DNA of 64,000 bases. Source: Silvanigrella paludirubra (GTDB taxonomy: Bacteria > Bdellovibrionota_B > Oligoflexia > Silvanigrellales > Silvanigrellaceae). Made by a program: the position numbers and the translations under genes. Below, piece by piece: positions 1-64,000 of the stretch. Where the stretch lies: NCBI RefSeq assembly GCF_009208775.1, contig NZ_WFLM01000001.1, positions 413,325 through 477,324 on the forward strand. The letters run 5' to 3'. A model generated the notes under the pieces. It was not told where the DNA came from. It did not search any database and saw only the letters and a program-made list of their open reading frames with translations. How positions within the stretch are numbered: position 1 is the stretch's first letter; every line of letters starts with the position of its first letter.

Positions 1-1
1 A

Positions 2-694
2 CCTACAAACATGGATCGTATCCTTACTCTTGTTGACTTAAAACAAGAATCTGGAAAGGTTGCAGAAGCAAAATCATTATTGGACGATGCTAAAAAGATT
101 GACCCAACGAATACAGAAGTGATTGAAACGGACTATCGAATCGCAATTAAAAATTCAGAAAATCAAAAAGCGTCTCAAATTCTAAAAAATTTGAATTCAT
201 TAACAGGCGTTATTGGCTTGATAAATAATGATGCCGTTGCAAGAATTCGTTCGGGAAATTTTGAAGATGGTATTAAACTTTATAAAAATGCATTAGAAAG
301 TTTAACAGAAGATTTAAATGACTATAAAGGATTAATCACATATAATTTAGCTCTTGCTCACGCTCGAAATAAAGATCTTAAAAGTGCTTTAGAAACTTTA
401 AATTCAATTGAAATCAAATCGAATACAAAAATTTATAAAAAATTTAAAAGTTTTAAAGTAAAAGTGAAAATGGCTTCATTAAGTGGTGGACAAATTGATT
501 CATTAGATAATTTTAATGAAAATAAAGAAACAGAGGAGGCTCAGAGCTCTAAAAGTTCAAGCGATGATAATGATGAAAAAAAAGGGACATCAATATATGA
601 AAATATATTGAATGATATTGAAAAAAAATCGGAAGTTAAAAAAGGTTCTCGTTGTTGCTATAAAATATACAATAGAGTGGATAAAAACCTTTAA
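2..694 (+). CDS. TPR-like protein, C-terminal part (5' truncated by window edge)
   Basis: The reading frame is open through the left edge, with codons for Pro-Thr-Asn before the first ATG at 11, so the gene very probably starts upstream. The visible part has helix-turn-helix repeats of tetratricopeptide type: a segment with the residues typical of a TPR (GKVAEAKSLLDDAKKIDPTN) is followed by others around residues 80-135. An acidic, Ser/Asp/Glu/Lys-rich low-complexity stretch follows and then a short basic tail with two adjacent cysteines. TPRs normally bind partner proteins, and no catalytic motif is seen. Similar tails occur on response regulators and on periplasmic scaffold proteins, and the fragment does not allow a choice. 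It is convergent with the efflux gene, with only two bases between the stops. Confidence 0.6.
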   Translation, partial: PTNMDRILTLVDLKQESGKVAEAKSLLDDAKKIDPTNTEVIETDYRIAIKNSENQKASQILKNLNSLTGVIGLINNDAVARIRSGNFEDGIKLYKNALESLTEDLNDYKGLITYNLALAHARNKDLKSALETLNSIEIKSNTKIYKKFKSFKVKVKMASLSGGQIDSLDNFNENKETEEAQSSKSSSDDNDEKKGTSIYENILNDIEKKSEVKKGSRCCYKIYNRVDKNL

Positions 695-723
695 ATTTAA
701 TTTAATTCTTTAAAATTAAATTT
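693..723. terminator. A/T-only hairpin between convergent genes
   Basis: Perfect 11-bp inverted repeat (aaatttaattt / aaattaaattt) with a 9-nt loop, lying across the stop codons of two convergent genes. It could act as a weak bidirectional terminator. It contains no G or C, so its stability is doubtful in DNA this AT-rich. Confidence 0.3.
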
Positions 724-1902
724 TATCATTTTAGATTTATACCCAATTATTAAAGATAAGAATAAAATAATTGCAATATATAATGTAAATGAGAAAATAG
801 TCTCATTATAAAAAATTCCAAACATGGCAGAAAATAAAGAACCAATTATAAAAAACATAAAATAAAGTAACGCAGAAGCCATGCCTTTAGACTGTGTCGT
901 TGAATCTAGAATAAGTCTGGTAAAAGGAGCCGAAAGAATACCATAACCGAAATTAAAACATGTAAATGCAGCTATAATTAAATACAAATTATTAGGAGCA
1001 ATGTAAGAAAATAAAACTGTTACGATTGATGAAATAAATGTAATCATAAATCCAATGGATAATGATTTAAAGGAGTTCATAAATTTTGATAAATATCTTA
1101 AAGTAAATGTGCCTAATATAAATGCCATAAATATGGGAATTTGAACAAGACTAAATTCGCTTTTATTTAAATGATAAAGATTCATTAAAACAATAGGCGA
1201 GCTTGAAATCCATACAATTACAGAACCAAATGATAGAGCAAAACTAATGCTGCCAAATATAAAATTTTTATTTTTAATTAAATCTAAATATATAGTAAGA
1301 ATAGGTTTCAATCTTATTTTTATTTTTTTGTCATTTGTGAGTGTTTCTGGCATAAAAAACCATAAACCAATCAGTCCTATCAATGACAATAAAAATGTCG
1401 TAACAAAAATGTAGCGCCAGCCTGCAAAAAGCATAACAGTACTACCTGCAAGAGGGCCTATCATAGGAGCAAATAAAGCAACGGAAGCCATCCAAGAAAT
1501 CACATTGATGGCTTCTTTTTCTTTATAGAGTTCATGGACGCAAGCGTAACCTGCAACACCTATAAAACAGGGACCCATACCTTGAAGAATGCGTGCAACA
1601 AAAAAATTAGGCATATTAGAAGCAAGAATTCCAATTATATTTCCAATTAATACAATGACGCCTCCAACAAACATGGTAGAGCGCCTACCATATCTGTCAG
1701 AAATAGGTCCAACAAAAAGTTGAATTGAAAGGGATCCTAATAAAAATATGGATAATGATAAAGGAACAAGACTTTCCGAAACTTGAAATTCTTTTACAAC
1801 ATCTATTAATGCAGGTAAAATCATGTCATTGGACATGTATACAGCAAATTCAAATAAAACGAGAAAAATCAAAAAATAAATATTTTTGTTACTTTTAGCC
1901 AT
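697..1902 (-). CDS. MdfA-like MFS multidrug efflux transporter
   Basis: A 401-residue, 12-helix major facilitator protein of the DHA1 drug:H+ antiporter group. The first helix has an acidic pair (Glu18 and Asp26 in LFEFAVYMSND) with the same spacing as Glu26/Asp34 of E. coli MdfA, which bind drug and proton. Motif A follows (GPISDRYGRR, residues 65-74), and a helix-4 segment RILQGMGPCFIG carries the conserved membrane arginine (Arg104). Exchange of cationic or neutral drugs for protons at the inner membrane is expected; real substrates cannot be read from sequence. Its ATG shares one base with the lepA stop codon (TAATG), so it is probably translated by coupling to lepA. Assignment to the MdfA branch is firmer than any substrate claim. 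Confidence 0.85.
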   Translation of the reverse strand: MAKSNKNIYFLIFLVLFEFAVYMSNDMILPALIDVVKEFQVSESLVPLSLSIFLLGSLSIQLFVGPISDRYGRRSTMFVGGVIVLIGNIIGILASNMPNFFVARILQGMGPCFIGVAGYACVHELYKEKEAINVISWMASVALFAPMIGPLAGSTVMLFAGWRYIFVTTFLLSLIGLIGLWFFMPETLTNDKKIKIRLKPILTIYLDLIKNKNFIFGSISFALSFGSVIVWISSSPIVLMNLYHLNKSEFSLVQIPIFMAFILGTFTLRYLSKFMNSFKSLSIGFMITFISSIVTVLFSYIAPNNLYLIIAAFTCFNFGYGILSAPFTRLILDSTTQSKGMASALLYFMFFIIGSLFSAMFGIFYNETIFSFTLYIAIILFLSLIIGYKSKMIKFNFKELN

Positions 1903-3722
1903 TATTCCACGTCGGATAAATTTAGTATTGCCATAAATGCCTCTTGAGGTATTTCGACACTTCCAACTTGTTTCATACGCTTTTTACCTTCTTTTTGTTT
2001 ATCAAGTAATTTACGTTTACGTGAAATATCGCCTCCATAACATTTTGCCGTAACATCTTTACGCATGGCACTTAACGTTTCACGTGCAATGACTTTTGAA
2101 CCAATTGCTGCTTGTAAAGGGACTTCAAATTGTTGTCTTGGAATAACTTCTCTTAGTTTTTTAACAAGTAAACGGCCTCTTTCATAGGAATTGCTTCGGT
2201 GCACAATACAAGAAAGAGCATCGAGAGGTTCTCCATTTACTAAAATATCAAGACGCACGAGGTCACTTTCTTTATAATCATGAAATTCATAATCCATGCT
2301 TGCATAGCCACGAGATATACTTTTAATTCTATCAAAAAAGTCAAAAACCATTTCGTTTAAAGGAAGTTCATATTGAAGCATGACACGACTTTGCGAGAGG
2401 TATTCCATTTTTGTTTGAAGACCACGGCGCTCTGCTAATAAAGCCATAACTCCACCAAGATGTTCTTGAGGCATATGGAATGTTGCTTTTACAACGGGCT
2501 CCGAAAATTTAGCAATATTTGCGGGTGGTGGTAAATTGGATGGGTTATCGACGCGAAGTTCTTCCCCTTTTGTGGTTTCTACAATGTAAACACAAGTAGG
2601 AGCCGTAAAAATAACATTCATATTATATTCGCGCTCTAAACGTTCTTGAATAATTTCCATATGCAAAAGACCTAAAAAGCCACAACGAAATCCAAAACCA
2701 AGTGCAACAGAAGTCTCAGGCTCATAACTTAACGAACTGTCGTTTAAAGTAAGTTTAGCAAGAGCATCTTTTAAGTTTTCAAATTGATTGGTTTCAACAG
2801 GAAAAATTCCTGCAAAAACCATTTGTTTTGCTTTTTTAAAACCAGGTAATGGCTCAACATTTGAATTTGCCATACAAATGGTATCACCAACGCGGGAATC
2901 TTTAACGTCTTTTACATTTGCTATAATATAACCCACTTCGCCGGCGCTTAAACTGTCACGTTGATAAGCTTTAACACACATAATGCCCACTTTTTGGACC
3001 TCAAATGTTTTGCCAGAGTGCATCATTTTAATTTGATCACCTATTTTTACAATACCATCTACTACTCTCACTAATACAATTACGCCTTGATATGGGTCAA
3101 ACCAGCTATCAAAAATAAGTGCACGGAGATCTTTACTGCGTGTGTCTTCTGGGGCGGGGACGTAATGAATAATGGCTTCCAGAACGTCAGCAACACCCAT
3201 ACCCGTCTTAGCGCTACATTTTATTGCGTTAGAGGTGTCTATGGCGAGCTCTTCTTCAATTTGAAAACAAACTCGATCATAGTCTGCACTGGGAAGATCG
3301 GCTTTGTTTATGACAGGAATAATTTCAACATTATTATCACCTGCTAAATAAACATTTGCCACTGTTTGTGCTTCAACACCTTGCGTGGCGTCGACAACTA
3401 GGAGTGCTCCTTCACAAGCAGTTAGGCTTCGACTTACTTCATAAGTAAAATCCACATGACCAGGAGTATCAATTAAATTTAATGTATAAATTTTTCCATC
3501 TTTTGCTTTATAATCTACAGTTGCTGTTTGAGCTTTGATGGTAATCCCACGTTCGCGCTCTAAGTCCATACTATCAAGTATTTGCGCTTGTTTATCGCGA
3601 TCAGCCACAGCCCCCGTAAGTTCCAATAAGCGATCGGCTAGAGTAGACTTACCGTGATCTATATGGGCAATAATACAAAAGTTTCTTATTAGATCTGGTT
3701 CAGCATTTGTTGTTTTGCTCAT
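1902..3722 (-). CDS. lepA: Elongation factor 4 (LepA)
   Basis: Translational GTPase of 606 residues, the normal length for LepA. It acts on the ribosome, back-translocating or remobilising stalled complexes and helping 30S assembly. The G1 P-loop AHIDHGKST is at residues 19-27, followed by the G2 region [10 protein letters not shown]3 DTPGH and G4 NKAD. The LepA-specific C-terminal domain ends in a basic segment containing [19 protein letters not shown]. An AAGG-type ribosome site lies upstream of the ATG. G+C is visibly higher here than in the surface-protein genes, as expected for a conserved housekeeping gene. It is the first gene of a two-gene unit with the MdfA-like transporter and is divergent from the lipoprotein gene. 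Confidence 0.97.
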
Positions 3723-3738
3723 TCTTTTCTACCTTAGT

Positions 3739-3766
3739 TAAAATAAAAATCAATTTCTGCCGATAG
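3739..3766 (+). promoter_or_regulatory. Possible sigma-28 (FliA)-like promoter
   Basis: TAAA at 3739-3742 is followed after 16 nt by GCCGATAG at 3759-3766, close to the FliA pattern TAAA-N15-GCCGATAA. It lies 50 nt upstream of the lipoprotein start and points at it. The spacer is one base longer than consensus, so this is only a candidate. Confidence 0.25.
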
Positions 3767-3815
3767 CATAACCCAAGGAAACATACTCAATAGTTTGTAA
3801 TTCGCAAGGACTGTT

Positions 3816-4400
3816 ATGCTCTTACGTTTTCAATATGAACCTTTAACAAAATTTATCTGTTTCATGCTACCTTCTTTTTTTATTTCCTGCCAATCCGTTG
3901 AAGAAGATGATATCACTCATTTATCTCCACTTGTTTCTTCTCAAGAGTATGTATATATTCCTATTAAAAGAGTATTATTTGATTATTACGACAAAAAAAA
4001 GTGGCGTTTTATAACTCAACAAATTGATTATATTGACGGTAAAAATATGCAATCTTTATCTTCACTGTGGATTTTTGATTATATGCCAATAGAAATCATT
4101 GTATTAGATAATCCTAATATAAATGAATCCGTTACTTTTGATTTTCAAGAAAGTAATGGCATTTCATTTAGAAAAACAAATATTTATTTGCCTTTTAAAG
4201 AAACAACAGAATCAGATGACTTAGATGATCAGCTTCCTACTTGTAAAGGAACAGAGTTTCGTGCAATAGCAAGAATTGTCAGTAACTTAAAATATATTGG
4301 AATTCATAAATTAAAAAATAATATTGAATTAAGGGAAAACGATTTACGAAATTGGTTTTCATTAGGTGAAATAATTTGCTTAAATATTGTCAGACTATAA
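3816..4400 (+). CDS. Putative lipoprotein of unknown function
   Basis: A 194-residue protein I do not recognise. The N-terminus has a hydrophobic stretch ending FFISC, a plausible lipobox, so the mature protein would begin at the cysteine near residue 25 and be membrane-anchored. An ATG within the hydrophobic stretch (MLPSFFISC) is an alternative start. The rest is acidic, beta-prone and without a familiar motif. Its last 25 bases overlap the start of the downstream solute-binding protein, so the two are an operon and may work together. Confidence 0.55.
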   Translation: MLLRFQYEPLTKFICFMLPSFFISCQSVEEDDITHLSPLVSSQEYVYIPIKRVLFDYYDKKKWRFITQQIDYIDGKNMQSLSSLWIFDYMPIEIIVLDNPNINESVTFDFQESNGISFRKTNIYLPFKETTESDDLDDQLPTCKGTEFRAIARIVSNLKYIGIHKLKNNIELRENDLRNWFSLGEIICLNIVRL

Positions 4401-5122
4401 TTTATATTTTATTTTTAATACCGCAGAATCTATTTGCATTAGAATGGGTTGGTGCGTGTGAAAGAGATTTTCCCCCTTATAATTATATTGAAAATGGAAA
4501 ATATATAGGAATAGATACAGAAATAGTAACATTAGTCATGAAAAAATTAAAAATTAATTTTTCGATTCATACGGATACCTGGGATAATGTTTTTCATAAT
4601 CTAAAAGAAAATAAATATGATTTTGCTTGGCAATTTGTTGATACTCCTGCTAGACGAAAGTATTTCTATTTTGTTGGACCTATTCGTTATGGACTAGATG
4701 TATTTGTTGTAAAAAGTACTTCAAATATTACGAATTGGAAAAATATGCGAGATTTTGATGGAATGAAAGCAGGTGTTATAAAAACTTATAGTTATGATCA
4801 CAAATTTGATACCGCAAAAAATTTTACTAAAGTTCAATTTAATAATATGAATGATCTTTTAAATGGCCTTATAAATAACAAAGTCGATTTTATTATAGGT
4901 GATTTTAATACAATTTTATTTATATCAAATAAGAATAATTTGAATGATAAAATTCGCTTTTTACCTTCTTCAATTAAAAAAGTACCAAGATATATTGCTT
5001 TTGCAAAAAAAAGTAAACATAGAGGATTATATTTTGAGAGAAAATTAAATGAAATCATAAATTCAAAAGAATATAATGATATTATTGAAAAATATGAAAA
5101 TCTCTTTAAAAATAGAAGATAA
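4376..5122 (+). CDS. Periplasmic solute-binding protein, SBP_bac_3 type
   Basis: A 248-residue protein with a signal peptide (hydrophobic to about residue 21, ending LFA) and the bacterial extracellular solute-binding family 3 fold. The opening strand WVGACERDFPPYNYIENGKYIGIDTEIV matches the usual start of this family in which residues before and after the PPYNY turn contact the ligand. A hinge segment and a C-terminal helix (YNDIIEKYENLF) complete the fold. Translation starts at a TTG at 4376, preceded by AGGTGA, inside the 3' end of the lipoprotein gene. No permease or ATPase is adjacent, so it is an orphan binding protein. It may serve a distant transporter or act as a sensor, and the ligand is probably a polar amino acid. 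Confidence 0.75.
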   Translation: MLKYCQTIIYILFLIPQNLFALEWVGACERDFPPYNYIENGKYIGIDTEIVTLVMKKLKINFSIHTDTWDNVFHNLKENKYDFAWQFVDTPARRKYFYFVGPIRYGLDVFVVKSTSNITNWKNMRDFDGMKAGVIKTYSYDHKFDTAKNFTKVQFNNMNDLLNGLINNKVDFIIGDFNTILFISNKNNLNDKIRFLPSSIKKVPRYIAFAKKSKHRGLYFERKLNEIINSKEYNDIIEKYENLFKNRR

Positions 5123-5129
5123 CTTTACA

Positions 5130-6140
5130 TTAATTATCTAAATGGTTTTTGCCTAAATCTGAAAGCATGCGTCCTCTTGCTGTTCTTAACACAAATCCCC
5201 TATAAACTAAATAAGGTTCATAAACATCTTCCAATGTGGATTTTTCTTCATTTAATGCAGCAGCTATGGCATCTAGACCAACGGGTCCTCCTTGGTATCG
5301 ATCTTTCATTATTTTTAAAAAATCTCTATCCATAATACATAGACCTTCACTATCAACACCTAATCTTTTTAGTGCTAAATTAACAACATCACAATCAATT
5401 GAGATTTTATTAGAAACTAAAGCAAAATCTAATATTCTTTTTAATAATTGATTTGCGATACGTGGCGTTCCACGGCATCGGGTTGATAAAAGAAAGGCTG
5501 CTTCATTTTCAAGTTGCGCATTCATTATTTTCGCGCTTCGCATTAATATTTTTGTTAATGATTCAGGCGAATAAAAGTCAAGGTGTTCTTGAATTCCAAA
5601 TCTATCTCTTAAGGGAGCGGAAATGGCACCTGCTTTTGTTGTTGCTCCTATGATACAAAATGGAGGTAAATCAAATTTTACCGTTCTTGCTGTAGGTCCT
5701 TGTCCAATTAAAATATCTAATCTCATATCTTCCATTGCTGAATATAATATTTCTTCAACATTAGAGGGTAATCTATGAATTTCATCTATAAATAGGATTG
5801 TTTTTGATTCAATGCTTGCAAGAATACCCATTAGATCTGCGGCGCGTTCTATGACGGGACCAGATGTTACTTTAATTTGATAGCCCATTGTTTCGGCAAC
5901 AATGCCAGCTAAAGTTGTTTTACCTAAACCGGGTGGTCCATGAAATAAACAATGATCTAACATTTTTCCACGTAACTTTGCAGCCTGTGTATAAACTTTT
6001 AAATTTTCACAAACCCTTTCTTGACCAGGATATTCATCAAAATTTTTGGGTCTCAAATTTAAATGTGGTTCTATCGTATCATTTGCTAATTCAGGTAAAA
6101 CAATTGAATTATCAAATTTGGTATGTACACTGGTATCCAT
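5130..6140 (-). CDS. ruvB: Holliday junction helicase RuvB
   Basis: Hexameric AAA+ motor of the RuvAB complex, driving branch migration of Holliday junctions in recombinational repair. At 336 residues it is standard. Visible are the RuvB signature LRPKNFDEYPGQ near residue 28, Walker A GPPGLGKT, Walker B LFIDEIHR, the sensor segment IGATTKAG, an arginine-finger region RDRFGIQ, and the C-terminal winged helix with RTARGR. It follows ruvA by 11 bases on the same strand, the classical ruvAB arrangement. It is convergent with the solute-binding protein gene. Confidence 0.97.
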   Translation of the reverse strand: MDTSVHTKFDNSIVLPELANDTIEPHLNLRPKNFDEYPGQERVCENLKVYTQAAKLRGKMLDHCLFHGPPGLGKTTLAGIVAETMGYQIKVTSGPVIERAADLMGILASIESKTILFIDEIHRLPSNVEEILYSAMEDMRLDILIGQGPTARTVKFDLPPFCIIGATTKAGAISAPLRDRFGIQEHLDFYSPESLTKILMRSAKIMNAQLENEAAFLLSTRCRGTPRIANQLLKRILDFALVSNKISIDCDVVNLALKRLGVDSEGLCIMDRDFLKIMKDRYQGGPVGLDAIAAALNEEKSTLEDVYEPYLVYRGFVLRTARGRMLSDLGKNHLDN

Positions 6141-6151
6141 ATTTTGTAACC

Positions 6152-6853
6152 TTAATGTTTTAAGATCATTCTTTCAGAAAGCTTTGAAAGCGATTCTTTT
6201 AATGCAAGTTCAAAAGAAATATTTTCTCCATGTTGTAAGCGTTGTTCAACGCTGTTTACTACTTCAAAATATTGTTTGTCTTTATAACCTAAATGAAATA
6301 ATGCGCTTTTTAAATCTTCTACTATTTGTTTTCTTATAAGTTTTTGTTCAATTTTTTGAGATGCTTTATTGCTATTTAAAATAGATCCTGCCATATTTTC
6401 AGAAATTTTAGTTTTTTGAATTTCAATATCATCCCGTTTTCGCGCTAATTTCTTTTGTAATTTATCTTTTAATTCTAAGACAAGTCTTTCTGCAGTTTTA
6501 GGACCCACTCCTGGAATAGATGTTAGTTTCGTTATTTGAGCTGTTGTAATAATTTCACATAAATCATAACCATCTACTGGTCCTAATAAAGCTAATGCCG
6601 CTTTAGGTCCTACACCAGAAACCTGAATCAATTCTTGAAAAACTTTTTTATCAAATGAAGATGAAAAACCAAATAATCGAATGGCGTCTTCACGTACATG
6701 AGTTAAAATACTCAATTGAACCTCATTTAAAAGTGTCGGCAATTGACATAATGTAGTAGCAGGAACTTCAATTTCATAGCCAACACCACCTACATCTATA
6801 ACTATATTTTCGGGGTTTTTTTCTATCAAGATTCCTCTTAAAAATCCAATCAT
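6152..6853 (-). CDS. ruvA: Holliday junction DNA-binding protein RuvA
   Basis: Tetrameric subunit that binds the four-way junction and loads RuvB. The N-terminal OB fold starts MIGFLRGILIEK, and two helix-hairpin-helix motifs follow (LIQVSGVGPKAALALL and LTSIPGVGPKTAERLV, about residues 77-130). The acidic/basic linker before the C-terminal RuvB-binding domain is longer than usual, giving 233 residues against about 200 in E. coli. The last part (EDLKSALFHLGYKDK) is the typical domain III. AAAGGA lies at a good distance from the ATG. It heads the ruvAB operon. Confidence 0.95.
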   Translation of the reverse strand: MIGFLRGILIEKNPENIVIDVGGVGYEIEVPATTLCQLPTLLNEVQLSILTHVREDAIRLFGFSSSFDKKVFQELIQVSGVGPKAALALLGPVDGYDLCEIITTAQITKLTSIPGVGPKTAERLVLELKDKLQKKLARKRDDIEIQKTKISENMAGSILNSNKASQKIEQKLIRKQIVEDLKSALFHLGYKDKQYFEVVNSVEQRLQHGENISFELALKESLSKLSERMILKH

Positions 6854-7144
6854 GAACGAATCCTTTACATATGAATCAAGTTATCTATAAAACAAGAGTC
6901 TTAAATTAGATATCAGATCATAACATATTTTGATTTAAACAAGCTTTTGCTAGGAAAATAAAAAATTAAAAATGAAACCTGATTTAAAATATGTTTAAAA
7001 TTTGAACACATTTTTTGGTTATTTAAAGTGCTTCCTCTTTTTTGTCAAATTAAAAAAAATAAATGTTTTATAGACAAAAACTTAAAAATCGTGTTCGTTA
7101 TCACTACTGTGTGGATAAATAATTTATTCTGTTGGGGAATCATT

Positions 7145-7876
7145 ATGGATGATAGAATATTAGGCGAATTTTTAGGTTGCGTTTTTTTAATTTTATTTGG
7201 TGGTGGTGTTGTTGCAAATACATTGCTTTCAAAGTCAAAAGGATTAAATGCGGGTTGGCTTGCCATTTCGACAGGTTGGGGATTTGCTGTAATGGGAGGC
7301 GTTTTTGTTGCTAAATCGGTTGGATCCATTCAAGCGGACTTAAACCCTGCTGTTACTTTAGCAAAATATTTATTGGGTGGAATTTATTCTTTATCCGATT
7401 TATTTCCTATCATGCTTGCCCAAATATCTGGATGTTTTTTAGGTGCTACTTTAGTTTGGTTAACTTATTTACCACATTGGAAAGAAACAAGAGATCCCTC
7501 TCTTAAATTAGCTGTTTTTTCAACAGGCCCAGCAATAAGACACTCACCTTCAAATTTAATGACCGAAGTGATTGGAACAACTATTTTGGTTTTTGGAATT
7601 GGTGCTATTTTTGGTAAGGCCACAAATAACGGTGCTATATCTCCTGCAATGGGACCTTATCTTGTCGGTATATTAGTTTGGGCCATTGGCCTTTCATTAG
7701 GGGGCTCAACTGGTTATGCAATAAACCCAGCAAGAGATTTAGGACCAAGAATTGCACATGCTTTGTTACCTATAGCAGGCAAAGGAAAATCGGATTGGAC
7801 TTATTCTTGGATCCCTGTTTTGGGGCCAGTTCTTGGCGGTATTATTGGTGCTTATTTATGGAAAACTTTTTTATAA
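7145..7876 (+). CDS. MIP-family channel, glycerol facilitator type
   Basis: Six-helix aquaporin-family channel of 243 residues in the inner membrane. Both half-helix motifs are intact: LNPAVTLA after helix 2 and INPARDLGPR after helix 5. The Asp following the second NPAR is the mark of aquaglyceroporins (GlpF) rather than water-only channels, so glycerol or another small polyol is the likely permeant. The reading frame extends further upstream to 7028, but that extension is AT-rich and unlike the family. The ATG at 7145 has GGGGAA at proper spacing and gives the standard N-terminus MDDRILGEFLG. No glycerol kinase or dehydrogenase is adjacent, so it is a single-gene unit. Confidence 0.88.
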   Translation: MDDRILGEFLGCVFLILFGGGVVANTLLSKSKGLNAGWLAISTGWGFAVMGGVFVAKSVGSIQADLNPAVTLAKYLLGGIYSLSDLFPIMLAQISGCFLGATLVWLTYLPHWKETRDPSLKLAVFSTGPAIRHSPSNLMTEVIGTTILVFGIGAIFGKATNNGAISPAMGPYLVGILVWAIGLSLGGSTGYAINPARDLGPRIAHALLPIAGKGKSDWTYSWIPVLGPVLGGIIGAYLWKTFL

Positions 7877-7892
7877 ATAAAAAATTTAACAA

Positions 7893-10800
7893 TTAATTAT
7901 ATCCTAGTTCTAATGAAAATTCACCAATAATACCTGTTTCAATTATATTCGATTTAATGGAATCTGTATTTGTATATCTACTTAAATAAAATAACTTTGC
8001 TCCGAAACCAAAAGCAGAACTTTGATGATTTATTTTTAACTCACCTTTATAACCATTTCCAATATATTTAAATCCATAATTAATTGGAAATGTCAAAATA
8101 TAACTTCCTTCAATTAGGGCTTTTATATTTTCTTTCTCAAAAAATTGATATCCAAGAGAAAGTTTATTATTTATAATATAAACTAATTTATCTTGCATCG
8201 TATTAAAACCCTGGGATTCATATACAATATCTTGTGAAATTGAGCTTTCTGCATTATAAATTACATCATAATTTGTTTTATAATTGACCCCAAAAAAAGT
8301 ACTAAATAAATATTTTTGGCGATTAATAATATCGTAAATAGGCGATTTTAATAAATCTACATATAAAACTTCTGAGCCAAAATAACTATACAAGTTGTCT
8401 TCCCAGTTTTGGTTTAAAGCGGCAGATAAGCTTGGACTTGCTGCAGAATAGAGAGCAGCATGTGAGTTAGAATTATTATTATACTCATTAAAAGTTAAGT
8501 ATCTTACTCCTAGATTCATATCTAAAGTATGAGGAGTATGTCTCCCATTATGACTCATAATAGTAACTTTTTCAGAAAAATTAGATTTTAAATTTTCACA
8601 TTTAACTAAAATTTTGTAAATATATTTTTCTTCATATAAAATGGATTTATCTTCAAATTGTCCATCTAATTCAGAAGAATGAATTAAGATAAAATCATCA
8701 AAATTTGGAGATTCTGAACGAAAAATTTCGTATTCCATTTTGATATTACTTTCTAATTTTTTCCAGCTTAGAAATATAGAGTTATCTTTTGAATATGCTA
8801 TTAAATCAATAGGCTCTTTTGGCGTTGTTATAATTGAGACGATATCAGAATTCACTTCTATATTTTCTTTATTTATTGCTGAAATAATATAAAATACTTC
8901 ATTTCCGGGTTTTACTTTTTTGTCTATAAAATGGTTGTCTTTAATGTTTTTTGCGATAGTTTCATAGTTATTTTCTTTTTCATAGGAACGTTTAATAGAA
9001 TATAAATAATTTGAGTTTGTTATTAATTTGTCCCAATTTATTTCAACATCATATTTTTCAATTAGATTCAATTTAATATTATTGACAGAATTTGATTTTG
9101 TTAAAATGCGAACGATATTTGATTCTATTTTTTTATTATATTCATTTTCAGCAATGATTTTATAAAAATATTGAAAACCATTTAAAGCGGATTTATCAAT
9201 GAAATCGGTTTCATTTAAATTTTCAGTTATAACTTCATAAGTATTAAAATTATTTGGCGATCTTAACACAGAATATTTTAATGGTATATTTCCTAAATTT
9301 TTGTTCCAATTTAAATGGACTTCTGAGTTTTCATAAGAAATATTTAGTTTAATTTTACTATGTTCTGTTTTTGTTGAAAAAATATTAGAATATATTTCGA
9401 CGCCATCTTCATTTTTACCAATAATCTGATAAAAGTAATTACTATCATGTTTAATTCCTCTGTCTCTGAATAGTTTCATTTTCAAATTAGAAGCAATTGT
9501 TTTAAATTCATCATTTAGTGATGTAGATCTTAATACATCATATTTAATTGGTATTTTAGATTTTCCATCTTTCCAATCCAAATAAATATATTCCTTTTTT
9601 GAATAGCCATTTAATTCTATTTTATTTGGTGATGTATTAATAAATACTTCATTTGATAGAGAATAATTATCATTTGTATCAAATGTTTTAATGATATAAT
9701 AATATTTTACACCGGGTTTTGCCGTATTGTCTTCAAAAAATAAATTAGTTAGACCTTTTTTTATTGAATAATAACCTTTTTGACTATGTAAAGATCGTTT
9801 GACTTCATAAGTAATTGGTAGATATGATTTTGCCTCATCCCATTTTAAAATAATTTTATTTTTTTCTAGTTTTGATATTAAATTGAGAGCAGGAGTGGGT
9901 CTTGTATGAATGATTTCTATATTAGATTCTATTTTATTTTTTTCTTTATCATAACCAATGATTTTGTAGTAATAGCTCATGCCATCTTTAATAGATAAAT
10001 CTTCATAAAAATGAGATTGTATATTTTTTTCAATGATCTGATAATTATCTTCATCATAAGAAGATTTTAAAATTTCATAGGTGTAATTTTTTCTAGTTGT
10101 TCTTTTTTTCCAATTCAATATAATATGATTTTTGTCATATTTAAGTTTAAGTATAATTTCAGAATTTTCTATTTTATTACTATTTGTCTTATTTTTTGTT
10201 ATGATTTCTTTTTTATCATCTGGTATATTAGTTTTATTTTTATCATAAATTTCAAAAAATTCTTTGAAAGAAAGTTTTTTAAGATCCGTTTTTTCTGAAT
10301 TTGATGAACTTAATATAATTAAATTTTCTCTATCTATTTCATTAATTTCTTTTAGCTTTGAAATTAGAATAGGGATAATTATAATCTCTTTAGGATATAT
10401 TAAATCGCCTTTTGATGGTTTTTTGTTAGGATTTAATTCTAGAGTTTTAAATAAATTCCCATTCTTTCCATAAATTGGAGAAGCGCCGTATTTTTTAAGT
10501 AATATACTTATCATATCTCCTTTTTTTACAGTATGTTCTATGTAAACATAACCTTCAGGTAATTGAGTTAATGTTTCAAGGGAAGCTTCTTTATAATGAA
10601 TTGATGTGCTAAACTCATATTTTTTTAAATTAATTGCAAATTCATCTTTTTTCACTTCATAATTTGCTTTTTTGGGCAAAATTACGACTTCTCCTGGATA
10701 AATTAGATGGCTATTTTTTTTTCTTTTATTCTTGTTTAATTTTATAAATTCTTCAATATTCCCATTTTTACCATAAATTGGTCTTAAATTTTTTTTAATT

Positions 10801-10943
10801 AAAATAGATTCTATAGTATCATATTTTTGAATAATGTATGATTCATAATTATTTTCTTCGGCTTCAGTTTTTGATATGATAATACAATTGCTAATAAAAT
10901 ATATGATTAAATATAAATAATATATTAATTTATTTTTACTCAA
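7893..10943 (-). CDS. LysM-like x2 / FN3 x6 / outer-membrane beta-barrel protein
   Basis: Predicted cell-envelope protein of 1016 residues. A signal peptide covers about residues 1-28. Two LysM-like modules follow (about 34-92 and 136-195), each with a family-specific insert P-I-Y-G-K-N-G-N and ending in I-Y-P-x-E/G-x-x-I-x-P. Six fibronectin III modules follow, recognisable from their B-strand tryptophans (LNWKK, LKWDE, LDWKD, LNWNK, INWDK, LSWKK). The last ~210 residues alternate amphipathic strands and resemble the C-terminus of the product at 32432-33973. LysM usually binds peptidoglycan and the barrel would sit in the outer membrane; this placement is inferred. The start is a TTG with AAGG upstream. 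It is divergent from the thioredoxin-like and giant FN3 genes. No enzyme motif is seen. Confidence 0.75.
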   Translation of the reverse strand: MSKNKLIYYLYLIIYFISNCIIISKTEAEENNYESYIIQKYDTIESILIKKNLRPIYGKNGNIEEFIKLNKNKRKKNSHLIYPGEVVILPKKANYEVKKDEFAINLKKYEFSTSIHYKEASLETLTQLPEGYVYIEHTVKKGDMISILLKKYGASPIYGKNGNLFKTLELNPNKKPSKGDLIYPKEIIIIPILISKLKEINEIDRENLIILSSSNSEKTDLKKLSFKEFFEIYDKNKTNIPDDKKEIITKNKTNSNKIENSEIILKLKYDKNHIILNWKKRTTRKNYTYEILKSSYDEDNYQIIEKNIQSHFYEDLSIKDGMSYYYKIIGYDKEKNKIESNIEIIHTRPTPALNLISKLEKNKIILKWDEAKSYLPITYEVKRSLHSQKGYYSIKKGLTNLFFEDNTAKPGVKYYYIIKTFDTNDNYSLSNEVFINTSPNKIELNGYSKKEYIYLDWKDGKSKIPIKYDVLRSTSLNDEFKTIASNLKMKLFRDRGIKHDSNYFYQIIGKNEDGVEIYSNIFSTKTEHSKIKLNISYENSEVHLNWNKNLGNIPLKYSVLRSPNNFNTYEVITENLNETDFIDKSALNGFQYFYKIIAENEYNKKIESNIVRILTKSNSVNNIKLNLIEKYDVEINWDKLITNSNYLYSIKRSYEKENNYETIAKNIKDNHFIDKKVKPGNEVFYIISAINKENIEVNSDIVSIITTPKEPIDLIAYSKDNSIFLSWKKLESNIKMEYEIFRSESPNFDDFILIHSSELDGQFEDKSILYEEKYIYKILVKCENLKSNFSEKVTIMSHNGRHTPHTLDMNLGVRYLTFNEYNNNSNSHAALYSAASPSLSAALNQNWEDNLYSYFGSEVLYVDLLKSPIYDIINRQKYLFSTFFGVNYKTNYDVIYNAESSISQDIVYESQGFNTMQDKLVYIINNKLSLGYQFFEKENIKALIEGSYILTFPINYGFKYIGNGYKGELKINHQSSAFGFGAKLFYLSRYTNTDSIKSNIIETGIIGEFSLELGYN

Positions 10944-11280
10944 GCAAACCTTGTCCTTATAAAACTTAAAAAATCATATATATTTCGGTATGTTTGCTTT
11001 TAGTTTTGAATATATTATTAAATATGTCTTTATTATGATTGGGAAAATATTATTCATTTATTGTTTTTTTTTAATTATAGTTGAAATGAATAAGCAAAAT
11101 TTTCGGAGTCAAACAAATGAATTGAAATCAAAAATTTAAATTAAATTCGTTATGATATCCATAACCGAAAAAAATCAGTTTTTTGCTATCTCTAAAATAT
11201 GATATTTTTATGTCAATTTGATGAATCTATTTTATAAATTAACTTCTTTTTTGTTATAATTAAAAAAAGAGGAGCTATTT
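10944..11280. other. Divergent intergenic region
   Basis: A 337-base, extremely AT-rich region between divergent envelope genes; no ORF of substance. Besides the CCGAA box it holds a palindrome GTTATG-ATATC-CATAAC at 11149-11165, a possible operator, and TATAAT at 11255-11260 just before the ribosome site (GAGGAG) of the 11281 gene. No convincing -35 was found for that TATAAT. Confidence 0.45.
10974..10988 (-). promoter_or_regulatory. CCGAA box upstream of LysM-like/barrel gene
   Basis: CCGAAATATATATGA on the coding strand, its first base 45 nt before the TTG start at 10943. The same box, consensus CCGAAWAYMTATRKA, is found at nearly the same distance before the other three LysM-like genes of the window. 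The 3' half (TATGAT) may be the -10 hexamer. Confidence 0.5.
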
Positions 11281-12378
11281 ATGAATATTAAAAAAATATT
11301 TACCCTATTTTTAATTTTATTGGCTGGGTTTATTTTAGGTGTTGGTTTTTCAAATAAAATTTTGCCCATTTTTAATAAAGAAATTGACATTGATGATATA
11401 TTTGGGAAAAAACTAATTGAAGTAGATGGGATTCGTTTTACTTCAACCTCATTACCAAAAGAATCCATTTATGATTATTATAACCTAAAAAATAATATTT
11501 ATCATGCTGAAAAAAATTTCTTAAACCAGACAGCTTTAAGAATTGCATTAACAAATGATTTTAATAAAAAAAATGCAAAACAGGAAGATTTTTTAACTTT
11601 GAAAGACTTGATTAAGTTAGATTATATTGATGATAAAATTGTGAAAAACTATTATGATGATATTTTAAAAAAAGAAGGAGTTGGTGTTTTCCAAGGAAAA
11701 ACATTTGAAAATCTCAAAATACAATTGAAAAATCAGTTGATAAATCAAAAAATGATAGAAATTTCTGAGAAAAAAATAACTGAACTTCTTAAAAATAATA
11801 GAATTAAAATTCTAATCCCTGACTTAGAAAATCCTCCATTAAATATTGATATTTCATCTTTTCCTTCCTCAGGAAAAAAGCAATCTGAAATAACCTTATT
11901 AAATATTTATGATTATAATGAATTAAAAAGTAAAGAAAAAGAGGAAAAATTTGAAAAAATATTCAAAAAATATGGAGACAAGGTTAATTTTGTTTCAATA
12001 CATTATTCGTCAAATAATAATAAAATGAATGAAATTTTAATAAACGGAGCTTATTGTGCTCAAAAACAAGGGACCACTTCATTTTTAAAATATAATAAGA
12101 TGATCTTTCAACTTTCTTTATGGAAAGAAAAAAATTTATCTAACATAAAAGATATTAAGAATAAAGTAATAGAAATTGCAAAGTCATCAAATTTAAATTC
12201 AGAGATCTTTCAATCTTGCTTAGACTCTCAAAAAACATTAATTGAAAATCAATTGATACAACATCAATTAAGCAACTCATTCATAATTAAAAACTCACCA
12301 AATTTTTATATAAATAAAAATTCGAAATTATATTCACAAGAAGAAATAGAGCAGGCTTTAAGAAGGACTGTTCATTAA
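11281..12378 (+). CDS. Membrane-anchored DsbA-like thioredoxin-fold protein lacking CXXC
   Basis: A 365-residue protein with an N-terminal membrane anchor or signal (residues 6-24), then a helical segment with the look of a SurA/peptidyl-prolyl-isomerase N-terminal region (about 40-175), then a DsbA-type thioredoxin_4 domain (about 200-355). The fold is traced by ITLLNIYDY, FEKIFKKYGDKVNFVSIHY, AYCAQKQGTTSFLKYNKMIF, SEIFQSCLDS and the cis-Pro strand NSPNFYINKN. At the place of the catalytic CPxC (about 211-217) it reads DYNELKS, so it cannot be a normal thiol oxidoreductase. It precedes the giant FN3 lipoprotein by 88 bases on the same strand; a chaperone or assembly role for that protein is possible but inferred. 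A good GAGGAG ribosome site supports the ATG. Confidence 0.7.
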   Translation: MNIKKIFTLFLILLAGFILGVGFSNKILPIFNKEIDIDDIFGKKLIEVDGIRFTSTSLPKESIYDYYNLKNNIYHAEKNFLNQTALRIALTNDFNKKNAKQEDFLTLKDLIKLDYIDDKIVKNYYDDILKKEGVGVFQGKTFENLKIQLKNQLINQKMIEISEKKITELLKNNRIKILIPDLENPPLNIDISSFPSSGKKQSEITLLNIYDYNELKSKEKEEKFEKIFKKYGDKVNFVSIHYSSNNNKMNEILINGAYCAQKQGTTSFLKYNKMIFQLSLWKEKNLSNIKDIKNKVIEIAKSSNLNSEIFQSCLDSQKTLIENQLIQHQLSNSFIIKNSPNFYINKNSKLYSQEEIEQALRRTVH

Positions 12379-12466
12379 TTATCTAGTTAAAATTTTGAAC
12401 AAATAAAATTAAAATATTTAAATCATAATATAATTCATTAAGTTTAATTTATCATGAGGAAGATTA

Positions 12467-15400
12467 TTGAAAATTAATATTATATCAAAATTTTATATAT
12501 TTATGATATTAATTAATATGTTTTGTCTTTCTTGTAACTATAATCCTTTAGGGGGTTCCAATTCACATGTGGATATTGGAAATACTCCATTTTTAAATAC
12601 ACCAGCATCGTTTTATATCACATCAGCTTTAGCGGATGATAGCAAAGTTTATTTAAACTGGTCCGATTCACTTCGAGCTGATAATTATTCTGTAGTTTAC
12701 GGAAGTTCTAGCGGAAATTATCCGAATAAAGTTAAATCTTGCAGTTCAATAAAGTTAAAAAAATGTTTAGTCGATAATTTATCAAATGGTGTTACTTATT
12801 ATTTTAGTATCATAGCTACAAATAAATATGGCTCTATTAATTCAACAAATGAAGTTTCATTAACGCCTTCAATTTTTTCAATTATTGTTAAACCAAGTTC
12901 TCAAACTGCTTTGATAACTTGGGGCAATATTGATGGTGGATTAGGAAATACAACCTATACACTTCAATATGGAACTTCACCAGGAAGTGTGTCTCAAAGT
13001 ATTTCTGGAGTGACAAGTTCTTATTTGGTAACAGGTCTCATTGATGGGTTTACTTATTATTTTCAGATTATTGCAAGCAATGACTCTGGAAATGTAGCAA
13101 GTAACACAGTATCAGCGCTTATCATAAATCCTCCATCTACTCCTACTTGGAATGGATCACCAAGCATTACTTCAAATTTAGTTACTTTAAATTGGAATGC
13201 CGCAGCCGGATCGGGAACAATAACATATTCATTATATCGTAGTTTAGTTTCTGGAAGTCAATATGAAATTGTCCCTAGTTGTTCATCTATTAGTGCTTTA
13301 ACTTGTACTGATGATGCAGTAAATTTAATTCCTGCAAATTTATATTATTATATATTAATTGCGACAAATGAAGGAGGAAACTCTCCTTCTTCTTCAGAAA
13401 TAAACATCACTACATATCCTGCAATACCAAATACTTTACTTGTCTCAGCTGCTTCTGCATCTAGTAATTTATTAAGTTGGTCATCTTTATATGGAAATGC
13501 TAATATTACGTTTAATATATATAGATCAATATCATCACCTGTTGGGATTATAATTGGAAATAAAATTGGAACTTCAAGTTCAACATATATTTCACCTAAT
13601 TTAAATTATTTAGATATCACTTCATTTTTAGAAAATAAAATATATTATTATACTTTGACAGCAACGGACATAAGTGGAACTTCTTCAAATTCAATTGAAC
13701 AAAGTATACCCTCTTCTTTATTAACAGCGCCTTCTTTATTGTCTTCTTCATCTGTATCTTCAAATTCACTAACATTAAATTGGACATTAAGTGTTGGAAA
13801 CGCTCCATTAACTTTTAATGTTTATAGATCATTGACAAGTTCGCCAGCTAGTTGGGGTAGTCCTATTTATTCTGGAACATCTTCTTCGTTTATAGATAGT
13901 TCATTATCGGAAAATACGAATTATTATTACAAAGTTGGCGCATTAAATTCAAGGCCAAATGCAACGGAACAGGTTTCATCAGTATTTAGTACTTTAACTG
14001 CTTTACAAACGCCTCCTTCATTACTATCACCTACAAATGTAACTTATAATTCAATTACATTAAATTGGAATAGTTTACCAAATAATGGAACAGTTACTTA
14101 TCAATTATTTAGATCTACTACGGGTTTAGCAGGAAGTTGGGGATCTGCTATTTTTACGACAACTTCAGCACTTACGTATACAGACAGTACAGGTTTATTA
14201 GAAAATAAAAATTATTATTATATGTTAACGGCTATAAATAATGCTACTGGTGCAACGGCATTGAGTTCAAATATAATTTCGGTAGCCACGGCTATAAATA
14301 CTATTCCCACATTTAATACGGCAACAAATGTAACTTCATCTTCAATTACTTTAAATTGGAATGCATCACCAAATAATGGAGCTGTAACATATAATTTATA
14401 TCGATCAACGAGTGGGATTTCAGGAACCTGGGGAAATCCTATTTATACAGGTTCATCATTAACTTACATTGATAATAATAATGGTCTTGGATTATCAGAA
14501 AATACAAATTATTATTATTATGTTTCAGCAATAAATAATTCACCAGGAGTAACAGCAGTTAATTCAACTACTTTACAAGTTACCTCTGCTTTACAAACAA
14601 TACCATCGTTTATTTCTCCTGCAACAAATGTCACATCTAGTTCTATAACTTTAAATTGGAATATTGCGCCAAATAACGGAACAGTTACTTATAAATTATT
14701 TAGATCAACAACCGGTTTGGCTGGTAGCTGGGGATCCGCTATTTTTACAACAACTTCAGCACTGACATATACAGATAGCACTGGATTAATAGAAAATAAA
14801 AATTATTATTATATGCTTACAGAAACAAACTTATCACCAAGCGCTGTTACATTGAGTTCAAATAACTTTACGGTAACTACAGATTTGCTTTCTTCACCAA
14901 GTTTTATTTTGCCTGCAACAAGTGTGACAGACAATTCACTCACAATTAGTTGGAACCCCGTTCCTAATAATGGAACTGTTTATTATAGTTTATACCGTTC
15001 TACAACGGGCGTAGCAGGAACTTGGAGCGGTCCTATTAATTCCTCTTCAAGTGCAACTTCATTTAGTGATTCTGGACTTAGTGAAAACACAAAATATTAT
15101 TATATGGTCTCAGCATCAAATTCTTCACCAACACCAACAACGAGAAGTTCTTCTTCAACAAACGTAACAACTGCTTTATTGTATGCCCCTACTTTATATG
15201 CAAGTACAGTTTCTACAGCTTCTGTTACCTTACAATGGAATGCTTCAAATGGAAATGGAGCTGTTCAATACAATATTTATCGTTCTACCTCTTTGCCAGT
15301 AAGTACAGCTTCTGGAGCGATTTGTTCTAATGTAACATTAACGTCTTGTACTGATTCTACAGTAAGCGCAAGTAATATTTATTATTATTTAATTACAGCA

Positions 15401-18400
15401 ACAAATTCACAGAATACCATAACCGCAAATTCTCCTATAACGGTCACTACTTTACCTAATACACCTTTAGCTCCAACAATAGTTGCTACAAATGGAACAG
15501 TCGTTTTAAATTGGGCGCAAAGTTCGGGTGCAGCAACTCCGTCATTAATGACTTATTTAGTTCAGCGTTCTCGATCTCTTGCAACGGGTTATCAAGATGT
15601 AAGTGGCTGTTCAAGTGTTTCTAATTCAAGTTTAACATGTACAGATATTGTTCCTGTAGTTGATGGAAATCCTTATTACTATAAAGTAACAGCAATGACT
15701 GCAGGTGGTTCTTCTCCTGCTGCAAGTTCGGCAACAACAGTGACTCCTATAACTAATATTTCATCCGTGAGTGTAATTGTAACGGTAAGTAATGTCACTT
15801 TAAGTTGGAGTGGAGGAACAGGAGCAAGTAATTTTGCAGTTTATAAATCAACAACAGCAGCAGGATCTGCTCCTAGTAATGGTGGAATAAATACGGGTTG
15901 TACCAGCTCACCTTGTTCCTTTAGTGTTTCTTCTGGGCAAGAAATTTATTACACAATTGTTGCAAGTAATTCAGCAACGAACTCTTCTGCATCTACAACA
16001 TCAAATGAATATTCTGCTGTTGTTCACTCTTCTCCAATAGGAACTTTAATAACTCAACCTAATCAAGTTTCTTTAACTTGGAGTTCTGTAGCAAATGCAA
16101 CAAATTATACAGTTTATTATTCTTCAACATCTGGGACTGCAATTAGTGGAGGTGTTGTAGGCTGCGATGCAAATTTATCTCTATCATGTTCAATTACAGG
16201 ATTAACAAATGGGCAAACCTATTATTTTGCTATCGTTATTACAAAATCAATTGGTGGTACGTTTAATGGAACAGAAGAGCTTGGTATTCCTATAGGCAAT
16301 TTTGATATTACATCTATATCTCCCACAAGTGCAACAACCGCAAATATTAATTGGAGTACTTCTTTAGGTGCAACTAGCTATGATATTATTTATGGAACAA
16401 GTTCTGGAAATTATACTGTTACTTTGCCCACGGTGAGTTCTTCAGTTACCTTGCCGTATTCTTTTTCTGGGCTTTCTGCAGGAAATTTATATTATGTGAT
16501 GGTAGTTGCAAAAAATGCCTATGGCTCGGTTAATGCAAATGCAGAACAGCAATTACAAATGCAAGTTGGTACGCCAACGGGCCTTTCTGTTTCTAGTGTG
16601 ACTTCATCTTCTTCTTCATTATTTTGGAATATATTTTCAGGAAATCCTAATGTAACATATAATATTTATCGTTCAAATAGCAACTCTTCCCCATTTGTTG
16701 CAAATCCATCAGCCGCTGCTTGTTCTATCGTTTCAACAAGTTCGCCAAATAATGTGTGTACGGATTCAGGTTTAAGCGAAAATACAAATTATTATTATGT
16801 AATTACTTCATCTAATTCACTAGGAGAATCGGCTCAATCAAGTATAGTTTCTACAACTACAGCATTAAGTACAATTCCATCATTTAATACAACAACAAAT
16901 ATTACTCCATCTGCTATGACATTAAATTGGAATTCTGCCCCTAATAATGGCGCAGTTGCGTATAAACTTTATCGTTCTACATCAAGTGCAACTGGTCCAT
17001 GGACAGGGCCAATAAACTCATCTTCAACTGCATTAACTTATTCAGATACTGGTTTATCTGAAAATACAAACTATTATTATTATGTTTCTGCAACAAATAC
17101 AGCTCCAAGTGCTGTTCCATTAAGTTCTTCGGTTCTTTCTATATCTACTGCTTTATCTACTATTCCGACATTTATAACTCCAGCTACTAACGTAACAGAC
17201 AATAGTCTCACTTTAAATTGGAATTCAGCACCAAATAATGGAATCGTTACTTATAAATTATATCGCTCAACAAGCGCAACAGGCCCTTGGATAGGTCCTA
17301 TTAATACACCATCTAGTTTAACTTCATTTTCAGATACAGGTTTATCTGAAAACACAAATTATTATTATTATGTTTCAGCATCTAATTCTTTATCAGGAGC
17401 TGCCGCTATAAACTCTGCGGTAACTCAGGTAACTACAGCGATTTCGACAACTCCTACTTTTATTACACCTGCAACTAGTATAACAACTTCTAGTTTAAAA
17501 TTGAATTGGAATTCAATTCCAAATAATGGAACAGTTACTTATAAATTATATCGATCAACAACAGGGGCCTTGGGAAGTTTTGGTTCTGCTATTTTTACCA
17601 CAAATTCAGCAACTTCTTATTCTGATTCCGCATTGAGTGAAAATACAAATTATTATTATCAACTAACTGTTACGAATAATGCACCGAGTGCTCAAACAAT
17701 AACATCATCGACATTTTTAGTAACTACAGCTCTTGTCACAACTCCAGTTATCATTTCAGTTACAAATGTTACTTCTTCTGCTTTGAAAATAAGTTGGAGC
17801 TCAGCACCAAGTAATGGTTCTGTTACCTATAATTTATACCGTTCCTTAACGGGGAGTGCGGGAAGTTGGGGTACAGCTATTTATTCTACTTCAAGTGCAA
17901 ATTTTTATAATGATTCTGGTTTAAGTGAAAATACAAATTATTATTATATGGTCTCTGCAACAAATAATTCTGGTGCAACAAATATAAATTCAAATTCATA
18001 TTTAGTTACGACAGCAATAGCAACTTTACCATCATTTATTATATCATCGACAACGGCCACTGCAACTTCTATACAACTGACATGGAGTACAATTCCGAAT
18101 AATGGAACTGTTACTTACAGTTTGTATCGCTCTACAACAGGAATTGCAGGTACATGGGGCACTGCAATTAACACCACAACGAGTGGGACAAGTTATTCAG
18201 ATACAGGATTAAATGAAAATACGATTTATTATTATTTATTAACAGTAAGCAATAATGCTCCAGGGGCAACGCCTCTTAATTCTACAACTTATTCAGTAAC
18301 AACAGACTTACAATCGTTGCCAACATTTAATTCAGCAACAAATATTACATCAAGCTCCATTACTCTGAATTGGAATTCTTTTGCTAATAATGGAACAGTT

Positions 18401-21400
18401 ACTTATAAATTATATCGATCTTTAACCGGTGCTGTAGGAAGCTGGGGATCACCTATAAATACCCCATCCGCTTTAACAACATTTACAGATTCGGGATTAA
18501 GTGAAAATAATATTTATTATTATATGGTAACAGCTTCCAACTCAACAATTACGCCAACAACAAAAAATTCTACAACTCAAACAAATACAACAGCATTAGC
18601 AACTCCTCCTGTATTAACTAATATTGCTTATTCAACAACAACGGGAACATTTCAATGGAATGCAGTCTCTGGAAATGGATCTGTAAATTATTCTTTGTAT
18701 CGTTCGACTTCTTTACCAGTCAGTACTTCAGGAGGGGCTATTTGTACAAATCCTGCTAGTAATACTTGCACAGATAGTACAATGGTATCAAGTTCAGTTT
18801 ATTATTATGTTGTTACGGCAACAAACTCACAAAATACAGTTACCTCCACTGTTATTACAGTAACAACAAAACCAAATACACCAACAGCACCCACAACAAG
18901 TGCAACAGATGGTTCTGTTACGATAACATGGGCTTCCAGTGTAGGATCTGGAACATCGGCAATTACATCATATTATGTTCAAAGATCTAGAGTATTAGGT
19001 TCTGGATATCAAAATGTAAATGGATGTACAAATATTTCAGATTCAAGTCGCTCTTGTATTGATATTGTTCCTACAGTTGATGGAAGTCCTTATTATTATA
19101 AAGTAACAGCATTTACTCCTGGCGGAGATTCTTTAGCTGCGAGTTCTGCAACTACGGTAACACCAATAACACCAATTACTTCTGTTACAACAGTAACATC
19201 ATCAACAAATATTATTTTAAGTTGGAGTGGCGCAACGGGTGCTTCTTCTTACAAGGTATATAGTTCAACAACGGTTGGAGGCTCTGTTCCAGCCACAGGA
19301 ACATTAACGGCTTGTTCTTCTTCTCCATGCAATTTTACGGTAGGAACTCTTGGTCAAACGATTTATTATACTATTGTTGCTTCAAACTCAGGAACAAATA
19401 CAACAGCAACAACTCAATCTGCAGAAGCTTCGGCGACTCCTTTAAATTCTCCGTTATTACAAGTAACAGCGCAAAATTCTCAAATTACTGTGAGTTGGTC
19501 TTCAGTAACAAACGCAACGAATTATAAAATTTATTATTCTTCAACATCAGGCCAAGCAATCAGCGGAAATGTATTGGGATGTGATGCCTTGTTAACTTTG
19601 TCTTGCACAATTTCTGGATTAACAAATGGTCAAACATATTATTTTGCTCTTTCTGTAACAAGAAGTATTGGTGGAACTTTTATTGGAACGGAAGCATCTG
19701 GTGTACCAATTGGAAGTTTATCCATAACTTCTATTCTCTCTGCAACAAACACGGCTAATGTAACGTGGACAACCTCTTCTGGAGCAACGAGTTATGATGT
19801 GACTTATGGAACTGTTTCTGGAACTTATACAAATACTTCAAATATTGTTGCTGTCGCTGGATCTAGTCAGTCAGCTACGATTGCATCTTTAAGTGCAGGC
19901 ACAACGTATTATTTTATGGTTCGAGCAAAAAATTCAAATGGCTCGGTTAATGCTAATGCTGAATATATTACTGTGACAACTCCTATTTCGCCTTCTGGAT
20001 TTTCTATTTTAGGAGCTTCAAATAATACTTCAACTTTGCAGTGGAATAATAACGTAACAAATTTAGGAATTACATATAAAGTATATCGTTCCTCTCAAAG
20101 TAGTTTTAATATAACAGATTCTGGTGTTGTTTTTGCTTGTTGGTTTTATACAGCTTCATCATCTCCATCACAATTAAGTTGTGTTGATAATACAACACCA
20201 ACATTAACTGAGAATACAAAGTATTATTATAAAATTATCGCAGTTACAGATGCGGTAGTTTCTATTTCATCTCTTTCTTCAAGTTCTTCAAGCGCCATTT
20301 CTGTTACAACTCAATTTAATCCAACAAATAGTTACAGTTTAAGTGTTTCGAATTTAACTTCTACTTCTTTAACACTGACCTGGAATTTAAATGTAGGTAG
20401 TGAGTCTATTTCTTATGCTGTATTTCAATCAAATTCTGCATCAGCAGCATCAACTGGTGTTGTTATTAATTGTTCTCCTGCTGTTTCAAGTTCCTTGCCA
20501 ACGGCAACAAACGTTTGTAATGTATCAGGCTTGTCTCAAAATCAACAATATTATTTTGCTGTAAAAGCATCTAATAATGCTCCTCTTGGTTCAACAACAT
20601 TGATATCAAATGATCTAGCTGTTGTAACGCCAATTGCATCAAATACAACTTTTACACCTATTGCTTCAAATGTTTCAGATACTTCTGTTACTTTAAGTTG
20701 GGTATTTAATTATGGAAACTCAAATGTTAATTATACAATTTTACAAAATGGTGTAGCTGTTACTTCTGGTCAAGTATCTACATGTACTTTGTCAAATAAA
20801 ACTCCTTCAAGTACACAAGTAAGTTGTAATGTTACTGGAATTAGTCAGAACACTTCTTACGCATTTTCTGTTAAAGTAACAAACGTTTCTTTAGCTACAT
20901 CTACAATTACCTCAAATTCAGTAAGTATTATTACTCAGTTTACTTTAGCAACTACTTTTGTTTTATCAGCAGGATCAGCTTCTGATACAACGGCCACTTT
21001 AACTTGGATTATGAATGTAGGAACATCTTCTGTTAATTTTTCAGTTTTATCTTCTGGTACTTCTGTATCGGCTTCAAGTATATCAGGATGTCTCTTAACT
21101 GGAAAAACACCATCATCAACTCAAGTTTCTTGTACAGTAACAGGATTAACACAGAATACCAGTTATGCATTTTCTATTCAGGCAACAAATTCGGCAACGG
21201 GAGGAAGTACAAGTATTGTTTCAAATACTTTAAATGTTATTACACAAATTTCTGCTTCAACAACATTTTCGGTATCGGCAACCCCAGTTACCGATTTAAC
21301 AGCTACTTTAAATTGGGTATTTAATTATGGAAATTCTTCTATGAATTATACCATATTAATTAATGGAAGCCCCGTCTCTGCATCACAAATTCTTGGATGC

Positions 21401-24301
21401 ACATTATCAAATGTTTCAGTTTCTTCAACTGCTGTGAGTTGTCAGGTAACAGGATTGGCACAAAATACAAATTATATATTTAAAGTTCAGGCAACAAATA
21501 ATGCTACTGGAGGTGGTAATACTGTCACCACTTTACCTATAACAGTCATAACTCAATTTACAGCGGGTACTTCTTTTGTTTTATCATCTGGAAGCGTAGC
21601 AGATACATCTGTTACATTAAATTGGGTTATGAACGTTGGAAATGCTTCAGTCAATTATTCAGTTTTATCTTCTGGAAGTGCGCTCTCTGCATCTAATATT
21701 TCAACTTGCTCATTGACAGCTAAAACTCCCACTTTAACTCAAGTTTCATGTACTGTAAATGGATTGATACAAAATACAGATTATTCATTTTCTATTTCTG
21801 CAACTAATAATGCAACTGGTGGTTCATCTAGTATAACTTCTAATTCATTGTCTGTGACAACTAAATTTACATCAGGAACTTCTTTTTCCATTACACAAAG
21901 TAACAACACAACTGGAACAAGTTTAACTTTAAATTGGACTTTGAGTGTTGGTTCTTCAAATGTGAATTATACTGTTTATCAATCTGGTAATCAAATATCT
22001 CCGACATGTACATTAACTTCTGTTTCTCCTTCTACAGCAGTTTCTTGTTCGATAACGGGATTGACTGAAAATACATCATATAATTTTCAAGTTGTTGCTA
22101 CTAATGCTAATAGTTCATCAATTAATTCAAATATTTTAACAGTAATTACAGTTCCAGTAACTGCGCCAACTGGTTTAAAGGCGTCTATTCCAAATACAAC
22201 ATCAATAAGTTTGAGTTGGAGTGCATATAGTTATGGATCTGCCCCTGTTACTTATTATGTTTACGCTTCGACAAGTTCTTCTATAACAACTGGAACAGGG
22301 TCTTTAGTCTGTTCTAATATTTCTATTTTAAGTTGCTCTACTTCGCTGGTTGCTGGGACAAATCTTGTCGTTGGAACTACGTATTATTTTATTCTTGTTG
22401 TAAAAAATTCATCTGGAACATCTATTGCATCTAATAATTTAACTCCTATTAGCATAAAATTTTCTGCTCCCACAAATATAACAATTCCTTCAATAAGTGG
22501 GATCTCTACATCTGCTATTGTATCAAGTGCAGGGACTGCAGTAACAGGATCAATTGGAACTTGGACAGATTCAAATAGTTGTTCTTATAAATGGTATTTA
22601 AATAACATTCAAATTTCAGGTGCGACAAATTTAACATACACAACCCAGTCATCTGACGTTTGTGGAATATTATCTTTTAGTGTTACCTGTACAAATGGAT
22701 TAGGAACAAGTACGGTTTATAATTCTTCACCAGATAATTCAGTTGGTATAAATACAACTTCAATAATAAGTGATTATGCATTAAGAGCTACAAATGCAAA
22801 TGCAACAGGAAAATCACAAATTAAAAGTTATTTAGATCAATTAATTTTAAATAGTTTTCCTTTGCCAAATGTTTTATATGGTATGTTATCAAGCCAAAAT
22901 ATGGGTACAGGAACTGTTATATATGATCTTTATTGTAATGGACATAATGCAACTCCTACTTCCATTAATACATGGGATAATACAGGTGGTGTTATTTCAA
23001 ATGCGAATGGATTAGGTACAATATCGAATATTTTTACAAGTAACAATTCAACAATAGTAGCCGTTAATAAAAGCCCTTCAGTTGGAGCGCAAGGAAAAGG
23101 AGTATTTGGTTATACAGCAGGTGGAGCGATTAATAGTTTTGGATATGGCGCAAATACATCATCTCTTTTATTTGAAAAATTTACTAATATGACATTATTA
23201 ACTCCTTTAGCTCAGGGAAGATTTGATTTTTGGGGATTGTCACTTAATGGAACAGCCGCTGTTTCTCAATTTAATGAATTTCAGCATATAGATACAATAG
23301 ATACTGTAAAAACAGGTGGATTAATTCTTGGGAGTTTAGATAATACCGCAAATACGGGATTGCAAGATTACTTAACTTTTGTTTCTGCATGGAACGGAAC
23401 CACATTTACTGCATTACAATTAGAAACCATAAGAAGAATTACACAAACAACTGTTGCATCTTCTGTAAATAATTTTCCATCTTTTCTTTATGTTGGAAAT
23501 GCGAATTCCGGACAAAGCGTTAGTGTTTGTAATGTGAATCAATCTACGGGAGCGCTTAGTGGTTGTGGGGCAACGGGATCGGGTTATTCTACTCCTATTG
23601 GCTTGGCTCGATATAATAATTTTCTTTATGTTGCAAATTCAGGATCAAATACTTCGAGGTGCACAATTAATACGGTTACGGGTCAGCTATCTTCATGTGG
23701 TTCTGTAAATTCATTTAAACCCTATGGTTTGGCAGTGAGTAATGGTTTATCCGGAGCTTATTTATACGAAGTGCAAAATGGAATAGTACAAATGTGCACT
23801 ATAAATACAACAGATGGATCTTTAAGTGGATGTTCAAATCAAGCAACAGGATATTCAAATACATCTGGTGTAACATTTAATTATTATAATGCACCCTACC
23901 TTTATTTTACAAATAGAAGTTCTAGTAGCGTCTATAAATGCAATGTAAATTCTTCTAATGGAACATTAAGTGGTTGCACTTCAACGGGAAGTGCATTTAA
24001 TGGTCCTACCGGAATTGTGATTAATAATGGTTATGCTTATATTCCAAATGCAGGTAATGCGTCTGTTACTTTGTGTACTGTAAGTAAAACAGATGGTACT
24101 TTAAGTGCCTGTTCGATTGCAGCAAGTGGAGGTCTTTATAGCAGTACAGAGGGAGTAAGTGTGATTAATAATTATTTATATATTGCAAATTGGGGAAATA
24201 GCTCTGTGGTTAAATGCAATATTTCTTTAACAGATGGCTCATTAAGCTCTTGTGCAGCAACAGGAAATGGTTTTAGTGGTGCTATAGGTATTGGATGGTA
24301 A
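12467..24301 (+). CDS. Giant FN3-repeat lipoprotein with C-terminal beta-propeller
   Basis: Predicted surface protein of 3944 residues. A TTG start with ATGAGGAAG upstream gives a hydrophobic leader ending FCLSC (Cys23), a probable lipobox. From about residue 38 to 3330 there are about 34 fibronectin III modules of about 95 residues, counted from the B-strand tryptophan (LxLxWx), most ending ENTNYYYxVxAxN. An Ig-like module follows (KWYLNNIQISGATNLTY). Next comes a ~230-residue beta-rich region of unknown type. Last are six propeller blades, each with a cysteine pair in a pattern C-x(9,10)-C and TG/DGxLSxC (about 3669-3944). Charged residues are rare and Ser/Thr/Asn very abundant. An adhesin or surface scaffold role fits the architecture; no enzymatic motif is seen. 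Type 9 or type 1 secretion signals are not evident. Confidence 0.8.
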   Translation: MKINIISKFYIFMILINMFCLSCNYNPLGGSNSHVDIGNTPFLNTPASFYITSALADDSKVYLNWSDSLRADNYSVVYGSSSGNYPNKVKSCSSIKLKKCLVDNLSNGVTYYFSIIATNKYGSINSTNEVSLTPSIFSIIVKPSSQTALITWGNIDGGLGNTTYTLQYGTSPGSVSQSISGVTSSYLVTGLIDGFTYYFQIIASNDSGNVASNTVSALIINPPSTPTWNGSPSITSNLVTLNWNAAAGSGTITYSLYRSLVSGSQYEIVPSCSSISALTCTDDAVNLIPANLYYYILIATNEGGNSPSSSEINITTYPAIPNTLLVSAASASSNLLSWSSLYGNANITFNIYRSISSPVGIIIGNKIGTSSSTYISPNLNYLDITSFLENKIYYYTLTATDISGTSSNSIEQSIPSSLLTAPSLLSSSSVSSNSLTLNWTLSVGNAPLTFNVYRSLTSSPASWGSPIYSGTSSSFIDSSLSENTNYYYKVGALNSRPNATEQVSSVFSTLTALQTPPSLLSPTNVTYNSITLNWNSLPNNGTVTYQLFRSTTGLAGSWGSAIFTTTSALTYTDSTGLLENKNYYYMLTAINNATGATALSSNIISVATAINTIPTFNTATNVTSSSITLNWNASPNNGAVTYNLYRSTSGISGTWGNPIYTGSSLTYIDNNNGLGLSENTNYYYYVSAINNSPGVTAVNSTTLQVTSALQTIPSFISPATNVTSSSITLNWNIAPNNGTVTYKLFRSTTGLAGSWGSAIFTTTSALTYTDSTGLIENKNYYYMLTETNLSPSAVTLSSNNFTVTTDLLSSPSFILPATSVTDNSLTISWNPVPNNGTVYYSLYRSTTGVAGTWSGPINSSSSATSFSDSGLSENTKYYYMVSASNSSPTPTTRSSSSTNVTTALLYAPTLYASTVSTASVTLQWNASNGNGAVQYNIYRSTSLPVSTASGAICSNVTLTSCTDSTVSASNIYYYLITATNSQNTITANSPITVTTLPNTPLAPTIVATNGTVVLNWAQSSGAATPSLMTYLVQRSRSLATGYQDVSGCSSVSNSSLTCTDIVPVVDGNPYYYKVTAMTAGGSSPAASSATTVTPITNISSVSVIVTVSNVTLSWSGGTGASNFAVYKSTTAAGSAPSNGGINTGCTSSPCSFSVSSGQEIYYTIVASNSATNSSASTTSNEYSAVVHSSPIGTLITQPNQVSLTWSSVANATNYTVYYSSTSGTAISGGVVGCDANLSLSCSITGLTNGQTYYFAIVITKSIGGTFNGTEELGIPIGNFDITSISPTSATTANINWSTSLGATSYDIIYGTSSGNYTVTLPTVSSSVTLPYSFSGLSAGNLYYVMVVAKNAYGSVNANAEQQLQMQVGTPTGLSVSSVTSSSSSLFWNIFSGNPNVTYNIYRSNSNSSPFVANPSAAACSIVSTSSPNNVCTDSGLSENTNYYYVITSSNSLGESAQSSIVSTTTALSTIPSFNTTTNITPSAMTLNWNSAPNNGAVAYKLYRSTSSATGPWTGPINSSSTALTYSDTGLSENTNYYYYVSATNTAPSAVPLSSSVLSISTALSTIPTFITPATNVTDNSLTLNWNSAPNNGIVTYKLYRSTSATGPWIGPINTPSSLTSFSDTGLSENTNYYYYVSASNSLSGAAAINSAVTQVTTAISTTPTFITPATSITTSSLKLNWNSIPNNGTVTYKLYRSTTGALGSFGSAIFTTNSATSYSDSALSENTNYYYQLTVTNNAPSAQTITSSTFLVTTALVTTPVIISVTNVTSSALKISWSSAPSNGSVTYNLYRSLTGSAGSWGTAIYSTSSANFYNDSGLSENTNYYYMVSATNNSGATNINSNSYLVTTAIATLPSFIISSTTATATSIQLTWSTIPNNGTVTYSLYRSTTGIAGTWGTAINTTTSGTSYSDTGLNENTIYYYLLTVSNNAPGATPLNSTTYSVTTDLQSLPTFNSATNITSSSITLNWNSFANNGTVTYKLYRSLTGAVGSWGSPINTPSALTTFTDSGLSENNIYYYMVTASNSTITPTTKNSTTQTNTTALATPPVLTNIAYSTTTGTFQWNAVSGNGSVNYSLYRSTSLPVSTSGGAICTNPASNTCTDSTMVSSSVYYYVVTATNSQNTVTSTVITVTTKPNTPTAPTTSATDGSVTITWASSVGSGTSAITSYYVQRSRVLGSGYQNVNGCTNISDSSRSCIDIVPTVDGSPYYYKVTAFTPGGDSLAASSATTVTPITPITSVTTVTSSTNIILSWSGATGASSYKVYSSTTVGGSVPATGTLTACSSSPCNFTVGTLGQTIYYTIVASNSGTNTTATTQSAEASATPLNSPLLQVTAQNSQITVSWSSVTNATNYKIYYSSTSGQAISGNVLGCDALLTLSCTISGLTNGQTYYFALSVTRSIGGTFIGTEASGVPIGSLSITSILSATNTANVTWTTSSGATSYDVTYGTVSGTYTNTSNIVAVAGSSQSATIASLSAGTTYYFMVRAKNSNGSVNANAEYITVTTPISPSGFSILGASNNTSTLQWNNNVTNLGITYKVYRSSQSSFNITDSGVVFACWFYTASSSPSQLSCVDNTTPTLTENTKYYYKIIAVTDAVVSISSLSSSSSSAISVTTQFNPTNSYSLSVSNLTSTSLTLTWNLNVGSESISYAVFQSNSASAASTGVVINCSPAVSSSLPTATNVCNVSGLSQNQQYYFAVKASNNAPLGSTTLISNDLAVVTPIASNTTFTPIASNVSDTSVTLSWVFNYGNSNVNYTILQNGVAVTSGQVSTCTLSNKTPSSTQVSCNVTGISQNTSYAFSVKVTNVSLATSTITSNSVSIITQFTLATTFVLSAGSASDTTATLTWIMNVGTSSVNFSVLSSGTSVSASSISGCLLTGKTPSSTQVSCTVTGLTQNTSYAFSIQATNSATGGSTSIVSNTLNVITQISASTTFSVSATPVTDLTATLNWVFNYGNSSMNYTILINGSPVSASQILGCTLSNVSVSSTAVSCQVTGLAQNTNYIFKVQATNNATGGGNTVTTLPITVITQFTAGTSFVLSSGSVADTSVTLNWVMNVGNASVNYSVLSSGSALSASNISTCSLTAKTPTLTQVSCTVNGLIQNTDYSFSISATNNATGGSSSITSNSLSVTTKFTSGTSFSITQSNNTTGTSLTLNWTLSVGSSNVNYTVYQSGNQISPTCTLTSVSPSTAVSCSITGLTENTSYNFQVVATNANSSSINSNILTVITVPVTAPTGLKASIPNTTSISLSWSAYSYGSAPVTYYVYASTSSSITTGTGSLVCSNISILSCSTSLVAGTNLVVGTTYYFILVVKNSSGTSIASNNLTPISIKFSAPTNITIPSISGISTSAIVSSAGTAVTGSIGTWTDSNSCSYKWYLNNIQISGATNLTYTTQSSDVCGILSFSVTCTNGLGTSTVYNSSPDNSVGINTTSIISDYALRATNANATGKSQIKSYLDQLILNSFPLPNVLYGMLSSQNMGTGTVIYDLYCNGHNATPTSINTWDNTGGVISNANGLGTISNIFTSNNSTIVAVNKSPSVGAQGKGVFGYTAGGAINSFGYGANTSSLLFEKFTNMTLLTPLAQGRFDFWGLSLNGTAAVSQFNEFQHIDTIDTVKTGGLILGSLDNTANTGLQDYLTFVSAWNGTTFTALQLETIRRITQTTVASSVNNFPSFLYVGNANSGQSVSVCNVNQSTGALSGCGATGSGYSTPIGLARYNNFLYVANSGSNTSRCTINTVTGQLSSCGSVNSFKPYGLAVSNGLSGAYLYEVQNGIVQMCTINTTDGSLSGCSNQATGYSNTSGVTFNYYNAPYLYFTNRSSSSVYKCNVNSSNGTLSGCTSTGSAFNGPTGIVINNGYAYIPNAGNASVTLCTVSKTDGTLSACSIAASGGLYSSTEGVSVINNYLYIANWGNSSVVKCNISLTDGSLSSCAATGNGFSGAIGIGW
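15180..16570 (+). repeat. First copy of five-module FN3 super-repeat (modules 10-14)
   Basis: Encodes modules matching those at 18600-19985 in the same order, including YRSTSLPVST, VDGxPYYYKVTA, NGQTYYFA and GSVNANAE segments. Corresponding tryptophans lie 3420 bases (twelve modules) apart. Confidence 0.75.
18600..19985 (+). repeat. Second copy of five-module FN3 super-repeat (modules 22-26)
   Basis: Matches 15180-16570 module by module. Protein similarity is high over shared segments such as YYSSTSG and TNGQTYYFA, but the DNA has diverged at many third positions, so the duplication is not recent. Confidence 0.75.
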
Positions 24302-24306
24302 ATAAT

Positions 24307-26064
24307 TTATTGAGGTAAATAAGCAGATAATCTCAAAAGAATTCCTATCTCAGTATAATCAAAAGTAACTGGTGGAATATTTGTAATATATCTTGAATAA
24401 TGTAGACGTGCTCTTACTTCCCAATCTTTTGTTTCATAACTAGAGACAAAAGCGGCTTCATAACCGGTTCCAATTTGAGAAGCATATATTTCATTATTAA
24501 AAGGGGTATTTATTAAAAAAGCGGCTTCTCCATTAAATTTTAATTTTTCAAAATTTAGAAATGTATATCCCCCTAAAATCTTTATTTTTGCTGTTGCCAT
24601 TTTTTCTACTTGCATTGTATTTGAATTGATAGCTCTAAATAAAAGCGCATCACCATATCCATACTCCATGTTTCCATAAAAATCTGGAAAAAAATAATAT
24701 TTAATACCTAAAAAATAATTTGTAAGTCGAATGATATCATCACCAATTACCACAGAAGTATCTGATTGCATTATTTGTGTTACCCCAAAATTAATTCCAA
24801 AATAGGAATATAAACTTGGTGTCCATTTTTGAATTAGGCCGCCTTCTACGCTTATCATTAATCTTGAGAGAAGCTTTGCAGATGTTCCATTATCATTATC
24901 CTTTTCGATAAGTCTTAGGTATTTTCCTCCGCCTTCAAAATAAACCATATGATTGCTGTTATCTTTGTCTTCTTGTTTTTCTTGAACTAAACTATTTTCT
25001 AGAGTTTGACTTTTTTGAATACTTTCTAAACAAATCACTTCTCCTTCTTTAAATTTAGGATTATTTTTTTTTATGTTTGGATTTAATGAAAGAGTTTGAT
25101 TAAAAGAACCATTTATTCCATAAATAGGTATTCTTTTTTGGGATCTTAAAATTTCAATTAGGCTTTCTCCTTCTTTTGTTTTATATTCCATGCATTTTAA
25201 ATTTGCAACGGGTTCGCTTTGCAGGTTTTGTTTAATTTTATCATCTGTTTTTTTGTTTTCATTTATTTTTTTTGTTTTTATATTTTTGTTTTTATTTTCA
25301 GTAATAATTTTATTATGAGGGATTTCTTTTTTCTCTGTGGATAAATATTTCTCTTTTTTTTCTTTGTTTAAAATTGGATTAAATTCATAACTTATTTTTA
25401 AATTTTCATTTTCATTTATTTTTTCTGTGTTTTCAATAATATGATTTTCTTCATTGATCTTATTAGCTATTATGTTGTTTTTAAATGGAAGGCATAAATT
25501 ACTATTTATTTTTAAATTTTTAATATCTTTATCTGATAAAGTATTTAACTTTAATGTTTCTTCTAATGAACCCATTTTTCCAAAAATTGGAAATAATTTT
25601 TTTTCCCTTAGTATTGTAAATAAAGTATCTCCTTTATGAATTGTATAGTCTTGACATATTTTTGTCGAAATATTTTTTTGCTCAATATTTTCTTTTGGAT
25701 TATTTTCAATTTTAGGAATTACATTGTCTATTTTTTTATTCTCAATTGTTTTAATGTTTATAGTAATATTGTTTTTTTGAGGAAGGCAGATGACATCTCC
25801 TTTGTATACTAAATTTTTATTTTCATTTTTATTTTTACTTTGCAATTTATAAGTTTTAGCAAGAGATCCTTCTTTTCCAAAAATAGGATATAAAGAGTGT
25901 TTTTTAAGGATAAAAACTATATTTTCATTTTCTAATACTGTATATTTTTGACAATTATTTTCACTTATTAATACTTCTGATTTTATAGATTTTGAGCAAT
26001 ACAAAGATAGAATGATTGTAATAAAAATAAAAATTTTCAATTTTATAGGATGCAAGCTTTTCAA
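24307..26064 (-). CDS. LysM-like x3 / outer-membrane beta-barrel protein
   Basis: A 585-residue predicted envelope protein with a signal peptide (about residues 8-28) and three LysM-like modules (about 40-95, 135-190 and 290-350), each with the P-I-F/Y-G-x-x-G-S insert. The modules are separated by Lys/Asn/Glu-rich linkers. The C-terminal ~210 residues form an amphipathic barrel domain homologous to the product at 33998-34849, with shared segments around FxxNxEYxYGxxLxFRA and GxGYEAA/GNGFETA. It converges on the giant FN3 gene with five bases between stops. The TTG start gives the leader, but the ribosome site (AGAAAGA) is weak. LysM suggests peptidoglycan contact and the barrel outer-membrane location, both inferred. 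Confidence 0.75.
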   Translation of the reverse strand: MKSLHPIKLKIFIFITIILSLYCSKSIKSEVLISENNCQKYTVLENENIVFILKKHSLYPIFGKEGSLAKTYKLQSKNKNENKNLVYKGDVICLPQKNNITINIKTIENKKIDNVIPKIENNPKENIEQKNISTKICQDYTIHKGDTLFTILREKKLFPIFGKMGSLEETLKLNTLSDKDIKNLKINSNLCLPFKNNIIANKINEENHIIENTEKINENENLKISYEFNPILNKEKKEKYLSTEKKEIPHNKIITENKNKNIKTKKINENKKTDDKIKQNLQSEPVANLKCMEYKTKEGESLIEILRSQKRIPIYGINGSFNQTLSLNPNIKKNNPKFKEGEVICLESIQKSQTLENSLVQEKQEDKDNSNHMVYFEGGGKYLRLIEKDNDNGTSAKLLSRLMISVEGGLIQKWTPSLYSYFGINFGVTQIMQSDTSVVIGDDIIRLTNYFLGIKYYFFPDFYGNMEYGYGDALLFRAINSNTMQVEKMATAKIKILGGYTFLNFEKLKFNGEAAFLINTPFNNEIYASQIGTGYEAAFVSSYETKDWEVRARLHYSRYITNIPPVTFDYTEIGILLRLSAYLPQ

Positions 26065-26091
26065 TTTACAATTCTTTCTGTCTAGAAAACA

Positions 26092-26106
26092 TCCATAGGT
26101 ATTCGG
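26092..26106 (-). promoter_or_regulatory. CCGAA box upstream of LysM-like x3 gene
   Basis: CCGAATACCTATGGA on the coding strand, first base 42 nt before the TTG start at 26064. It is a member of the shared element seen before all four LysM-like genes. Confidence 0.5.
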
Positions 26107-26221
26107 AAAGTTACAATTTTTTTATATTTTTAGTTTTTATTTATTCAAAATTTTGATAGAGGTAAATTATTTTCCTACATAAAAAAGTTAGGAAATATTT
26201 ATATTGTTTTATCAATAAAGA

Positions 26222-26863
26222 ATGGTTTATAAAATGTCAGAAAAACTGAGTGAATCTTTAATAATGAAAGCCCTTGATTGGGCTTATGAAAAAGCAACTT
26301 CAAATGCTTTAATTGGTATTGAAAGCTCTCATACTCTTGCAGAAAGCTATTTAAGAGAAGAAGGCTCATTGGAAAATAGAATTGATTCCTTAATCCGTTG
26401 GCAAAATACAAAAGCAGCTGCTTTAGGTTTTGCTGCTGGGCTTGGCGGAATCATTGCTATTCCGGTTACTATTCCGGCAAATCTTGCAAGTGTTTTATTT
26501 GTTCAGGTTCGTATGATTGCTGCCATTGCAATCATGAATGGATATGATGTTCGAGACGACCGTGTAAAAACCATGATTTTTGCTTGTATGTGTGGCTCTG
26601 CTGGAAGTGATATTTTGAAAAATGTAGGAATAGAATTGAGTACAAAGTTTTTGAATAATATTCTTCATAAAATTAGCCAAGAAACAATTATAAAAATCAA
26701 TAAAGCGGTTGGATTTCGTTTATTATCAAGATTTGGTGGGACGGGAGTGATTAATTTTGGAAAGGCTGTTCCTTTAGTAGGAGCTTTAGTTGGTGGCACT
26801 TTTGATGGTGTGACCACCAACATCATTGGCAATGTAGCTAAAAAAATGTTTTTAAAAGAATAA
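26222..26863 (+). CDS. EcsC family protein
   Basis: A 213-residue protein resembling the EcsC family (named after the third gene of the B. subtilis ecs ABC-transporter operon; molecular role unresolved). The family's arrangement is visible: an N-terminal amphipathic part, a Gly/Ala-rich hydrophobic hairpin (AALGFAAGLGGIIAIPVTIPANLASVLF, split here as a membrane-associated segment around residues 62-95), then IRMIAAIA-like helices and a second Gly-rich segment near the end (GGTGVINFGKAVPLVG). The start could be 26222 or the ATG at 26237 (MSEKLSE); neither has a clear ribosome site. It stands alone between oppositely oriented genes. Confidence 0.7.
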   Translation: MVYKMSEKLSESLIMKALDWAYEKATSNALIGIESSHTLAESYLREEGSLENRIDSLIRWQNTKAAALGFAAGLGGIIAIPVTIPANLASVLFVQVRMIAAIAIMNGYDVRDDRVKTMIFACMCGSAGSDILKNVGIELSTKFLNNILHKISQETIIKINKAVGFRLLSRFGGTGVINFGKAVPLVGALVGGTFDGVTTNIIGNVAKKMFLKE

Positions 26864-26876
26864 AATAATTTTCTGT

Positions 26877-27851
26877 TTATTTAGCAACACAAAGAGAAAG
26901 GCCTTCTTCTAAAACATCTTTTGGAAGATGGCGTCCAATAAAAACAATTCTTGTTTTTTTCGTTTCATTTTCTTCCCAAGCTCTGTCTTCATTGCTTCCC
27001 ATTGTGGTGTGTACACCTTGAAACACGATGCGTTTAGGTTCATCTTTAATATATAAAATGCCTTTATAACGTAACACTTGGTTGCCTAATTCACTAATGA
27101 CAAGTTGCATAAATCGATTTAAACGTTCCATGTCTAGTGGACGTGTTTCTTCAAGGTAAATACTTTGAATGGAATCATCGTGATTATGTTCGTGGTATTC
27201 TTTTGTTATCTCAGGATCGAGTTCGCTTCTTGCTTGTAAATCAAAAGCATTAATTCCTAAAACTTCTCCAATTTGAATATTTGAATTTACTGTTTTAAAA
27301 ATTTTAGCTATTGAGTTGATAGATTTTATTTTTGTTTCTACTTCTTTTACTTTATCTTCACTAATTGTATCTATTTTATTTAATAAAATGACATCAGCAA
27401 AACCAATTTGGTCTTGAGTTTCTTTTATTTCAGCTAAATTGATATCAATATGTTTTGCATCAACTACAGTAACAACAGCATCAAGATAAAAGAATTTACG
27501 TAAGTTTTCGTCCATAAAAAAAGTTTGTGCAACAGGGCTAGGGTCTGCCATTCCCGTTGTTTCAATAACAACATGATCAAAATCAATTTTCTTTTTAATA
27601 AGATCGAGACAAATTTTTGTAAGATCTCCTCTAACTGTGCAACAAACACAACCGTTATTCATGATTTTAAGCTCTTCGCCTATGCTTTGAACAACAAGTT
27701 CGGAATCTAAATTAACATCCCCAATTTCATTTAAAATAACAGCAATTTTTTTACCGTGATTTTCTTGAAGCATTCTGTTTAATAGAGTTGTTTTTCCTGA
27801 TCCTAAAAAACCGGTAACAACGGTAACGGGATATTCTTTATTACTGCTCAT
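26877..27851 (-). CDS. CobW/COG0523-type metal-chaperone GTPase
   Basis: G3E-family GTPase of 324 residues, related to YjiA, YeiR and ZNG1, thought to hand metals (often zinc) to client proteins. It has Walker A GFLGSGKT (residues 14-21), the metal-binding CxCC in NGCVCC (Cys68, Cys70, Cys71), ETTGMADP in place of the common ETSG, the guanine motif NKID, and a histidine-rich stretch HEHNHDD before the C-terminal CobW domain. The frame is open to 27902, but the ATG at 27851 has AAGGAGAG eight bases upstream and gives the family N-terminus. The FliG-like gene ends just upstream on the same strand, so they may be co-transcribed. The metal cannot be read from sequence. Confidence 0.88.
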   Translation of the reverse strand: MSSNKEYPVTVVTGFLGSGKTTLLNRMLQENHGKKIAVILNEIGDVNLDSELVVQSIGEELKIMNNGCVCCTVRGDLTKICLDLIKKKIDFDHVVIETTGMADPSPVAQTFFMDENLRKFFYLDAVVTVVDAKHIDINLAEIKETQDQIGFADVILLNKIDTISEDKVKEVETKIKSINSIAKIFKTVNSNIQIGEVLGINAFDLQARSELDPEITKEYHEHNHDDSIQSIYLEETRPLDMERLNRFMQLVISELGNQVLRYKGILYIKDEPKRIVFQGVHTTMGSNEDRAWEENETKKTRIVFIGRHLPKDVLEEGLSLCVAK

Positions 27852-27908
27852 TTGGGAACTCTCCTTGAAAGGGAAAAAGGCTAAATGCCATAAGCTTTGC
27901 ACCTTTGT

Positions 27909-28892
27909 TTATACCAAAGTTTCTTCCCAGGGAAATACAATTTTTCCAGAATCCTTTAACTCTAATGCTTTTTTAACAATAAAAGCAGCGGCCTCTTCCG
28001 CTTCTTTTTTGGGTTGTTTGTGTCCTTCCCATGACTCTTCAATAAGATGTCTTCTTTTTTTTGATACACCTCTTAAGAATTTTTCTTTTATTTCAGGGCT
28101 TTCTAGCCTAAGTCCCATCGAAAGAATTTGATCTGTTAAACTAGAGCATAAGTAAGATAAATGAATTTGATCCAGATCGGCAAGTCTGCTTAAAGAGAGG
28201 AGATCTTCTATGAGTTTTTTTGCTAGTTCAGGGTCTCTTAATTTTATCCCTTCAAGGAGTTTTTCTCTTTGATCTTTTGAAGAAACTTGCAAAACACTTT
28301 TAATTTTTTCAAAACCACCCGCATTGATTTCTCTAGGATTTACATTTCTTTTTAGTTTATCAAGCTCCTCATATAAATTTTCTAATTCGGGAGTATCGAC
28401 ATGATTCATTTGGCTGATACGTAAAATAAGTTCACAGCGAATAAAATCTTCAAAACGTTTAAATAGGGAGCTTGATTTTTCTGGATTTGAAATAGATAGA
28501 ACAAGAGATATTGTTTGTGGAAGTTCTAATTTAAGCCAGTTAAAAAGAATTTTTTCATCTAGTTCATCTAATATTTTTCTAATTTCATCAATTAAAAAAG
28601 AATCTGAAATACTATCAATCCATTTGGGGTCTTTTATTGTATTATTAGCAGCGTATAATATTTTTTTTGCATGTTCTATTGAGAATTTAGCAGAATCTGA
28701 GTTTAAATTTTTAATTATTTTTAAGAATTCTTTTGCAATATTTTCAATATCAGTTTCTGTTAGCATTGGTATTCTTGAAAAAGATCTTAATATTTTTTTG
28801 ACTTCAAATTCAGGAATATTTTGTATTAATTTACTAGCATTTTCTTCTCCAGCTAAAGCAAGAATAGCTGCTGCTTTTTGTGCAGGCGTCAT
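27909..28892 (-). CDS. Divergent FliG-like flagellar motor switch protein
   Basis: A 327-residue protein with the FliG layout. It opens with the characteristic QKAAAILALAGEE helix and ends with a helix leading to GKIVFPWEE, like GEIVI at FliG C-termini. The middle domain has LPQTISLVLSISNPEKSSSLF in place of EHPQTIALILSxLxPxxAA and a GGFEKIKSVL linker. The C-terminal torque helix, usually LLDDRSIQRVLRE with essential charged residues, reads LADLDQIHLSYLCSS here, so the basic residues are largely missing. FliG forms the rotor ring that meets MotA. This copy may be a specialised paralogue or a repurposed switch protein. No other motor gene is adjacent. Confidence 0.75.
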   Translation of the reverse strand: MTPAQKAAAILALAGEENASKLIQNIPEFEVKKILRSFSRIPMLTETDIENIAKEFLKIIKNLNSDSAKFSIEHAKKILYAANNTIKDPKWIDSISDSFLIDEIRKILDELDEKILFNWLKLELPQTISLVLSISNPEKSSSLFKRFEDFIRCELILRISQMNHVDTPELENLYEELDKLKRNVNPREINAGGFEKIKSVLQVSSKDQREKLLEGIKLRDPELAKKLIEDLLSLSRLADLDQIHLSYLCSSLTDQILSMGLRLESPEIKEKFLRGVSKKRRHLIEESWEGHKQPKKEAEEAAAFIVKKALELKDSGKIVFPWEETLV

Positions 28893-28982
28893 TTTGTTTT
28901 TTCCTTAGTAATTTGATTTTTTACGTACTAAACATTATTTTATCATTTTAAGTTAGCCAACCTAAACTTTTGAGGCACATTA

Positions 28983-29426
28983 ATGTCAACAAATAATCCA
29001 ATTAGGGTCGTAAGCCCAAGCGAAGTAGTGATTAATAATAAGGTTTATATTCGAGTCACTTCTCATTTAGTTTTAAGTGCGCATCTAAATGCAGCGAATA
29101 ATCTTTTTGGTGGTCTTCTTGTTCAATGGGCTGATGAGTGTGCTGGTATTTATGTCATGGAAATTTTAAAAACGCATCATGTTGTAACAAAAAAAATATC
29201 GGAAGTTCTTTTTAATGAGCCCGCTAAACTAGGTGACGTTCTAGAGTTTTTGTGCTGCGTTAAATCTGTTGGCAAAACATCGATCACGGTAGAATGCGTA
29301 ACAAGAGCAAAACAGATTGACACAGAAGATAGACTACGTACTATCTTAAACTGCGATCTCGTGTTTGTGAAAATAGATAAATTTGGCCGATCTACCCACC
29401 ATAATTTTGTATTAGAGGAAAGCTAA
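28983..29426 (+). CDS. Acyl-CoA thioesterase, hot-dog fold
   Basis: A 147-residue hot-dog thioesterase of the YciA/4HBT group, hydrolysing acyl-CoA to free acid and CoA in the cytoplasm. The central helix sequence ANNLFGGLLVQWADECAG matches the family pattern NPxGxLFGGxLLxxxDxAAG, with the catalytic Asp in WADE. GAGG lies eight bases before the ATG. The acetoacetyl-CoA synthetase starts four bases downstream, so the two may balance a CoA-ester pool. Confidence 0.85.
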   Translation: MSTNNPIRVVSPSEVVINNKVYIRVTSHLVLSAHLNAANNLFGGLLVQWADECAGIYVMEILKTHHVVTKKISEVLFNEPAKLGDVLEFLCCVKSVGKTSITVECVTRAKQIDTEDRLRTILNCDLVFVKIDKFGRSTHHNFVLEES

Positions 29427-29429
29427 TTT

Positions 29430-31454
29430 ATGTTTAAAGCTCAACAATTTAAAACATTTTTTACAAGTTCTGCCGAATGTCAATGGGAACCCTCACAAGA
29501 AAAAGTTTATTCTTCCAATTTGTATCATTTTATAAAAGCTGTTAACTTAAAATTTAATTTAAATATTACTAATTTTGAAGAGCTTTATCGCTGGTCAATT
29601 GGGACAGATCATTTAAAAAATGTAGAAAATTTTTGGAGCTTTTTATGGGATTATACGAATATAAAATCGACTATAAAAGGAAATATAATAGCAGAAAATT
29701 TAACTTCTTTTGAAAATGTTAAATGGTTTCCAGAAGCAAAGCTAAATTTCGCTGAAAATATTTTAAGGAAAAAAAATAACGATAATGCCATCCTTTTTAA
29801 AGGTGAAAATATTCTTTCACGTAATTTAACTTGGCTGGAGTTAAATCAAAATGTTTCAAAAATTCAGCAATTTTTAATTGAAAATAATATAAAAACAGAA
29901 GATCGTATTGCTTTATTTATTCCAAATATACCAGAGGCTATTGTCTTTCTTCTTGCGGCATCAAGTATTGGTGCTATTTGTACTTTTTGTTCTCCAGATT
30001 TTGGGGTGCAGGGTATTATCGATCGTTTTAGTCAAGTAGAACCTACTGTATTTGTATATTCAGATTATTATTTATACAATGGAAAAAAAATATCTACTAT
30101 TGAAAAAGTAAATGAATCCTTAAAAAGGCTTCCTACAATTAAAAAAATTGTTGAGATATCCTATTTTTCAGAGAAAAATAGTGAATTTTTGCTTTCTAAA
30201 AATTTAAAAGAAAATTTTAAATTTTACCATTCTATTTTAAATGAATACTCTAGTAAAGAAATTTCATTTAAACAATTGCCATTTAATCATCCCTTATACA
30301 TCATGTATTCTTCAGGAACAACGGGAATTCCAAAATGTATTGTTCATGGGGCAGGTGGTACTTTATTACAACATTTAAAAGAACATCAATTGCATTGTGA
30401 TTTTAAATCTGGAGATAAGGTATTTTATTATACAACATGTGGTTGGATGATGTGGCAATGGCTTGTATCAAGTTTAGCTTCAGAATGTACTGTTTTGCTT
30501 TATGATGGTTCTCCTTTTTATCCATCACCAGATGTTTTATTTGAATATATTGATAAGGAACAAGCTCGATTTTTTGGTACTTCTGCTAAGTTTATAGATT
30601 CCATTCGAAAAATTAATTTAATTCCTAAAGAAAAGTATTCATTTCAATATTTAGATACGATTGGCTCTACTGGGTCGCCTTTGGTTGCTGAAAGTTTTGA
30701 TTATGTTTATTTAAATATAAAACAAAATATTTGTTTATCGTCTTTATCAGGTGGTACAGATATTATTTCCTGTTTTGTTCTTGGAAACCCTATAGGAAAA
30801 GTCTATCGTGGTGAAATACAGTCATGTGGATTAGGAATGAAAGTTGAAGTTTTTTCAGATGAGGGCAAAAAGATTTATAGTGATAAAGGAGAACTTGTCT
30901 GCTCATTGCCATTTCCATCTCAACCAATATATTTTTGGAATGACAAAGATAATTCAAAATATAAAGCAAGTTACTTTAATAAATATAAAAATGTTTGGCA
31001 CCATGGTGACTGGATGGAAATAAATGATCATGGTGGTATCATTATTTATGGAAGATCTGACTCCACATTAAATCCTGGTGGAGTTCGTATTGGAACTGCT
31101 GAAATATATCGGCAAGTAGAACAGTTTGACGAAATAATAGAATCTCTAGCCATAGATCAAAAATGGGGTAATGATTCTCGAATTATTCTTTTCGTTAAGA
31201 TGAAAGAAGGAAAAAATTTGAGTGATTTGCTTATTCAGGATATAAAATTAAAATTAAAAATAAATTGTTCGCCAAGACATATTCCAGCTAAAATTATTGC
31301 TGTACCAGATATCCCTAAAACAAAATCGGGTAAAATTGTAGAAATTGCAGTAAAAAATATTGTAAATAAAAATGAAGTAAAAAATAAAGAGTCTATGGCA
31401 AATCCTGATTCTTTACTTTTTTTTGAGAATATTAATGAATTAACTATGGAATAA
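29430..31454 (+). CDS. Acetoacetyl-CoA synthetase
   Basis: ANL-superfamily ligase of 674 residues, activating acetoacetate to acetoacetyl-CoA through an adenylate. Visible are the P-loop YSSGTTGIPKCIVHG, the acetoacetate-CoA-ligase segment YTTCGWMMWQW, SGGTDIISCF, and the hinge/A8 region GRSDSTLNPGGVRIGTAEIY. The catalytic lysine occurs near the end in PKTKSGKIVE. This family lets cells use ketone bodies or poly-hydroxybutyrate products for acyl-CoA supply. AGAGGAAAGC precedes the ATG. It forms an operon with the upstream thioesterase and the downstream phosphatase. Confidence 0.9.
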   Translation: MFKAQQFKTFFTSSAECQWEPSQEKVYSSNLYHFIKAVNLKFNLNITNFEELYRWSIGTDHLKNVENFWSFLWDYTNIKSTIKGNIIAENLTSFENVKWFPEAKLNFAENILRKKNNDNAILFKGENILSRNLTWLELNQNVSKIQQFLIENNIKTEDRIALFIPNIPEAIVFLLAASSIGAICTFCSPDFGVQGIIDRFSQVEPTVFVYSDYYLYNGKKISTIEKVNESLKRLPTIKKIVEISYFSEKNSEFLLSKNLKENFKFYHSILNEYSSKEISFKQLPFNHPLYIMYSSGTTGIPKCIVHGAGGTLLQHLKEHQLHCDFKSGDKVFYYTTCGWMMWQWLVSSLASECTVLLYDGSPFYPSPDVLFEYIDKEQARFFGTSAKFIDSIRKINLIPKEKYSFQYLDTIGSTGSPLVAESFDYVYLNIKQNICLSSLSGGTDIISCFVLGNPIGKVYRGEIQSCGLGMKVEVFSDEGKKIYSDKGELVCSLPFPSQPIYFWNDKDNSKYKASYFNKYKNVWHHGDWMEINDHGGIIIYGRSDSTLNPGGVRIGTAEIYRQVEQFDEIIESLAIDQKWGNDSRIILFVKMKEGKNLSDLLIQDIKLKLKINCSPRHIPAKIIAVPDIPKTKSGKIVEIAVKNIVNKNEVKNKESMANPDSLLFFENINELTME

Positions 31455-31456
31455 AA

Positions 31457-32332
31457 ATGCAAATTGAGGAATCACATCGTTTACCAATATTAATTTTGTT
31501 TCGTCATGGGCAGACTGATTACAATGCACAAAAGCGTTTTCAAGGACAAATAAATTGCTCACTTAACCCAAATGGCATTGAACAAGCTCATAAAACCGCT
31601 GAACATATTACTGAATTGCTAAAATTGCTTTTAACTAAAAATAGCAATTCTAAAATAATAGAATGTTTAACATCTGATCTTCAAAGATCAAAAGAAACAT
31701 CGCAAACTGTGTCTAAACTGATAGAAAAAAATTTAAATATCAAATTAAGTTTTATAGAAACTGTTTCTTTACGTGAATACCATTCTGGTGAATTAACAAA
31801 TTATACCATAGATGAATATTCAGAAAAATATCCTAAAGTAATAGAAGAATATTTTAAATCCTATAAAGAAGATCCTTGGAACACGAAATTCCCTGGAAAA
31901 GAAGCTGAGTCTTGGCATATGGTTTCAAAAAGAATTTCAAAAAATTTAAAAAAATTAAATGATAATTTTATTTCATTTGAGAAAGAGCAAAATAAATTAT
32001 CAAAAAAATTAATAGAAAATACCTCAAACAATATTTATATATGGTCTACCCATGGTGGTATTATCCGAAACCTGTTGCACCTCATGTCTATTGACCAAAA
32101 CAATGAAATTCAATCCTATGGCAACGGGGATGTTCTTCTTTTGCGTCCTGTTATGAATTATAAAAACATAAATAAATTTAATGAAAATAAAGATACAGAC
32201 AATCCAGCAGCTATATATCCTCTTGAACAAGCTAAATTTCATGAATTTTATGTTGTTTGGGAAATTTTAAATCACTTAAAAGTTGGTGATTCCGTAACTG
32301 CTTTAACGGACTTACAATCGCATATAAAATAA
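31457..32332 (+). CDS. Histidine phosphatase family protein
   Basis: A 291-residue member of the phosphoglycerate-mutase-like superfamily. The phosphate-accepting motif RHGQTDYN is at residues 16-23, followed by FQGQINCSLNPNG and the LTSDLQRSKET segment with its conserved arginine. The second catalytic histidine is in WSTHGGIIRNL. The family covers broad phosphatases, alpha-ribazole phosphatase and sugar-phosphate phosphatases, and the substrate is not evident. It begins two bases after the acetoacetyl-CoA synthetase stop, so it is likely co-translated. Confidence 0.85.
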   Translation: MQIEESHRLPILILFRHGQTDYNAQKRFQGQINCSLNPNGIEQAHKTAEHITELLKLLLTKNSNSKIIECLTSDLQRSKETSQTVSKLIEKNLNIKLSFIETVSLREYHSGELTNYTIDEYSEKYPKVIEEYFKSYKEDPWNTKFPGKEAESWHMVSKRISKNLKKLNDNFISFEKEQNKLSKKLIENTSNNIYIWSTHGGIIRNLLHLMSIDQNNEIQSYGNGDVLLLRPVMNYKNINKFNENKDTDNPAAIYPLEQAKFHEFYVVWEILNHLKVGDSVTALTDLQSHIK

Positions 32333-32390
32333 AATTTATTTTATGTGTCAATAATTTAACATCTAGGAATTTATTACATTCAGATCCTTT

Positions 32391-32405
32391 CCGAAATTTA
32401 TAAAA
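32391..32405 (+). promoter_or_regulatory. CCGAA box upstream of LysM-like/FN3 x2 gene
   Basis: CCGAAATTTATAAAA, first base 41 nt before the TTG start at 32432. It is a member of the four-gene shared element and the least conserved in its 3' half. Confidence 0.45.
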
Positions 32406-32431
32406 GATTAAATTTTTTGGAGAGACTAATT

Positions 32432-33973
32432 TTGAATCGTTTTAAAGGATTTTTAAATAAAATATTTATAATATTATTAGTTGCCTTATCCTTTATACAC
32501 GATATTACAAATGCGGCTGAAAAAAATTATTTAATTTATAACGTAAAAAAACACGATACCCTATATAAAATTCTTAAAAAATATAAATTATTTCCTATAT
32601 TTGGTAAAAAGGGTTACTTAAAAAAGACTCTTGAATTAAACCCTAATAAAAAGAAAACAAAAGGTAATTTAATTTACCCAAGAGAAAAAATAAAAATTCC
32701 AATATTAGTGAATAAAAAATTACCTGCAAAAACAATTCAACAAAAAAATGAAGAATTACAACCTCCACCACCCGAAGTAAAAACGACTATTGAATTAAAA
32801 TCTAAATTGGATTCAAGAGATGTTATTTTGAACTGGGATGTAAAAGATCAACAACAACCTCTTACATTTGAAATCCAAAGATCATTATTTAGTGGAACTC
32901 AGTATAGGATCCTTTCACAAAATATCAAAGAAAATGAATTTAAAGACATGGATTTGGTTTTAAATAATACTTATTATTATATTGTAAATGGAGTTGATTC
33001 ATCTGGAAAAACAATTACTTCAAATGAAGTTTCAATTTTATACAGCCCCATATTTTTTAAAAGTCTTTCAGGTAAATTAAATGAGAAAAAAATAGAATTG
33101 AAATGGGAGGAATATGATAAAAATAATAAAGCAACATATGAGGTTAAACGAGCAACTGTAAAAGGCGAAGAATATAGAGTTATTGCTGATAATTTAGATT
33201 CACTTAATTTCACAGATGAATCTATTGCTCCAAATAAAACATATACCTACATGATAACTGCAAAATCTTCCGGAGTTGAAATTGCTAATTCTAATGAAAT
33301 TAGTGTTACTTCATATAAAGGCTTTGATATTCCCTCAGCATTTAAATATTCATTAGGTACTTCTTATCTTTCTTATCATGAGTATAATACACAGAATAAT
33401 ACTGATGTCGTTTTAAATTCATCTGTAAGTCCTAGTTTCGATTTTAAATATTCATTAGATTGGACAAAAGAATTTTCCACTTACTCTTCATTAGGTTTTA
33501 TTTATATAGATTTATTAAATTCATCTTTTTATAACATTGCAAATAATCCAAATTATTTATTTAATTTCCATTTAGGCTTATTTTATAATTTTTATAAAAA
33601 TTTGTATGTAATAAATGACTTATCTTTTTCACAAGATGTCATTTATAAACCTTATAGTAACAATAATTCATTACAAAAAATATTTACTTTTAATAATAAA
33701 ATATCTGGAGGTGTTTATTTTCTTAAGACAGATTCATTAAAAATTGCAACAGAAGCTGGTTATATATTCACATTACCTTTTGGATATAATCCTGTAAGTG
33801 TAGGAAATGGATATGAATTGTCTTTTAAAATAAACAAACAATTTTCCATTTTTGAATTTGGTAGCAGGTTATATTATTTAAATAGAAATGTAAATACACC
33901 TCAAGTGAAATCAAATATAAATGATTTTGGTATCATAGGTGAATTTAGCGTTCCCTTAAGTATTGGTAATTAA
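32432..33973 (+). CDS. LysM-like / FN3 x2 / outer-membrane beta-barrel protein
   Basis: A compact 513-residue relative of the product at 7893-10943: a signal peptide ending near TNAAE, one LysM-like module with PIFGKKGYL and NLIYPREKIKIP (about residues 33-95), two fibronectin III modules marked by LNWDV and LKWEE, then the same ~210-residue barrel domain (shared YxDLLxSxxYxI, SQDVIY, GYxFxLPxGY, YYLNRNVNT). The frame is open to 32417, but the TTG at 32432 has GGAGAG seven bases upstream and leaves a clean signal peptide. It is the first gene of a pair with the barrel protein downstream. Peptidoglycan binding and outer-membrane insertion are inferred from the domains. Confidence 0.78.
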   Translation: MNRFKGFLNKIFIILLVALSFIHDITNAAEKNYLIYNVKKHDTLYKILKKYKLFPIFGKKGYLKKTLELNPNKKKTKGNLIYPREKIKIPILVNKKLPAKTIQQKNEELQPPPPEVKTTIELKSKLDSRDVILNWDVKDQQQPLTFEIQRSLFSGTQYRILSQNIKENEFKDMDLVLNNTYYYIVNGVDSSGKTITSNEVSILYSPIFFKSLSGKLNEKKIELKWEEYDKNNKATYEVKRATVKGEEYRVIADNLDSLNFTDESIAPNKTYTYMITAKSSGVEIANSNEISVTSYKGFDIPSAFKYSLGTSYLSYHEYNTQNNTDVVLNSSVSPSFDFKYSLDWTKEFSTYSSLGFIYIDLLNSSFYNIANNPNYLFNFHLGLFYNFYKNLYVINDLSFSQDVIYKPYSNNNSLQKIFTFNNKISGGVYFLKTDSLKIATEAGYIFTLPFGYNPVSVGNGYELSFKINKQFSIFEFGSRLYYLNRNVNTPQVKSNINDFGIIGEFSVPLSIGN

Positions 33974-33997
33974 TATGAATTATAAGGAGGATTCATA

Positions 33998-34849
33998 TTG
34001 TTTAATAGAAAAATAAGATATATTAAATTACTTATACTTATTTTAATTTCATATTATTTATCATACGATTTGCATGCGGAAGAGCTGACAACAACAGCTG
34101 CCGCAATAGAAACTGAAAAAACGGAACAAAAATCAGAATTAAATAATGAAAAATTAAATAACCCAAGTAATAATTCAGAGAAAGAAAAAAAAGAGAATGA
34201 CAAACCATTTAATTCATTTTATTTAGATGGTGAGTTTCGTTATTTTTCTATATCTGGTACAGATCAGCTTTATAATGTTTCACAAAAGTTAACATTTAGA
34301 GCTGCTTCTCTTGAAGAAGTAGGATTTATTCAAAATTGGCATAAAGATTTTAAATCCTATTTAGGAGTAAACTATTCAATTTTACAAGTTTCAGACTCCA
34401 ATGCAGGAATTACTATAAATAATAGTGTTAATAGAGAAATAAATTTTGTTGCTGGCGCTAAATATAATCTCTTCTCTTTTTTATATTTACAAACAGAATA
34501 TAGTTATGGAGGAATCCTTGTTTTTCGTGCTTTAAATCTTCAATCTGTTAAAATTGAAAGTATATTTATATCAAAATTAAATATGGGTGGCGGGATTACA
34601 TTTTTAAATTATTCATCCTTTGGAATACATGCAGAGGGAGCATATGATCTTGTATTTCCTAATAACGATTCGAATTATGGTAACATAAGTGGTAATGGAT
34701 TTGAAACAGCACTTCTTTTTACTTACGAAAGAAATGATTGGGGTATAAAAAGTAAATTTTATTATAATTCTCTAAATTTAAAAACAACACCAATAAATTT
34801 GCAGTATCAAGAATATGGAGTTCGACTAGGTTTTTATTTAGATTTATAA
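33998..34849 (+). CDS. Outer-membrane beta-barrel protein
   Basis: A 283-residue protein with a signal peptide to about residue 28 (ending LHAEE), a Lys/Glu/Asn-rich linker, and an amphipathic barrel from about residue 70. The barrel resembles the C-terminus of the product at 24307-26064 but the LysM-like part is absent. AAGGAGG lies seven bases before the TTG start, one of the best ribosome sites in the window. With the gene 24 bases upstream it reproduces, side by side, the two barrel types that flank the giant FN3 protein. This suggests the two barrels function as a couple. Confidence 0.75.
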   Translation: MFNRKIRYIKLLILILISYYLSYDLHAEELTTTAAAIETEKTEQKSELNNEKLNNPSNNSEKEKKENDKPFNSFYLDGEFRYFSISGTDQLYNVSQKLTFRAASLEEVGFIQNWHKDFKSYLGVNYSILQVSDSNAGITINNSVNREINFVAGAKYNLFSFLYLQTEYSYGGILVFRALNLQSVKIESIFISKLNMGGGITFLNYSSFGIHAEGAYDLVFPNNDSNYGNISGNGFETALLFTYERNDWGIKSKFYYNSLNLKTTPINLQYQEYGVRLGFYLDL

Positions 34850-34867
34850 AGTTTTTATTTAGAAATA

Positions 34868-35860
34868 TTATTCTTTCCAAACTAAGGGGTGTTCTTTTGT
34901 TTTATCTGCGACAACAAATATTTCTCCAGGTAATGGAGGTATTGCTTCACCATTTTCAGTTCTTTTGGGGTATTTTGGAAATAAAATATAACCAGAATAT
35001 TTAGAAAATATGTCCTTACCAAATTGATTCACGCCTAATTTTGTCTCTGTCGTTATGGATTTAAAATTTATAATTCCTTCATTCAGTTGCATTTTAGCAT
35101 GATGAAAAGGTTCTCTGTAAACAATATTCAAAAATTCAAAATCTATATTTTTGCGAGAAAGTTTTATAATTGAGCTATGGTTTAGAAAGACTTTATCTAA
35201 ACATTTTAGAGAGCGTTTCATAATTTCATACGACATAATTTCCGATTCTTTATGAAAGCCTTTTTCACCTAACTCTATCGTAATACCTGCTTTATGAAGA
35301 GATCTTACAAATTCATCGGTGCACATTCCTGCAGAAGAAAAAGAAACACCTTTTTTCCTTGTGACTAAAGTATTTGCAACTCCAGCTGCTCTTGCCCAAT
35401 AATAGCTTTGTTTATTCATTTCAAAAATATAGAATGGTTTTAAACAGGGCATAATGGTTTGATGAAAATCGAAATAAACATCAGCTTGTTTTAACAGAGG
35501 CATGATTTCAAGAGCTCTTTTTCTTTCTTTACTTAATGCGCCTTTATAATTTTCTCCAAAACTCCGATTTAAATCGGATTCAACAAAACGTAAATTTTTA
35601 AGGCACGCTTCAATATTTCCAAGAAAAAATGAAACTTTTCCAAAAAATTTAATTTTATTTGATATAATATCATCAATGCATTTTAGAATACCAGGCAAAG
35701 AGCCAACTTCATTGCCATGAACAAGAGAAGAAAAAATAATATGACCAGAATGTTTTCCCTTATTTATAGTTATGGAATAAGGAATTCCATTGCCATATTT
35801 TTTTTCATATTTTTGGAATTCATTTAAATAGTATGCTACTTTTTCTTGATATTTTTCCAA
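34868..35860 (-). CDS. Succinylglutamate desuccinylase/aspartoacylase-like zinc carboxypeptidase
   Basis: A 330-residue member of the AstE/AspA branch of M14-fold metallohydrolases. Zinc ligands are visible as H and E in SLVHGNEVGS and the later H in DFHQT. Further family segments are ESDLNRSFG (substrate contacts) and the catalytic Glu in ITIELGEKG. It would remove an acyl group from an N-acyl amino acid or cut a short peptide in the cytoplasm; the substrate is unknown. The frame opens at a TTG at 35899, but the TTG at 35860 has AAAAGGAA seven bases before it and is the better start. No other arginine-catabolism gene is adjacent. Confidence 0.82.
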   Translation of the reverse strand: MEKYQEKVAYYLNEFQKYEKKYGNGIPYSITINKGKHSGHIIFSSLVHGNEVGSLPGILKCIDDIISNKIKFFGKVSFFLGNIEACLKNLRFVESDLNRSFGENYKGALSKERKRALEIMPLLKQADVYFDFHQTIMPCLKPFYIFEMNKQSYYWARAAGVANTLVTRKKGVSFSSAGMCTDEFVRSLHKAGITIELGEKGFHKESEIMSYEIMKRSLKCLDKVFLNHSSIIKLSRKNIDFEFLNIVYREPFHHAKMQLNEGIINFKSITTETKLGVNQFGKDIFSKYSGYILFPKYPKRTENGEAIPPLPGEIFVVADKTKEHPLVWKE

Positions 35861-36031
35861 AATAAATTCCTTTTTCTTTGTTGTCTTAGAATAAAACAAA
35901 TTTTAAAGACAAATGAACATAAATTTGAATATCTAAAAGATCAATATGGAGTTCTTTAATTTAGAAGATTGACTTATAAAATATTCTTTATTATTGTACA
36001 ATTTGTTTACTTTATTAAGTGAGGCTTTATT

Positions 36032-36325
36032 TTGCCAATTTATCTCTATGAACCTACATTATGGTCTGAAAATGAAGAAGTAAAAGAATGTTGTTTTTTT
36101 GAAATAATTCAATCATTTAAGGACGAGCCTCTTCAAGCCTGCCCAACGTGCGGACATAAAATTCACCGTGCTGTTACTTCGTTTAGTGTAACAAATAAAA
36201 CAAAAGACTCCTCATTAAGTGAAAATGATTTATATCAAAGTTTTCATAAAAATAAGGATTCTCCATCTGCTAAAGCTGCGCAAATGGCAATGAGACATAT
36301 TTGTCGCTCAGGATGTAGTCATTAA
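36032..36325 (+). CDS. FmdB-type zinc-ribbon protein
   Basis: A 97-residue protein opening MPIYLYEP like FmdB-family regulatory proteins (MPIYEYxCxxCG). The second knuckle is intact (ACPTCGHKIHRAVTSF), but the first CxxC is replaced by an insert ending in a Cys pair (KECCFFEIIQSF). A late Cys/His group (CRSGCSH) may supply other ligands. Translation starts at TTG with GTGAGG upstream. The family's role is not settled; some members act in transcription control. Confidence 0.8.
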   Translation: MPIYLYEPTLWSENEEVKECCFFEIIQSFKDEPLQACPTCGHKIHRAVTSFSVTNKTKDSSLSENDLYQSFHKNKDSPSAKAAQMAMRHICRSGCSH

Positions 36326-36331
36326 ATTTGA

Positions 36332-37303
36332 TTATTTCTCAAAAAACAATACAGTTTTCGGCTTCTTTTGAACATCTCGGATAGACTGATCACCTCTTGC
36401 TATGGCAATCGCTCTCGTTAATTTGCCTTTTTCAACTTCAAAAACTAAAACACCTATTTTTTGCAATATCATAAAAATGCCGAGACCAGCCCCAGGGGTT
36501 CCTTCTTTAACGGCTTCTGTTTCTTTATATCCGACTCCAAATCGAATATATTTCGTAATACCATCGCCTTGAAAAGTGCCAAATTTATCACAAACACTCA
36601 TAACAAAACTAACACCCTCGAAAAAGCAATTTAATTCTATGCTTTCTTCATCTTTTAAGGCAACAGGTATGGTTCGATCAATATTATTTCTCGTAGGACA
36701 AGCATCCCAAATGGCATTCATTAAAAATTCATCAACAATATCACCTAGTATTTTAGAATATGAATTAGATCCCGCAACAAGTTTATCTTTATTTTTTTGA
36801 ATTTCATTGTGGAAAAAATCTGTTACTTTTGATTGAAGCTCAGATCTTTCAGAAGAATGCATTACTTTATGAGTAAATATAGTTGGATTCAACAAATTTA
36901 AATTATGAATAAGTGGTTTACTTGCATTAGATTTATAAGTTATTATTTGAACTAAAATTGTTTTTAATAAATCAATATGAATGATTCCTATTAAATACCT
37001 TATACTTTTCATCTCTTCTTTGTATTTTTCAAAAAGAGAAAGCTCTTTATCGTTAGGCATGATAATAAAATTTGAGCTAATAAGATTTTTAGCTTTTGAA
37101 ACGAAATAAACAAAATCAATTGCGTCAGATAAAATAAAATATTCGGTATCTTTTTTTATGCTCGAAATAATTTCTGTATTTAAGGATTCATTACTCAGAG
37201 TCGTAGAGGTCGATTGACAGGCATGCTGAATCGCATCCAGCTGATTCTGGTTAATATTTTTCCTAAGATTTTCTGTTATATAAAAACAAAGTGAAGACAT
37301 CAT
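36332..37303 (-). CDS. GHKL ATPase-domain protein, possible anti-sigma/partner-switch kinase
   Basis: A 323-residue cytoplasmic protein. The N-terminal ~150 residues are helical and unrecognised. The C-terminal part looks like a HATPase_c_2 domain: an N-box in DIVDEFLMNAIWDACP, a VCDKFGTF segment at the G1-box place and an EGTPGAGLGIFMIL G2-box. No histidine-kinase dimerisation helix with a phospho-His is seen, so an RsbW/SpoIIAB-like kinase is more likely than a two-component sensor. Two adjacent ATGs follow AAGGACA; the second (37300) has the better spacing. The STAS protein at 52489-52989 might be its antagonist, which is speculation. Confidence 0.6.
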   Translation of the reverse strand: MMSSLCFYITENLRKNINQNQLDAIQHACQSTSTTLSNESLNTEIISSIKKDTEYFILSDAIDFVYFVSKAKNLISSNFIIMPNDKELSLFEKYKEEMKSIRYLIGIIHIDLLKTILVQIITYKSNASKPLIHNLNLLNPTIFTHKVMHSSERSELQSKVTDFFHNEIQKNKDKLVAGSNSYSKILGDIVDEFLMNAIWDACPTRNNIDRTIPVALKDEESIELNCFFEGVSFVMSVCDKFGTFQGDGITKYIRFGVGYKETEAVKEGTPGAGLGIFMILQKIGVLVFEVEKGKLTRAIAIARGDQSIRDVQKKPKTVLFFEK

Positions 37304-37390
37304 TGTCCTTATAATAATGATTTTATAAAATTCTTACTTTTTTTAACGTTTTGGTCAAAGAAATACGTCGGATTTCTGCTAGGAATATTT

Positions 37391-40300
37391 TTATACAAAA
37401 AGATAGACCTGTTCTTCTTCAAAAATTAGGTTTGGAGGTAAATCTTTCCCCATGTATTTTAGGGGGCTTGATGCCTCCGATTTTTTGTTATAACAAAGAC
37501 CCCCAAGTGTTATAAATTCTGTTTCCTTAAGTTTATCTCCATAAAAATACTCTAAATTACTTAAAGATTTTGTTAAATCCATATATTCTAAAATCTGGTC
37601 TATATGTTGATTTTCTTTTTTACCTGTTTTGTAATCAATTACAAATAAGATATGAGTGCTTGGTTTATAATTGTTTAAAGCGGTTTGAAATGGAAAATAA
37701 CATTCTTCTTTTATGGAAAAGAGAGATTGAAAAGGGAGCTTTAAAAAATTTTCAATCTTAATAATAGCTAAGAAATCTATGATATGTCTTGAAGTATTTA
37801 TAAAATGATTTTTATCATCTTTTTTTGACCAAATTTCAAACTCATGAAATACTTGAATTGAAGAGGATTCTATTAAATATTGTAAAGATTTTTTTGAAGC
37901 TTTTTTATTTTCTGCAGCAGCATGGTATAATATGCCTTTATTTACAAGATCTCTGGTTTTTTTAGCATTTTCTATTTTACTTTTTAAATTAGAATATTTT
38001 GGTAAATTGTTACTTTCATTTAATTCTAGAATTTCATTATTTTCAACATTTTCAGATTTAATCAAATCATTTTCTAAGTTAGAATCTTCCAAAAAAGGGT
38101 ATTTATTTAAAAAATAATTTAAAGAAATTGAATTTTTAATGGAATAATTTTCATTATTAAAGTGCTCTGATTTTGCTTCTTTTAAAATTATATTTTCTAA
38201 AAAATGAGGTCCATATTCATAATAAGAAACAAACTTATTTTCACTCAAATAGGGTTTAGGATATGTTTCATCATTTTGAAACCAAGGCTCTGGAGGTGGT
38301 TTGGTTTCGTTTGTTTTGGCAAGTTTTCCTTTTGGCTTTGGAAAACCTCTTAAGTCAAAATGAAAATCTAAATATTTAAGAAAAATATCTTCTTCTATAT
38401 ATTTTTGAAAAGGAAGAGGATCTCTGTGTGTCGTTTTTCCTAAATCATCTCTTATACCATCTTTTTTTAATCTTTTGGGCTGAAGTAAGATAAATGCATT
38501 TTCTGCTCTAGTAAATGCTGTATAAAAAACACGCTGTCTTTCAAAGTCTTGTTCAGCTTGTTTCCTTAATTCAGGAAAAAAGAAGGTCGTTTTAACATCT
38601 CCATTTGTTTTATATTCGGTAAATGAATCTGTTTCAGCAAAGTACTTGTTCTCAATTCGATGGACTACAGAAAGATTTTCAGTATCATCTTGAAGCCAAG
38701 TTATATCTAAATATTTACCTGAATTAGAGCTCACAAATTTTCCTAAATTTTTAGCCCTTCCATGCTTTGGATAAAAAATGACATGTTTCCATTCTAAGCC
38801 TTTAGCTTTATGTACTGTTTTTACTTCAAGTAGATCGTCCGTCTCAGTCGATTCACTCTCCCAAGAATCTAAGCGCCATTGTGAAAGTGCGGTAGGAAAT
38901 AATGGATTTGTATTTTTTTTAAGGATTGAATTGTCTAAGTTCGTTTTGACTTTATCTTCTAATGAATCTCTGAATGTCGGGGATTCAAGTTTTTGAGCTA
39001 AAGTATAAGAAAATAAATCCATTCTTGCGCAAAATAAACTTGCGTTTGTTTTTGAGTTTATCTTTTTATGTATTTTTACTAAGCCCCATCGTAATAACTG
39101 CCATGCTTTAAAAAAATTATCTTTTGCTATTATTTTATGTTCTTCAATTTTTTGTATTATTTCATTAAAAATAATTTTATTATTTTTTCGATGAAAAAAA
39201 TAATTTTCAATTTCTGAATGACTCATAAAAGATAAAGGACTATGCAAAATATGATATATATCTAAATCATCTTCTTCATTTAAAAGAGATTTAGCCAGTG
39301 CAAGGGCAACTAAAAATTCTAAATTAGATTCAATGTCTTTTTCATTTTTTGATATATATAAAACAGGGATAGAAGATTTTTTCAAAGATTGAACAACTTT
39401 AAATGCATCGTTATTTTCTTCACATAAAATAACCATATCTTTCCATTTTAAGTCATTTGTTTTTTGATAGTTTTTTATAAAATTAACGTAGCATTCTATT
39501 GAATATCTTTCTAATTTTAAACCATTTTCTATTATGATGTCATTTTGATTTTCTGAAGTAAAACGATCTGCATTCAGTGATGCTGTTACCAGATGAATGT
39601 ATTTTTCATTATTTAAAGAATTATTTGTTTTACCTGCTTCAAGAGCATTTTCTGGGGTATATTTTTTAATTGCTTCTTCATAAAAATACGAATTTTTAAA
39701 TTCATCGGGAAAGTTAGGATTATCCCATTGAAATGCCAATTTTGAAAGTTGGTTAATTTCATTTAGTAAATTTGGATTAGAGCGAAAGTTTTTCTTTAGT
39801 TCAATGTGTTCCCAAGATTTATTATTTTTTAAATTTTGAAAAACATCGACACTCGCATTTCTAAAACCGTATATACTTTGTTTTGGGTCACCGACAACAA
39901 CCATGCGTCCATTGCATTCCTGAACCATATCAAATAAAATGTCATGTTGAATTTGGTTTGTGTCTTGATATTCATCCACAATCAATTCTTGAAGCTGAAT
40001 TGGTACGTGATTCTTTAAATTTTCTTTTAAAAATAAAGTTCTGTCTGAATAGGTAAATTCACCTTTAATAATTCTTTTTTCATATTCTAAACGCGCAATT
40101 TTATGGAAATCATGAATTAATATTTGGGTAGAAGGATGTATTTTTTTAGCAGCGATTCTTAATTCTTCAGAACTTGCAGCTAAAAAAGTAGCGTCACATA
40201 AAGTTTTTAAAATAGAATCTAGTGTTCCGCGATTGTTATTAAAACCCTTTTTTAGCGCTCCCGATAATATAAAATCAATTGTTAAAGATAACTGATACTC

Positions 40301-40768
40301 GCTATAATTATTATTAATTAAATAATTTTGAATGGCTTTGTATACTTCATTACAAATTATTTCTTCATCAATGAGTTGCAGGCGAGGTGGCATAGAATAA
40401 AAGTTTTTTCTTTTTTGATTTAATTCCCACCATGTTGGATAAATGCAATTTACAAGTTCTGAAAAAAAGCTATCTATTGTAGAAATATGTATAAAAGAAA
40501 TAGCATCAGAAAGTTGATCTATTTGTGAAAGTTCTTTTTCAATTCTTTCTTGAATTTGAGAAGCGGCATCTTTAGAAAATGTTACTATAAATAATTGTGA
40601 TGGGCTTATATTTAATTTTTTATATGATAATAACCATTTTGTTCGTTCGGTTAATACAGCTGTTTTACCAGCACCAGCACCTGCTTCTATCAATAAATTT
40701 TGTTTTAAATCCAATTTATTTGGGTAAAAATGGATGCATTTATCTTGCTCTATGGTAAATTTTTTCAT
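37391..40768 (-). CDS. addA: AddA-like helicase-nuclease (UvrD/RecB superfamily)
   Basis: A 1125-residue SF1A helicase with a C-terminal nuclease, the catalytic partner of AddB in double-strand-break resection. Helicase motifs in order: Walker A GAGAGKT, IVDEYQDTNQIQ, GDPKQSIYGFRN, the Arg-rich KKNFRSN, TVHKAKGLEWKHV and YTAFTRAEN. The C-terminus has a PD-(D/E)XK core in FVIDYKTGKKENQHIDQILEYM. The frame extends to 40882, overlapping addB, but the ATG at 40768 has AAAGGTAA at good spacing and the expected MKKFTIEQ start. The gene follows addB by 31 bases in the operon dprA-addB-addA. It is low in G+C with many Asn/Lys residues, like its neighbours. Confidence 0.85.
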   Translation of the reverse strand: MKKFTIEQDKCIHFYPNKLDLKQNLLIEAGAGAGKTAVLTERTKWLLSYKKLNISPSQLFIVTFSKDAASQIQERIEKELSQIDQLSDAISFIHISTIDSFFSELVNCIYPTWWELNQKRKNFYSMPPRLQLIDEEIICNEVYKAIQNYLINNNYSEYQLSLTIDFILSGALKKGFNNNRGTLDSILKTLCDATFLAASSEELRIAAKKIHPSTQILIHDFHKIARLEYEKRIIKGEFTYSDRTLFLKENLKNHVPIQLQELIVDEYQDTNQIQHDILFDMVQECNGRMVVVGDPKQSIYGFRNASVDVFQNLKNNKSWEHIELKKNFRSNPNLLNEINQLSKLAFQWDNPNFPDEFKNSYFYEEAIKKYTPENALEAGKTNNSLNNEKYIHLVTASLNADRFTSENQNDIIIENGLKLERYSIECYVNFIKNYQKTNDLKWKDMVILCEENNDAFKVVQSLKKSSIPVLYISKNEKDIESNLEFLVALALAKSLLNEEDDLDIYHILHSPLSFMSHSEIENYFFHRKNNKIIFNEIIQKIEEHKIIAKDNFFKAWQLLRWGLVKIHKKINSKTNASLFCARMDLFSYTLAQKLESPTFRDSLEDKVKTNLDNSILKKNTNPLFPTALSQWRLDSWESESTETDDLLEVKTVHKAKGLEWKHVIFYPKHGRAKNLGKFVSSNSGKYLDITWLQDDTENLSVVHRIENKYFAETDSFTEYKTNGDVKTTFFFPELRKQAEQDFERQRVFYTAFTRAENAFILLQPKRLKKDGIRDDLGKTTHRDPLPFQKYIEEDIFLKYLDFHFDLRGFPKPKGKLAKTNETKPPPEPWFQNDETYPKPYLSENKFVSYYEYGPHFLENIILKEAKSEHFNNENYSIKNSISLNYFLNKYPFLEDSNLENDLIKSENVENNEILELNESNNLPKYSNLKSKIENAKKTRDLVNKGILYHAAAENKKASKKSLQYLIESSSIQVFHEFEIWSKKDDKNHFINTSRHIIDFLAIIKIENFLKLPFQSLFSIKEECYFPFQTALNNYKPSTHILFVIDYKTGKKENQHIDQILEYMDLTKSLSNLEYFYGDKLKETEFITLGGLCYNKKSEASSPLKYMGKDLPPNLIFEEEQVYLFV

Positions 40769-40799
40769 TTTAATTACCTTTAAAAATAACTCATAATAA

Positions 40800-43622
40800 T
40801 TAATTCGTATTATTATCTGTATTATCTTCATCATTTTGTTTTTTCGATATAGGACATATTGATTTAAAATCACAAAATTCACATGTATTTTTTTTGATTG
40901 GTTTTGGATAAAAATTACCAGATTTTAAGTTATTTGCATAGACTAAATATTCATTGTAAAGTTTTTGATAATGTATATTATCTTTTTTTAATCCATCGCC
41001 GCCAAATTCATAATTTAATATAGGATTCGCTTTTTCATCTAGGTTTTTTAAATGATATAATGAAAATGACCTGATTTGATTGCGAAATAAATCATCTTCT
41101 TCTACTAATTTTGTTTGAGACCAAGCTAAACAATATAATGCACCTTGGACACTTAATTTAGAGCTTTTCATTTCAATTAATTCAGATGGTAGTATAGAAA
41201 GTTTTTTTTCTGTTTTAGGAATATTTGATGTCTTGTAATCAATTATTCTTAAACCAAATTGAGTAGCATCTATTCTATCAATTTTACCAGAAAAAACGAG
41301 CCCCCCTAGCGAAAGCGATATTGGTCTTTCTCGTTCAATTCCTGTCAGTTTTTCATCAATATCTTCAGCAAATTTTTTCTCTATTTGGATAAAACGATAA
41401 AATGTTCTTTTTAATATCTCCCGTTCCTGTATAAGTATGAATTTAGATTTTTCATTATTTTTATTTATATTCCATAAATTATCAATTGCTTCTATAGATG
41501 CTTCTTTGAGAAATACTTCAAATAAAAATCCATGTTTTTCAATAGCATTGCAAAATATTTTTATCCAATCTGATTTATTATTGCTTAAAAATATATTTTC
41601 ATTTTTTAAATTAAAAATGATATCTTCATAGATGGGAAGCATAGTTTTACTATAATTACTATTGCCTAAAGTTGTAACAATTCGTGTTATAAATTGTTCC
41701 GCAATGAGGTGCATTTTACTACCAATTTCTAAATGATCTGTTTTAAGAATGCTATTATCATTTTGTTTAATTCCTAAAACATCTTGCAATAAAAACTGGA
41801 GTGGACAATTTACATATTTTTCAAAACTTGTTATTGAAATTTTATAATTGCATTGAATAAGATATTCATTCCAAATAGGAAAAATATTATTATTATTTTC
41901 TGTTTTTTGAGTTAATAATTCTATTAAATGACTTTCAGATGATTCTGGAAAAGAAATTCCAAATTTAAAAATATTTTTTTTGGGGATTAAATATTTTGGG
42001 AAATCATTTATTTCTGAAAGATTCTCTAGCCAAAACTCAAGAGGAATGCCAAGATTAGCTATATTTTTCCAAAAACCACGATACATAATTTCACTTGCCG
42101 GAAGATCAATTGAAATTCCTTGTTTTCTTAAAATTGAAATCGCATTATTTAAAACTTTAACATGAAAGCTTGAACCTGTTGGCGCATGCGCTCTGCCAAT
42201 AGAGACTATTTTTTGCGGTAATTTATTTGTTGAAAAATAAGATAGAGCTTTAGGATATAATGAAATAGGGTGTGGTTTTCCAATTTGAATTTTTTCATTT
42301 TCAATAGATTTATAAAAGAGATGTTTTATGAATTCATCATTTTTTTGTTTGACATCTAAATCATAAATTTTTCCAATTTCATTTAGTTTTTTTTCATTTC
42401 CAATTAAAGATAATTGTTCAATAAATTTTTCAAATAAGTTATCAATTTGAGGAAAAATTTCTTTTGCATCTGTATAGTTTGTATTATTCATTTCCCAATT
42501 TGATATCATTTGTTTCGTAATTTGATAATTACCAGCGGCATCTGGTTGTGATTCTTTAAATTTACCAGGATCAAAATCGGCTAAAATACAAAATGTATTT
42601 TGATCATTTAATATATTTTTGGAATTTTCTGAAAAACAATGCCTATTTTCTGATATATAATAACTTATATGATCATGTTTAAGCTCAATTTCATTTTGTG
42701 CTTCTTTTAAAATTGTTCTCGAAGAAATAAATAAATTATTTATATTTAATATATTTCGAGCTTTTAATATAGATTTTTTAAATTCATCAACATAAAAACT
42801 TTGAAAATTACCAGGTTTTATCGTATTGCATGAATTATAATCTTTTTTTGATTCGGCAATTATAGGTAATTCATTTAAAAGCTCAGGAGCAGAAATCCAT
42901 AAAATATTTCCATTCAAAAATTGATAAGGTAATACAATTTTATCTGAATATTCAGATAAGTGATCGATAAATATTCCTTGTAAATAGTCTTTGACCAAAC
43001 TTTGGAGTCTACTATAATTTGCTAATTCATATGTGCCATACTGAAAACTTCCAAGTATTTGTCTTAAAGCAATTTCATTTATTTCTTGAACTGTTTTAAT
43101 ATTTTCTTTATTTTGTGTACTGATTAATAGTTTTGCAAAACTATAATCTTCAGGCCAATTTATATCAATTAAGGATAAAATTTGTTTTGCTATTGGTAGT
43201 GAGTCATTACTATTATAGCCATATAATTTTAAAATATTTTCAATTAATAGTTCTTGATTTATAACATCAAGATAAGGTAAGGAAATAAATTTAGGAATTT
43301 CATTTTTAATTTTTAATGAAGATGTAGAAGATAAAGAAGCACAAAAATTACGAGCAAGGTTGTCTAAAGTATACATTGAAATTCCAAAAAAAGATTTTGT
43401 ATTTGTTTTATTATCAAATAGTCTTTTTTCAATTTCAAACAAAACTTGATTTCGAATTGTGACTAAATCTTCTTTTCTTTCACAAACAATTGACCATTGA
43501 GTGTTTAAATCATTTTTATAATGTTTTATAAATTCATCAACAAATAATTGCAATGATTTATAATTGCAAAGAAACATAGAATTTTCAACATATTCTTTTT
43601 TCAATTTTATAGCCCTAATCAA
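40800..43622 (-). CDS. addB: AddB-like PD-(D/E)XK nuclease
   Basis: A 940-residue protein pairing with AddA. The N-terminal ~600 residues resemble the degenerate helicase part of AddB, with no Walker A. The nuclease domain shows CPLQFLLQDVLG (first Fe-S cysteine), GSKMHLIAEQF, SGKIDRIDA and RIIDYKTSN with the catalytic Asp and Lys, then VQGALYCLAW and CEFCDFKSIC, whose three cysteines complete a 4Fe-4S site. Translation starts at TTG (43622) overlapping the dprA stop by eight bases, so coupling is likely. AddAB chews ends until a Chi-like sequence; the local Chi site is unknown. Confidence 0.8.
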   Translation of the reverse strand: MIRAIKLKKEYVENSMFLCNYKSLQLFVDEFIKHYKNDLNTQWSIVCERKEDLVTIRNQVLFEIEKRLFDNKTNTKSFFGISMYTLDNLARNFCASLSSTSSLKIKNEIPKFISLPYLDVINQELLIENILKLYGYNSNDSLPIAKQILSLIDINWPEDYSFAKLLISTQNKENIKTVQEINEIALRQILGSFQYGTYELANYSRLQSLVKDYLQGIFIDHLSEYSDKIVLPYQFLNGNILWISAPELLNELPIIAESKKDYNSCNTIKPGNFQSFYVDEFKKSILKARNILNINNLFISSRTILKEAQNEIELKHDHISYYISENRHCFSENSKNILNDQNTFCILADFDPGKFKESQPDAAGNYQITKQMISNWEMNNTNYTDAKEIFPQIDNLFEKFIEQLSLIGNEKKLNEIGKIYDLDVKQKNDEFIKHLFYKSIENEKIQIGKPHPISLYPKALSYFSTNKLPQKIVSIGRAHAPTGSSFHVKVLNNAISILRKQGISIDLPASEIMYRGFWKNIANLGIPLEFWLENLSEINDFPKYLIPKKNIFKFGISFPESSESHLIELLTQKTENNNNIFPIWNEYLIQCNYKISITSFEKYVNCPLQFLLQDVLGIKQNDNSILKTDHLEIGSKMHLIAEQFITRIVTTLGNSNYSKTMLPIYEDIIFNLKNENIFLSNNKSDWIKIFCNAIEKHGFLFEVFLKEASIEAIDNLWNINKNNEKSKFILIQEREILKRTFYRFIQIEKKFAEDIDEKLTGIERERPISLSLGGLVFSGKIDRIDATQFGLRIIDYKTSNIPKTEKKLSILPSELIEMKSSKLSVQGALYCLAWSQTKLVEEDDLFRNQIRSFSLYHLKNLDEKANPILNYEFGGDGLKKDNIHYQKLYNEYLVYANNLKSGNFYPKPIKKNTCEFCDFKSICPISKKQNDEDNTDNNTN

Positions 43623-44508
43623 GAGTTTTATATTGTTTCAGAAACGAAATTCTTTCTAATACATCTCTTGGAGATTGAATACAAAATGCTCCATTTTTTA
43701 TGAGCTCAATAGCACCTAAACTATTTGCATGATTAACCGCTCCTGGGAGAGCGCCTACATCAATCCCAAATTCGGCCGCTGCATTAGCCGTAATTAAACT
43801 CCCACTTGTAACTGCAGCTTCTATAACTAAAACAAAATGAGCAATAGCAGCAATAGAAAGATTTCTTCTTGGAAAATTCCATTTTTGTGGTTTTTCAAAC
43901 GAATTAAATTCACTTAGAATTAAACCATTTGTTGAATTTCCTATTTTTTGAAAAAGGCTCAAATTAGAAGAGGGGTAAAAATTTCTTATTCCGCTCCCTA
44001 TAATTGCGCAAGTGGAACCATATTCGTAGCCTACGGCATTTGCAATGGCATCAATTCCAATTGCGCCACCAGATAAAATGGTGCAACCGGCTATAGCGAG
44101 TTCTTTACTAAAATATTGCGCTTGTTGTCTTCCATAATAAGTTGGTTTTCGTGATCCAATTATAGCAACAACAGGTTTTGATAAAATTTTAGGATTTCCT
44201 AAATATTGAAAAGCGAGTAAGGAAGGATGTTGTAGTTTTTTTTGTAATATGGATTCAAGATAAAAACGATCTATGAATTTATTATCTATAGAAGTTTCTT
44301 TTCTTTTTAAGTCATTGTAAAAATTTAATAAGTCATATTTATTATCTATATTACATATGTCTAAAATTTCTGAAAATTTAAAATTGGAATTATCCTTTTT
44401 ATTTGTAAGATAAGTTGTTACTTTTCTAATTTCATTGTTTTTTAGTTTTGATTGAAGAAGCCAAAGTTCTTCTTTTGTTATATTAGTATATTTGTTATAA
44501 TTAATCAT
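43615..44508 (-). CDS. dprA: DNA-processing protein DprA
   Basis: A 297-residue Rossmann-fold protein that loads RecA on incoming single-stranded DNA in natural transformation. The family core is clear: IIGSRKPTYYGRQ, ILSGGAIGIDAIAN, TCAIIGSGIRNFYP, SEFNSF and FPRRNLSIAA, then SGSLITANAAAEF and GALPGAVNHANSLGAIELIKNGA. A C-terminal winged helix seen in many DprA proteins is absent. It heads the dprA-addB-addA operon, an informative grouping of DNA-uptake processing and end resection. Confidence 0.92.
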   Translation of the reverse strand: MINYNKYTNITKEELWLLQSKLKNNEIRKVTTYLTNKKDNSNFKFSEILDICNIDNKYDLLNFYNDLKRKETSIDNKFIDRFYLESILQKKLQHPSLLAFQYLGNPKILSKPVVAIIGSRKPTYYGRQQAQYFSKELAIAGCTILSGGAIGIDAIANAVGYEYGSTCAIIGSGIRNFYPSSNLSLFQKIGNSTNGLILSEFNSFEKPQKWNFPRRNLSIAAIAHFVLVIEAAVTSGSLITANAAAEFGIDVGALPGAVNHANSLGAIELIKNGAFCIQSPRDVLERISFLKQYKTLD

Positions 44509-44831
44509 TTTATTTCTTTCTATTAAAAAATATGTTGAAAACTCAAAGAGAAATCAAAATAATATTTATTTTATTCGTTTTATTAAAGATAGATTTTTAA
44601 AATTTGAGTAGAATTTTATTCTGGTTGTCCATATTCTTACTAAATCAAAAAAATGACATGTAAAATTAAGTCTTGTTTATTAATTTGAATTGAAAAAAAT
44701 TTGACTAGGTAAAACCAATATGCTTTACTCAGTTTAAAGCAATACAAGCTTAAAAATGTGTCAAAATAAGAAATGCGTAAATTTTTGCGCATGAAATATT
44801 TTGTTCCAAATTAATAACCATGGGGTGAAAT
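44509..44831. other. Intergenic region with candidate promoter
   Basis: A 323-base region between divergent genes, with no ORF or RNA gene that I could recognise. Aside from the candidate promoter at 44701-44729 it is featureless AT-rich DNA. Confidence 0.5.
44701..44729 (+). promoter_or_regulatory. Candidate sigma-70 promoter
   Basis: TTGACT and TTTACT separated by 17 bases, pointing at the cysteine-rich protein gene 103 bases downstream. The -10 matches consensus at four of six positions. Confidence 0.4.
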
Positions 44832-45101
44832 ATGAAGGAAAGCAGATGCCCATATCATGTTAAGCAAGGTCTAGTCGATACGGAAGGGAAATTAGTGCTT
44901 AGTGATGTTTGTGGGGTAAAATCGGCATGTGGCGCGCAGTGTCCATTTGCTCCTTTCAAAGAAAACTCTCATAAAGAATGTTCTCGTTATGTTGCTCATA
45001 TTAGAGGTGCTGAACGTCAAGTACTTGTACCAAAGAACGATATAGAGTATTTGCCAGAAGTGAGTGGTTTAAGTAATTTTAGTGAGATTGATCTTTTGTG
45101 A
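44832..45101 (+). CDS. Small cysteine-rich protein of unknown function
   Basis: An 89-residue protein with five cysteines in the first half plus one later (CPYH, DVCGVKSACGAQCPF, ECSRY), a spacing that suggests a zinc or iron-sulfur site. No signal peptide is present. I do not recognise the family. GGGGTGAAAT precedes the ATG. Its stop overlaps the GTG start of the next gene by four bases (GTGA), so both products are probably made together. Confidence 0.6.
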   Translation: MKESRCPYHVKQGLVDTEGKLVLSDVCGVKSACGAQCPFAPFKENSHKECSRYVAHIRGAERQVLVPKNDIEYLPEVSGLSNFSEIDLL

Positions 45102-45739
45102 ATACAACTTCCAGCATCTATAGCAAAAAAGGGCGCAATAATCGGAATTTAATTTTAGCCGATGTGATCGGAAGCGAAATAGAAGCTTTTGATATTGGCA
45201 CAAATGCGTTATTTAAGGCTGCACTTTTTTCAAATATCAAATCGGGTTCCGAAGATATTTCAGATGTTTTTCTATCTTTATTAAAAAAATCATTAGCCGC
45301 AAATTCAAAAATTTCTCCTTATAGATTGTTCTCTTTTTTGTCATATCATTATTTTAAAAAGAAATTTATAGTTACGGCTCTAGAAGAAATAAAAAAGACA
45401 CGCTCTAATTGGTTATTAATGCAATGTAATGTGACTGAATTATCTGGTTTAGACTCAAAAAGTTCTCATTTTTATTTTAGTCATTTAGAAAAGCGCATTT
45501 TTGAAGAATATGTAACGGGATGGATTGATGCTCAATTCGCTCTTGAAAAAGAATTTAAAAAAGTAAGAAAAAAGTTTTTATTATCATTGCTAAAAAAATA
45601 CTTTAATTTTTTATTATTTTGGTGTTTTATATTTATTGCTATTTATATTGGACTTCATATTACATCAAAAGAAAATTCACTTACCATGTGGCAGCAACTT
45701 AAAGGCTGGATCAATTTTTTATTGCAAAGACTTTATTAG
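45098..45739 (+). CDS. Membrane protein of unknown function
   Basis: A 213-residue, basic protein with one clear membrane helix near residues 171-190 (FNFLLFWCFIFIAIYIGLHI) and no cleaved signal. The soluble N-terminal part is helical with no recognised motif. It starts at a GTG overlapping the stop of the cysteine-rich gene. A role as the membrane partner of that small protein is the simplest inference. Confidence 0.55.
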   Translation: MNTTSSIYSKKGRNNRNLILADVIGSEIEAFDIGTNALFKAALFSNIKSGSEDISDVFLSLLKKSLAANSKISPYRLFSFLSYHYFKKKFIVTALEEIKKTRSNWLLMQCNVTELSGLDSKSSHFYFSHLEKRIFEEYVTGWIDAQFALEKEFKKVRKKFLLSLLKKYFNFLLFWCFIFIAIYIGLHITSKENSLTMWQQLKGWINFLLQRLY

Positions 45740-45745
45740 TACTTT

Positions 45746-46798
45746 TTAAAGTGAGTTATTTTCATAGTATAGAAAATATCTTTTAGTAGGTTTGCAGCAT
45801 TTTATAGATGGTTCCCATAACCATGATTTGCAGCTTTGATTGATATTACAGCTATTTTTTGTGTCCAAATTAAATTCATATTCACTTTCGGGACTCATTT
45901 TATTTGTATTTGAGTTTCTATTTAAAACTTCATTATTAACTGGAATTTTTTCAGTTCTTAATGGTAATGCAGGCAATGCAGTTTTTGAAAAGAAGAAACC
46001 TTCATTCTTGATGGAAGATTGATTTTGAGGATTTATTAAATTGATATTATTCTTGTTTGAATAATTTCCATTCTGATTTGCTATAAAAATTTCATTTGAT
46101 TTTTTTTCAAGTGAATTTGAATTATTAATAATGACAGGTTTGTTAACATTGTTGCTTTGAACAGCTGGATTGTTAGCAATAACAGGTTTATTTAGATTGT
46201 TACTTTGCACTGGTGGATTACTAATCACGACAGGTTTGTTTACAGTGTTATTTTGAACGGGTGGAATGTTAGCAATAACAGGTTTATTTACATTGTTACT
46301 TTGTGCTGGTGGATTACTAATCACGACAGGTTTCTCTTTAGGTTTTTCTGTAGGTTTTATTGGAACTGGATTTTTTACAATTTCTTTTTGAATAAGAACC
46401 TTTTTTTCAGGTTGAATTATTTTGATTTCACTTTCTTTTTCTTTATTTTTTGTTAAAACTTTTTCTTTTTTAATATTTTCATTTAATTTATTTGCTTCTA
46501 TTTTAACAATTTTTTTAGGCAATAATAAAATTTCACCAACGTAAATACAATTTCCTAAACTTTCTTGTTTTTTAGGATTTAATTTTAATACTTCTGCTAG
46601 AGAACCATTTTTACCATAAATTGGTTTTAAGGAAAGTGTTTGCAATATTGTTGTAATTGTATCTTTTGGCATTACCTTATATTCTAATAAATCATCGGAA
46701 GCCATTGCATCTCTAGATACGATAAAAATACTAATAATAAATACGTATTTTAGTATTTTTAATATATTGATGACTTTTAAAAGAAACATAATGAACAA
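45746..46798 (-). CDS. LysM-like protein with proline-rich tandem repeats
   Basis: A 350-residue predicted envelope protein. A signal anchor covers about residues 8-28, followed by one LysM-like module with PIYGKNGSL and a NCIYVGEILLLP end (about 38-96). A Lys/Glu-rich linker leads to about 4.5 repeats of 16 residues (NKPVVISNPPxQSNNx, residues 155-226) and an Asn-rich tail ending with four cysteines. Unlike its relatives it has no beta-barrel. The extended repeats could span the periplasm. The CCGAA box lies 41 nt before its ATG. Confidence 0.7.
   Translation of the reverse strand: MFIMFLLKVINILKILKYVFIISIFIVSRDAMASDDLLEYKVMPKDTITTILQTLSLKPIYGKNGSLAEVLKLNPKKQESLGNCIYVGEILLLPKKIVKIEANKLNENIKKEKVLTKNKEKESEIKIIQPEKKVLIQKEIVKNPVPIKPTEKPKEKPVVISNPPAQSNNVNKPVIANIPPVQNNTVNKPVVISNPPVQSNNLNKPVIANNPAVQSNNVNKPVIINNSNSLEKKSNEIFIANQNGNYSNKNNINLINPQNQSSIKNEGFFFSKTALPALPLRTEKIPVNNEVLNRNSNTNKMSPESEYEFNLDTKNSCNINQSCKSWLWEPSIKCCKPTKRYFLYYENNSL
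46121..46336 (-). repeat. 48-base coding repeat (96-base dimer pattern)
   Basis: About 4.5 units of 48 bases encoding Pro/Asn/Val-rich 16-mers. Odd and even units differ (VVISNPP versus VIANxPx), so the DNA repeats best with a 96-base period. Such repeats are prone to length change by slippage. Confidence 0.8.
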
Positions 46799-46824
46799 CT
46801 CCCTTGTAAATTCAGGGCAAAAAC

Positions 46825-46839
46825 TATATATGTATTCGG
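46825..46839 (-). promoter_or_regulatory. CCGAA box upstream of LysM-like/proline-repeat gene
   Basis: CCGAATACATATATA on the coding strand, first base 41 nt before the ATG at 46798. It is a member of the shared four-gene element, with TATAGT next to it as a possible -10. Confidence 0.5.
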
Positions 46840-46943
46840 ATTTAATTTGTGATTATATTAATATTATAAAATTATTTTAAAATTATTATTTAGTTACTTT
46901 TGTTATTAAAATTATATTTAAAGATTTTTTAAAATAATAATTA

Positions 46944-47576
46944 TTACTGTATTTTCAATGGTTTGTGGTGTGAGCATTTTTTATTATGTTCAACAATAAC
47001 TATCTTTCCAGCCATATCTGTTTCGTTTAAGTCGGTTCCGCATTCAGAACAAAGACCTTTGCAATCTTCTCTGCATAATGGGAGCTCTGGTAAGGCACAA
47101 AACATAGTATCAAGTAGTAATTCATCTAATTGAATTGAGTTTCCTTGAAAAGCATAGGATTCTAAATCACTTTCAGAAAGCTCTATTTCATCATTCTCAT
47201 TTGCATTAGAAAATTTAGATATTCCAGATTGTTGGTACTTTTGGGAGTTTATTGGGACAAAAAAACCTTTAACTTCGGCGCTAATTTTTTCTCTAAATAA
47301 GGTAAGGGAGCGGACACATTCTAATAAAGGTTCAAACTCAATATTTCCTTCTATACGATAAACTCCTTGTTCCTTAATCAATTTTAAAATTCCAGATAAT
47401 TCCTGATAGTCCTTGTCATCCGAAATTAAAGAATATTCGTTTAAAAAAGATTTTGTCCACTCCGATAAAATTGTGTCTATATGATATACATTTTTAAGAT
47501 TTGAGTTCGACTTACCAAAAGTAACTATCATTTCACTGCCAATTTTTACTAGGGGAATAGAGATGTTTTTGTTCAT
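46944..47576 (-). CDS. YceD/DUF177 family protein
   Basis: A 210-residue protein of the YceD family, implicated in 23S rRNA accumulation and usually encoded just before rpmF. The family pattern is present: an acidic middle (ENDEIELSESDLE) followed by QLDELLLDTMFCALPELPLC and the cysteine motif CREDCKGLCSECGTDLN, probably a zinc site. AAGGA precedes the ATG. Unusually no rpmF (L32) gene follows; the next gene downstream is the LysM-like/proline-repeat protein. Confidence 0.85.
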   Translation of the reverse strand: MNKNISIPLVKIGSEMIVTFGKSNSNLKNVYHIDTILSEWTKSFLNEYSLISDDKDYQELSGILKLIKEQGVYRIEGNIEFEPLLECVRSLTLFREKISAEVKGFFVPINSQKYQQSGISKFSNANENDEIELSESDLESYAFQGNSIQLDELLLDTMFCALPELPLCREDCKGLCSECGTDLNETDMAGKIVIVEHNKKCSHHKPLKIQ

Positions 47577-47617
47577 TCTAAAAGAATCCTTGAAATAAAT
47601 TTAATAATTATAATAAT

Positions 47618-48913
47618 TTAACTGTTTTTGCGAGAGCCTTTTAAAAAGGCCATGCCAATTAAGAGACCAGTAAAAAGAATAATAGCTGAGATGTAAAGAG
47701 ATTTTTCTTTTATAAAGTATGAGTTCCCGATCCCATTTTGATAGGTGAGACCTAGTAAAGCAGGGCCAATCATTCTTGCTAAGGAAGAAACGGCTTGAGC
47801 TAATCCAAATCCGAAACCCTGATATTTATGAGGGGTGGAAATGCTTATTAATGTATTTATGGATGGATTTGCAATAGCAATGCCAACGCATAAAAAAGAT
47901 AGACTCAAAAACAAAAAATAAGGATGAGGTGCATAAAAGGGAATTCCAATCATACTTAAAATTAAAAGAATGTACCCCCATTTTAATACCAATGATTCCT
48001 TAAAATTTTTGAGAATTTTTTTAGCAATAAATGCATTGGCAATAATAGAAAATACTCCAATGATAATATAACTTTTGTAGATATCTAAATTCCCAAAAAA
48101 GTAGGCATCTTTTAAAATAAAAGGCAATAAAGTTTCTACACCACTAAATGCAAGAATTTGTATAAATAAAATTACCATAAATGCGATAAATATTTTTATT
48201 TTTAGAATATCCCTTATCGCATACATTATACTTTGTTTATTTAAATTAAATGTGGTATTCTTTGGGAGATACTCTGGATTTATTTTTTCGAAAATACCTC
48301 TATAAAATACATTAGCGAATTTAAAGTGCGTTTCGGGAAGATAATAAGCAACAAAAATCAAATTTAATACATTTAAAAAAACAGCAAGCATAGCTATTCC
48401 GAATATGTAACTACCATGAAATAATTGAAATTTATCAATTGATAAAACAACAATTGTCCCGAAAATGGGGCCAACCGTAAAACCTCCTCCAAATGCCAAT
48501 CCGATAATTGACATATAACGTCCTCTATCTTTAAAGCTTGTGATGTCAGAAATACATGCTTGAGCGGTCGCAATATTTCCATATCCTATTCCTGATAATA
48601 TTTTTGCTAGGACTAAAAATAAATAAGAATTCGCAACACCTGTTAAAAATTGCGAAAGACAAGATATAAGAATAGTAGCCAACAAAATTTTTTTACGCCC
48701 AAAAACATCAGAAGTGTATCCTAAAAGTCCTCCTGAAATAAAAGATGCAAATGCAAACCAAGTAGCTAACAAGGCAATTTGAGAGTCAGAAACATGGAAT
48801 TCTCGGGCAATTTGCGGGAGGATAGGGAGAAACATTCCAAAGCCAATTAGATCAATAAAAATGGTAAAGAAGATAATTTTTAATATTTTATTTTGAATTT
48901 TTTCATGCTGCAA
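47618..48913 (-). CDS. MFS transporter, TetA-like DHA1 group
   Basis: A 431-residue, 12-helix major facilitator. The first helix DLIGFGMFLPILPQIA and motif A GYTSDVFGRKK are typical of TetA/multidrug DHA1 exporters, with motif C-like glycines in helix 5 (GLAFGGGFTVGPIFG). Tetracycline is not implied: the same pattern occurs in many exporters of unknown substrate. Translation starts at TTG with AAAGGAG seven bases upstream. It stands alone between the YceD and FlbD genes. Confidence 0.82.
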   Translation of the reverse strand: MQHEKIQNKILKIIFFTIFIDLIGFGMFLPILPQIAREFHVSDSQIALLATWFAFASFISGGLLGYTSDVFGRKKILLATILISCLSQFLTGVANSYLFLVLAKILSGIGYGNIATAQACISDITSFKDRGRYMSIIGLAFGGGFTVGPIFGTIVVLSIDKFQLFHGSYIFGIAMLAVFLNVLNLIFVAYYLPETHFKFANVFYRGIFEKINPEYLPKNTTFNLNKQSIMYAIRDILKIKIFIAFMVILFIQILAFSGVETLLPFILKDAYFFGNLDIYKSYIIIGVFSIIANAFIAKKILKNFKESLVLKWGYILLILSMIGIPFYAPHPYFLFLSLSFLCVGIAIANPSINTLISISTPHKYQGFGFGLAQAVSSLARMIGPALLGLTYQNGIGNSYFIKEKSLYISAIILFTGLLIGMAFLKGSRKNS

Positions 48914-49046
48914 AACAAACTCCTTTGGAGGCTCTTTCTTAAATTATTTTTATCTTAGAAAAGAAAGTGCTAACCTATTTCTATAGAATGTACGTTAGGA
49001 TAAAAACAAACAATTTGGCAAATATAAAAGGAGGAGGGGGTTTATT

Positions 49047-49301
49047 ATGATCCAATTAACGAGATTAGATGGAAAAGCGATATTTCTTAATACAGCTAAC
49101 ATTCAATGGATAGAAACACTTCCTGATACTACCATAACCATATTAAGTGGAGCTCGTATTATAGTCCGTGAAAAAATAGAAGATATTTTGAATAAAATGG
49201 ATGAAAGAATAAAGTATGAGAATTCTCTTAACTTGAAAGAAAAAGAAGAGTCCCTATTAGATAGGCATGAAATTTATTCTCAGATGGCAGAAAATATATA
49301 A
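49047..49301 (+). CDS. flbD: FlbD family flagellar protein
   Basis: An 84-residue protein with the FlbD family core IQLTRLDGKAIFLNTANIQWIETLPDTTI, in which a short beta-rich domain is followed by a charged helix. In other bacteria flbD sits among motA/motB and flagellar basal-body genes, and its precise action is unknown. A very strong AGGAGGAGG ribosome site precedes the ATG. It starts a same-strand run with the TPR protein, a small protein and a STAS protein. With FliG it points to a flagellated or formerly flagellated organism. Confidence 0.85.
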   Translation: MIQLTRLDGKAIFLNTANIQWIETLPDTTITILSGARIIVREKIEDILNKMDERIKYENSLNLKEKEESLLDRHEIYSQMAENI

Positions 49302-49363
49302 ACAAATTTTCCCTATTCGAACTGAAGATGATTTAACCGATGATTTTCAGTTAGGAGGGTAAA

Positions 49364-52150
49364 ATGTTAAAAATAAGATATTTATTACAAATATTAAAAT
49401 TAATTTATTTTATCTTCTTATTATTCAGTTTAAACAATGGCATAGTATTTGCTCAAGAATGGCCTAGTTTATTTATCAATGAAGATATCATTCCTCAAAA
49501 TAAATCTGAGTTAAAACAAATTAAGAAGTTACAAACTAAAGATATACAAAAAATGCCACAAGAAAAGATTCGAGAAAAAATACTAAACTCATTTTACTTT
49601 ATCGCTGATTTTATTAGTAGTACAAAACAAGAAGAGCCTAAAAATTGGTTTGATTCACATAAAAATCCAGATAACTCACTGAAATATGGATTTCCACCAG
49701 AATTAAAAAGACCTCCTCTTACTATTTATTACCCAGCTTATAACTTAACAAAATTAGCCTATTTTGTTACTGAAAATCCATATATTTCAAAACTAAACGT
49801 TTGTCAGGGATTTTGGGCTGAAAATAGACTCCAATTTGCTTATGACTGTTTTTTCTTTCTACAGCTTGAATTAGCAAATGATAAAATTCCGATAAATTCT
49901 TTAGAGCGTCTTCAAGTGAATTTATTACATGCCTTTTTTTTGTTACATTTAGCAACGAATGATGTAACAAATGTTCACATATGGAACCCTAAAACAGCTC
50001 CTCCAATTCCCCAAGATTTTACTGAAGGTGATCATTATGCTATTTCAAGAGTACTTTTTTCATACATTTCTACCCAAGTAGATGATACAATCTATTTACC
50101 AAAACAAAAAACAGATATAATTGAACCTATTTATAAAAATATTTTTGAATCTCCTGTTTATTTTAGAGTAACAGCAAAAGTATGGGGAAATAAAACTTCT
50201 GTTACTTTACTAAAAGATCCAATCGATCCATTAAAATGGGTTCAAACTGTAATGCCTTTGGCATATGCTAATACAATGGCTATGAATCAAGGAATAATGC
50301 TTTGGCAGAGAGCGTTTAATTCTGCTCAAAAAATTGAAAATTATTTTCAAAACTTTAACTACCCAAAAATGTCAGAAGACTCACCGCTTATTGTTAAATC
50401 ACCTTCATTAGTAAAAAATGAAATTTTTATAGCGCCTAAAAATAATACCGATTTTTTAGCAGCAACCGATTTATTTAGAGCAACAGCCATGTTAATTGCA
50501 AAAGATCCTGCTAAATCCTTAGAATATATTTCAAGTGGTATTTTAAGAAAAGGGCATCCCGAAATATCTGCCCTTATGTTTAATTTATCAGGAAATGCTT
50601 ATTTTGATCTTGACTTATTAAGGTGGGCAAGAAGATCCTATTCTTGGGCAGAGTTATTTTCAAAATCTTTTGCTGAAAAAGTACCAAGTTCATTAATTTA
50701 TGGCGGTGAAAGTGCTTATTGGTATGGTAAATATGATGTAGCTCAAAAATCATACGAAAGATTCTTAAAATTAATTGGAGATCCTGAATTTAGTCCTTGG
50801 GCGTATCTTCGTTTAGCTGAGATTGAAGAAAGAAAAGGTAACAGTAATAATGCAAAGAATTATTATGAAGTAATTTTAAGAAAATTTAATAGTCATTTTG
50901 TTGCAGCAGATGCACAAGTTAGATTATTTTGTTTATACCAAAATGGCTTAACTAAAAACACAAAAAAAGTTGAATATCAAAAAGTTGTTGAAAAAATTAA
51001 AAATTCAAGAGATGTCTTAAAAAAGCAAGCAAAAGCATGTATGTTAAAGGTTGATTTAGAAAATTTACAAGAAGATTCAGCTAAAGATACTAAAACGACT
51101 GTTGTCGAAAAGTCATTAAAACAAAAAGAAGCTATTGATAAATATGCCAAAGAATTTCCAGATAGTGAATTTTTAGTTTTATTTACAGACAGAATAAAAG
51201 AGCTGGAACTTTCTGTTGGAACTTTTTTAGCATCAGAAAATGCTTGTAATAAATTAATTGAATATTATTTGAAAAATAAAGACTCCCTTGTAAAATTAAA
51301 AAATAGCAATCATCATTATGTAAATGGATTAAAATGGGGGAACGATGAAAATTTAAAGCTATTAAGATGTAGTGCTTTTATTAATAATGTTTCTTTATGG
51401 AAAGAAATGAGAAAAACGGAAATAGGTAAAGATGGAGAGCCGTTGCATACATTTTTTTATAATTTATCTCAGAAACCTTCTGTTGAAAATGCTCTGTTAG
51501 CATATAGCTCTTTGAAAAAATCGAGCGATAATTGGGTAAAAAAAGTAAAAACAATAGAAAAATCTAGTTTTGAAGCTATATTAAAAGAAGATTTTTGGGA
51601 AATGTTAACTTTAAGAGAGCTAATGAAATTTGATTTATTAACCTCAAAATCAGCAAATAATTTATTGAACAATGCTGTTTCTCAAGATTTATTTAATGAA
51701 CCAAAATTAATTTATTCATCTAATACTTTTTGTTATTGGATGTTAAGATCATCTTCTCAATTTAATTCGGAAAAATGGGAATCCATAGCTAAGACAAAAG
51801 ATAAAAAGGAATGGTTAAACTTATTAACAGATAAAAAAAATGAACAAAAAATGCCATGTGAAACGGCATTTGCTAAAGCCTTATTTACTGTTTCCTTAAG
51901 AAATCCAACTGTTTATTTAGATAGTCAAATTTTATTACCCTTTTTAGAAAAACAAGGAATAGATAAAGGGGCAGAAGATTGGCTTCAATATGTGCAACGT
52001 ATTGAAAAGGAAAGAGGAAATAAAGATCAAGAAGTTCAGGCAATTTACCGTAAGTTATTGAAAGAAGCGAAAGAACCACTTGTCAAAGAAGCGGCAGGGA
52101 TGTGGATTAAAAAGAATATCCCAGAAGAAGCCGATAAATTATTATGGTAA
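49364..52150 (+). CDS. Large exported TPR-rich protein of unknown function
   Basis: A 928-residue protein with a signal peptide (hydrophobic residues about 8-30, ending VFAQE). The middle (about 370-560) contains tetratricopeptide-like repeats: DPAKSLEYISSGILRKG, AYFDLDLLRWARRSYSWAEL, YGKYDVAQKSYERFLKLI and RKGNSNNAKNYYEVILRKF. The rest is helical with no catalytic motif. It would be a periplasmic or outer-membrane-associated scaffold. Position after flbD suggests a link to the flagellar motor or its periplasmic frame, but that is inferred only from context. GGAGGG precedes the ATG. Confidence 0.6.
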   Translation: MLKIRYLLQILKLIYFIFLLFSLNNGIVFAQEWPSLFINEDIIPQNKSELKQIKKLQTKDIQKMPQEKIREKILNSFYFIADFISSTKQEEPKNWFDSHKNPDNSLKYGFPPELKRPPLTIYYPAYNLTKLAYFVTENPYISKLNVCQGFWAENRLQFAYDCFFFLQLELANDKIPINSLERLQVNLLHAFFLLHLATNDVTNVHIWNPKTAPPIPQDFTEGDHYAISRVLFSYISTQVDDTIYLPKQKTDIIEPIYKNIFESPVYFRVTAKVWGNKTSVTLLKDPIDPLKWVQTVMPLAYANTMAMNQGIMLWQRAFNSAQKIENYFQNFNYPKMSEDSPLIVKSPSLVKNEIFIAPKNNTDFLAATDLFRATAMLIAKDPAKSLEYISSGILRKGHPEISALMFNLSGNAYFDLDLLRWARRSYSWAELFSKSFAEKVPSSLIYGGESAYWYGKYDVAQKSYERFLKLIGDPEFSPWAYLRLAEIEERKGNSNNAKNYYEVILRKFNSHFVAADAQVRLFCLYQNGLTKNTKKVEYQKVVEKIKNSRDVLKKQAKACMLKVDLENLQEDSAKDTKTTVVEKSLKQKEAIDKYAKEFPDSEFLVLFTDRIKELELSVGTFLASENACNKLIEYYLKNKDSLVKLKNSNHHYVNGLKWGNDENLKLLRCSAFINNVSLWKEMRKTEIGKDGEPLHTFFYNLSQKPSVENALLAYSSLKKSSDNWVKKVKTIEKSSFEAILKEDFWEMLTLRELMKFDLLTSKSANNLLNNAVSQDLFNEPKLIYSSNTFCYWMLRSSSQFNSEKWESIAKTKDKKEWLNLLTDKKNEQKMPCETAFAKALFTVSLRNPTVYLDSQILLPFLEKQGIDKGAEDWLQYVQRIEKERGNKDQEVQAIYRKLLKEAKEPLVKEAAGMWIKKNIPEEADKLLW

Positions 52151-52189
52151 GATGGGATCTATGGGCTTTTGATAAAAAAAGGGGTGTAC

Positions 52190-52492
52190 ATGGGAGAAAT
52201 TGTTCATCTATCGCAAAAGAAAATAGAAAAAGAGAAAAAATTATCAAAATCTAAAAAGAAGGCTCCCGATGCGCAAACGGTTAGATTGTGGCGATTATCA
52301 ATGGAAATTGATGATTTAATTAAAAAAGGAGTTTTAGACGACTCTCTTCCTCCCGATGAAATTTCGACTATTTTAGCACATAGACTTGGTACCTTAATAT
52401 CTTGTTGTGATAATCCTGAAGAATTATCAAAATTTTGTGCTCATATTATTGAAAGAATGAATTCTAATCGCAATACAGGTGAGCCTGCATGA
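52190..52492 (+). CDS. Small cytoplasmic protein of unknown function
   Basis: A 100-residue, Lys-rich protein with a basic N-terminal tail and a helical body. The ATG at 52190 with GGGG upstream is preferred to an earlier in-frame start at 52169. Its stop overlaps the STAS gene start (ATGA), so the two are co-translated. I do not recognise the family; a regulator or partner of the STAS protein is plausible. Confidence 0.55.
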   Translation: MGEIVHLSQKKIEKEKKLSKSKKKAPDAQTVRLWRLSMEIDDLIKKGVLDDSLPPDEISTILAHRLGTLISCCDNPEELSKFCAHIIERMNSNRNTGEPA

Positions 52493-52989
52493 CAAATGTG
52501 TTGTCTTTTGAATGGAAAAAAGAAGATTATGTTACGATAAGTGGAATGATCGACGAAAGTTCTGATTTTAGTGAATTATTTAAAAAAAATCATGAAGTTC
52601 TATTTTTGGATTTAAAAAATATTCATAGAATTAATAGTAGTGGCGTTCGCAAGTGGGTTTTAGCTTTAGATAAATTAAAAGATGTTGAAATTCATTATAT
52701 CAACTGTTCTTTTTCAGTTGTAGATCAATTGTCTATGGTTCCAGAGTTTTTGAATAAAAAATGTTTTGTAGAATCTTTTGATGCAAGATATGTATGTGAA
52801 AACTGCAATACTTCTCAAACTGTAACTCTAGTTGTAGGATTTGATATACAAGCAGGTGAAAAAAATTATACTGATGGCCCTGAAAGATTATGCCCAAATT
52901 GCAAACAAAAAATGGAATTTGATCACAACCCCGATAGTTATCTCTTTTTTTTAAGTAATTTATCAAATAAGAAAAAAACAGCGATTTGA
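52489..52989 (+). CDS. STAS-domain protein with C-terminal zinc ribbon
   Basis: A 166-residue cytoplasmic protein. Residues about 15-95 look like a STAS domain of the anti-anti-sigma type: FLDLKNIHRINSSGVRKWV carries the Asp-Leu strand and the Ser of the phosphorylation loop. The C-terminal ~65 residues hold two CxxC knuckles (CENC and CPNC), making a zinc ribbon, an uncommon addition to STAS. STAS domains are switched by phosphorylation from GHKL kinases; the window has one such candidate at 36332-37303. It closes the flbD operon. Confidence 0.65.
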   Translation: MTNVLSFEWKKEDYVTISGMIDESSDFSELFKKNHEVLFLDLKNIHRINSSGVRKWVLALDKLKDVEIHYINCSFSVVDQLSMVPEFLNKKCFVESFDARYVCENCNTSQTVTLVVGFDIQAGEKNYTDGPERLCPNCKQKMEFDHNPDSYLFFLSNLSNKKKTAI

Positions 52990-53059
52990 ATCCTTTACTT
53001 GCTGAATATCTCTCCTCAAGATATATCTCTTAATTGGAGTTATCATTTTTGAGGTGATT

Positions 53060-54262
53060 ATGGCAAATTTAAATGAATTTAATTCTTGGTTATTATCCTT
53101 AAATCCTTTTGGTTTAACAAAAAATGAAGAGATTAAAAGTAAATTAGAGGCTCAAAAAATTGAAGTATTTGATTTTACATTAGGAGATCCTAAAGAGCCA
53201 ACTCCTTCTTTTATCAAGAAAGCATTAATTGAAAATATTGATGATATTAGTCAATATCCTTCAAATATGGGTTCTGCTTTATTAAGAAAGTCATGTTCAA
53301 ATTGGGCAAAAAAAAGACTAGCAATTGAATTAAATCCAGATCAACATATTATTTCTTCAAATGGAAGCAAAGAAGCTGTATTTCATATACCCCAGGTATT
53401 GTTAAATTCGGCATCTGATAAGCGTATTGTCATTTTTCCAGAACCTGGTTATCCCGTTTATAAAGCGGGAACTATTTTAGCAGGTGGAATTCCTTATGCA
53501 AATCCATTAAAAAAATCGAAAAATTATGTCTTTGATCCTGCAGAAATTCCTAATGAAATTGCAAATAAAATTGCTGCTGTTTGGTTATGTTATCCACATA
53601 ATCCAACGGGCGCTATTATCTCTAAAAATCAAATGGAAAAAATATACGACTGGGCTCTTAAATATAATATTTTTATTCTTTCTGATGAATGTTACTTAGA
53701 TATGTACTATGAAGGACAAGAAATTCCTCCTTCTTTTTTAGAAATTTCATATAAAAATAATTTTAAAAATGTTTTGAGCTTTTTTTCACTAAGTAAACGA
53801 AGTGGAATGACAGGTTATCGCTCTGGTTTTGTTGCCGGAGAAAAAGAAGTAATCTCTCTTTTTGCAAAATACCGTCTCAATGTAGGATTAGGAACTCCTG
53901 ATTTTATTCAAAAAGCAGCTGTTGCTGCCTGGGATGATACAGAACATGTTGTTGAGAGAAGTCGTATATTTGCAAATAAAAGAAAAGTAATCGATCAATT
54001 TTTTGAAAAAAATAAAATTTCTGCTTTACCAAGCAATGCTACTTTTTATGTTTGGGGTGATGTACCAAATTCCTATAAAACAGATAAAGAATTTTCAGAT
54101 GCTTTATTAAATGCTACTGGTATTATGGTTACACCTGGTTCCATTTTTGGAGAGTCTTGTAACAGAAACTTTAGAATGGCATTGGTACCTACTGTTGAAA
54201 AAATACAAGAATGTCTTCAAAAATGGCAATTAAAAATAGATTCAGGAGAATTTAAATTATGA
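53060..54262 (+). CDS. dapC: Succinyldiaminopimelate aminotransferase, class I PLP enzyme
   Basis: A 400-residue fold-type I aminotransferase. The PLP lysine lies in SFFSLSKRSGMTGYRSGF, and the segments CYPHNPTGAIIS (Asn/Asp contact with PLP), LSDECYLDMYYEG and the C-terminal NRNFRMALVPT arginine are all present. The neighbour dapD makes DapC the best call; it would transfer an amino group to N-succinyl-2-amino-6-ketopimelate in lysine and meso-diaminopimelate synthesis. GAGGTGAT, complementary to the 16S tail, precedes the ATG at 53060. An alternative upstream GTG at 53054 lies inside that ribosome site. Its stop overlaps the dapD start (ATGA). Confidence 0.85.
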   Translation: MANLNEFNSWLLSLNPFGLTKNEEIKSKLEAQKIEVFDFTLGDPKEPTPSFIKKALIENIDDISQYPSNMGSALLRKSCSNWAKKRLAIELNPDQHIISSNGSKEAVFHIPQVLLNSASDKRIVIFPEPGYPVYKAGTILAGGIPYANPLKKSKNYVFDPAEIPNEIANKIAAVWLCYPHNPTGAIISKNQMEKIYDWALKYNIFILSDECYLDMYYEGQEIPPSFLEISYKNNFKNVLSFFSLSKRSGMTGYRSGFVAGEKEVISLFAKYRLNVGLGTPDFIQKAAVAAWDDTEHVVERSRIFANKRKVIDQFFEKNKISALPSNATFYVWGDVPNSYKTDKEFSDALLNATGIMVTPGSIFGESCNRNFRMALVPTVEKIQECLQKWQLKIDSGEFKL

Positions 54263-55185
54263 AATCAATTTCTTTGCAAGACTTAAATAATTTACAAGAT
54301 AATATTTCTGAAATTTTTTCAACTCCAGAGTTGTTAAAAAGAAAAGAATCACAAGAATGTATTACTCAATGCTTAAGGTATTTAGAAGATGGTACTTTAA
54401 GAGTTTCTTCTCCTGAAGGAGAAGGTCCTAATTGTGGTGAAGTAGAAATGAAAGATCTCCAAAATTGGGAAGTCCATGTTTGGGTGAAACAAGCAATCCT
54501 TTTAGCAATGAGAATGAGAACAGCCGAGACATTTAAATGGGAATTAAATGGAAATGTAACAAGCTCTTTTCAAGATCGTATCCATGCTGGGGTTTTAGGA
54601 TATCACGATAAATTAGACGTAAGAAAAGATTTAGCATCATTCGGTGTTCGTTCTGTTTATGGTTCTGTTGTACGTGAGGGTGCTTTTATATCTAAGGGTG
54701 TTATTTTAATGCCTAGTTTTGTAAATATAGGTGCTTGGGTAGGTTTAGGAACCATGATTGATACTTGGGCAACTGCGGGAAGTTGTGCACAAATTGGAAA
54801 AAATGTGCATGTGGCAGGAGGTGTTGGCATTGGTGGTGTGCTTGAACCTGAAAATGCAAGACCCGTTATCATTGGTGATAATGCCTTTTTGGGAAGTCGT
54901 GTAATCGTTGTTGAAGGGACTATTGTAGGTGAGGGTGCTATTCTTGCTGCCAATGTTTCTTTAACTTCTTCAACGCCAATATATGATGTAACTACACAAG
55001 ATAAAAAAGAATATAGAGGAATTGTACCTCCAAATGCTGTTGTGGTTGCAGGAACTAGAATGAAGGAATTTGCTGGTGGAGAGGTTCCTATTCAATGCGC
55101 CTATATTATCGCTTTTAGAAGCCCAAAAACAGATACGAAAGTAAGTTTAAACCATATTCTGAGAGAGACAGGGATTCCTGTATAA
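54259..55185 (+). CDS. dapD: Tetrahydrodipicolinate N-succinyltransferase
   Basis: A 308-residue hexapeptide-repeat acyltransferase that succinylates tetrahydrodipicolinate. The left-handed beta-helix is seen in GSVVREGAFISKGVILMPSF and in GKNVHVAGGVGIGGV, which is typical of DapD. EPENARPVIIGDNAFLGSRVIVVEGTIVGEG continues the coils. The N-terminal part (GEVEMKDLQNWEVHVWVKQAILL) binds substrate. It is longer than E. coli DapD (about 274). Coupled translation with dapC supports the joint role in diaminopimelate synthesis, which feeds peptidoglycan. Confidence 0.95.
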   Translation: MKSISLQDLNNLQDNISEIFSTPELLKRKESQECITQCLRYLEDGTLRVSSPEGEGPNCGEVEMKDLQNWEVHVWVKQAILLAMRMRTAETFKWELNGNVTSSFQDRIHAGVLGYHDKLDVRKDLASFGVRSVYGSVVREGAFISKGVILMPSFVNIGAWVGLGTMIDTWATAGSCAQIGKNVHVAGGVGIGGVLEPENARPVIIGDNAFLGSRVIVVEGTIVGEGAILAANVSLTSSTPIYDVTTQDKKEYRGIVPPNAVVVAGTRMKEFAGGEVPIQCAYIIAFRSPKTDTKVSLNHILRETGIPV

Positions 55186-55245
55186 ATTTAGTTATTTTTA
55201 CTTCTTTTTAACTAATTGAAATAATATATAAAAAATAAAACTAAA

Positions 55246-55269
55246 TTTGTACCGAATGATTGGTACAAA
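55246..55269. promoter_or_regulatory. Palindromic operator 1 (TetR-like)
   Basis: Perfect inverted repeat TTTGTACC-GAATGATT-GGTACAAA, just upstream of the -35 box. The half-sites resemble the ACCGA/TCGGT type recognised by TetR/AcrR repressors. Confidence 0.55.
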
Positions 55270-55274
55270 AAAGC

Positions 55275-55301
55275 TTGACTCTCTGTGATTTTTTTTATAG
55301 A
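55275..55301 (+). promoter_or_regulatory. Candidate promoter of the hydrolase gene
   Basis: TTGACT at 55275-55280 and TATAGA at 55296-55301, with a 15-base spacer that is shorter than ideal. It lies between two palindromes, so repression is likely. A short spacer can also mean that an activator is needed. Confidence 0.4.
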
Positions 55302-55308
55302 AAAAATA

Positions 55309-55324
55309 AACCGATCGTTCGGTT
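55309..55324. promoter_or_regulatory. Palindromic operator 2 (TetR-like)
   Basis: AACCGA-TCGT-TCGGTT inverted repeat, near the expected transcription start. Its centre is 59 bases from that of operator 1. No TetR-family gene is in the window, so the regulator must be encoded elsewhere. Confidence 0.55.
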
Positions 55325-55360
55325 CGGTATTTTTGAAACATTCACTTGGAGTTCTTTTTT

Positions 55361-56614
55361 ATGAAAAAAGCAATTAAAGCATCTATCAGAAACGGTTTAT
55401 CTTTATTCTTAACTACTTCTTCAGTCGTGGCAATAGCAAAACCACAAGAAATAAAAAAAGATGAATTAAATAAATCTACTTATGTTCTTGTCCATTCAGC
55501 ATTTACTGGTCCATGGGCTATGGAAAGTGTTGCACAAAATTTACGTAAAAAAGGCTTTAACGTTATAATACCTGAATTACCTGCTCATGGTAATGATAAA
55601 ACACCAGCAAAAGATGTTCATTTTTCTGATTATGTTATTACGATTATTAATGAATTAGATAAACAAAATGGTAAAGTAATTTTATTAGGGCATAGCTTTG
55701 GAGGAACAATTATTAGTGAAGTTGCAGAACAAAGACCAGAAAAAGTAAAGTCACTTGTTTATTTAGCAGGTGCCTTAATTCCAAATGGAACTTCTTTTAT
55801 GGATAATTTAAAAGACGTGAAATCTATTTTAACAGAGAATTTAGTAATAGATAAAGAAAAAGGTTTTGTTACCATTGGTAACGACAAAACATATGAAGCT
55901 TATGTTGAAGATATTCCTTTAGATGTTTTCAAAGGGGCTGAAAAATATGTTGTTCCAGAACCTCTTGATCCATTAAGTTATAAAATTAATTTAACTAATG
56001 AAAATTTTGGAAAAATACCGCGCTATTATATTCAAGCTTTAAAAGATAAAGCTATTCCTCAAAGTTTACAAAGAAAAATGTACACAGAAACTCCCGTAAA
56101 GCAGGTATTTACAATTGATTCAAGTCATGCTCCAAATTTGTCAAATCCAACTAAAGTAGCCGATATTTTAGTCATGATCCAAAAAATTGAAAATAATAAA
56201 TTAACAAATAAAGTTAAGCAAAAAGTAACTAAAGAAATTAATTTAATAACTTCAAAATGGGAAAAAGATTTTTCTTTAGAGGCTAAAAATAAAAAAGCAA
56301 AAAAGATCGTCGATGTTTATGCAGAAAATGCTTTACTTCAAGCTATGCCTGCCTCCTTTGGAACATTTCAGGGTAAAAATAACATTAGAAAATTTTGGCA
56401 ATCTGCATTGGATGGTGGCGCAAGTGATATGATTTATCATTCTAAAAATATCCTTGTTTTAGATGATAAAACAGCTCTTTTAAGTGCAACTTGGTCTATG
56501 AATTTATTTCAAGGAATCATTACATTGGAAAAATGGGTAAAAATAAATCATAAATGGAATCTTGTGGAAGATAATTTTGAAATTACAAAGTTTTTAACTC
56601 CAGAATCTAAATAA
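55361..56614 (+). CDS. Exported alpha/beta hydrolase fused to a SnoaL-like domain
   Basis: A 417-residue protein with a signal peptide (to about residue 28), an alpha/beta-hydrolase domain (about 45-270) and a C-terminal SnoaL/DUF4440-like domain (about 300-412). The nucleophile elbow is GHSFGG and the catalytic His is in IDSSHAPNLSNP; the opening strand VLVHSAFTGPWAM is typical of the salicylate/hydroxynitrile-type hydrolases. The C-terminal part (AENALLQAMPASFGTFQGKNN, then IRKFWQ) has the usual SnoaL pattern. The frame is open to 55346, but the ATG at 55361 with GGAG nine bases upstream is preferred. Substrate is unknown; regulation by a TetR-like repressor suggests an ester or toxic compound. 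Confidence 0.75.
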   Translation: MKKAIKASIRNGLSLFLTTSSVVAIAKPQEIKKDELNKSTYVLVHSAFTGPWAMESVAQNLRKKGFNVIIPELPAHGNDKTPAKDVHFSDYVITIINELDKQNGKVILLGHSFGGTIISEVAEQRPEKVKSLVYLAGALIPNGTSFMDNLKDVKSILTENLVIDKEKGFVTIGNDKTYEAYVEDIPLDVFKGAEKYVVPEPLDPLSYKINLTNENFGKIPRYYIQALKDKAIPQSLQRKMYTETPVKQVFTIDSSHAPNLSNPTKVADILVMIQKIENNKLTNKVKQKVTKEINLITSKWEKDFSLEAKNKKAKKIVDVYAENALLQAMPASFGTFQGKNNIRKFWQSALDGGASDMIYHSKNILVLDDKTALLSATWSMNLFQGIITLEKWVKINHKWNLVEDNFEITKFLTPESK

Positions 56615-56634
56615 AGTTTATATTATTTACAAAT

Positions 56635-56668
56635 AAAAAGAGCGAATTATTTAGATTCGCTCTTTTTT
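56635..56668. terminator. Bidirectional rho-independent terminator
   Basis: A 13-bp perfect stem (aaaaagagcgaat / attcgctcttttt) with a 7-base loop TATTTAG, flanked by A and T runs. It lies between two convergent genes and can stop transcription in both directions. Confidence 0.85.
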
Positions 56669-56678
56669 AATTTAAATT

Positions 56679-57380
56679 TTAAATAGATTTTCGCCATGCT
56701 AAGTTTTTTTCAAGCCATCTACTGAGTGTAGTAAATGCAAAACAGATGATAAAATAAATGATTGCTAAGAAAATAAAAATTTCAGCAGCATAGTTTTGAG
56801 TTCTATTGTTAATTTGTTGTGCTACTTGGGTTAGTTCAGAAACCCCAACAATATATCCAAGTGATGTATCTTTGATTAAAGAAACAAACTGATTCACAAA
56901 TGAAGGAATCATATTTCTTAAACCTTGTGGCAAAACGACATAACGCATTGTCTGCCAATAAGTTAAGCCACTAGAAAGGGATGCTTCTGTTTGTCCCTTA
57001 GGAATACTAGCAATTCCTGCTTTTACAATTTGAGAAATATAACAAGAAGTAAAAATAGTTAATGCAAAAACAACGGTTCCATTTTCAGGAAACTTTCCTC
57101 CAGTTAAAGCTGGAAGTAAAAAAAACATCCAAAAAATAACCATTAATAAAGGCATTGCTCTTATTAAGTTTACAAAAAAGCTAACAGGAATACGAATAAA
57201 TGAATTTCTTGAAATGCATAAAAGCCCTAATATAAGTCCAAAAATAATTGATAAAATAACAGAAATAAAAGCAAGAATGAGAGTAAGCGCTAAGCCACCT
57301 AAAGGTCCATTAGGGTAACGACCGATCATAAATTGAAGAAAATTATTGGATATAACAGAAAAATCGAAAATACTTTCCAT
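56679..57380 (-). CDS. Polar amino-acid ABC transporter permease
   Basis: A 233-residue inner-membrane permease of the HisM/GltK class. The EAA loop is at QTEASLSSGLTYWQTMRYVVLPQGLRNMIP, with the glycine at the usual place. Its ATG lies one base past the stop of the other permease. Both, with the binding protein and ATPase, form one four-gene import unit. Confidence 0.92.
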   Translation of the reverse strand: MESIFDFSVISNNFLQFMIGRYPNGPLGGLALTLILAFISVILSIIFGLILGLLCISRNSFIRIPVSFFVNLIRAMPLLMVIFWMFFLLPALTGGKFPENGTVVFALTIFTSCYISQIVKAGIASIPKGQTEASLSSGLTYWQTMRYVVLPQGLRNMIPSFVNQFVSLIKDTSLGYIVGVSELTQVAQQINNRTQNYAAEIFIFLAIIYFIICFAFTTLSRWLEKNLAWRKSI

Positions 57381-57381
57381 T

Positions 57382-58095
57382 TTAGTGAGTTCCTTTGCCC
57401 ATTGGATTTAGAACTTTTTTATCATAAATATTTATAATTCCCGATATAATAAAGGAAATACAAACATAAATAAAAGTTGCGGCAAAAAAGGCTTCAAAAC
57501 TTTTAAAAGATTGGCTCTCAATTTGTCTTGCTTGGTAGGTTAATTCACCCACTCCAATTACCATTGCCATTGATGAGTTTTTAGCTAAGTTTAAAAATTG
57601 ATTTATTAATGGAGGAATGGTAAGCCGAACAGCTTGTGGTAAAATAATATAATGCATTGATCTAATATATGAAAAACCACTGCTTCGGGAAGCTTCCATT
57701 TGTTCTTTTGGGATTGCTAAAATACCGGATCGAATATCTTCGGCAATAAATGCAGAAGTATAAAAAGTAAGGGCAATGACAGCAGCTGCAAATTCAAAAT
57801 TTAAATTATTTAACCAATCATTTATAAAAGTAGGCAATATTTGGAAAGATCCAAAGTACCAAAAGAAAAGTTGAACAATTAAGGGTGTATTTCTAAAAAA
57901 CTCAAGATAACATTGCGCAAAAATACGAATGGGTGTGAAAGAAGTCAATCGCATTACAGCAATATTCAACCCTATAATAAATGCCAGAACACAAGATACA
58001 CTTGATAACTGGATTGTGGTTATTAAACCATCAAGTAACATTTGAGCAAACTTACCATTGGTAATTATGGATAAATCAAATTGATATGAAGACAT
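57382..58095 (-). CDS. Polar amino-acid ABC transporter permease
   Basis: A 237-residue partner permease with an FRNTPLIVQLFFWYF segment typical of glutamate/aspartate importers (GltJ) and the EAA loop QMEASRSSGFSYIRSMHYIILPQAVR. It would form a heterodimer with the permease just downstream. Confidence 0.92.
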   Translation of the reverse strand: MSSYQFDLSIITNGKFAQMLLDGLITTIQLSSVSCVLAFIIGLNIAVMRLTSFTPIRIFAQCYLEFFRNTPLIVQLFFWYFGSFQILPTFINDWLNNLNFEFAAAVIALTFYTSAFIAEDIRSGILAIPKEQMEASRSSGFSYIRSMHYIILPQAVRLTIPPLINQFLNLAKNSSMAMVIGVGELTYQARQIESQSFKSFEAFFAATFIYVCISFIISGIINIYDKKVLNPMGKGTH

Positions 58096-58147
58096 AGATT
58101 TTCCCGCATTAAAAAGTCAAAAATCGCTATGAAATGCTATTGCATTT

Positions 58148-58963
58148 TTATGGGCTGATTTTAAAGTCTCTTGAAAGCGGAACAGAAGATTTTGGGCCAA
58201 ACCATTTATTAAAAGTTTCAGCTGCTTTCCCATTTTTTTCCATTTCTAAAATGGTTTGATTTACAATTTTTAACAATTCAGGATTTTGTTTATTCACTCC
58301 TAAACCATAAGGTTCTTTTGAGATGTCGAATGTAGGTAATTCATAATCTTCTTTTTTTGTTGCCTTTGAAAGTATACCTGCAAGAATAGATTCATCAGTT
58401 GTAATTGCAGCTACTTTTCCTTGTTGTAAAGCAAGAAAAGCTTGAGGATAGTCATCAAATGAAAGTACTTTTGCAGTTGGAATTGCTTTTGCTACGTTAA
58501 TTTCAGAAGTAGAACCTTTTGTAGTACCAATTTTTTTATTTTCAAGATCTTTTAAACTTTTAATTGTTCCTTTTTTAACAATAAACTTTTGTTTTGATAC
58601 AAAATAAGGATAACTAAAATTAATTTGTTGAGCTCTTTCAGGAGTAATTGTCATTGTGCAGGCTAATAGATCAACGTTACCTTCTGATAATAATGGAATA
58701 CGGTTTGCTGAAGTAACTGGTTTTAGTTCTAATTTTACTCCTAATTTATCCGCAATATTTTTTGCAAAATCAATATCATATCCTTCTAAGGTTCTTGATT
58801 TTTCATTTATAAAACCAAATGGATAAAGAGAATCTTTTACTCCAACAACAAGCACATTTTTTTTCTTAATTTCAGCAACATCTGCTTTTGAAACAGAAAT
58901 AATTGATAATAAAGGAATTGCTGAGATTAAGGAAATAACAATTCTTCTAGAAAAATTTTTCAT
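58148..58963 (-). CDS. Amino-acid ABC transporter substrate-binding protein
   Basis: A 271-residue periplasmic protein with a signal peptide to about residue 27 and an SBP_bac_3 fold. Ligand-site segments are GVKDSLYPFGFINEKSRTLEGYDIDFAK, VTSANRIPLL and CTMTITPERAQQINFSYPY, close to PEB1/GltI-type aspartate/glutamate-binding proteins. AAGGAG precedes the ATG. It is the second gene of the importer operon. Acidic amino acids are the likely ligand by similarity. Confidence 0.9.
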   Translation of the reverse strand: MKNFSRRIVISLISAIPLLSIISVSKADVAEIKKKNVLVVGVKDSLYPFGFINEKSRTLEGYDIDFAKNIADKLGVKLELKPVTSANRIPLLSEGNVDLLACTMTITPERAQQINFSYPYFVSKQKFIVKKGTIKSLKDLENKKIGTTKGSTSEINVAKAIPTAKVLSFDDYPQAFLALQQGKVAAITTDESILAGILSKATKKEDYELPTFDISKEPYGLGVNKQNPELLKIVNQTILEMEKNGKAAETFNKWFGPKSSVPLSRDFKISP

Positions 58964-58994
58964 ATAAAAACTCCTTAAAAAATAAAATAAAAAA

Positions 58995-59735
58995 CTAAGC
59001 CTGCATTGGTGTTAATACTTGTTTTAAAAATTGTTTTGCTCGTTCCGATTTTGGATTATTAAAAAATTCTTCGGGAGTCGCTTCTTCAATTATTTTACCA
59101 AAATCAATAAAAACAACTCTATCTGCAACTTCTCTTGCAAAACCCATTTCATGAGTGACGACCATCATTGTTATGTCACCTTTTGCTAGATCTTTCATTA
59201 CCTTAAGAACTTCTCCTATCATTTCTGGATCCAGTGCCGAAGTGGGTTCATCAAAAAGCATAATTTTAGGTTGCATTGCAAGACCTCTTGCAATGGCAAC
59301 ACGTTGTTGTTGCCCACCAGATAATTGTGCGGGAAATGAATCTTTTTTATTTAAAAGTCCAACTTTATTTAGGAGATCAAGAGCAATCGATTCTGCTTCA
59401 CTTTTTTTTATTTTTTTTACTTTAATAGGGGCAAGTGTAATGTTATCCAAAACAGATAAATGGGGATAAAGATTAAATTGCTGAAAAACAAATCCTACTT
59501 CACTACGCAATTTATTGATATTCGTTTTGGGGTCTGAAATATTAATTCCATCAACTATTAAAGTACCTTCACTTATCGATTCAAGTCCATTAACAGTACG
59601 GATTAAAGTTGATTTACCAGATCCTGAAGGACCACATACAACAACAACTTCCCCTTTTTTAACAAATAAGTTAACGTCATTTAATACATGGAGTTTTTTA
59701 TTATACCACTTATGAATACCTTTGAACTCTATCAT
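58995..59735 (-). CDS. Amino-acid ABC transporter ATP-binding protein
   Basis: A 246-residue ABC ATPase with Walker [11 protein letters not shown]-loop [12 protein letters not shown], signature [15 protein letters not shown], Walker [14 protein letters not shown] and H-loop [15 protein letters not shown], all of GlnQ/GltL type. It is the first gene of the four-gene importer (ATPase, binding protein, two permeases). It is divergent from the helicase gene. Confidence 0.95.
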
Positions 59736-59799
59736 AGATTCGCCTTTTCTTTAGTTTAATCATAATTCATGCTAACACACCTATTTTGGAGGTAATGTC

Positions 59800-61176
59800 T
59801 TGCTTGAAATTTTTTTTGACAAAGGAACTCTTATTGTTAAACAATACAATTGTGAATTTAACAAATATTTATTATTTTTCAAGTGGGATGATCGTATACT
59901 TGCTTATCGAGCGCCAGCTTATCATTATCGTAAATTTATTTTATCCTTGCGGGAGAATAAGATCTCATATTTAGATAATGCAAAAGATTTTATTCCAACA
60001 GAATTTCCAATTGTTACATATCTTAATCCAAGAAATTATCAAAATGAAGCCTTAAATTCATGGATTTCTTATGGTTCTTTAGGTGTTATTACTTTACCAA
60101 CAGGTGCTGGTAAAACAATTTTGGGAATTTTGGCCATTTCTAAAATCCAAAGACCGACATTAATTCATGTGCCTACAATAGATTTAATGACACAATGGTT
60201 CGAAGTTTTAAAAAAATATTTTAATAGACCAATTGGTTTATTAGGGGGTGGCTATAATATTATTGAAGATATTACCGTCGCTACATATGATTCCGCTTTA
60301 ATTCATGTAACACAAAAAGGTAACAAATTTGGTTTTTTAATTTTTGATGAATGCCATCATTTACCAAGTGAACAAATGCAATATACAGCAATAAGCTCAA
60401 TAGCTCCATTTAGATTGGGCCTAACAGCAACTCCTGAAAGGAGTGATGGCAGAGATAAGAGAATGTATGAGTTATGCGGTCCTCTTTGTTATCAAATAGA
60501 TATTAAAAGTTTAGAAGGAGTCACATTATCTCCATATGAAGTAATAACAATTGAAGTTGAAATGTCATTAAATGAAAAATTAATTTATGATGAGGCAAGA
60601 GCGATTTATTTAAAATTTTTGAAAAAAAATAATATCAACTTTAGTATACCAAATGCTTGGCAAAATTTTTTAAGAATGTCTTGTAAATCAGAAGAAGGTA
60701 AAGCCGCTTTTAATGCATATATGAAACAAAAAAAAATATCATTAACAACGGAAAATAAATTTAATGAAGTTTGGTCAATCATAACGAAGCATAGATACGA
60801 TAAAATTATAATTTTTACTCAAGATAATGAAACTGCTTATAATATTGGTAAAAAATTTTTATTGCCCGTTATAACTCATCATACAAGAGTAAAAGAAAGA
60901 GAATATTTTTTAAATTCATTTCGCGAAGGGAAATTTTGTATTTTAGTTACATCTAAAGTTTTAAATGAAGGAGTAGATGTACCAGATGCAAATGTGGCAA
61001 TTATTGTCTCAGGTAGTGGAGCTGTAAGAGAGCACGTTCAAAGACTCGGAAGAATTTTAAGAGCAAAAGAAGGTAAAAAAGCTTATTTGTATGAATTAAT
61101 TTCAGCTGGAACAGGCGAGTATTTTGTCAATAAAAGAAGGAAAATGCATAGTGCTTACCAAAAAAGAACTTCTTAA
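59800..61176 (+). CDS. XPB-like SF2 DNA helicase
   Basis: A 458-residue helicase of the XPB/Rad25 group. After an N-terminal DNA-recognition region with a YLNPRNYQNEALNSW Q-like motif come Walker A LPTGAGKT, FLIFDECHHLP (DExH), GLTATPERSDGRD, and the second RecA lobe motifs LVTSKVLNEGVDVP and REHVQRLGRILRAKEGKKAYLYEL. Translation starts at TTG, with GGAGGTAAT upstream. Together with the overlapping nuclease gene it makes a helicase-nuclease pair of the archaeal XPB-Bax1 type, implicated in nucleotide excision-like repair. Its amino-acid use matches its neighbours, so transfer is not obvious. Confidence 0.85.
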   Translation: MLEIFFDKGTLIVKQYNCEFNKYLLFFKWDDRILAYRAPAYHYRKFILSLRENKISYLDNAKDFIPTEFPIVTYLNPRNYQNEALNSWISYGSLGVITLPTGAGKTILGILAISKIQRPTLIHVPTIDLMTQWFEVLKKYFNRPIGLLGGGYNIIEDITVATYDSALIHVTQKGNKFGFLIFDECHHLPSEQMQYTAISSIAPFRLGLTATPERSDGRDKRMYELCGPLCYQIDIKSLEGVTLSPYEVITIEVEMSLNEKLIYDEARAIYLKFLKKNNINFSIPNAWQNFLRMSCKSEEGKAAFNAYMKQKKISLTTENKFNEVWSIITKHRYDKIIIFTQDNETAYNIGKKFLLPVITHHTRVKEREYFLNSFREGKFCILVTSKVLNEGVDVPDANVAIIVSGSGAVREHVQRLGRILRAKEGKKAYLYELISAGTGEYFVNKRRKMHSAYQKRTS

Positions 61177-62374
61177 TTATAAAAAATATAAAGGAAAAAT
61201 AAAGCCTATATTTATAGATATTCATGATGAACAATTGAATCTATTTTGTCAAAATATGTTAGAAATATATAATAATTCAATTGGTAATTCAAAGATTATT
61301 TTAGAGGAAGACGTTAAAAATTTATCTTCCGTAGTAGATATTGATATCAAAATTAAAAATGGATTGATAAAGCTATTAAATGACAGACTCGAATTTGATT
61401 TAAATGAAACTTCAGATATTTCCGATTTCAGAGAATTTATATTTACAGAATCAAGCTTATATATTCAGTCTGATAAATGTCTAACTTTAGAAAACTACAA
61501 AATCAATATATCAAATTATTCAAAAATTTCTTTTCAAAATATTTATGATAAAATATATTCTGATTTGCCTAATTATAATACAATATTTAAATTTAAAGAA
61601 ATTAATGCGATTGAACTTTTACGAAAATATAATATTTCTTTAGTTCAGGGTTTATTATTTCATACTGAAAAAATAAAAATTAAAATATTAACAAAAGATG
61701 TTCATAAAAGCGATCTAAGATATGTTTTAAGAAAATTAAAATTTTTTCAATTAGAAAATAAAATTTCAAAAGATAATGATAATCTTATATTTGATATTGA
61801 TGGTCCACTTTCGCTTTTTGTACAAAATCAGAAATATGGGTTTAATTTAGCGTCTTTTTTTCCAACTGTCACTATATTAAAAAATTGGGAAATAGAAGCT
61901 GAAGTTTTATTAGGAAAATCAGAAAAACAAAAAGGGATATTAAATCTCGATAATAAAAATTTTATTCCAAAATATGATTTTAATTATTCATCTTATATGC
62001 CAGAAGAATTAGAAATTTTTGAAAAGTTATTTTTAGAAAAGTCGCTTGATTGGAAAATTATTAACGAATGTGATGATTTTTTATTTGATGGTAATGAGTT
62101 TTTTTTTCCAGATTATAAACTTGTGAATTTAAGTAAGAGTATATACTTAGAAGTTTTTCATAAATGGCATAAGTCATCATTAATCAGAAGGTTAAAAAAT
62201 ATAGAAAATATTACTAATATTCATTTAATAATAGCGGTATCAAAAAATCTTTTAAAAGATACAGAAATTAATAAAGCGATTACAAATTCAAATATATTTA
62301 AACAACACGGTTTTTTATTTAGAGAAATGCCAACTGTAAATCAGGTGTTAGAAAAACTTTCCTCATTCATTTAA
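61151..62374 (+). CDS. Bax1-like nuclease (DUF790)
   Basis: A 407-residue protein of the DUF790 family, the partner nuclease of XPB in archaea. The start is taken as the GTG at 61151 (AGAAGG ten bases upstream), giving MLTKKELLNYKKYKGKIKP, the usual opening. An earlier TTG at 61124 is possible. The C-terminal nuclease core FFFPDYKLVNLSKSIYLEVFHKWHKSS shows the Asp and Glu of a PD-(D/E)XK site; the expected Lys may be in RRLKNI. It overlaps the helicase gene by 26 bases, a sign of tight co-expression. Confidence 0.75.
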   Translation: MLTKKELLNYKKYKGKIKPIFIDIHDEQLNLFCQNMLEIYNNSIGNSKIILEEDVKNLSSVVDIDIKIKNGLIKLLNDRLEFDLNETSDISDFREFIFTESSLYIQSDKCLTLENYKINISNYSKISFQNIYDKIYSDLPNYNTIFKFKEINAIELLRKYNISLVQGLLFHTEKIKIKILTKDVHKSDLRYVLRKLKFFQLENKISKDNDNLIFDIDGPLSLFVQNQKYGFNLASFFPTVTILKNWEIEAEVLLGKSEKQKGILNLDNKNFIPKYDFNYSSYMPEELEIFEKLFLEKSLDWKIINECDDFLFDGNEFFFPDYKLVNLSKSIYLEVFHKWHKSSLIRRLKNIENITNIHLIIAVSKNLLKDTEINKAITNSNIFKQHGFLFREMPTVNQVLEKLSSFI

Positions 62375-62380
62375 AGAAAC

Positions 62381-62400
62381 GACAATGTATTGACTCCGTA
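62381..62400 (+). promoter_or_regulatory. Conserved 20-base element upstream of solute-binding protein 1
   Basis: gacaatgtattgactccgta contains a TTGACT -35-like box. It matches the element at 63274-63293 at 18 of 20 bases and lies at a similar distance from its gene. No good -10 follows at 16-18 bases, so it may be an operator as well as promoter. Confidence 0.45.
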
Positions 62401-62475
62401 TTTCTATAGTCTCAATTCTTAAAGTGTAAAATGAAATAAGCATTGAAAATCGATATTTTAAGGATAATAGAGACT

Positions 62476-63234
62476 ATGATAAAAACACCTCGAGCAGTAA
62501 ATGTCATTCTGTTTGCCTTTTTAAGTTGTGTTTCTCTGGAAGCTAAATCGGAGGATATAAATATTTATGCCGAAAGTGTTCCTTCTGAAATAGAAAATTT
62601 AGGCGAAAATCGAATAGGTGGTGTTGGTGGAGAAATTTTAACCGAAGCCTTAAAAACGAATCAAATAAGTTATAAAATGATATGGTCAAGATGGAAAGTT
62701 GCTCAACAACAGGTTCAGGCAAATAAAGATAAAAAATCTTTTATCGTTCCTCTCACTAGAAATCCAGAAAGAGAAGCTAAATACAACTGGGTTTCAAAAA
62801 TTTATGAAGTAAATACCGTTTTTTTTATAAAAAAAGGAAATAAAAAAATCAACTCTTTAAAAGAAATTCAAGGGAAAAAAATAGGAGTTCTTCTTGAAAG
62901 TTCTTATGAACAAAAAATAATAAATGCTAAAGGAGCTGCGTTTAAAAATGAAATTTCTTCAGTTCCTTATGATAATTTAAATGCTAAAAAACTTTTAACA
63001 GGTGAAATAGATGCTTGGTATGATGCCATTATTGGTGGCAATGCTTTTATAAAAACTGAAAAATTAGATAGAAATCAATTTGAATATGGAAATGTGATAG
63101 ATAAAGAAGATAATTATATTGCAACAACAAATAGCACATCTTCGCTTCTTATTAATAAAGTAAAAAATGCAATTGAAAATTTTAAAAAGACAAAAAAATA
63201 TTCTGAAATTGTAGAGAAGTATATTACTAAATAA
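62476..63234 (+). CDS. Solute-binding protein, SBP_bac_3-like (tandem copy 1)
   Basis: A 252-residue periplasmic binding protein with signal peptide (MIKTPRAVNVILFAFLSCVSLEA) and a family 3 fold: PLTRNPEREAKYNWVSKIYE and KIGVLLESSYEQ are characteristic segments. The ATG at 62476 gives the best signal peptide; an upstream in-frame TTG at 62443 is less likely. It is followed by a close paralogue in the same orientation. No transporter components are adjacent, so it could be a sensor ligand-binder or feed a remote importer. Confidence 0.75.
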   Translation: MIKTPRAVNVILFAFLSCVSLEAKSEDINIYAESVPSEIENLGENRIGGVGGEILTEALKTNQISYKMIWSRWKVAQQQVQANKDKKSFIVPLTRNPEREAKYNWVSKIYEVNTVFFIKKGNKKINSLKEIQGKKIGVLLESSYEQKIINAKGAAFKNEISSVPYDNLNAKKLLTGEIDAWYDAIIGGNAFIKTEKLDRNQFEYGNVIDKEDNYIATTNSTSSLLINKVKNAIENFKKTKKYSEIVEKYITK

Positions 63235-63273
63235 TTTGAAATAATAAGACAAAATTATGAATCCTATTTTTGA

Positions 63274-63293
63274 GACAATATATTGACTTCGTA
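63274..63293 (+). promoter_or_regulatory. Conserved 20-base element upstream of solute-binding protein 2
   Basis: gacaatatattgacttcgta, 18 of 20 identical to 62381-62400. A TAAATAAAG-rich stretch about 17 bases after TTGACT could be the -10. The shared element indicates duplication of gene plus control region. Confidence 0.45.
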
Positions 63294-63355
63294 GTTTTGA
63301 ATTAAATAAAGAACTGTTAAATTGTAAAGGAATTTAATTTAAAGGGGTATTGAAT

Positions 63356-64000
63356 ATGTCAAGCAAGAAAAATTTATTTTTGAAAATTTCGATGTCAGTA
63401 TCTTTGTTTTTTACAGTGGCAGCTTATGCAGAAGACATAACAATTATGACAGAGAATTTTCCATCTGAAACAGATAAAGTAAGTGAAAACAAAATTGGTG
63501 GGATAGCAGGAGAAATAATTACAAAAGCTTTAGAAGCTAAAAAAATTACATTTAAAATGGCTTGGTCACCCTGGAAAAGAGCTCAACAAGAGACACAATC
63601 TAATAGCGATAAAAAATCATTTATTATTCCTTTAACTCGCAATGCAGAAAGGGAATCTAGTTATAATTGGGTTGCTAAAATTTATGATGCCGATACAGCA
63701 TTTTTAACGTTAAAAGGAACAAATAAATTAGATTCTTTAGCTGATGCAAAAGGGAAAAAAATTGGCGTGTTACTTGGGTCTTCTTATGAAGGTACAATAG
63801 TAGACGCAAAGAGTGGGTTAACAAAATCGGATATTGAAGCAGTGGCAAATGATGCGACAAATGCAAAAAAATTAGAAGCTGGTAAAATATACGGTTGGTA
63901 TACGGGAGTAATTGGTGGTATTGCTGTTTTAAAAGCAGAAAAAATTTCAATTTCAAAAATTGAAATTGGTAAAAATATAGATCGTGAAGAAAACTATATA
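63356..64000 (+). CDS. Solute-binding protein, SBP_bac_3-like (tandem copy 2, 3' truncated)
   Basis: Open to the right edge; 215 codons visible. ATG with AAAGGGG upstream, then a signal peptide (MSSKKNLFLKISMSVSLFFTVAAYAED) and a domain parallel to copy 1, with PLTRNAERESSYNWVAKIYD and KIGVLLGSSYEG. The distance to the first copy is 121 bases, so they are separate transcripts or a loose operon. Differences spread along the length suggest an old duplication with ligand change. Confidence 0.8.
   Translation, partial: MSSKKNLFLKISMSVSLFFTVAAYAEDITIMTENFPSETDKVSENKIGGIAGEIITKALEAKKITFKMAWSPWKRAQQETQSNSDKKSFIIPLTRNAERESSYNWVAKIYDADTAFLTLKGTNKLDSLADAKGKKIGVLLGSSYEGTIVDAKSGLTKSDIEAVANDATNAKKLEAGKIYGWYTGVIGGIAVLKAEKISISKIEIGKNIDREENYI

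Follow-up and report, generated by a model that had tools for sequence, protein, structure and literature searches.

A 3944-residue probable FN3 lipoprotein in a four-gene cassette of Silvanigrella paludirubra: a candidate tethered surface rod

We found that a four-gene cassette of S. paludirubra probably builds a lipid-tethered rod on the outer surface of the cell, with a distal binding head, a pair of barrel proteins as its dock and a dedicated holdase. The cassette lies in a window of 64,000 nucleotides, the whole stretch of DNA that was analysed, and was compared across 58 genomes of the phylum (the source genome, 7 others of its genus and 50 others). Its architecture, the linkage of the four genes, the pairing of the two barrel proteins, a cysteine rule, a contrast in composition and the divergence of the head can all be read directly from the sequences. 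We found no description of a device that combines an FN3 rod, most of whose modules would carry a disulphide, with a lipid-type anchor, paired LysM-barrel proteins as docks and a chaperone of its own. A literature search on the giant protein likewise yielded no description, and the S. cienkowskii genome paper makes no mention of fibronectin, LysM or lipoprotein.

Architecture of the giant protein

The giant is encoded at 12467..24301 (+) by an ORF that opens with TTG, immediately 3′ of a well-matching Shine-Dalgarno-like GAGGAAG, and runs stop-free for 3944 residues. It scores 326.8 bits against Pfam fn3 (PF00041; E = 1.5e-99, gathering cut-off 25), which places it in the FN3 family as an earlier note on this DNA had claimed. 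No other protein of the source genome matches Pfam fn3 at E ≤ 0.001; the shorter FN3 stretches of the proteins A and A′ described below are visible with a custom HMM. Modules of about 90-100 residues were delimited with an iterative HMM built from the giant's own modules. This resolves exactly 34 contiguous modules at residues 46-3330 (12602..22456, +), so that the earlier count of about 34 was right.

The N-terminus (12467..12535, +) carries a lipoprotein-type signal peptide up to a putative lipidated Cys23, which is preceded by F-C-L-S and opens the motif C[ND][YF]NPLGG. Both the Cys and the [ND][YF]NPLGG are kept in all seven giants that we found, and position -1 is always S or G; positions -3 and -2 are off-consensus in several relatives. 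The lipid anchor proposed earlier thus gains an invariant Cys and NPLGG motif, and although the lipobox is non-canonical, a lipoprotein signal is probable from the sequence. All seven giants are free of LPXTG sortase motifs and of RTX nonapeptide motifs, the latter setting them outside the type I RTX adhesins.

Between stalk and head, residues ~3331-3671 (22457..23479, +) are conserved across the seven giants. The first ~100 residues are possibly Ig-like, and for the following ~240 a ConA/LamG-like identity is a guess. We obtained no convincing Pfam or PDB match for this region, and its AF2 model is poor with low pLDDT. The Ig-like label given to part of it earlier is therefore unproven, while the description of an unassigned beta-rich region before the propeller still fits. 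A Nepo_coat_N match to the pre-propeller region (3e-4, in two members only) was treated as chance.

The last ~270 residues (23480..24298, +) are predicted to form the six-bladed beta-propeller that the earlier note had recognised, and six blades with one Cys pair each are readable in the sequence. The propeller matches Pfam Lactonase (PF10282) at E = 1.8e-7 (31.2 bits against a cut-off of 21.7) with six short blades, and its AF2 model has a pLDDT of about 83. Fold matches include YncE/lactonase-type, LRP6-type and 6-phosphogluconolactonase-like propellers, as well as BT1954-type surface propellers and the tandem YVTN-propeller of an archaeal surface-layer protein. Additionally, the source genome (G000) encodes five propeller proteins, two of them in tandem, whose blades have Cys pairs like those of the giant's head. 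Their loci (L002, L003, L007 and L008) lie at ~77.5-81.5 kb and ~195.1-196.0 kb of contig C5 and at ~348.9-349.7 kb and ~131.9-132.5 kb of C2. All four of these proteins that were read have a lipoprotein-type signal, and the group may represent short-stalk receptors or head donors.

The stalk follows a strict cysteine rule. Of 210 FN3 modules in the seven giants, 142 contain exactly two Cys and 68 contain none; not one module has one or three, where a random distribution with the same mean would give odd counts in about 47%. The second Cys occupies the same alignment column in all 142 Cys-bearing modules. Pairing at a fixed column implies that each Cys-bearing module forms one disulphide, which indicates an oxidising compartment. 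The stalks are also poor in charge (4-9%) and rich in S/T/N (35-44%), in contrast to the homologous FN3 modules of protein A, which are 23-29% charged and almost free of Cys. Because the modules of A lie between LysM repeats and a barrel, they are presumably periplasmic, and the contrast in charge and Cys suggests that the giant's modules are outside the cell.

The four-gene cassette and its barrel proteins

The cassette consists of A (LysM-FN3-barrel, 571-1059 aa), a chaperone-like gene (362-368 aa), the giant and B (LysM-barrel, 361-686 aa), and the four are adjacent in all seven giant-bearing genomes. The block sits between RuvA (or aquaporin) and EcsC in the window and in genomes G008, G009, G011 and G013. 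In Fluviispira multicolorata (G010) and G014 the cassette is found ~300 kb or more away on the contig among unrelated genes. The usual site is vacant in both genomes: only ~45-110 bp separate aquaporin from EcsC, and the second barrel pair is also absent. This indicates that the cassette moves as a unit. In G011 and G013 the chaperone-like gene is on the opposite side of the giant, still in the same orientation as the giant. Relocation and reshuffling of the block without loss of a member is strong evidence that the four genes serve one function. The earlier note had named lack of conservation of the neighbourhood among relatives as grounds for refuting it; its reading withstands this check, with the neighbourhood kept in all seven genomes and moved jointly in two. 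The conservation is within one GTDB genus rather than across the order.

In the window, protein A (7893..10943, -; 1016 aa, with an orthologue in all seven cassettes) has a signal peptide, two LysM-like repeats, six FN3 modules (8571..10136, -; 29% KRDE) and a C-terminal outer-membrane-type barrel (7896..8561, -), the last assigned by alignment and an AF2 model of the family. Its orthologue in G008 and G009 is 571 aa long with one FN3 module. Protein B (24307..26064, -; 585 aa) has a signal peptide, LysM-like repeats (LysM E-value 2.9e-4) and a C-terminal barrel predicted to be 10-stranded (AF2, Foldseek), and its 3′ end is 5 bp from the giant's stop. The window also encodes a second pair, A′ (32417..33973, +; 518 aa, LysM, two FN3 modules and barrel, by HMM and barrel tree) and B′ (33998..34849, +; 283 aa, barrel without LysM, by alignment and barrel tree), with no adjoining giant; this pair (32417-34849) occupies the same place in G011 and G013 and is absent from F. 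multicolorata and G014. Against the Pfam LysM profile (PF01476, cut-off 20.9 bits), B scores above at 21.2, and A′ (20.2) and A (14.8) score below. We also observed a 350-aa protein (45746-46798, -) that has a LysM-like stretch, is related to proteins A and B and has no Pfam match. The two flanking LysM/barrel proteins proposed earlier are both real, and directly upstream of the giant sits a SurA/DsbA-like gene (11281-12378) that had not been flagged.

A, B, A′ and B′ share a C-terminal domain of ~220 residues. AF2 modelling of this domain on six relatives predicts a beta-barrel of the outer-membrane type with ten antiparallel strands of 13-22 residues each (pLDDT 84.7, pTM 0.79). Foldseek ranks OmpT/Pla, autotransporter and FadL barrels among its matches, together with OpcA at full length (TM 0.57/0.57). 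The omptin matches, at 9-11% identity, reflect similarity of fold, and we do not claim family membership. Across the 58 phylum genomes, the barrel family profile hits the seven giant-bearing genomes and no others, with 2 or 4 copies each and always as A/B pairs; in the barrel tree A and B form separate clades (100/100 support), and the members of the second pair fall inside these clades. A and B therefore behave as an obligate pair. Accidental adjacency of the barrel proteins was ruled out by relocation of the unit and perfect co-occurrence with the giant.

The chaperone-like protein (11281..12378, +; 365 aa) has an N-terminal TM anchor, a helical part that we call SurA-like by eye, and a thioredoxin fold (Pfam Thioredoxin_4, 8.1e-6). 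The catalytic CxxC position lacks Cys in all seven orthologues, which conserve only two other Cys. This rules out a disulphide-forming enzyme of the ordinary oxidase type and leads us to infer a holdase for the giant. The divergent intergenic region between A and this gene (10944..11280, on the ORF map) is probably a promoter region shared by both.

Distribution, stalk length and divergence of the head

The giant is present in six of the seven other genomes of the genus, including Fluviispira and Spirobacillus; the genome that lacks it is 72% complete. It is absent from the 50 other phylum genomes, which comprise six genomes from other genera of the family, one genome from another family of the order and 43 more genomes of the class. 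A scan of contigs of 84,980 species returned two relatives, F. multicolorata and Spirobacillus cienkowskii (G008), so that neither search found a relative beyond the genus. In these searches the cassette occurs in a single, little-studied genus, whose members include the Daphnia pathogen S. cienkowskii as well as free-living species of fresh water.

The seven giants are 2802, 2802, 3432, 3442, 3944, 4266 and 4269 aa long, with 22, 22, 28, 28, 34, 38 and 38 FN3 modules, respectively. Compared with the nearer relatives, modules 1-4 and most of the last ones are colinear and 1:1 orthologous, and interior modules have been amplified in groups. Module 6 shares 78% identity with module 8, and the block 10-14 is repeated as 22-26 (lag 12). 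This pattern suggests a fixed anchor and head with an adjustable stalk. Seven intact ORFs of this length, with dN/dS of 0.08-0.19 along the whole giant, rule out a chance ORF or an artefact.

G008 and G009, the two Spirobacillus genomes, remain collinear for ~35 kb, with DNA identity of about 99% except in the cassette. A complete S. cienkowskii genome of 2.81 Mbp has an OrthoANI of 99.07% to the draft (PMC12321486). Within this stretch the giant forms the sole broad peak of divergence, with DNA identity of 84-93% in the mid-stalk and down to 69% in the propeller. The propeller has 55-71% protein identity and a dS of 0.7-1.0, where neighbouring genes have a dS of 0.01-0.15. The giant's first 200 residues lie near background, as do its last FN3 modules, where dS is mostly 0-0.19, and gene B, which follows the head directly and has a dS of 0.05. 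Since dS is high as well as dN, the head appears to have been replaced by a diverged allele rather than changed by point selection alone. An open ORF and normal sequence on either flank make misassembly in the G008 metagenome bin an unlikely source of the divergence. We looked for a silent reservoir of heads and found no second head copy in either genome. In G011 and G013 the head is conserved (92-93%), so that replacement is not constant. Separately, a patch of 90% DNA identity lies in the barrel of gene A (G008 C50:29032-29532 against G009), with barrel B nearly identical. No other spot in ~35 kb of these two near-identical genomes diverges as much, and the tip of the rod thereby offers a concrete and testable lead to what these bacteria recognise.

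Assembly, rival readings and known systems

In the reading that we consider probable, the giant would be exported, each FN3 module would be stapled by up to one disulphide, and the N-terminal lipid would keep the protein tethered. Assuming 3.2-4 nm per FN3 module, the rod would be roughly 110-135 nm long at 34 modules and 70-150 nm across the genus, with the middle domain and the propeller at the end away from the membrane as a binding head. The LysM/10-strand-barrel pair A and B, bound to peptidoglycan and seated in the outer membrane, would fix or dock the rod. The anchored SurA/DsbA-like protein, having lost its CxxC, would serve as a dedicated periplasmic holdase for a client of ~0.4 MDa. 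Tandem amplification of modules would set the reach of the rod and recombination would swap its head. The surface apparatus suggested earlier is partly supported: it fits the conserved cassette, and the divergent head and the contrast in Cys and charge suit an extracellular rod; surface exposure itself, adhesion or receptor binding, and docking by A and B are inferred.

Export is the point at which this reading is least complete. The A/B barrels look like anchors or docks rather than obvious exporters: ten-stranded barrels are probably too narrow for folded FN3 modules, and RTX motifs are absent. One rather doubtful extension of the probable reading is that the barrel pair and the CxxC-less chaperone are a hitherto undescribed pathway dedicated to the giant. 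A lipid-anchored, disulphide-stapled FN3 rod of 2800-4300 residues would then pass or be threaded to the surface and be held on the wall, which would make the cassette a new kind of display system for surface lipoproteins, with a head that recombines. The cassette makes the passage of such a lipoprotein across the outer membrane a tractable question.

A different surface role, which we regard as unlikely, is a surface layer or matrix fibre in which many copies of the giant cover the cell as a coat or sheath and shield it from grazers, phages or host defences. Variation of the head would then reflect escape from recognition, and its divergence is indeed also compatible with antigenic or receptor escape; the richness in S/T/N, the low charge and the archaeal surface-layer propeller among the fold matches fit a coat as well. 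A single gene copy, a lipid-type anchor and one terminal head are nevertheless easier to reconcile with a tethered probe than with a lattice, and we saw no sign of self-assembly.

The rod could instead remain inside the envelope, a reading that we hold to be quite improbable, as a periplasmic or inner-membrane-anchored scaffold, perhaps lying along the cell body and shaping or spacing the wall of helical, pleomorphic cells together with the LysM proteins. The main counter-evidence to a surface rod belongs here. All seven giants have N or D at +2 after the putative lipidated Cys, unlike R and S in BamD and Pal of the same genome, and in E. coli an Asp at +2 keeps lipoproteins in the inner membrane. 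The wall-binding LysM partners and the probably periplasmic FN3 domains of A point the same way. Hyperdivergence confined to the head of near-identical strains is, however, hard to square with a buried protein, a rod of 110-135 nm cannot span the periplasm crosswise, the composition of the giant's FN3 modules is opposite to that of A's, and stalk length varies from 22 to 38 modules. Finally, a surface exoenzyme with a catalytic (lactonase- or glycanase-like) propeller or middle domain and FN3 spacers, as in many bacterial glycoside hydrolases, is very improbable. Propellers of the lactonase type do serve in enzymes as well, but the Lactonase and 6-phosphogluconolactonase-like matches and a weak match of the FN3 region to exoglucanase CbhB are outweighed by a diverse head in which we identified no catalytic motif, an equivalog score of 98 against a cut-off of 1950 bits, 22-38 spacers where enzyme linkers are usually far shorter, and propeller-only paralogues that also lack a known enzyme domain.

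The giant resembles RTX adhesins and intimins in how it would work and fails their defining features. Like the giant RTX adhesins SiiE, LapA and MpIBP, it combines a long tandem beta-sandwich extender with a distal binding region (PMC7493085, PMC6272769). RTX adhesins use type I secretion and calcium-stiffened modules, whereas the giant has a lipoprotein-type N-terminus, no RTX nonapeptides, and an extender that is FN3, acid-poor and apparently disulphide-stapled. As in intimin and invasin (type Ve), LysM, an outer-membrane barrel, a beta-sandwich stalk and a distal head form one ensemble. Those proteins are single polypeptides with the passenger C-terminal of a barrel of 12 strands; the cassette divides the parts among three polypeptides, its predicted 10-stranded barrels are C-terminal with no passenger after them and its stalk is a separate protein, which distinguishes it from an inverse autotransporter. 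A putative lipid anchor with an outer-membrane barrel partner recalls SLAM-dependent, RcsF-through-OMP and Bacteroidota SusD/BT1954-type surface lipoproteins, but A and B have no SLAM domain by Pfam, the cassette encodes no TonB-dependent transporter, and the rod is ~0.4 MDa. Fold searches with the A/B barrel model place the ten-stranded omptins (OmpT, Pla) and OpcA among the best matches, at 7-12% identity and a TM of about 0.5-0.6; these proteins lack the N-terminal LysM/FN3 parts.

Elsewhere in the window, a UvrD-like helicase (1163 aa) and a PD-(D/E)XK nuclease (940 aa) overlap by 83 nt in an AddAB-like pair (37391-43622, -), which adjoins a DprA-like gene (43615-44508). No Pfam family matches a 928-aa protein (49364-52150, +) at E ≤ 0.001. 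A FliG-like gene complete with all three domains (27909-28892, -), with no flagellar neighbours noted, lies beside a CobW-like gene in all seven genomes.
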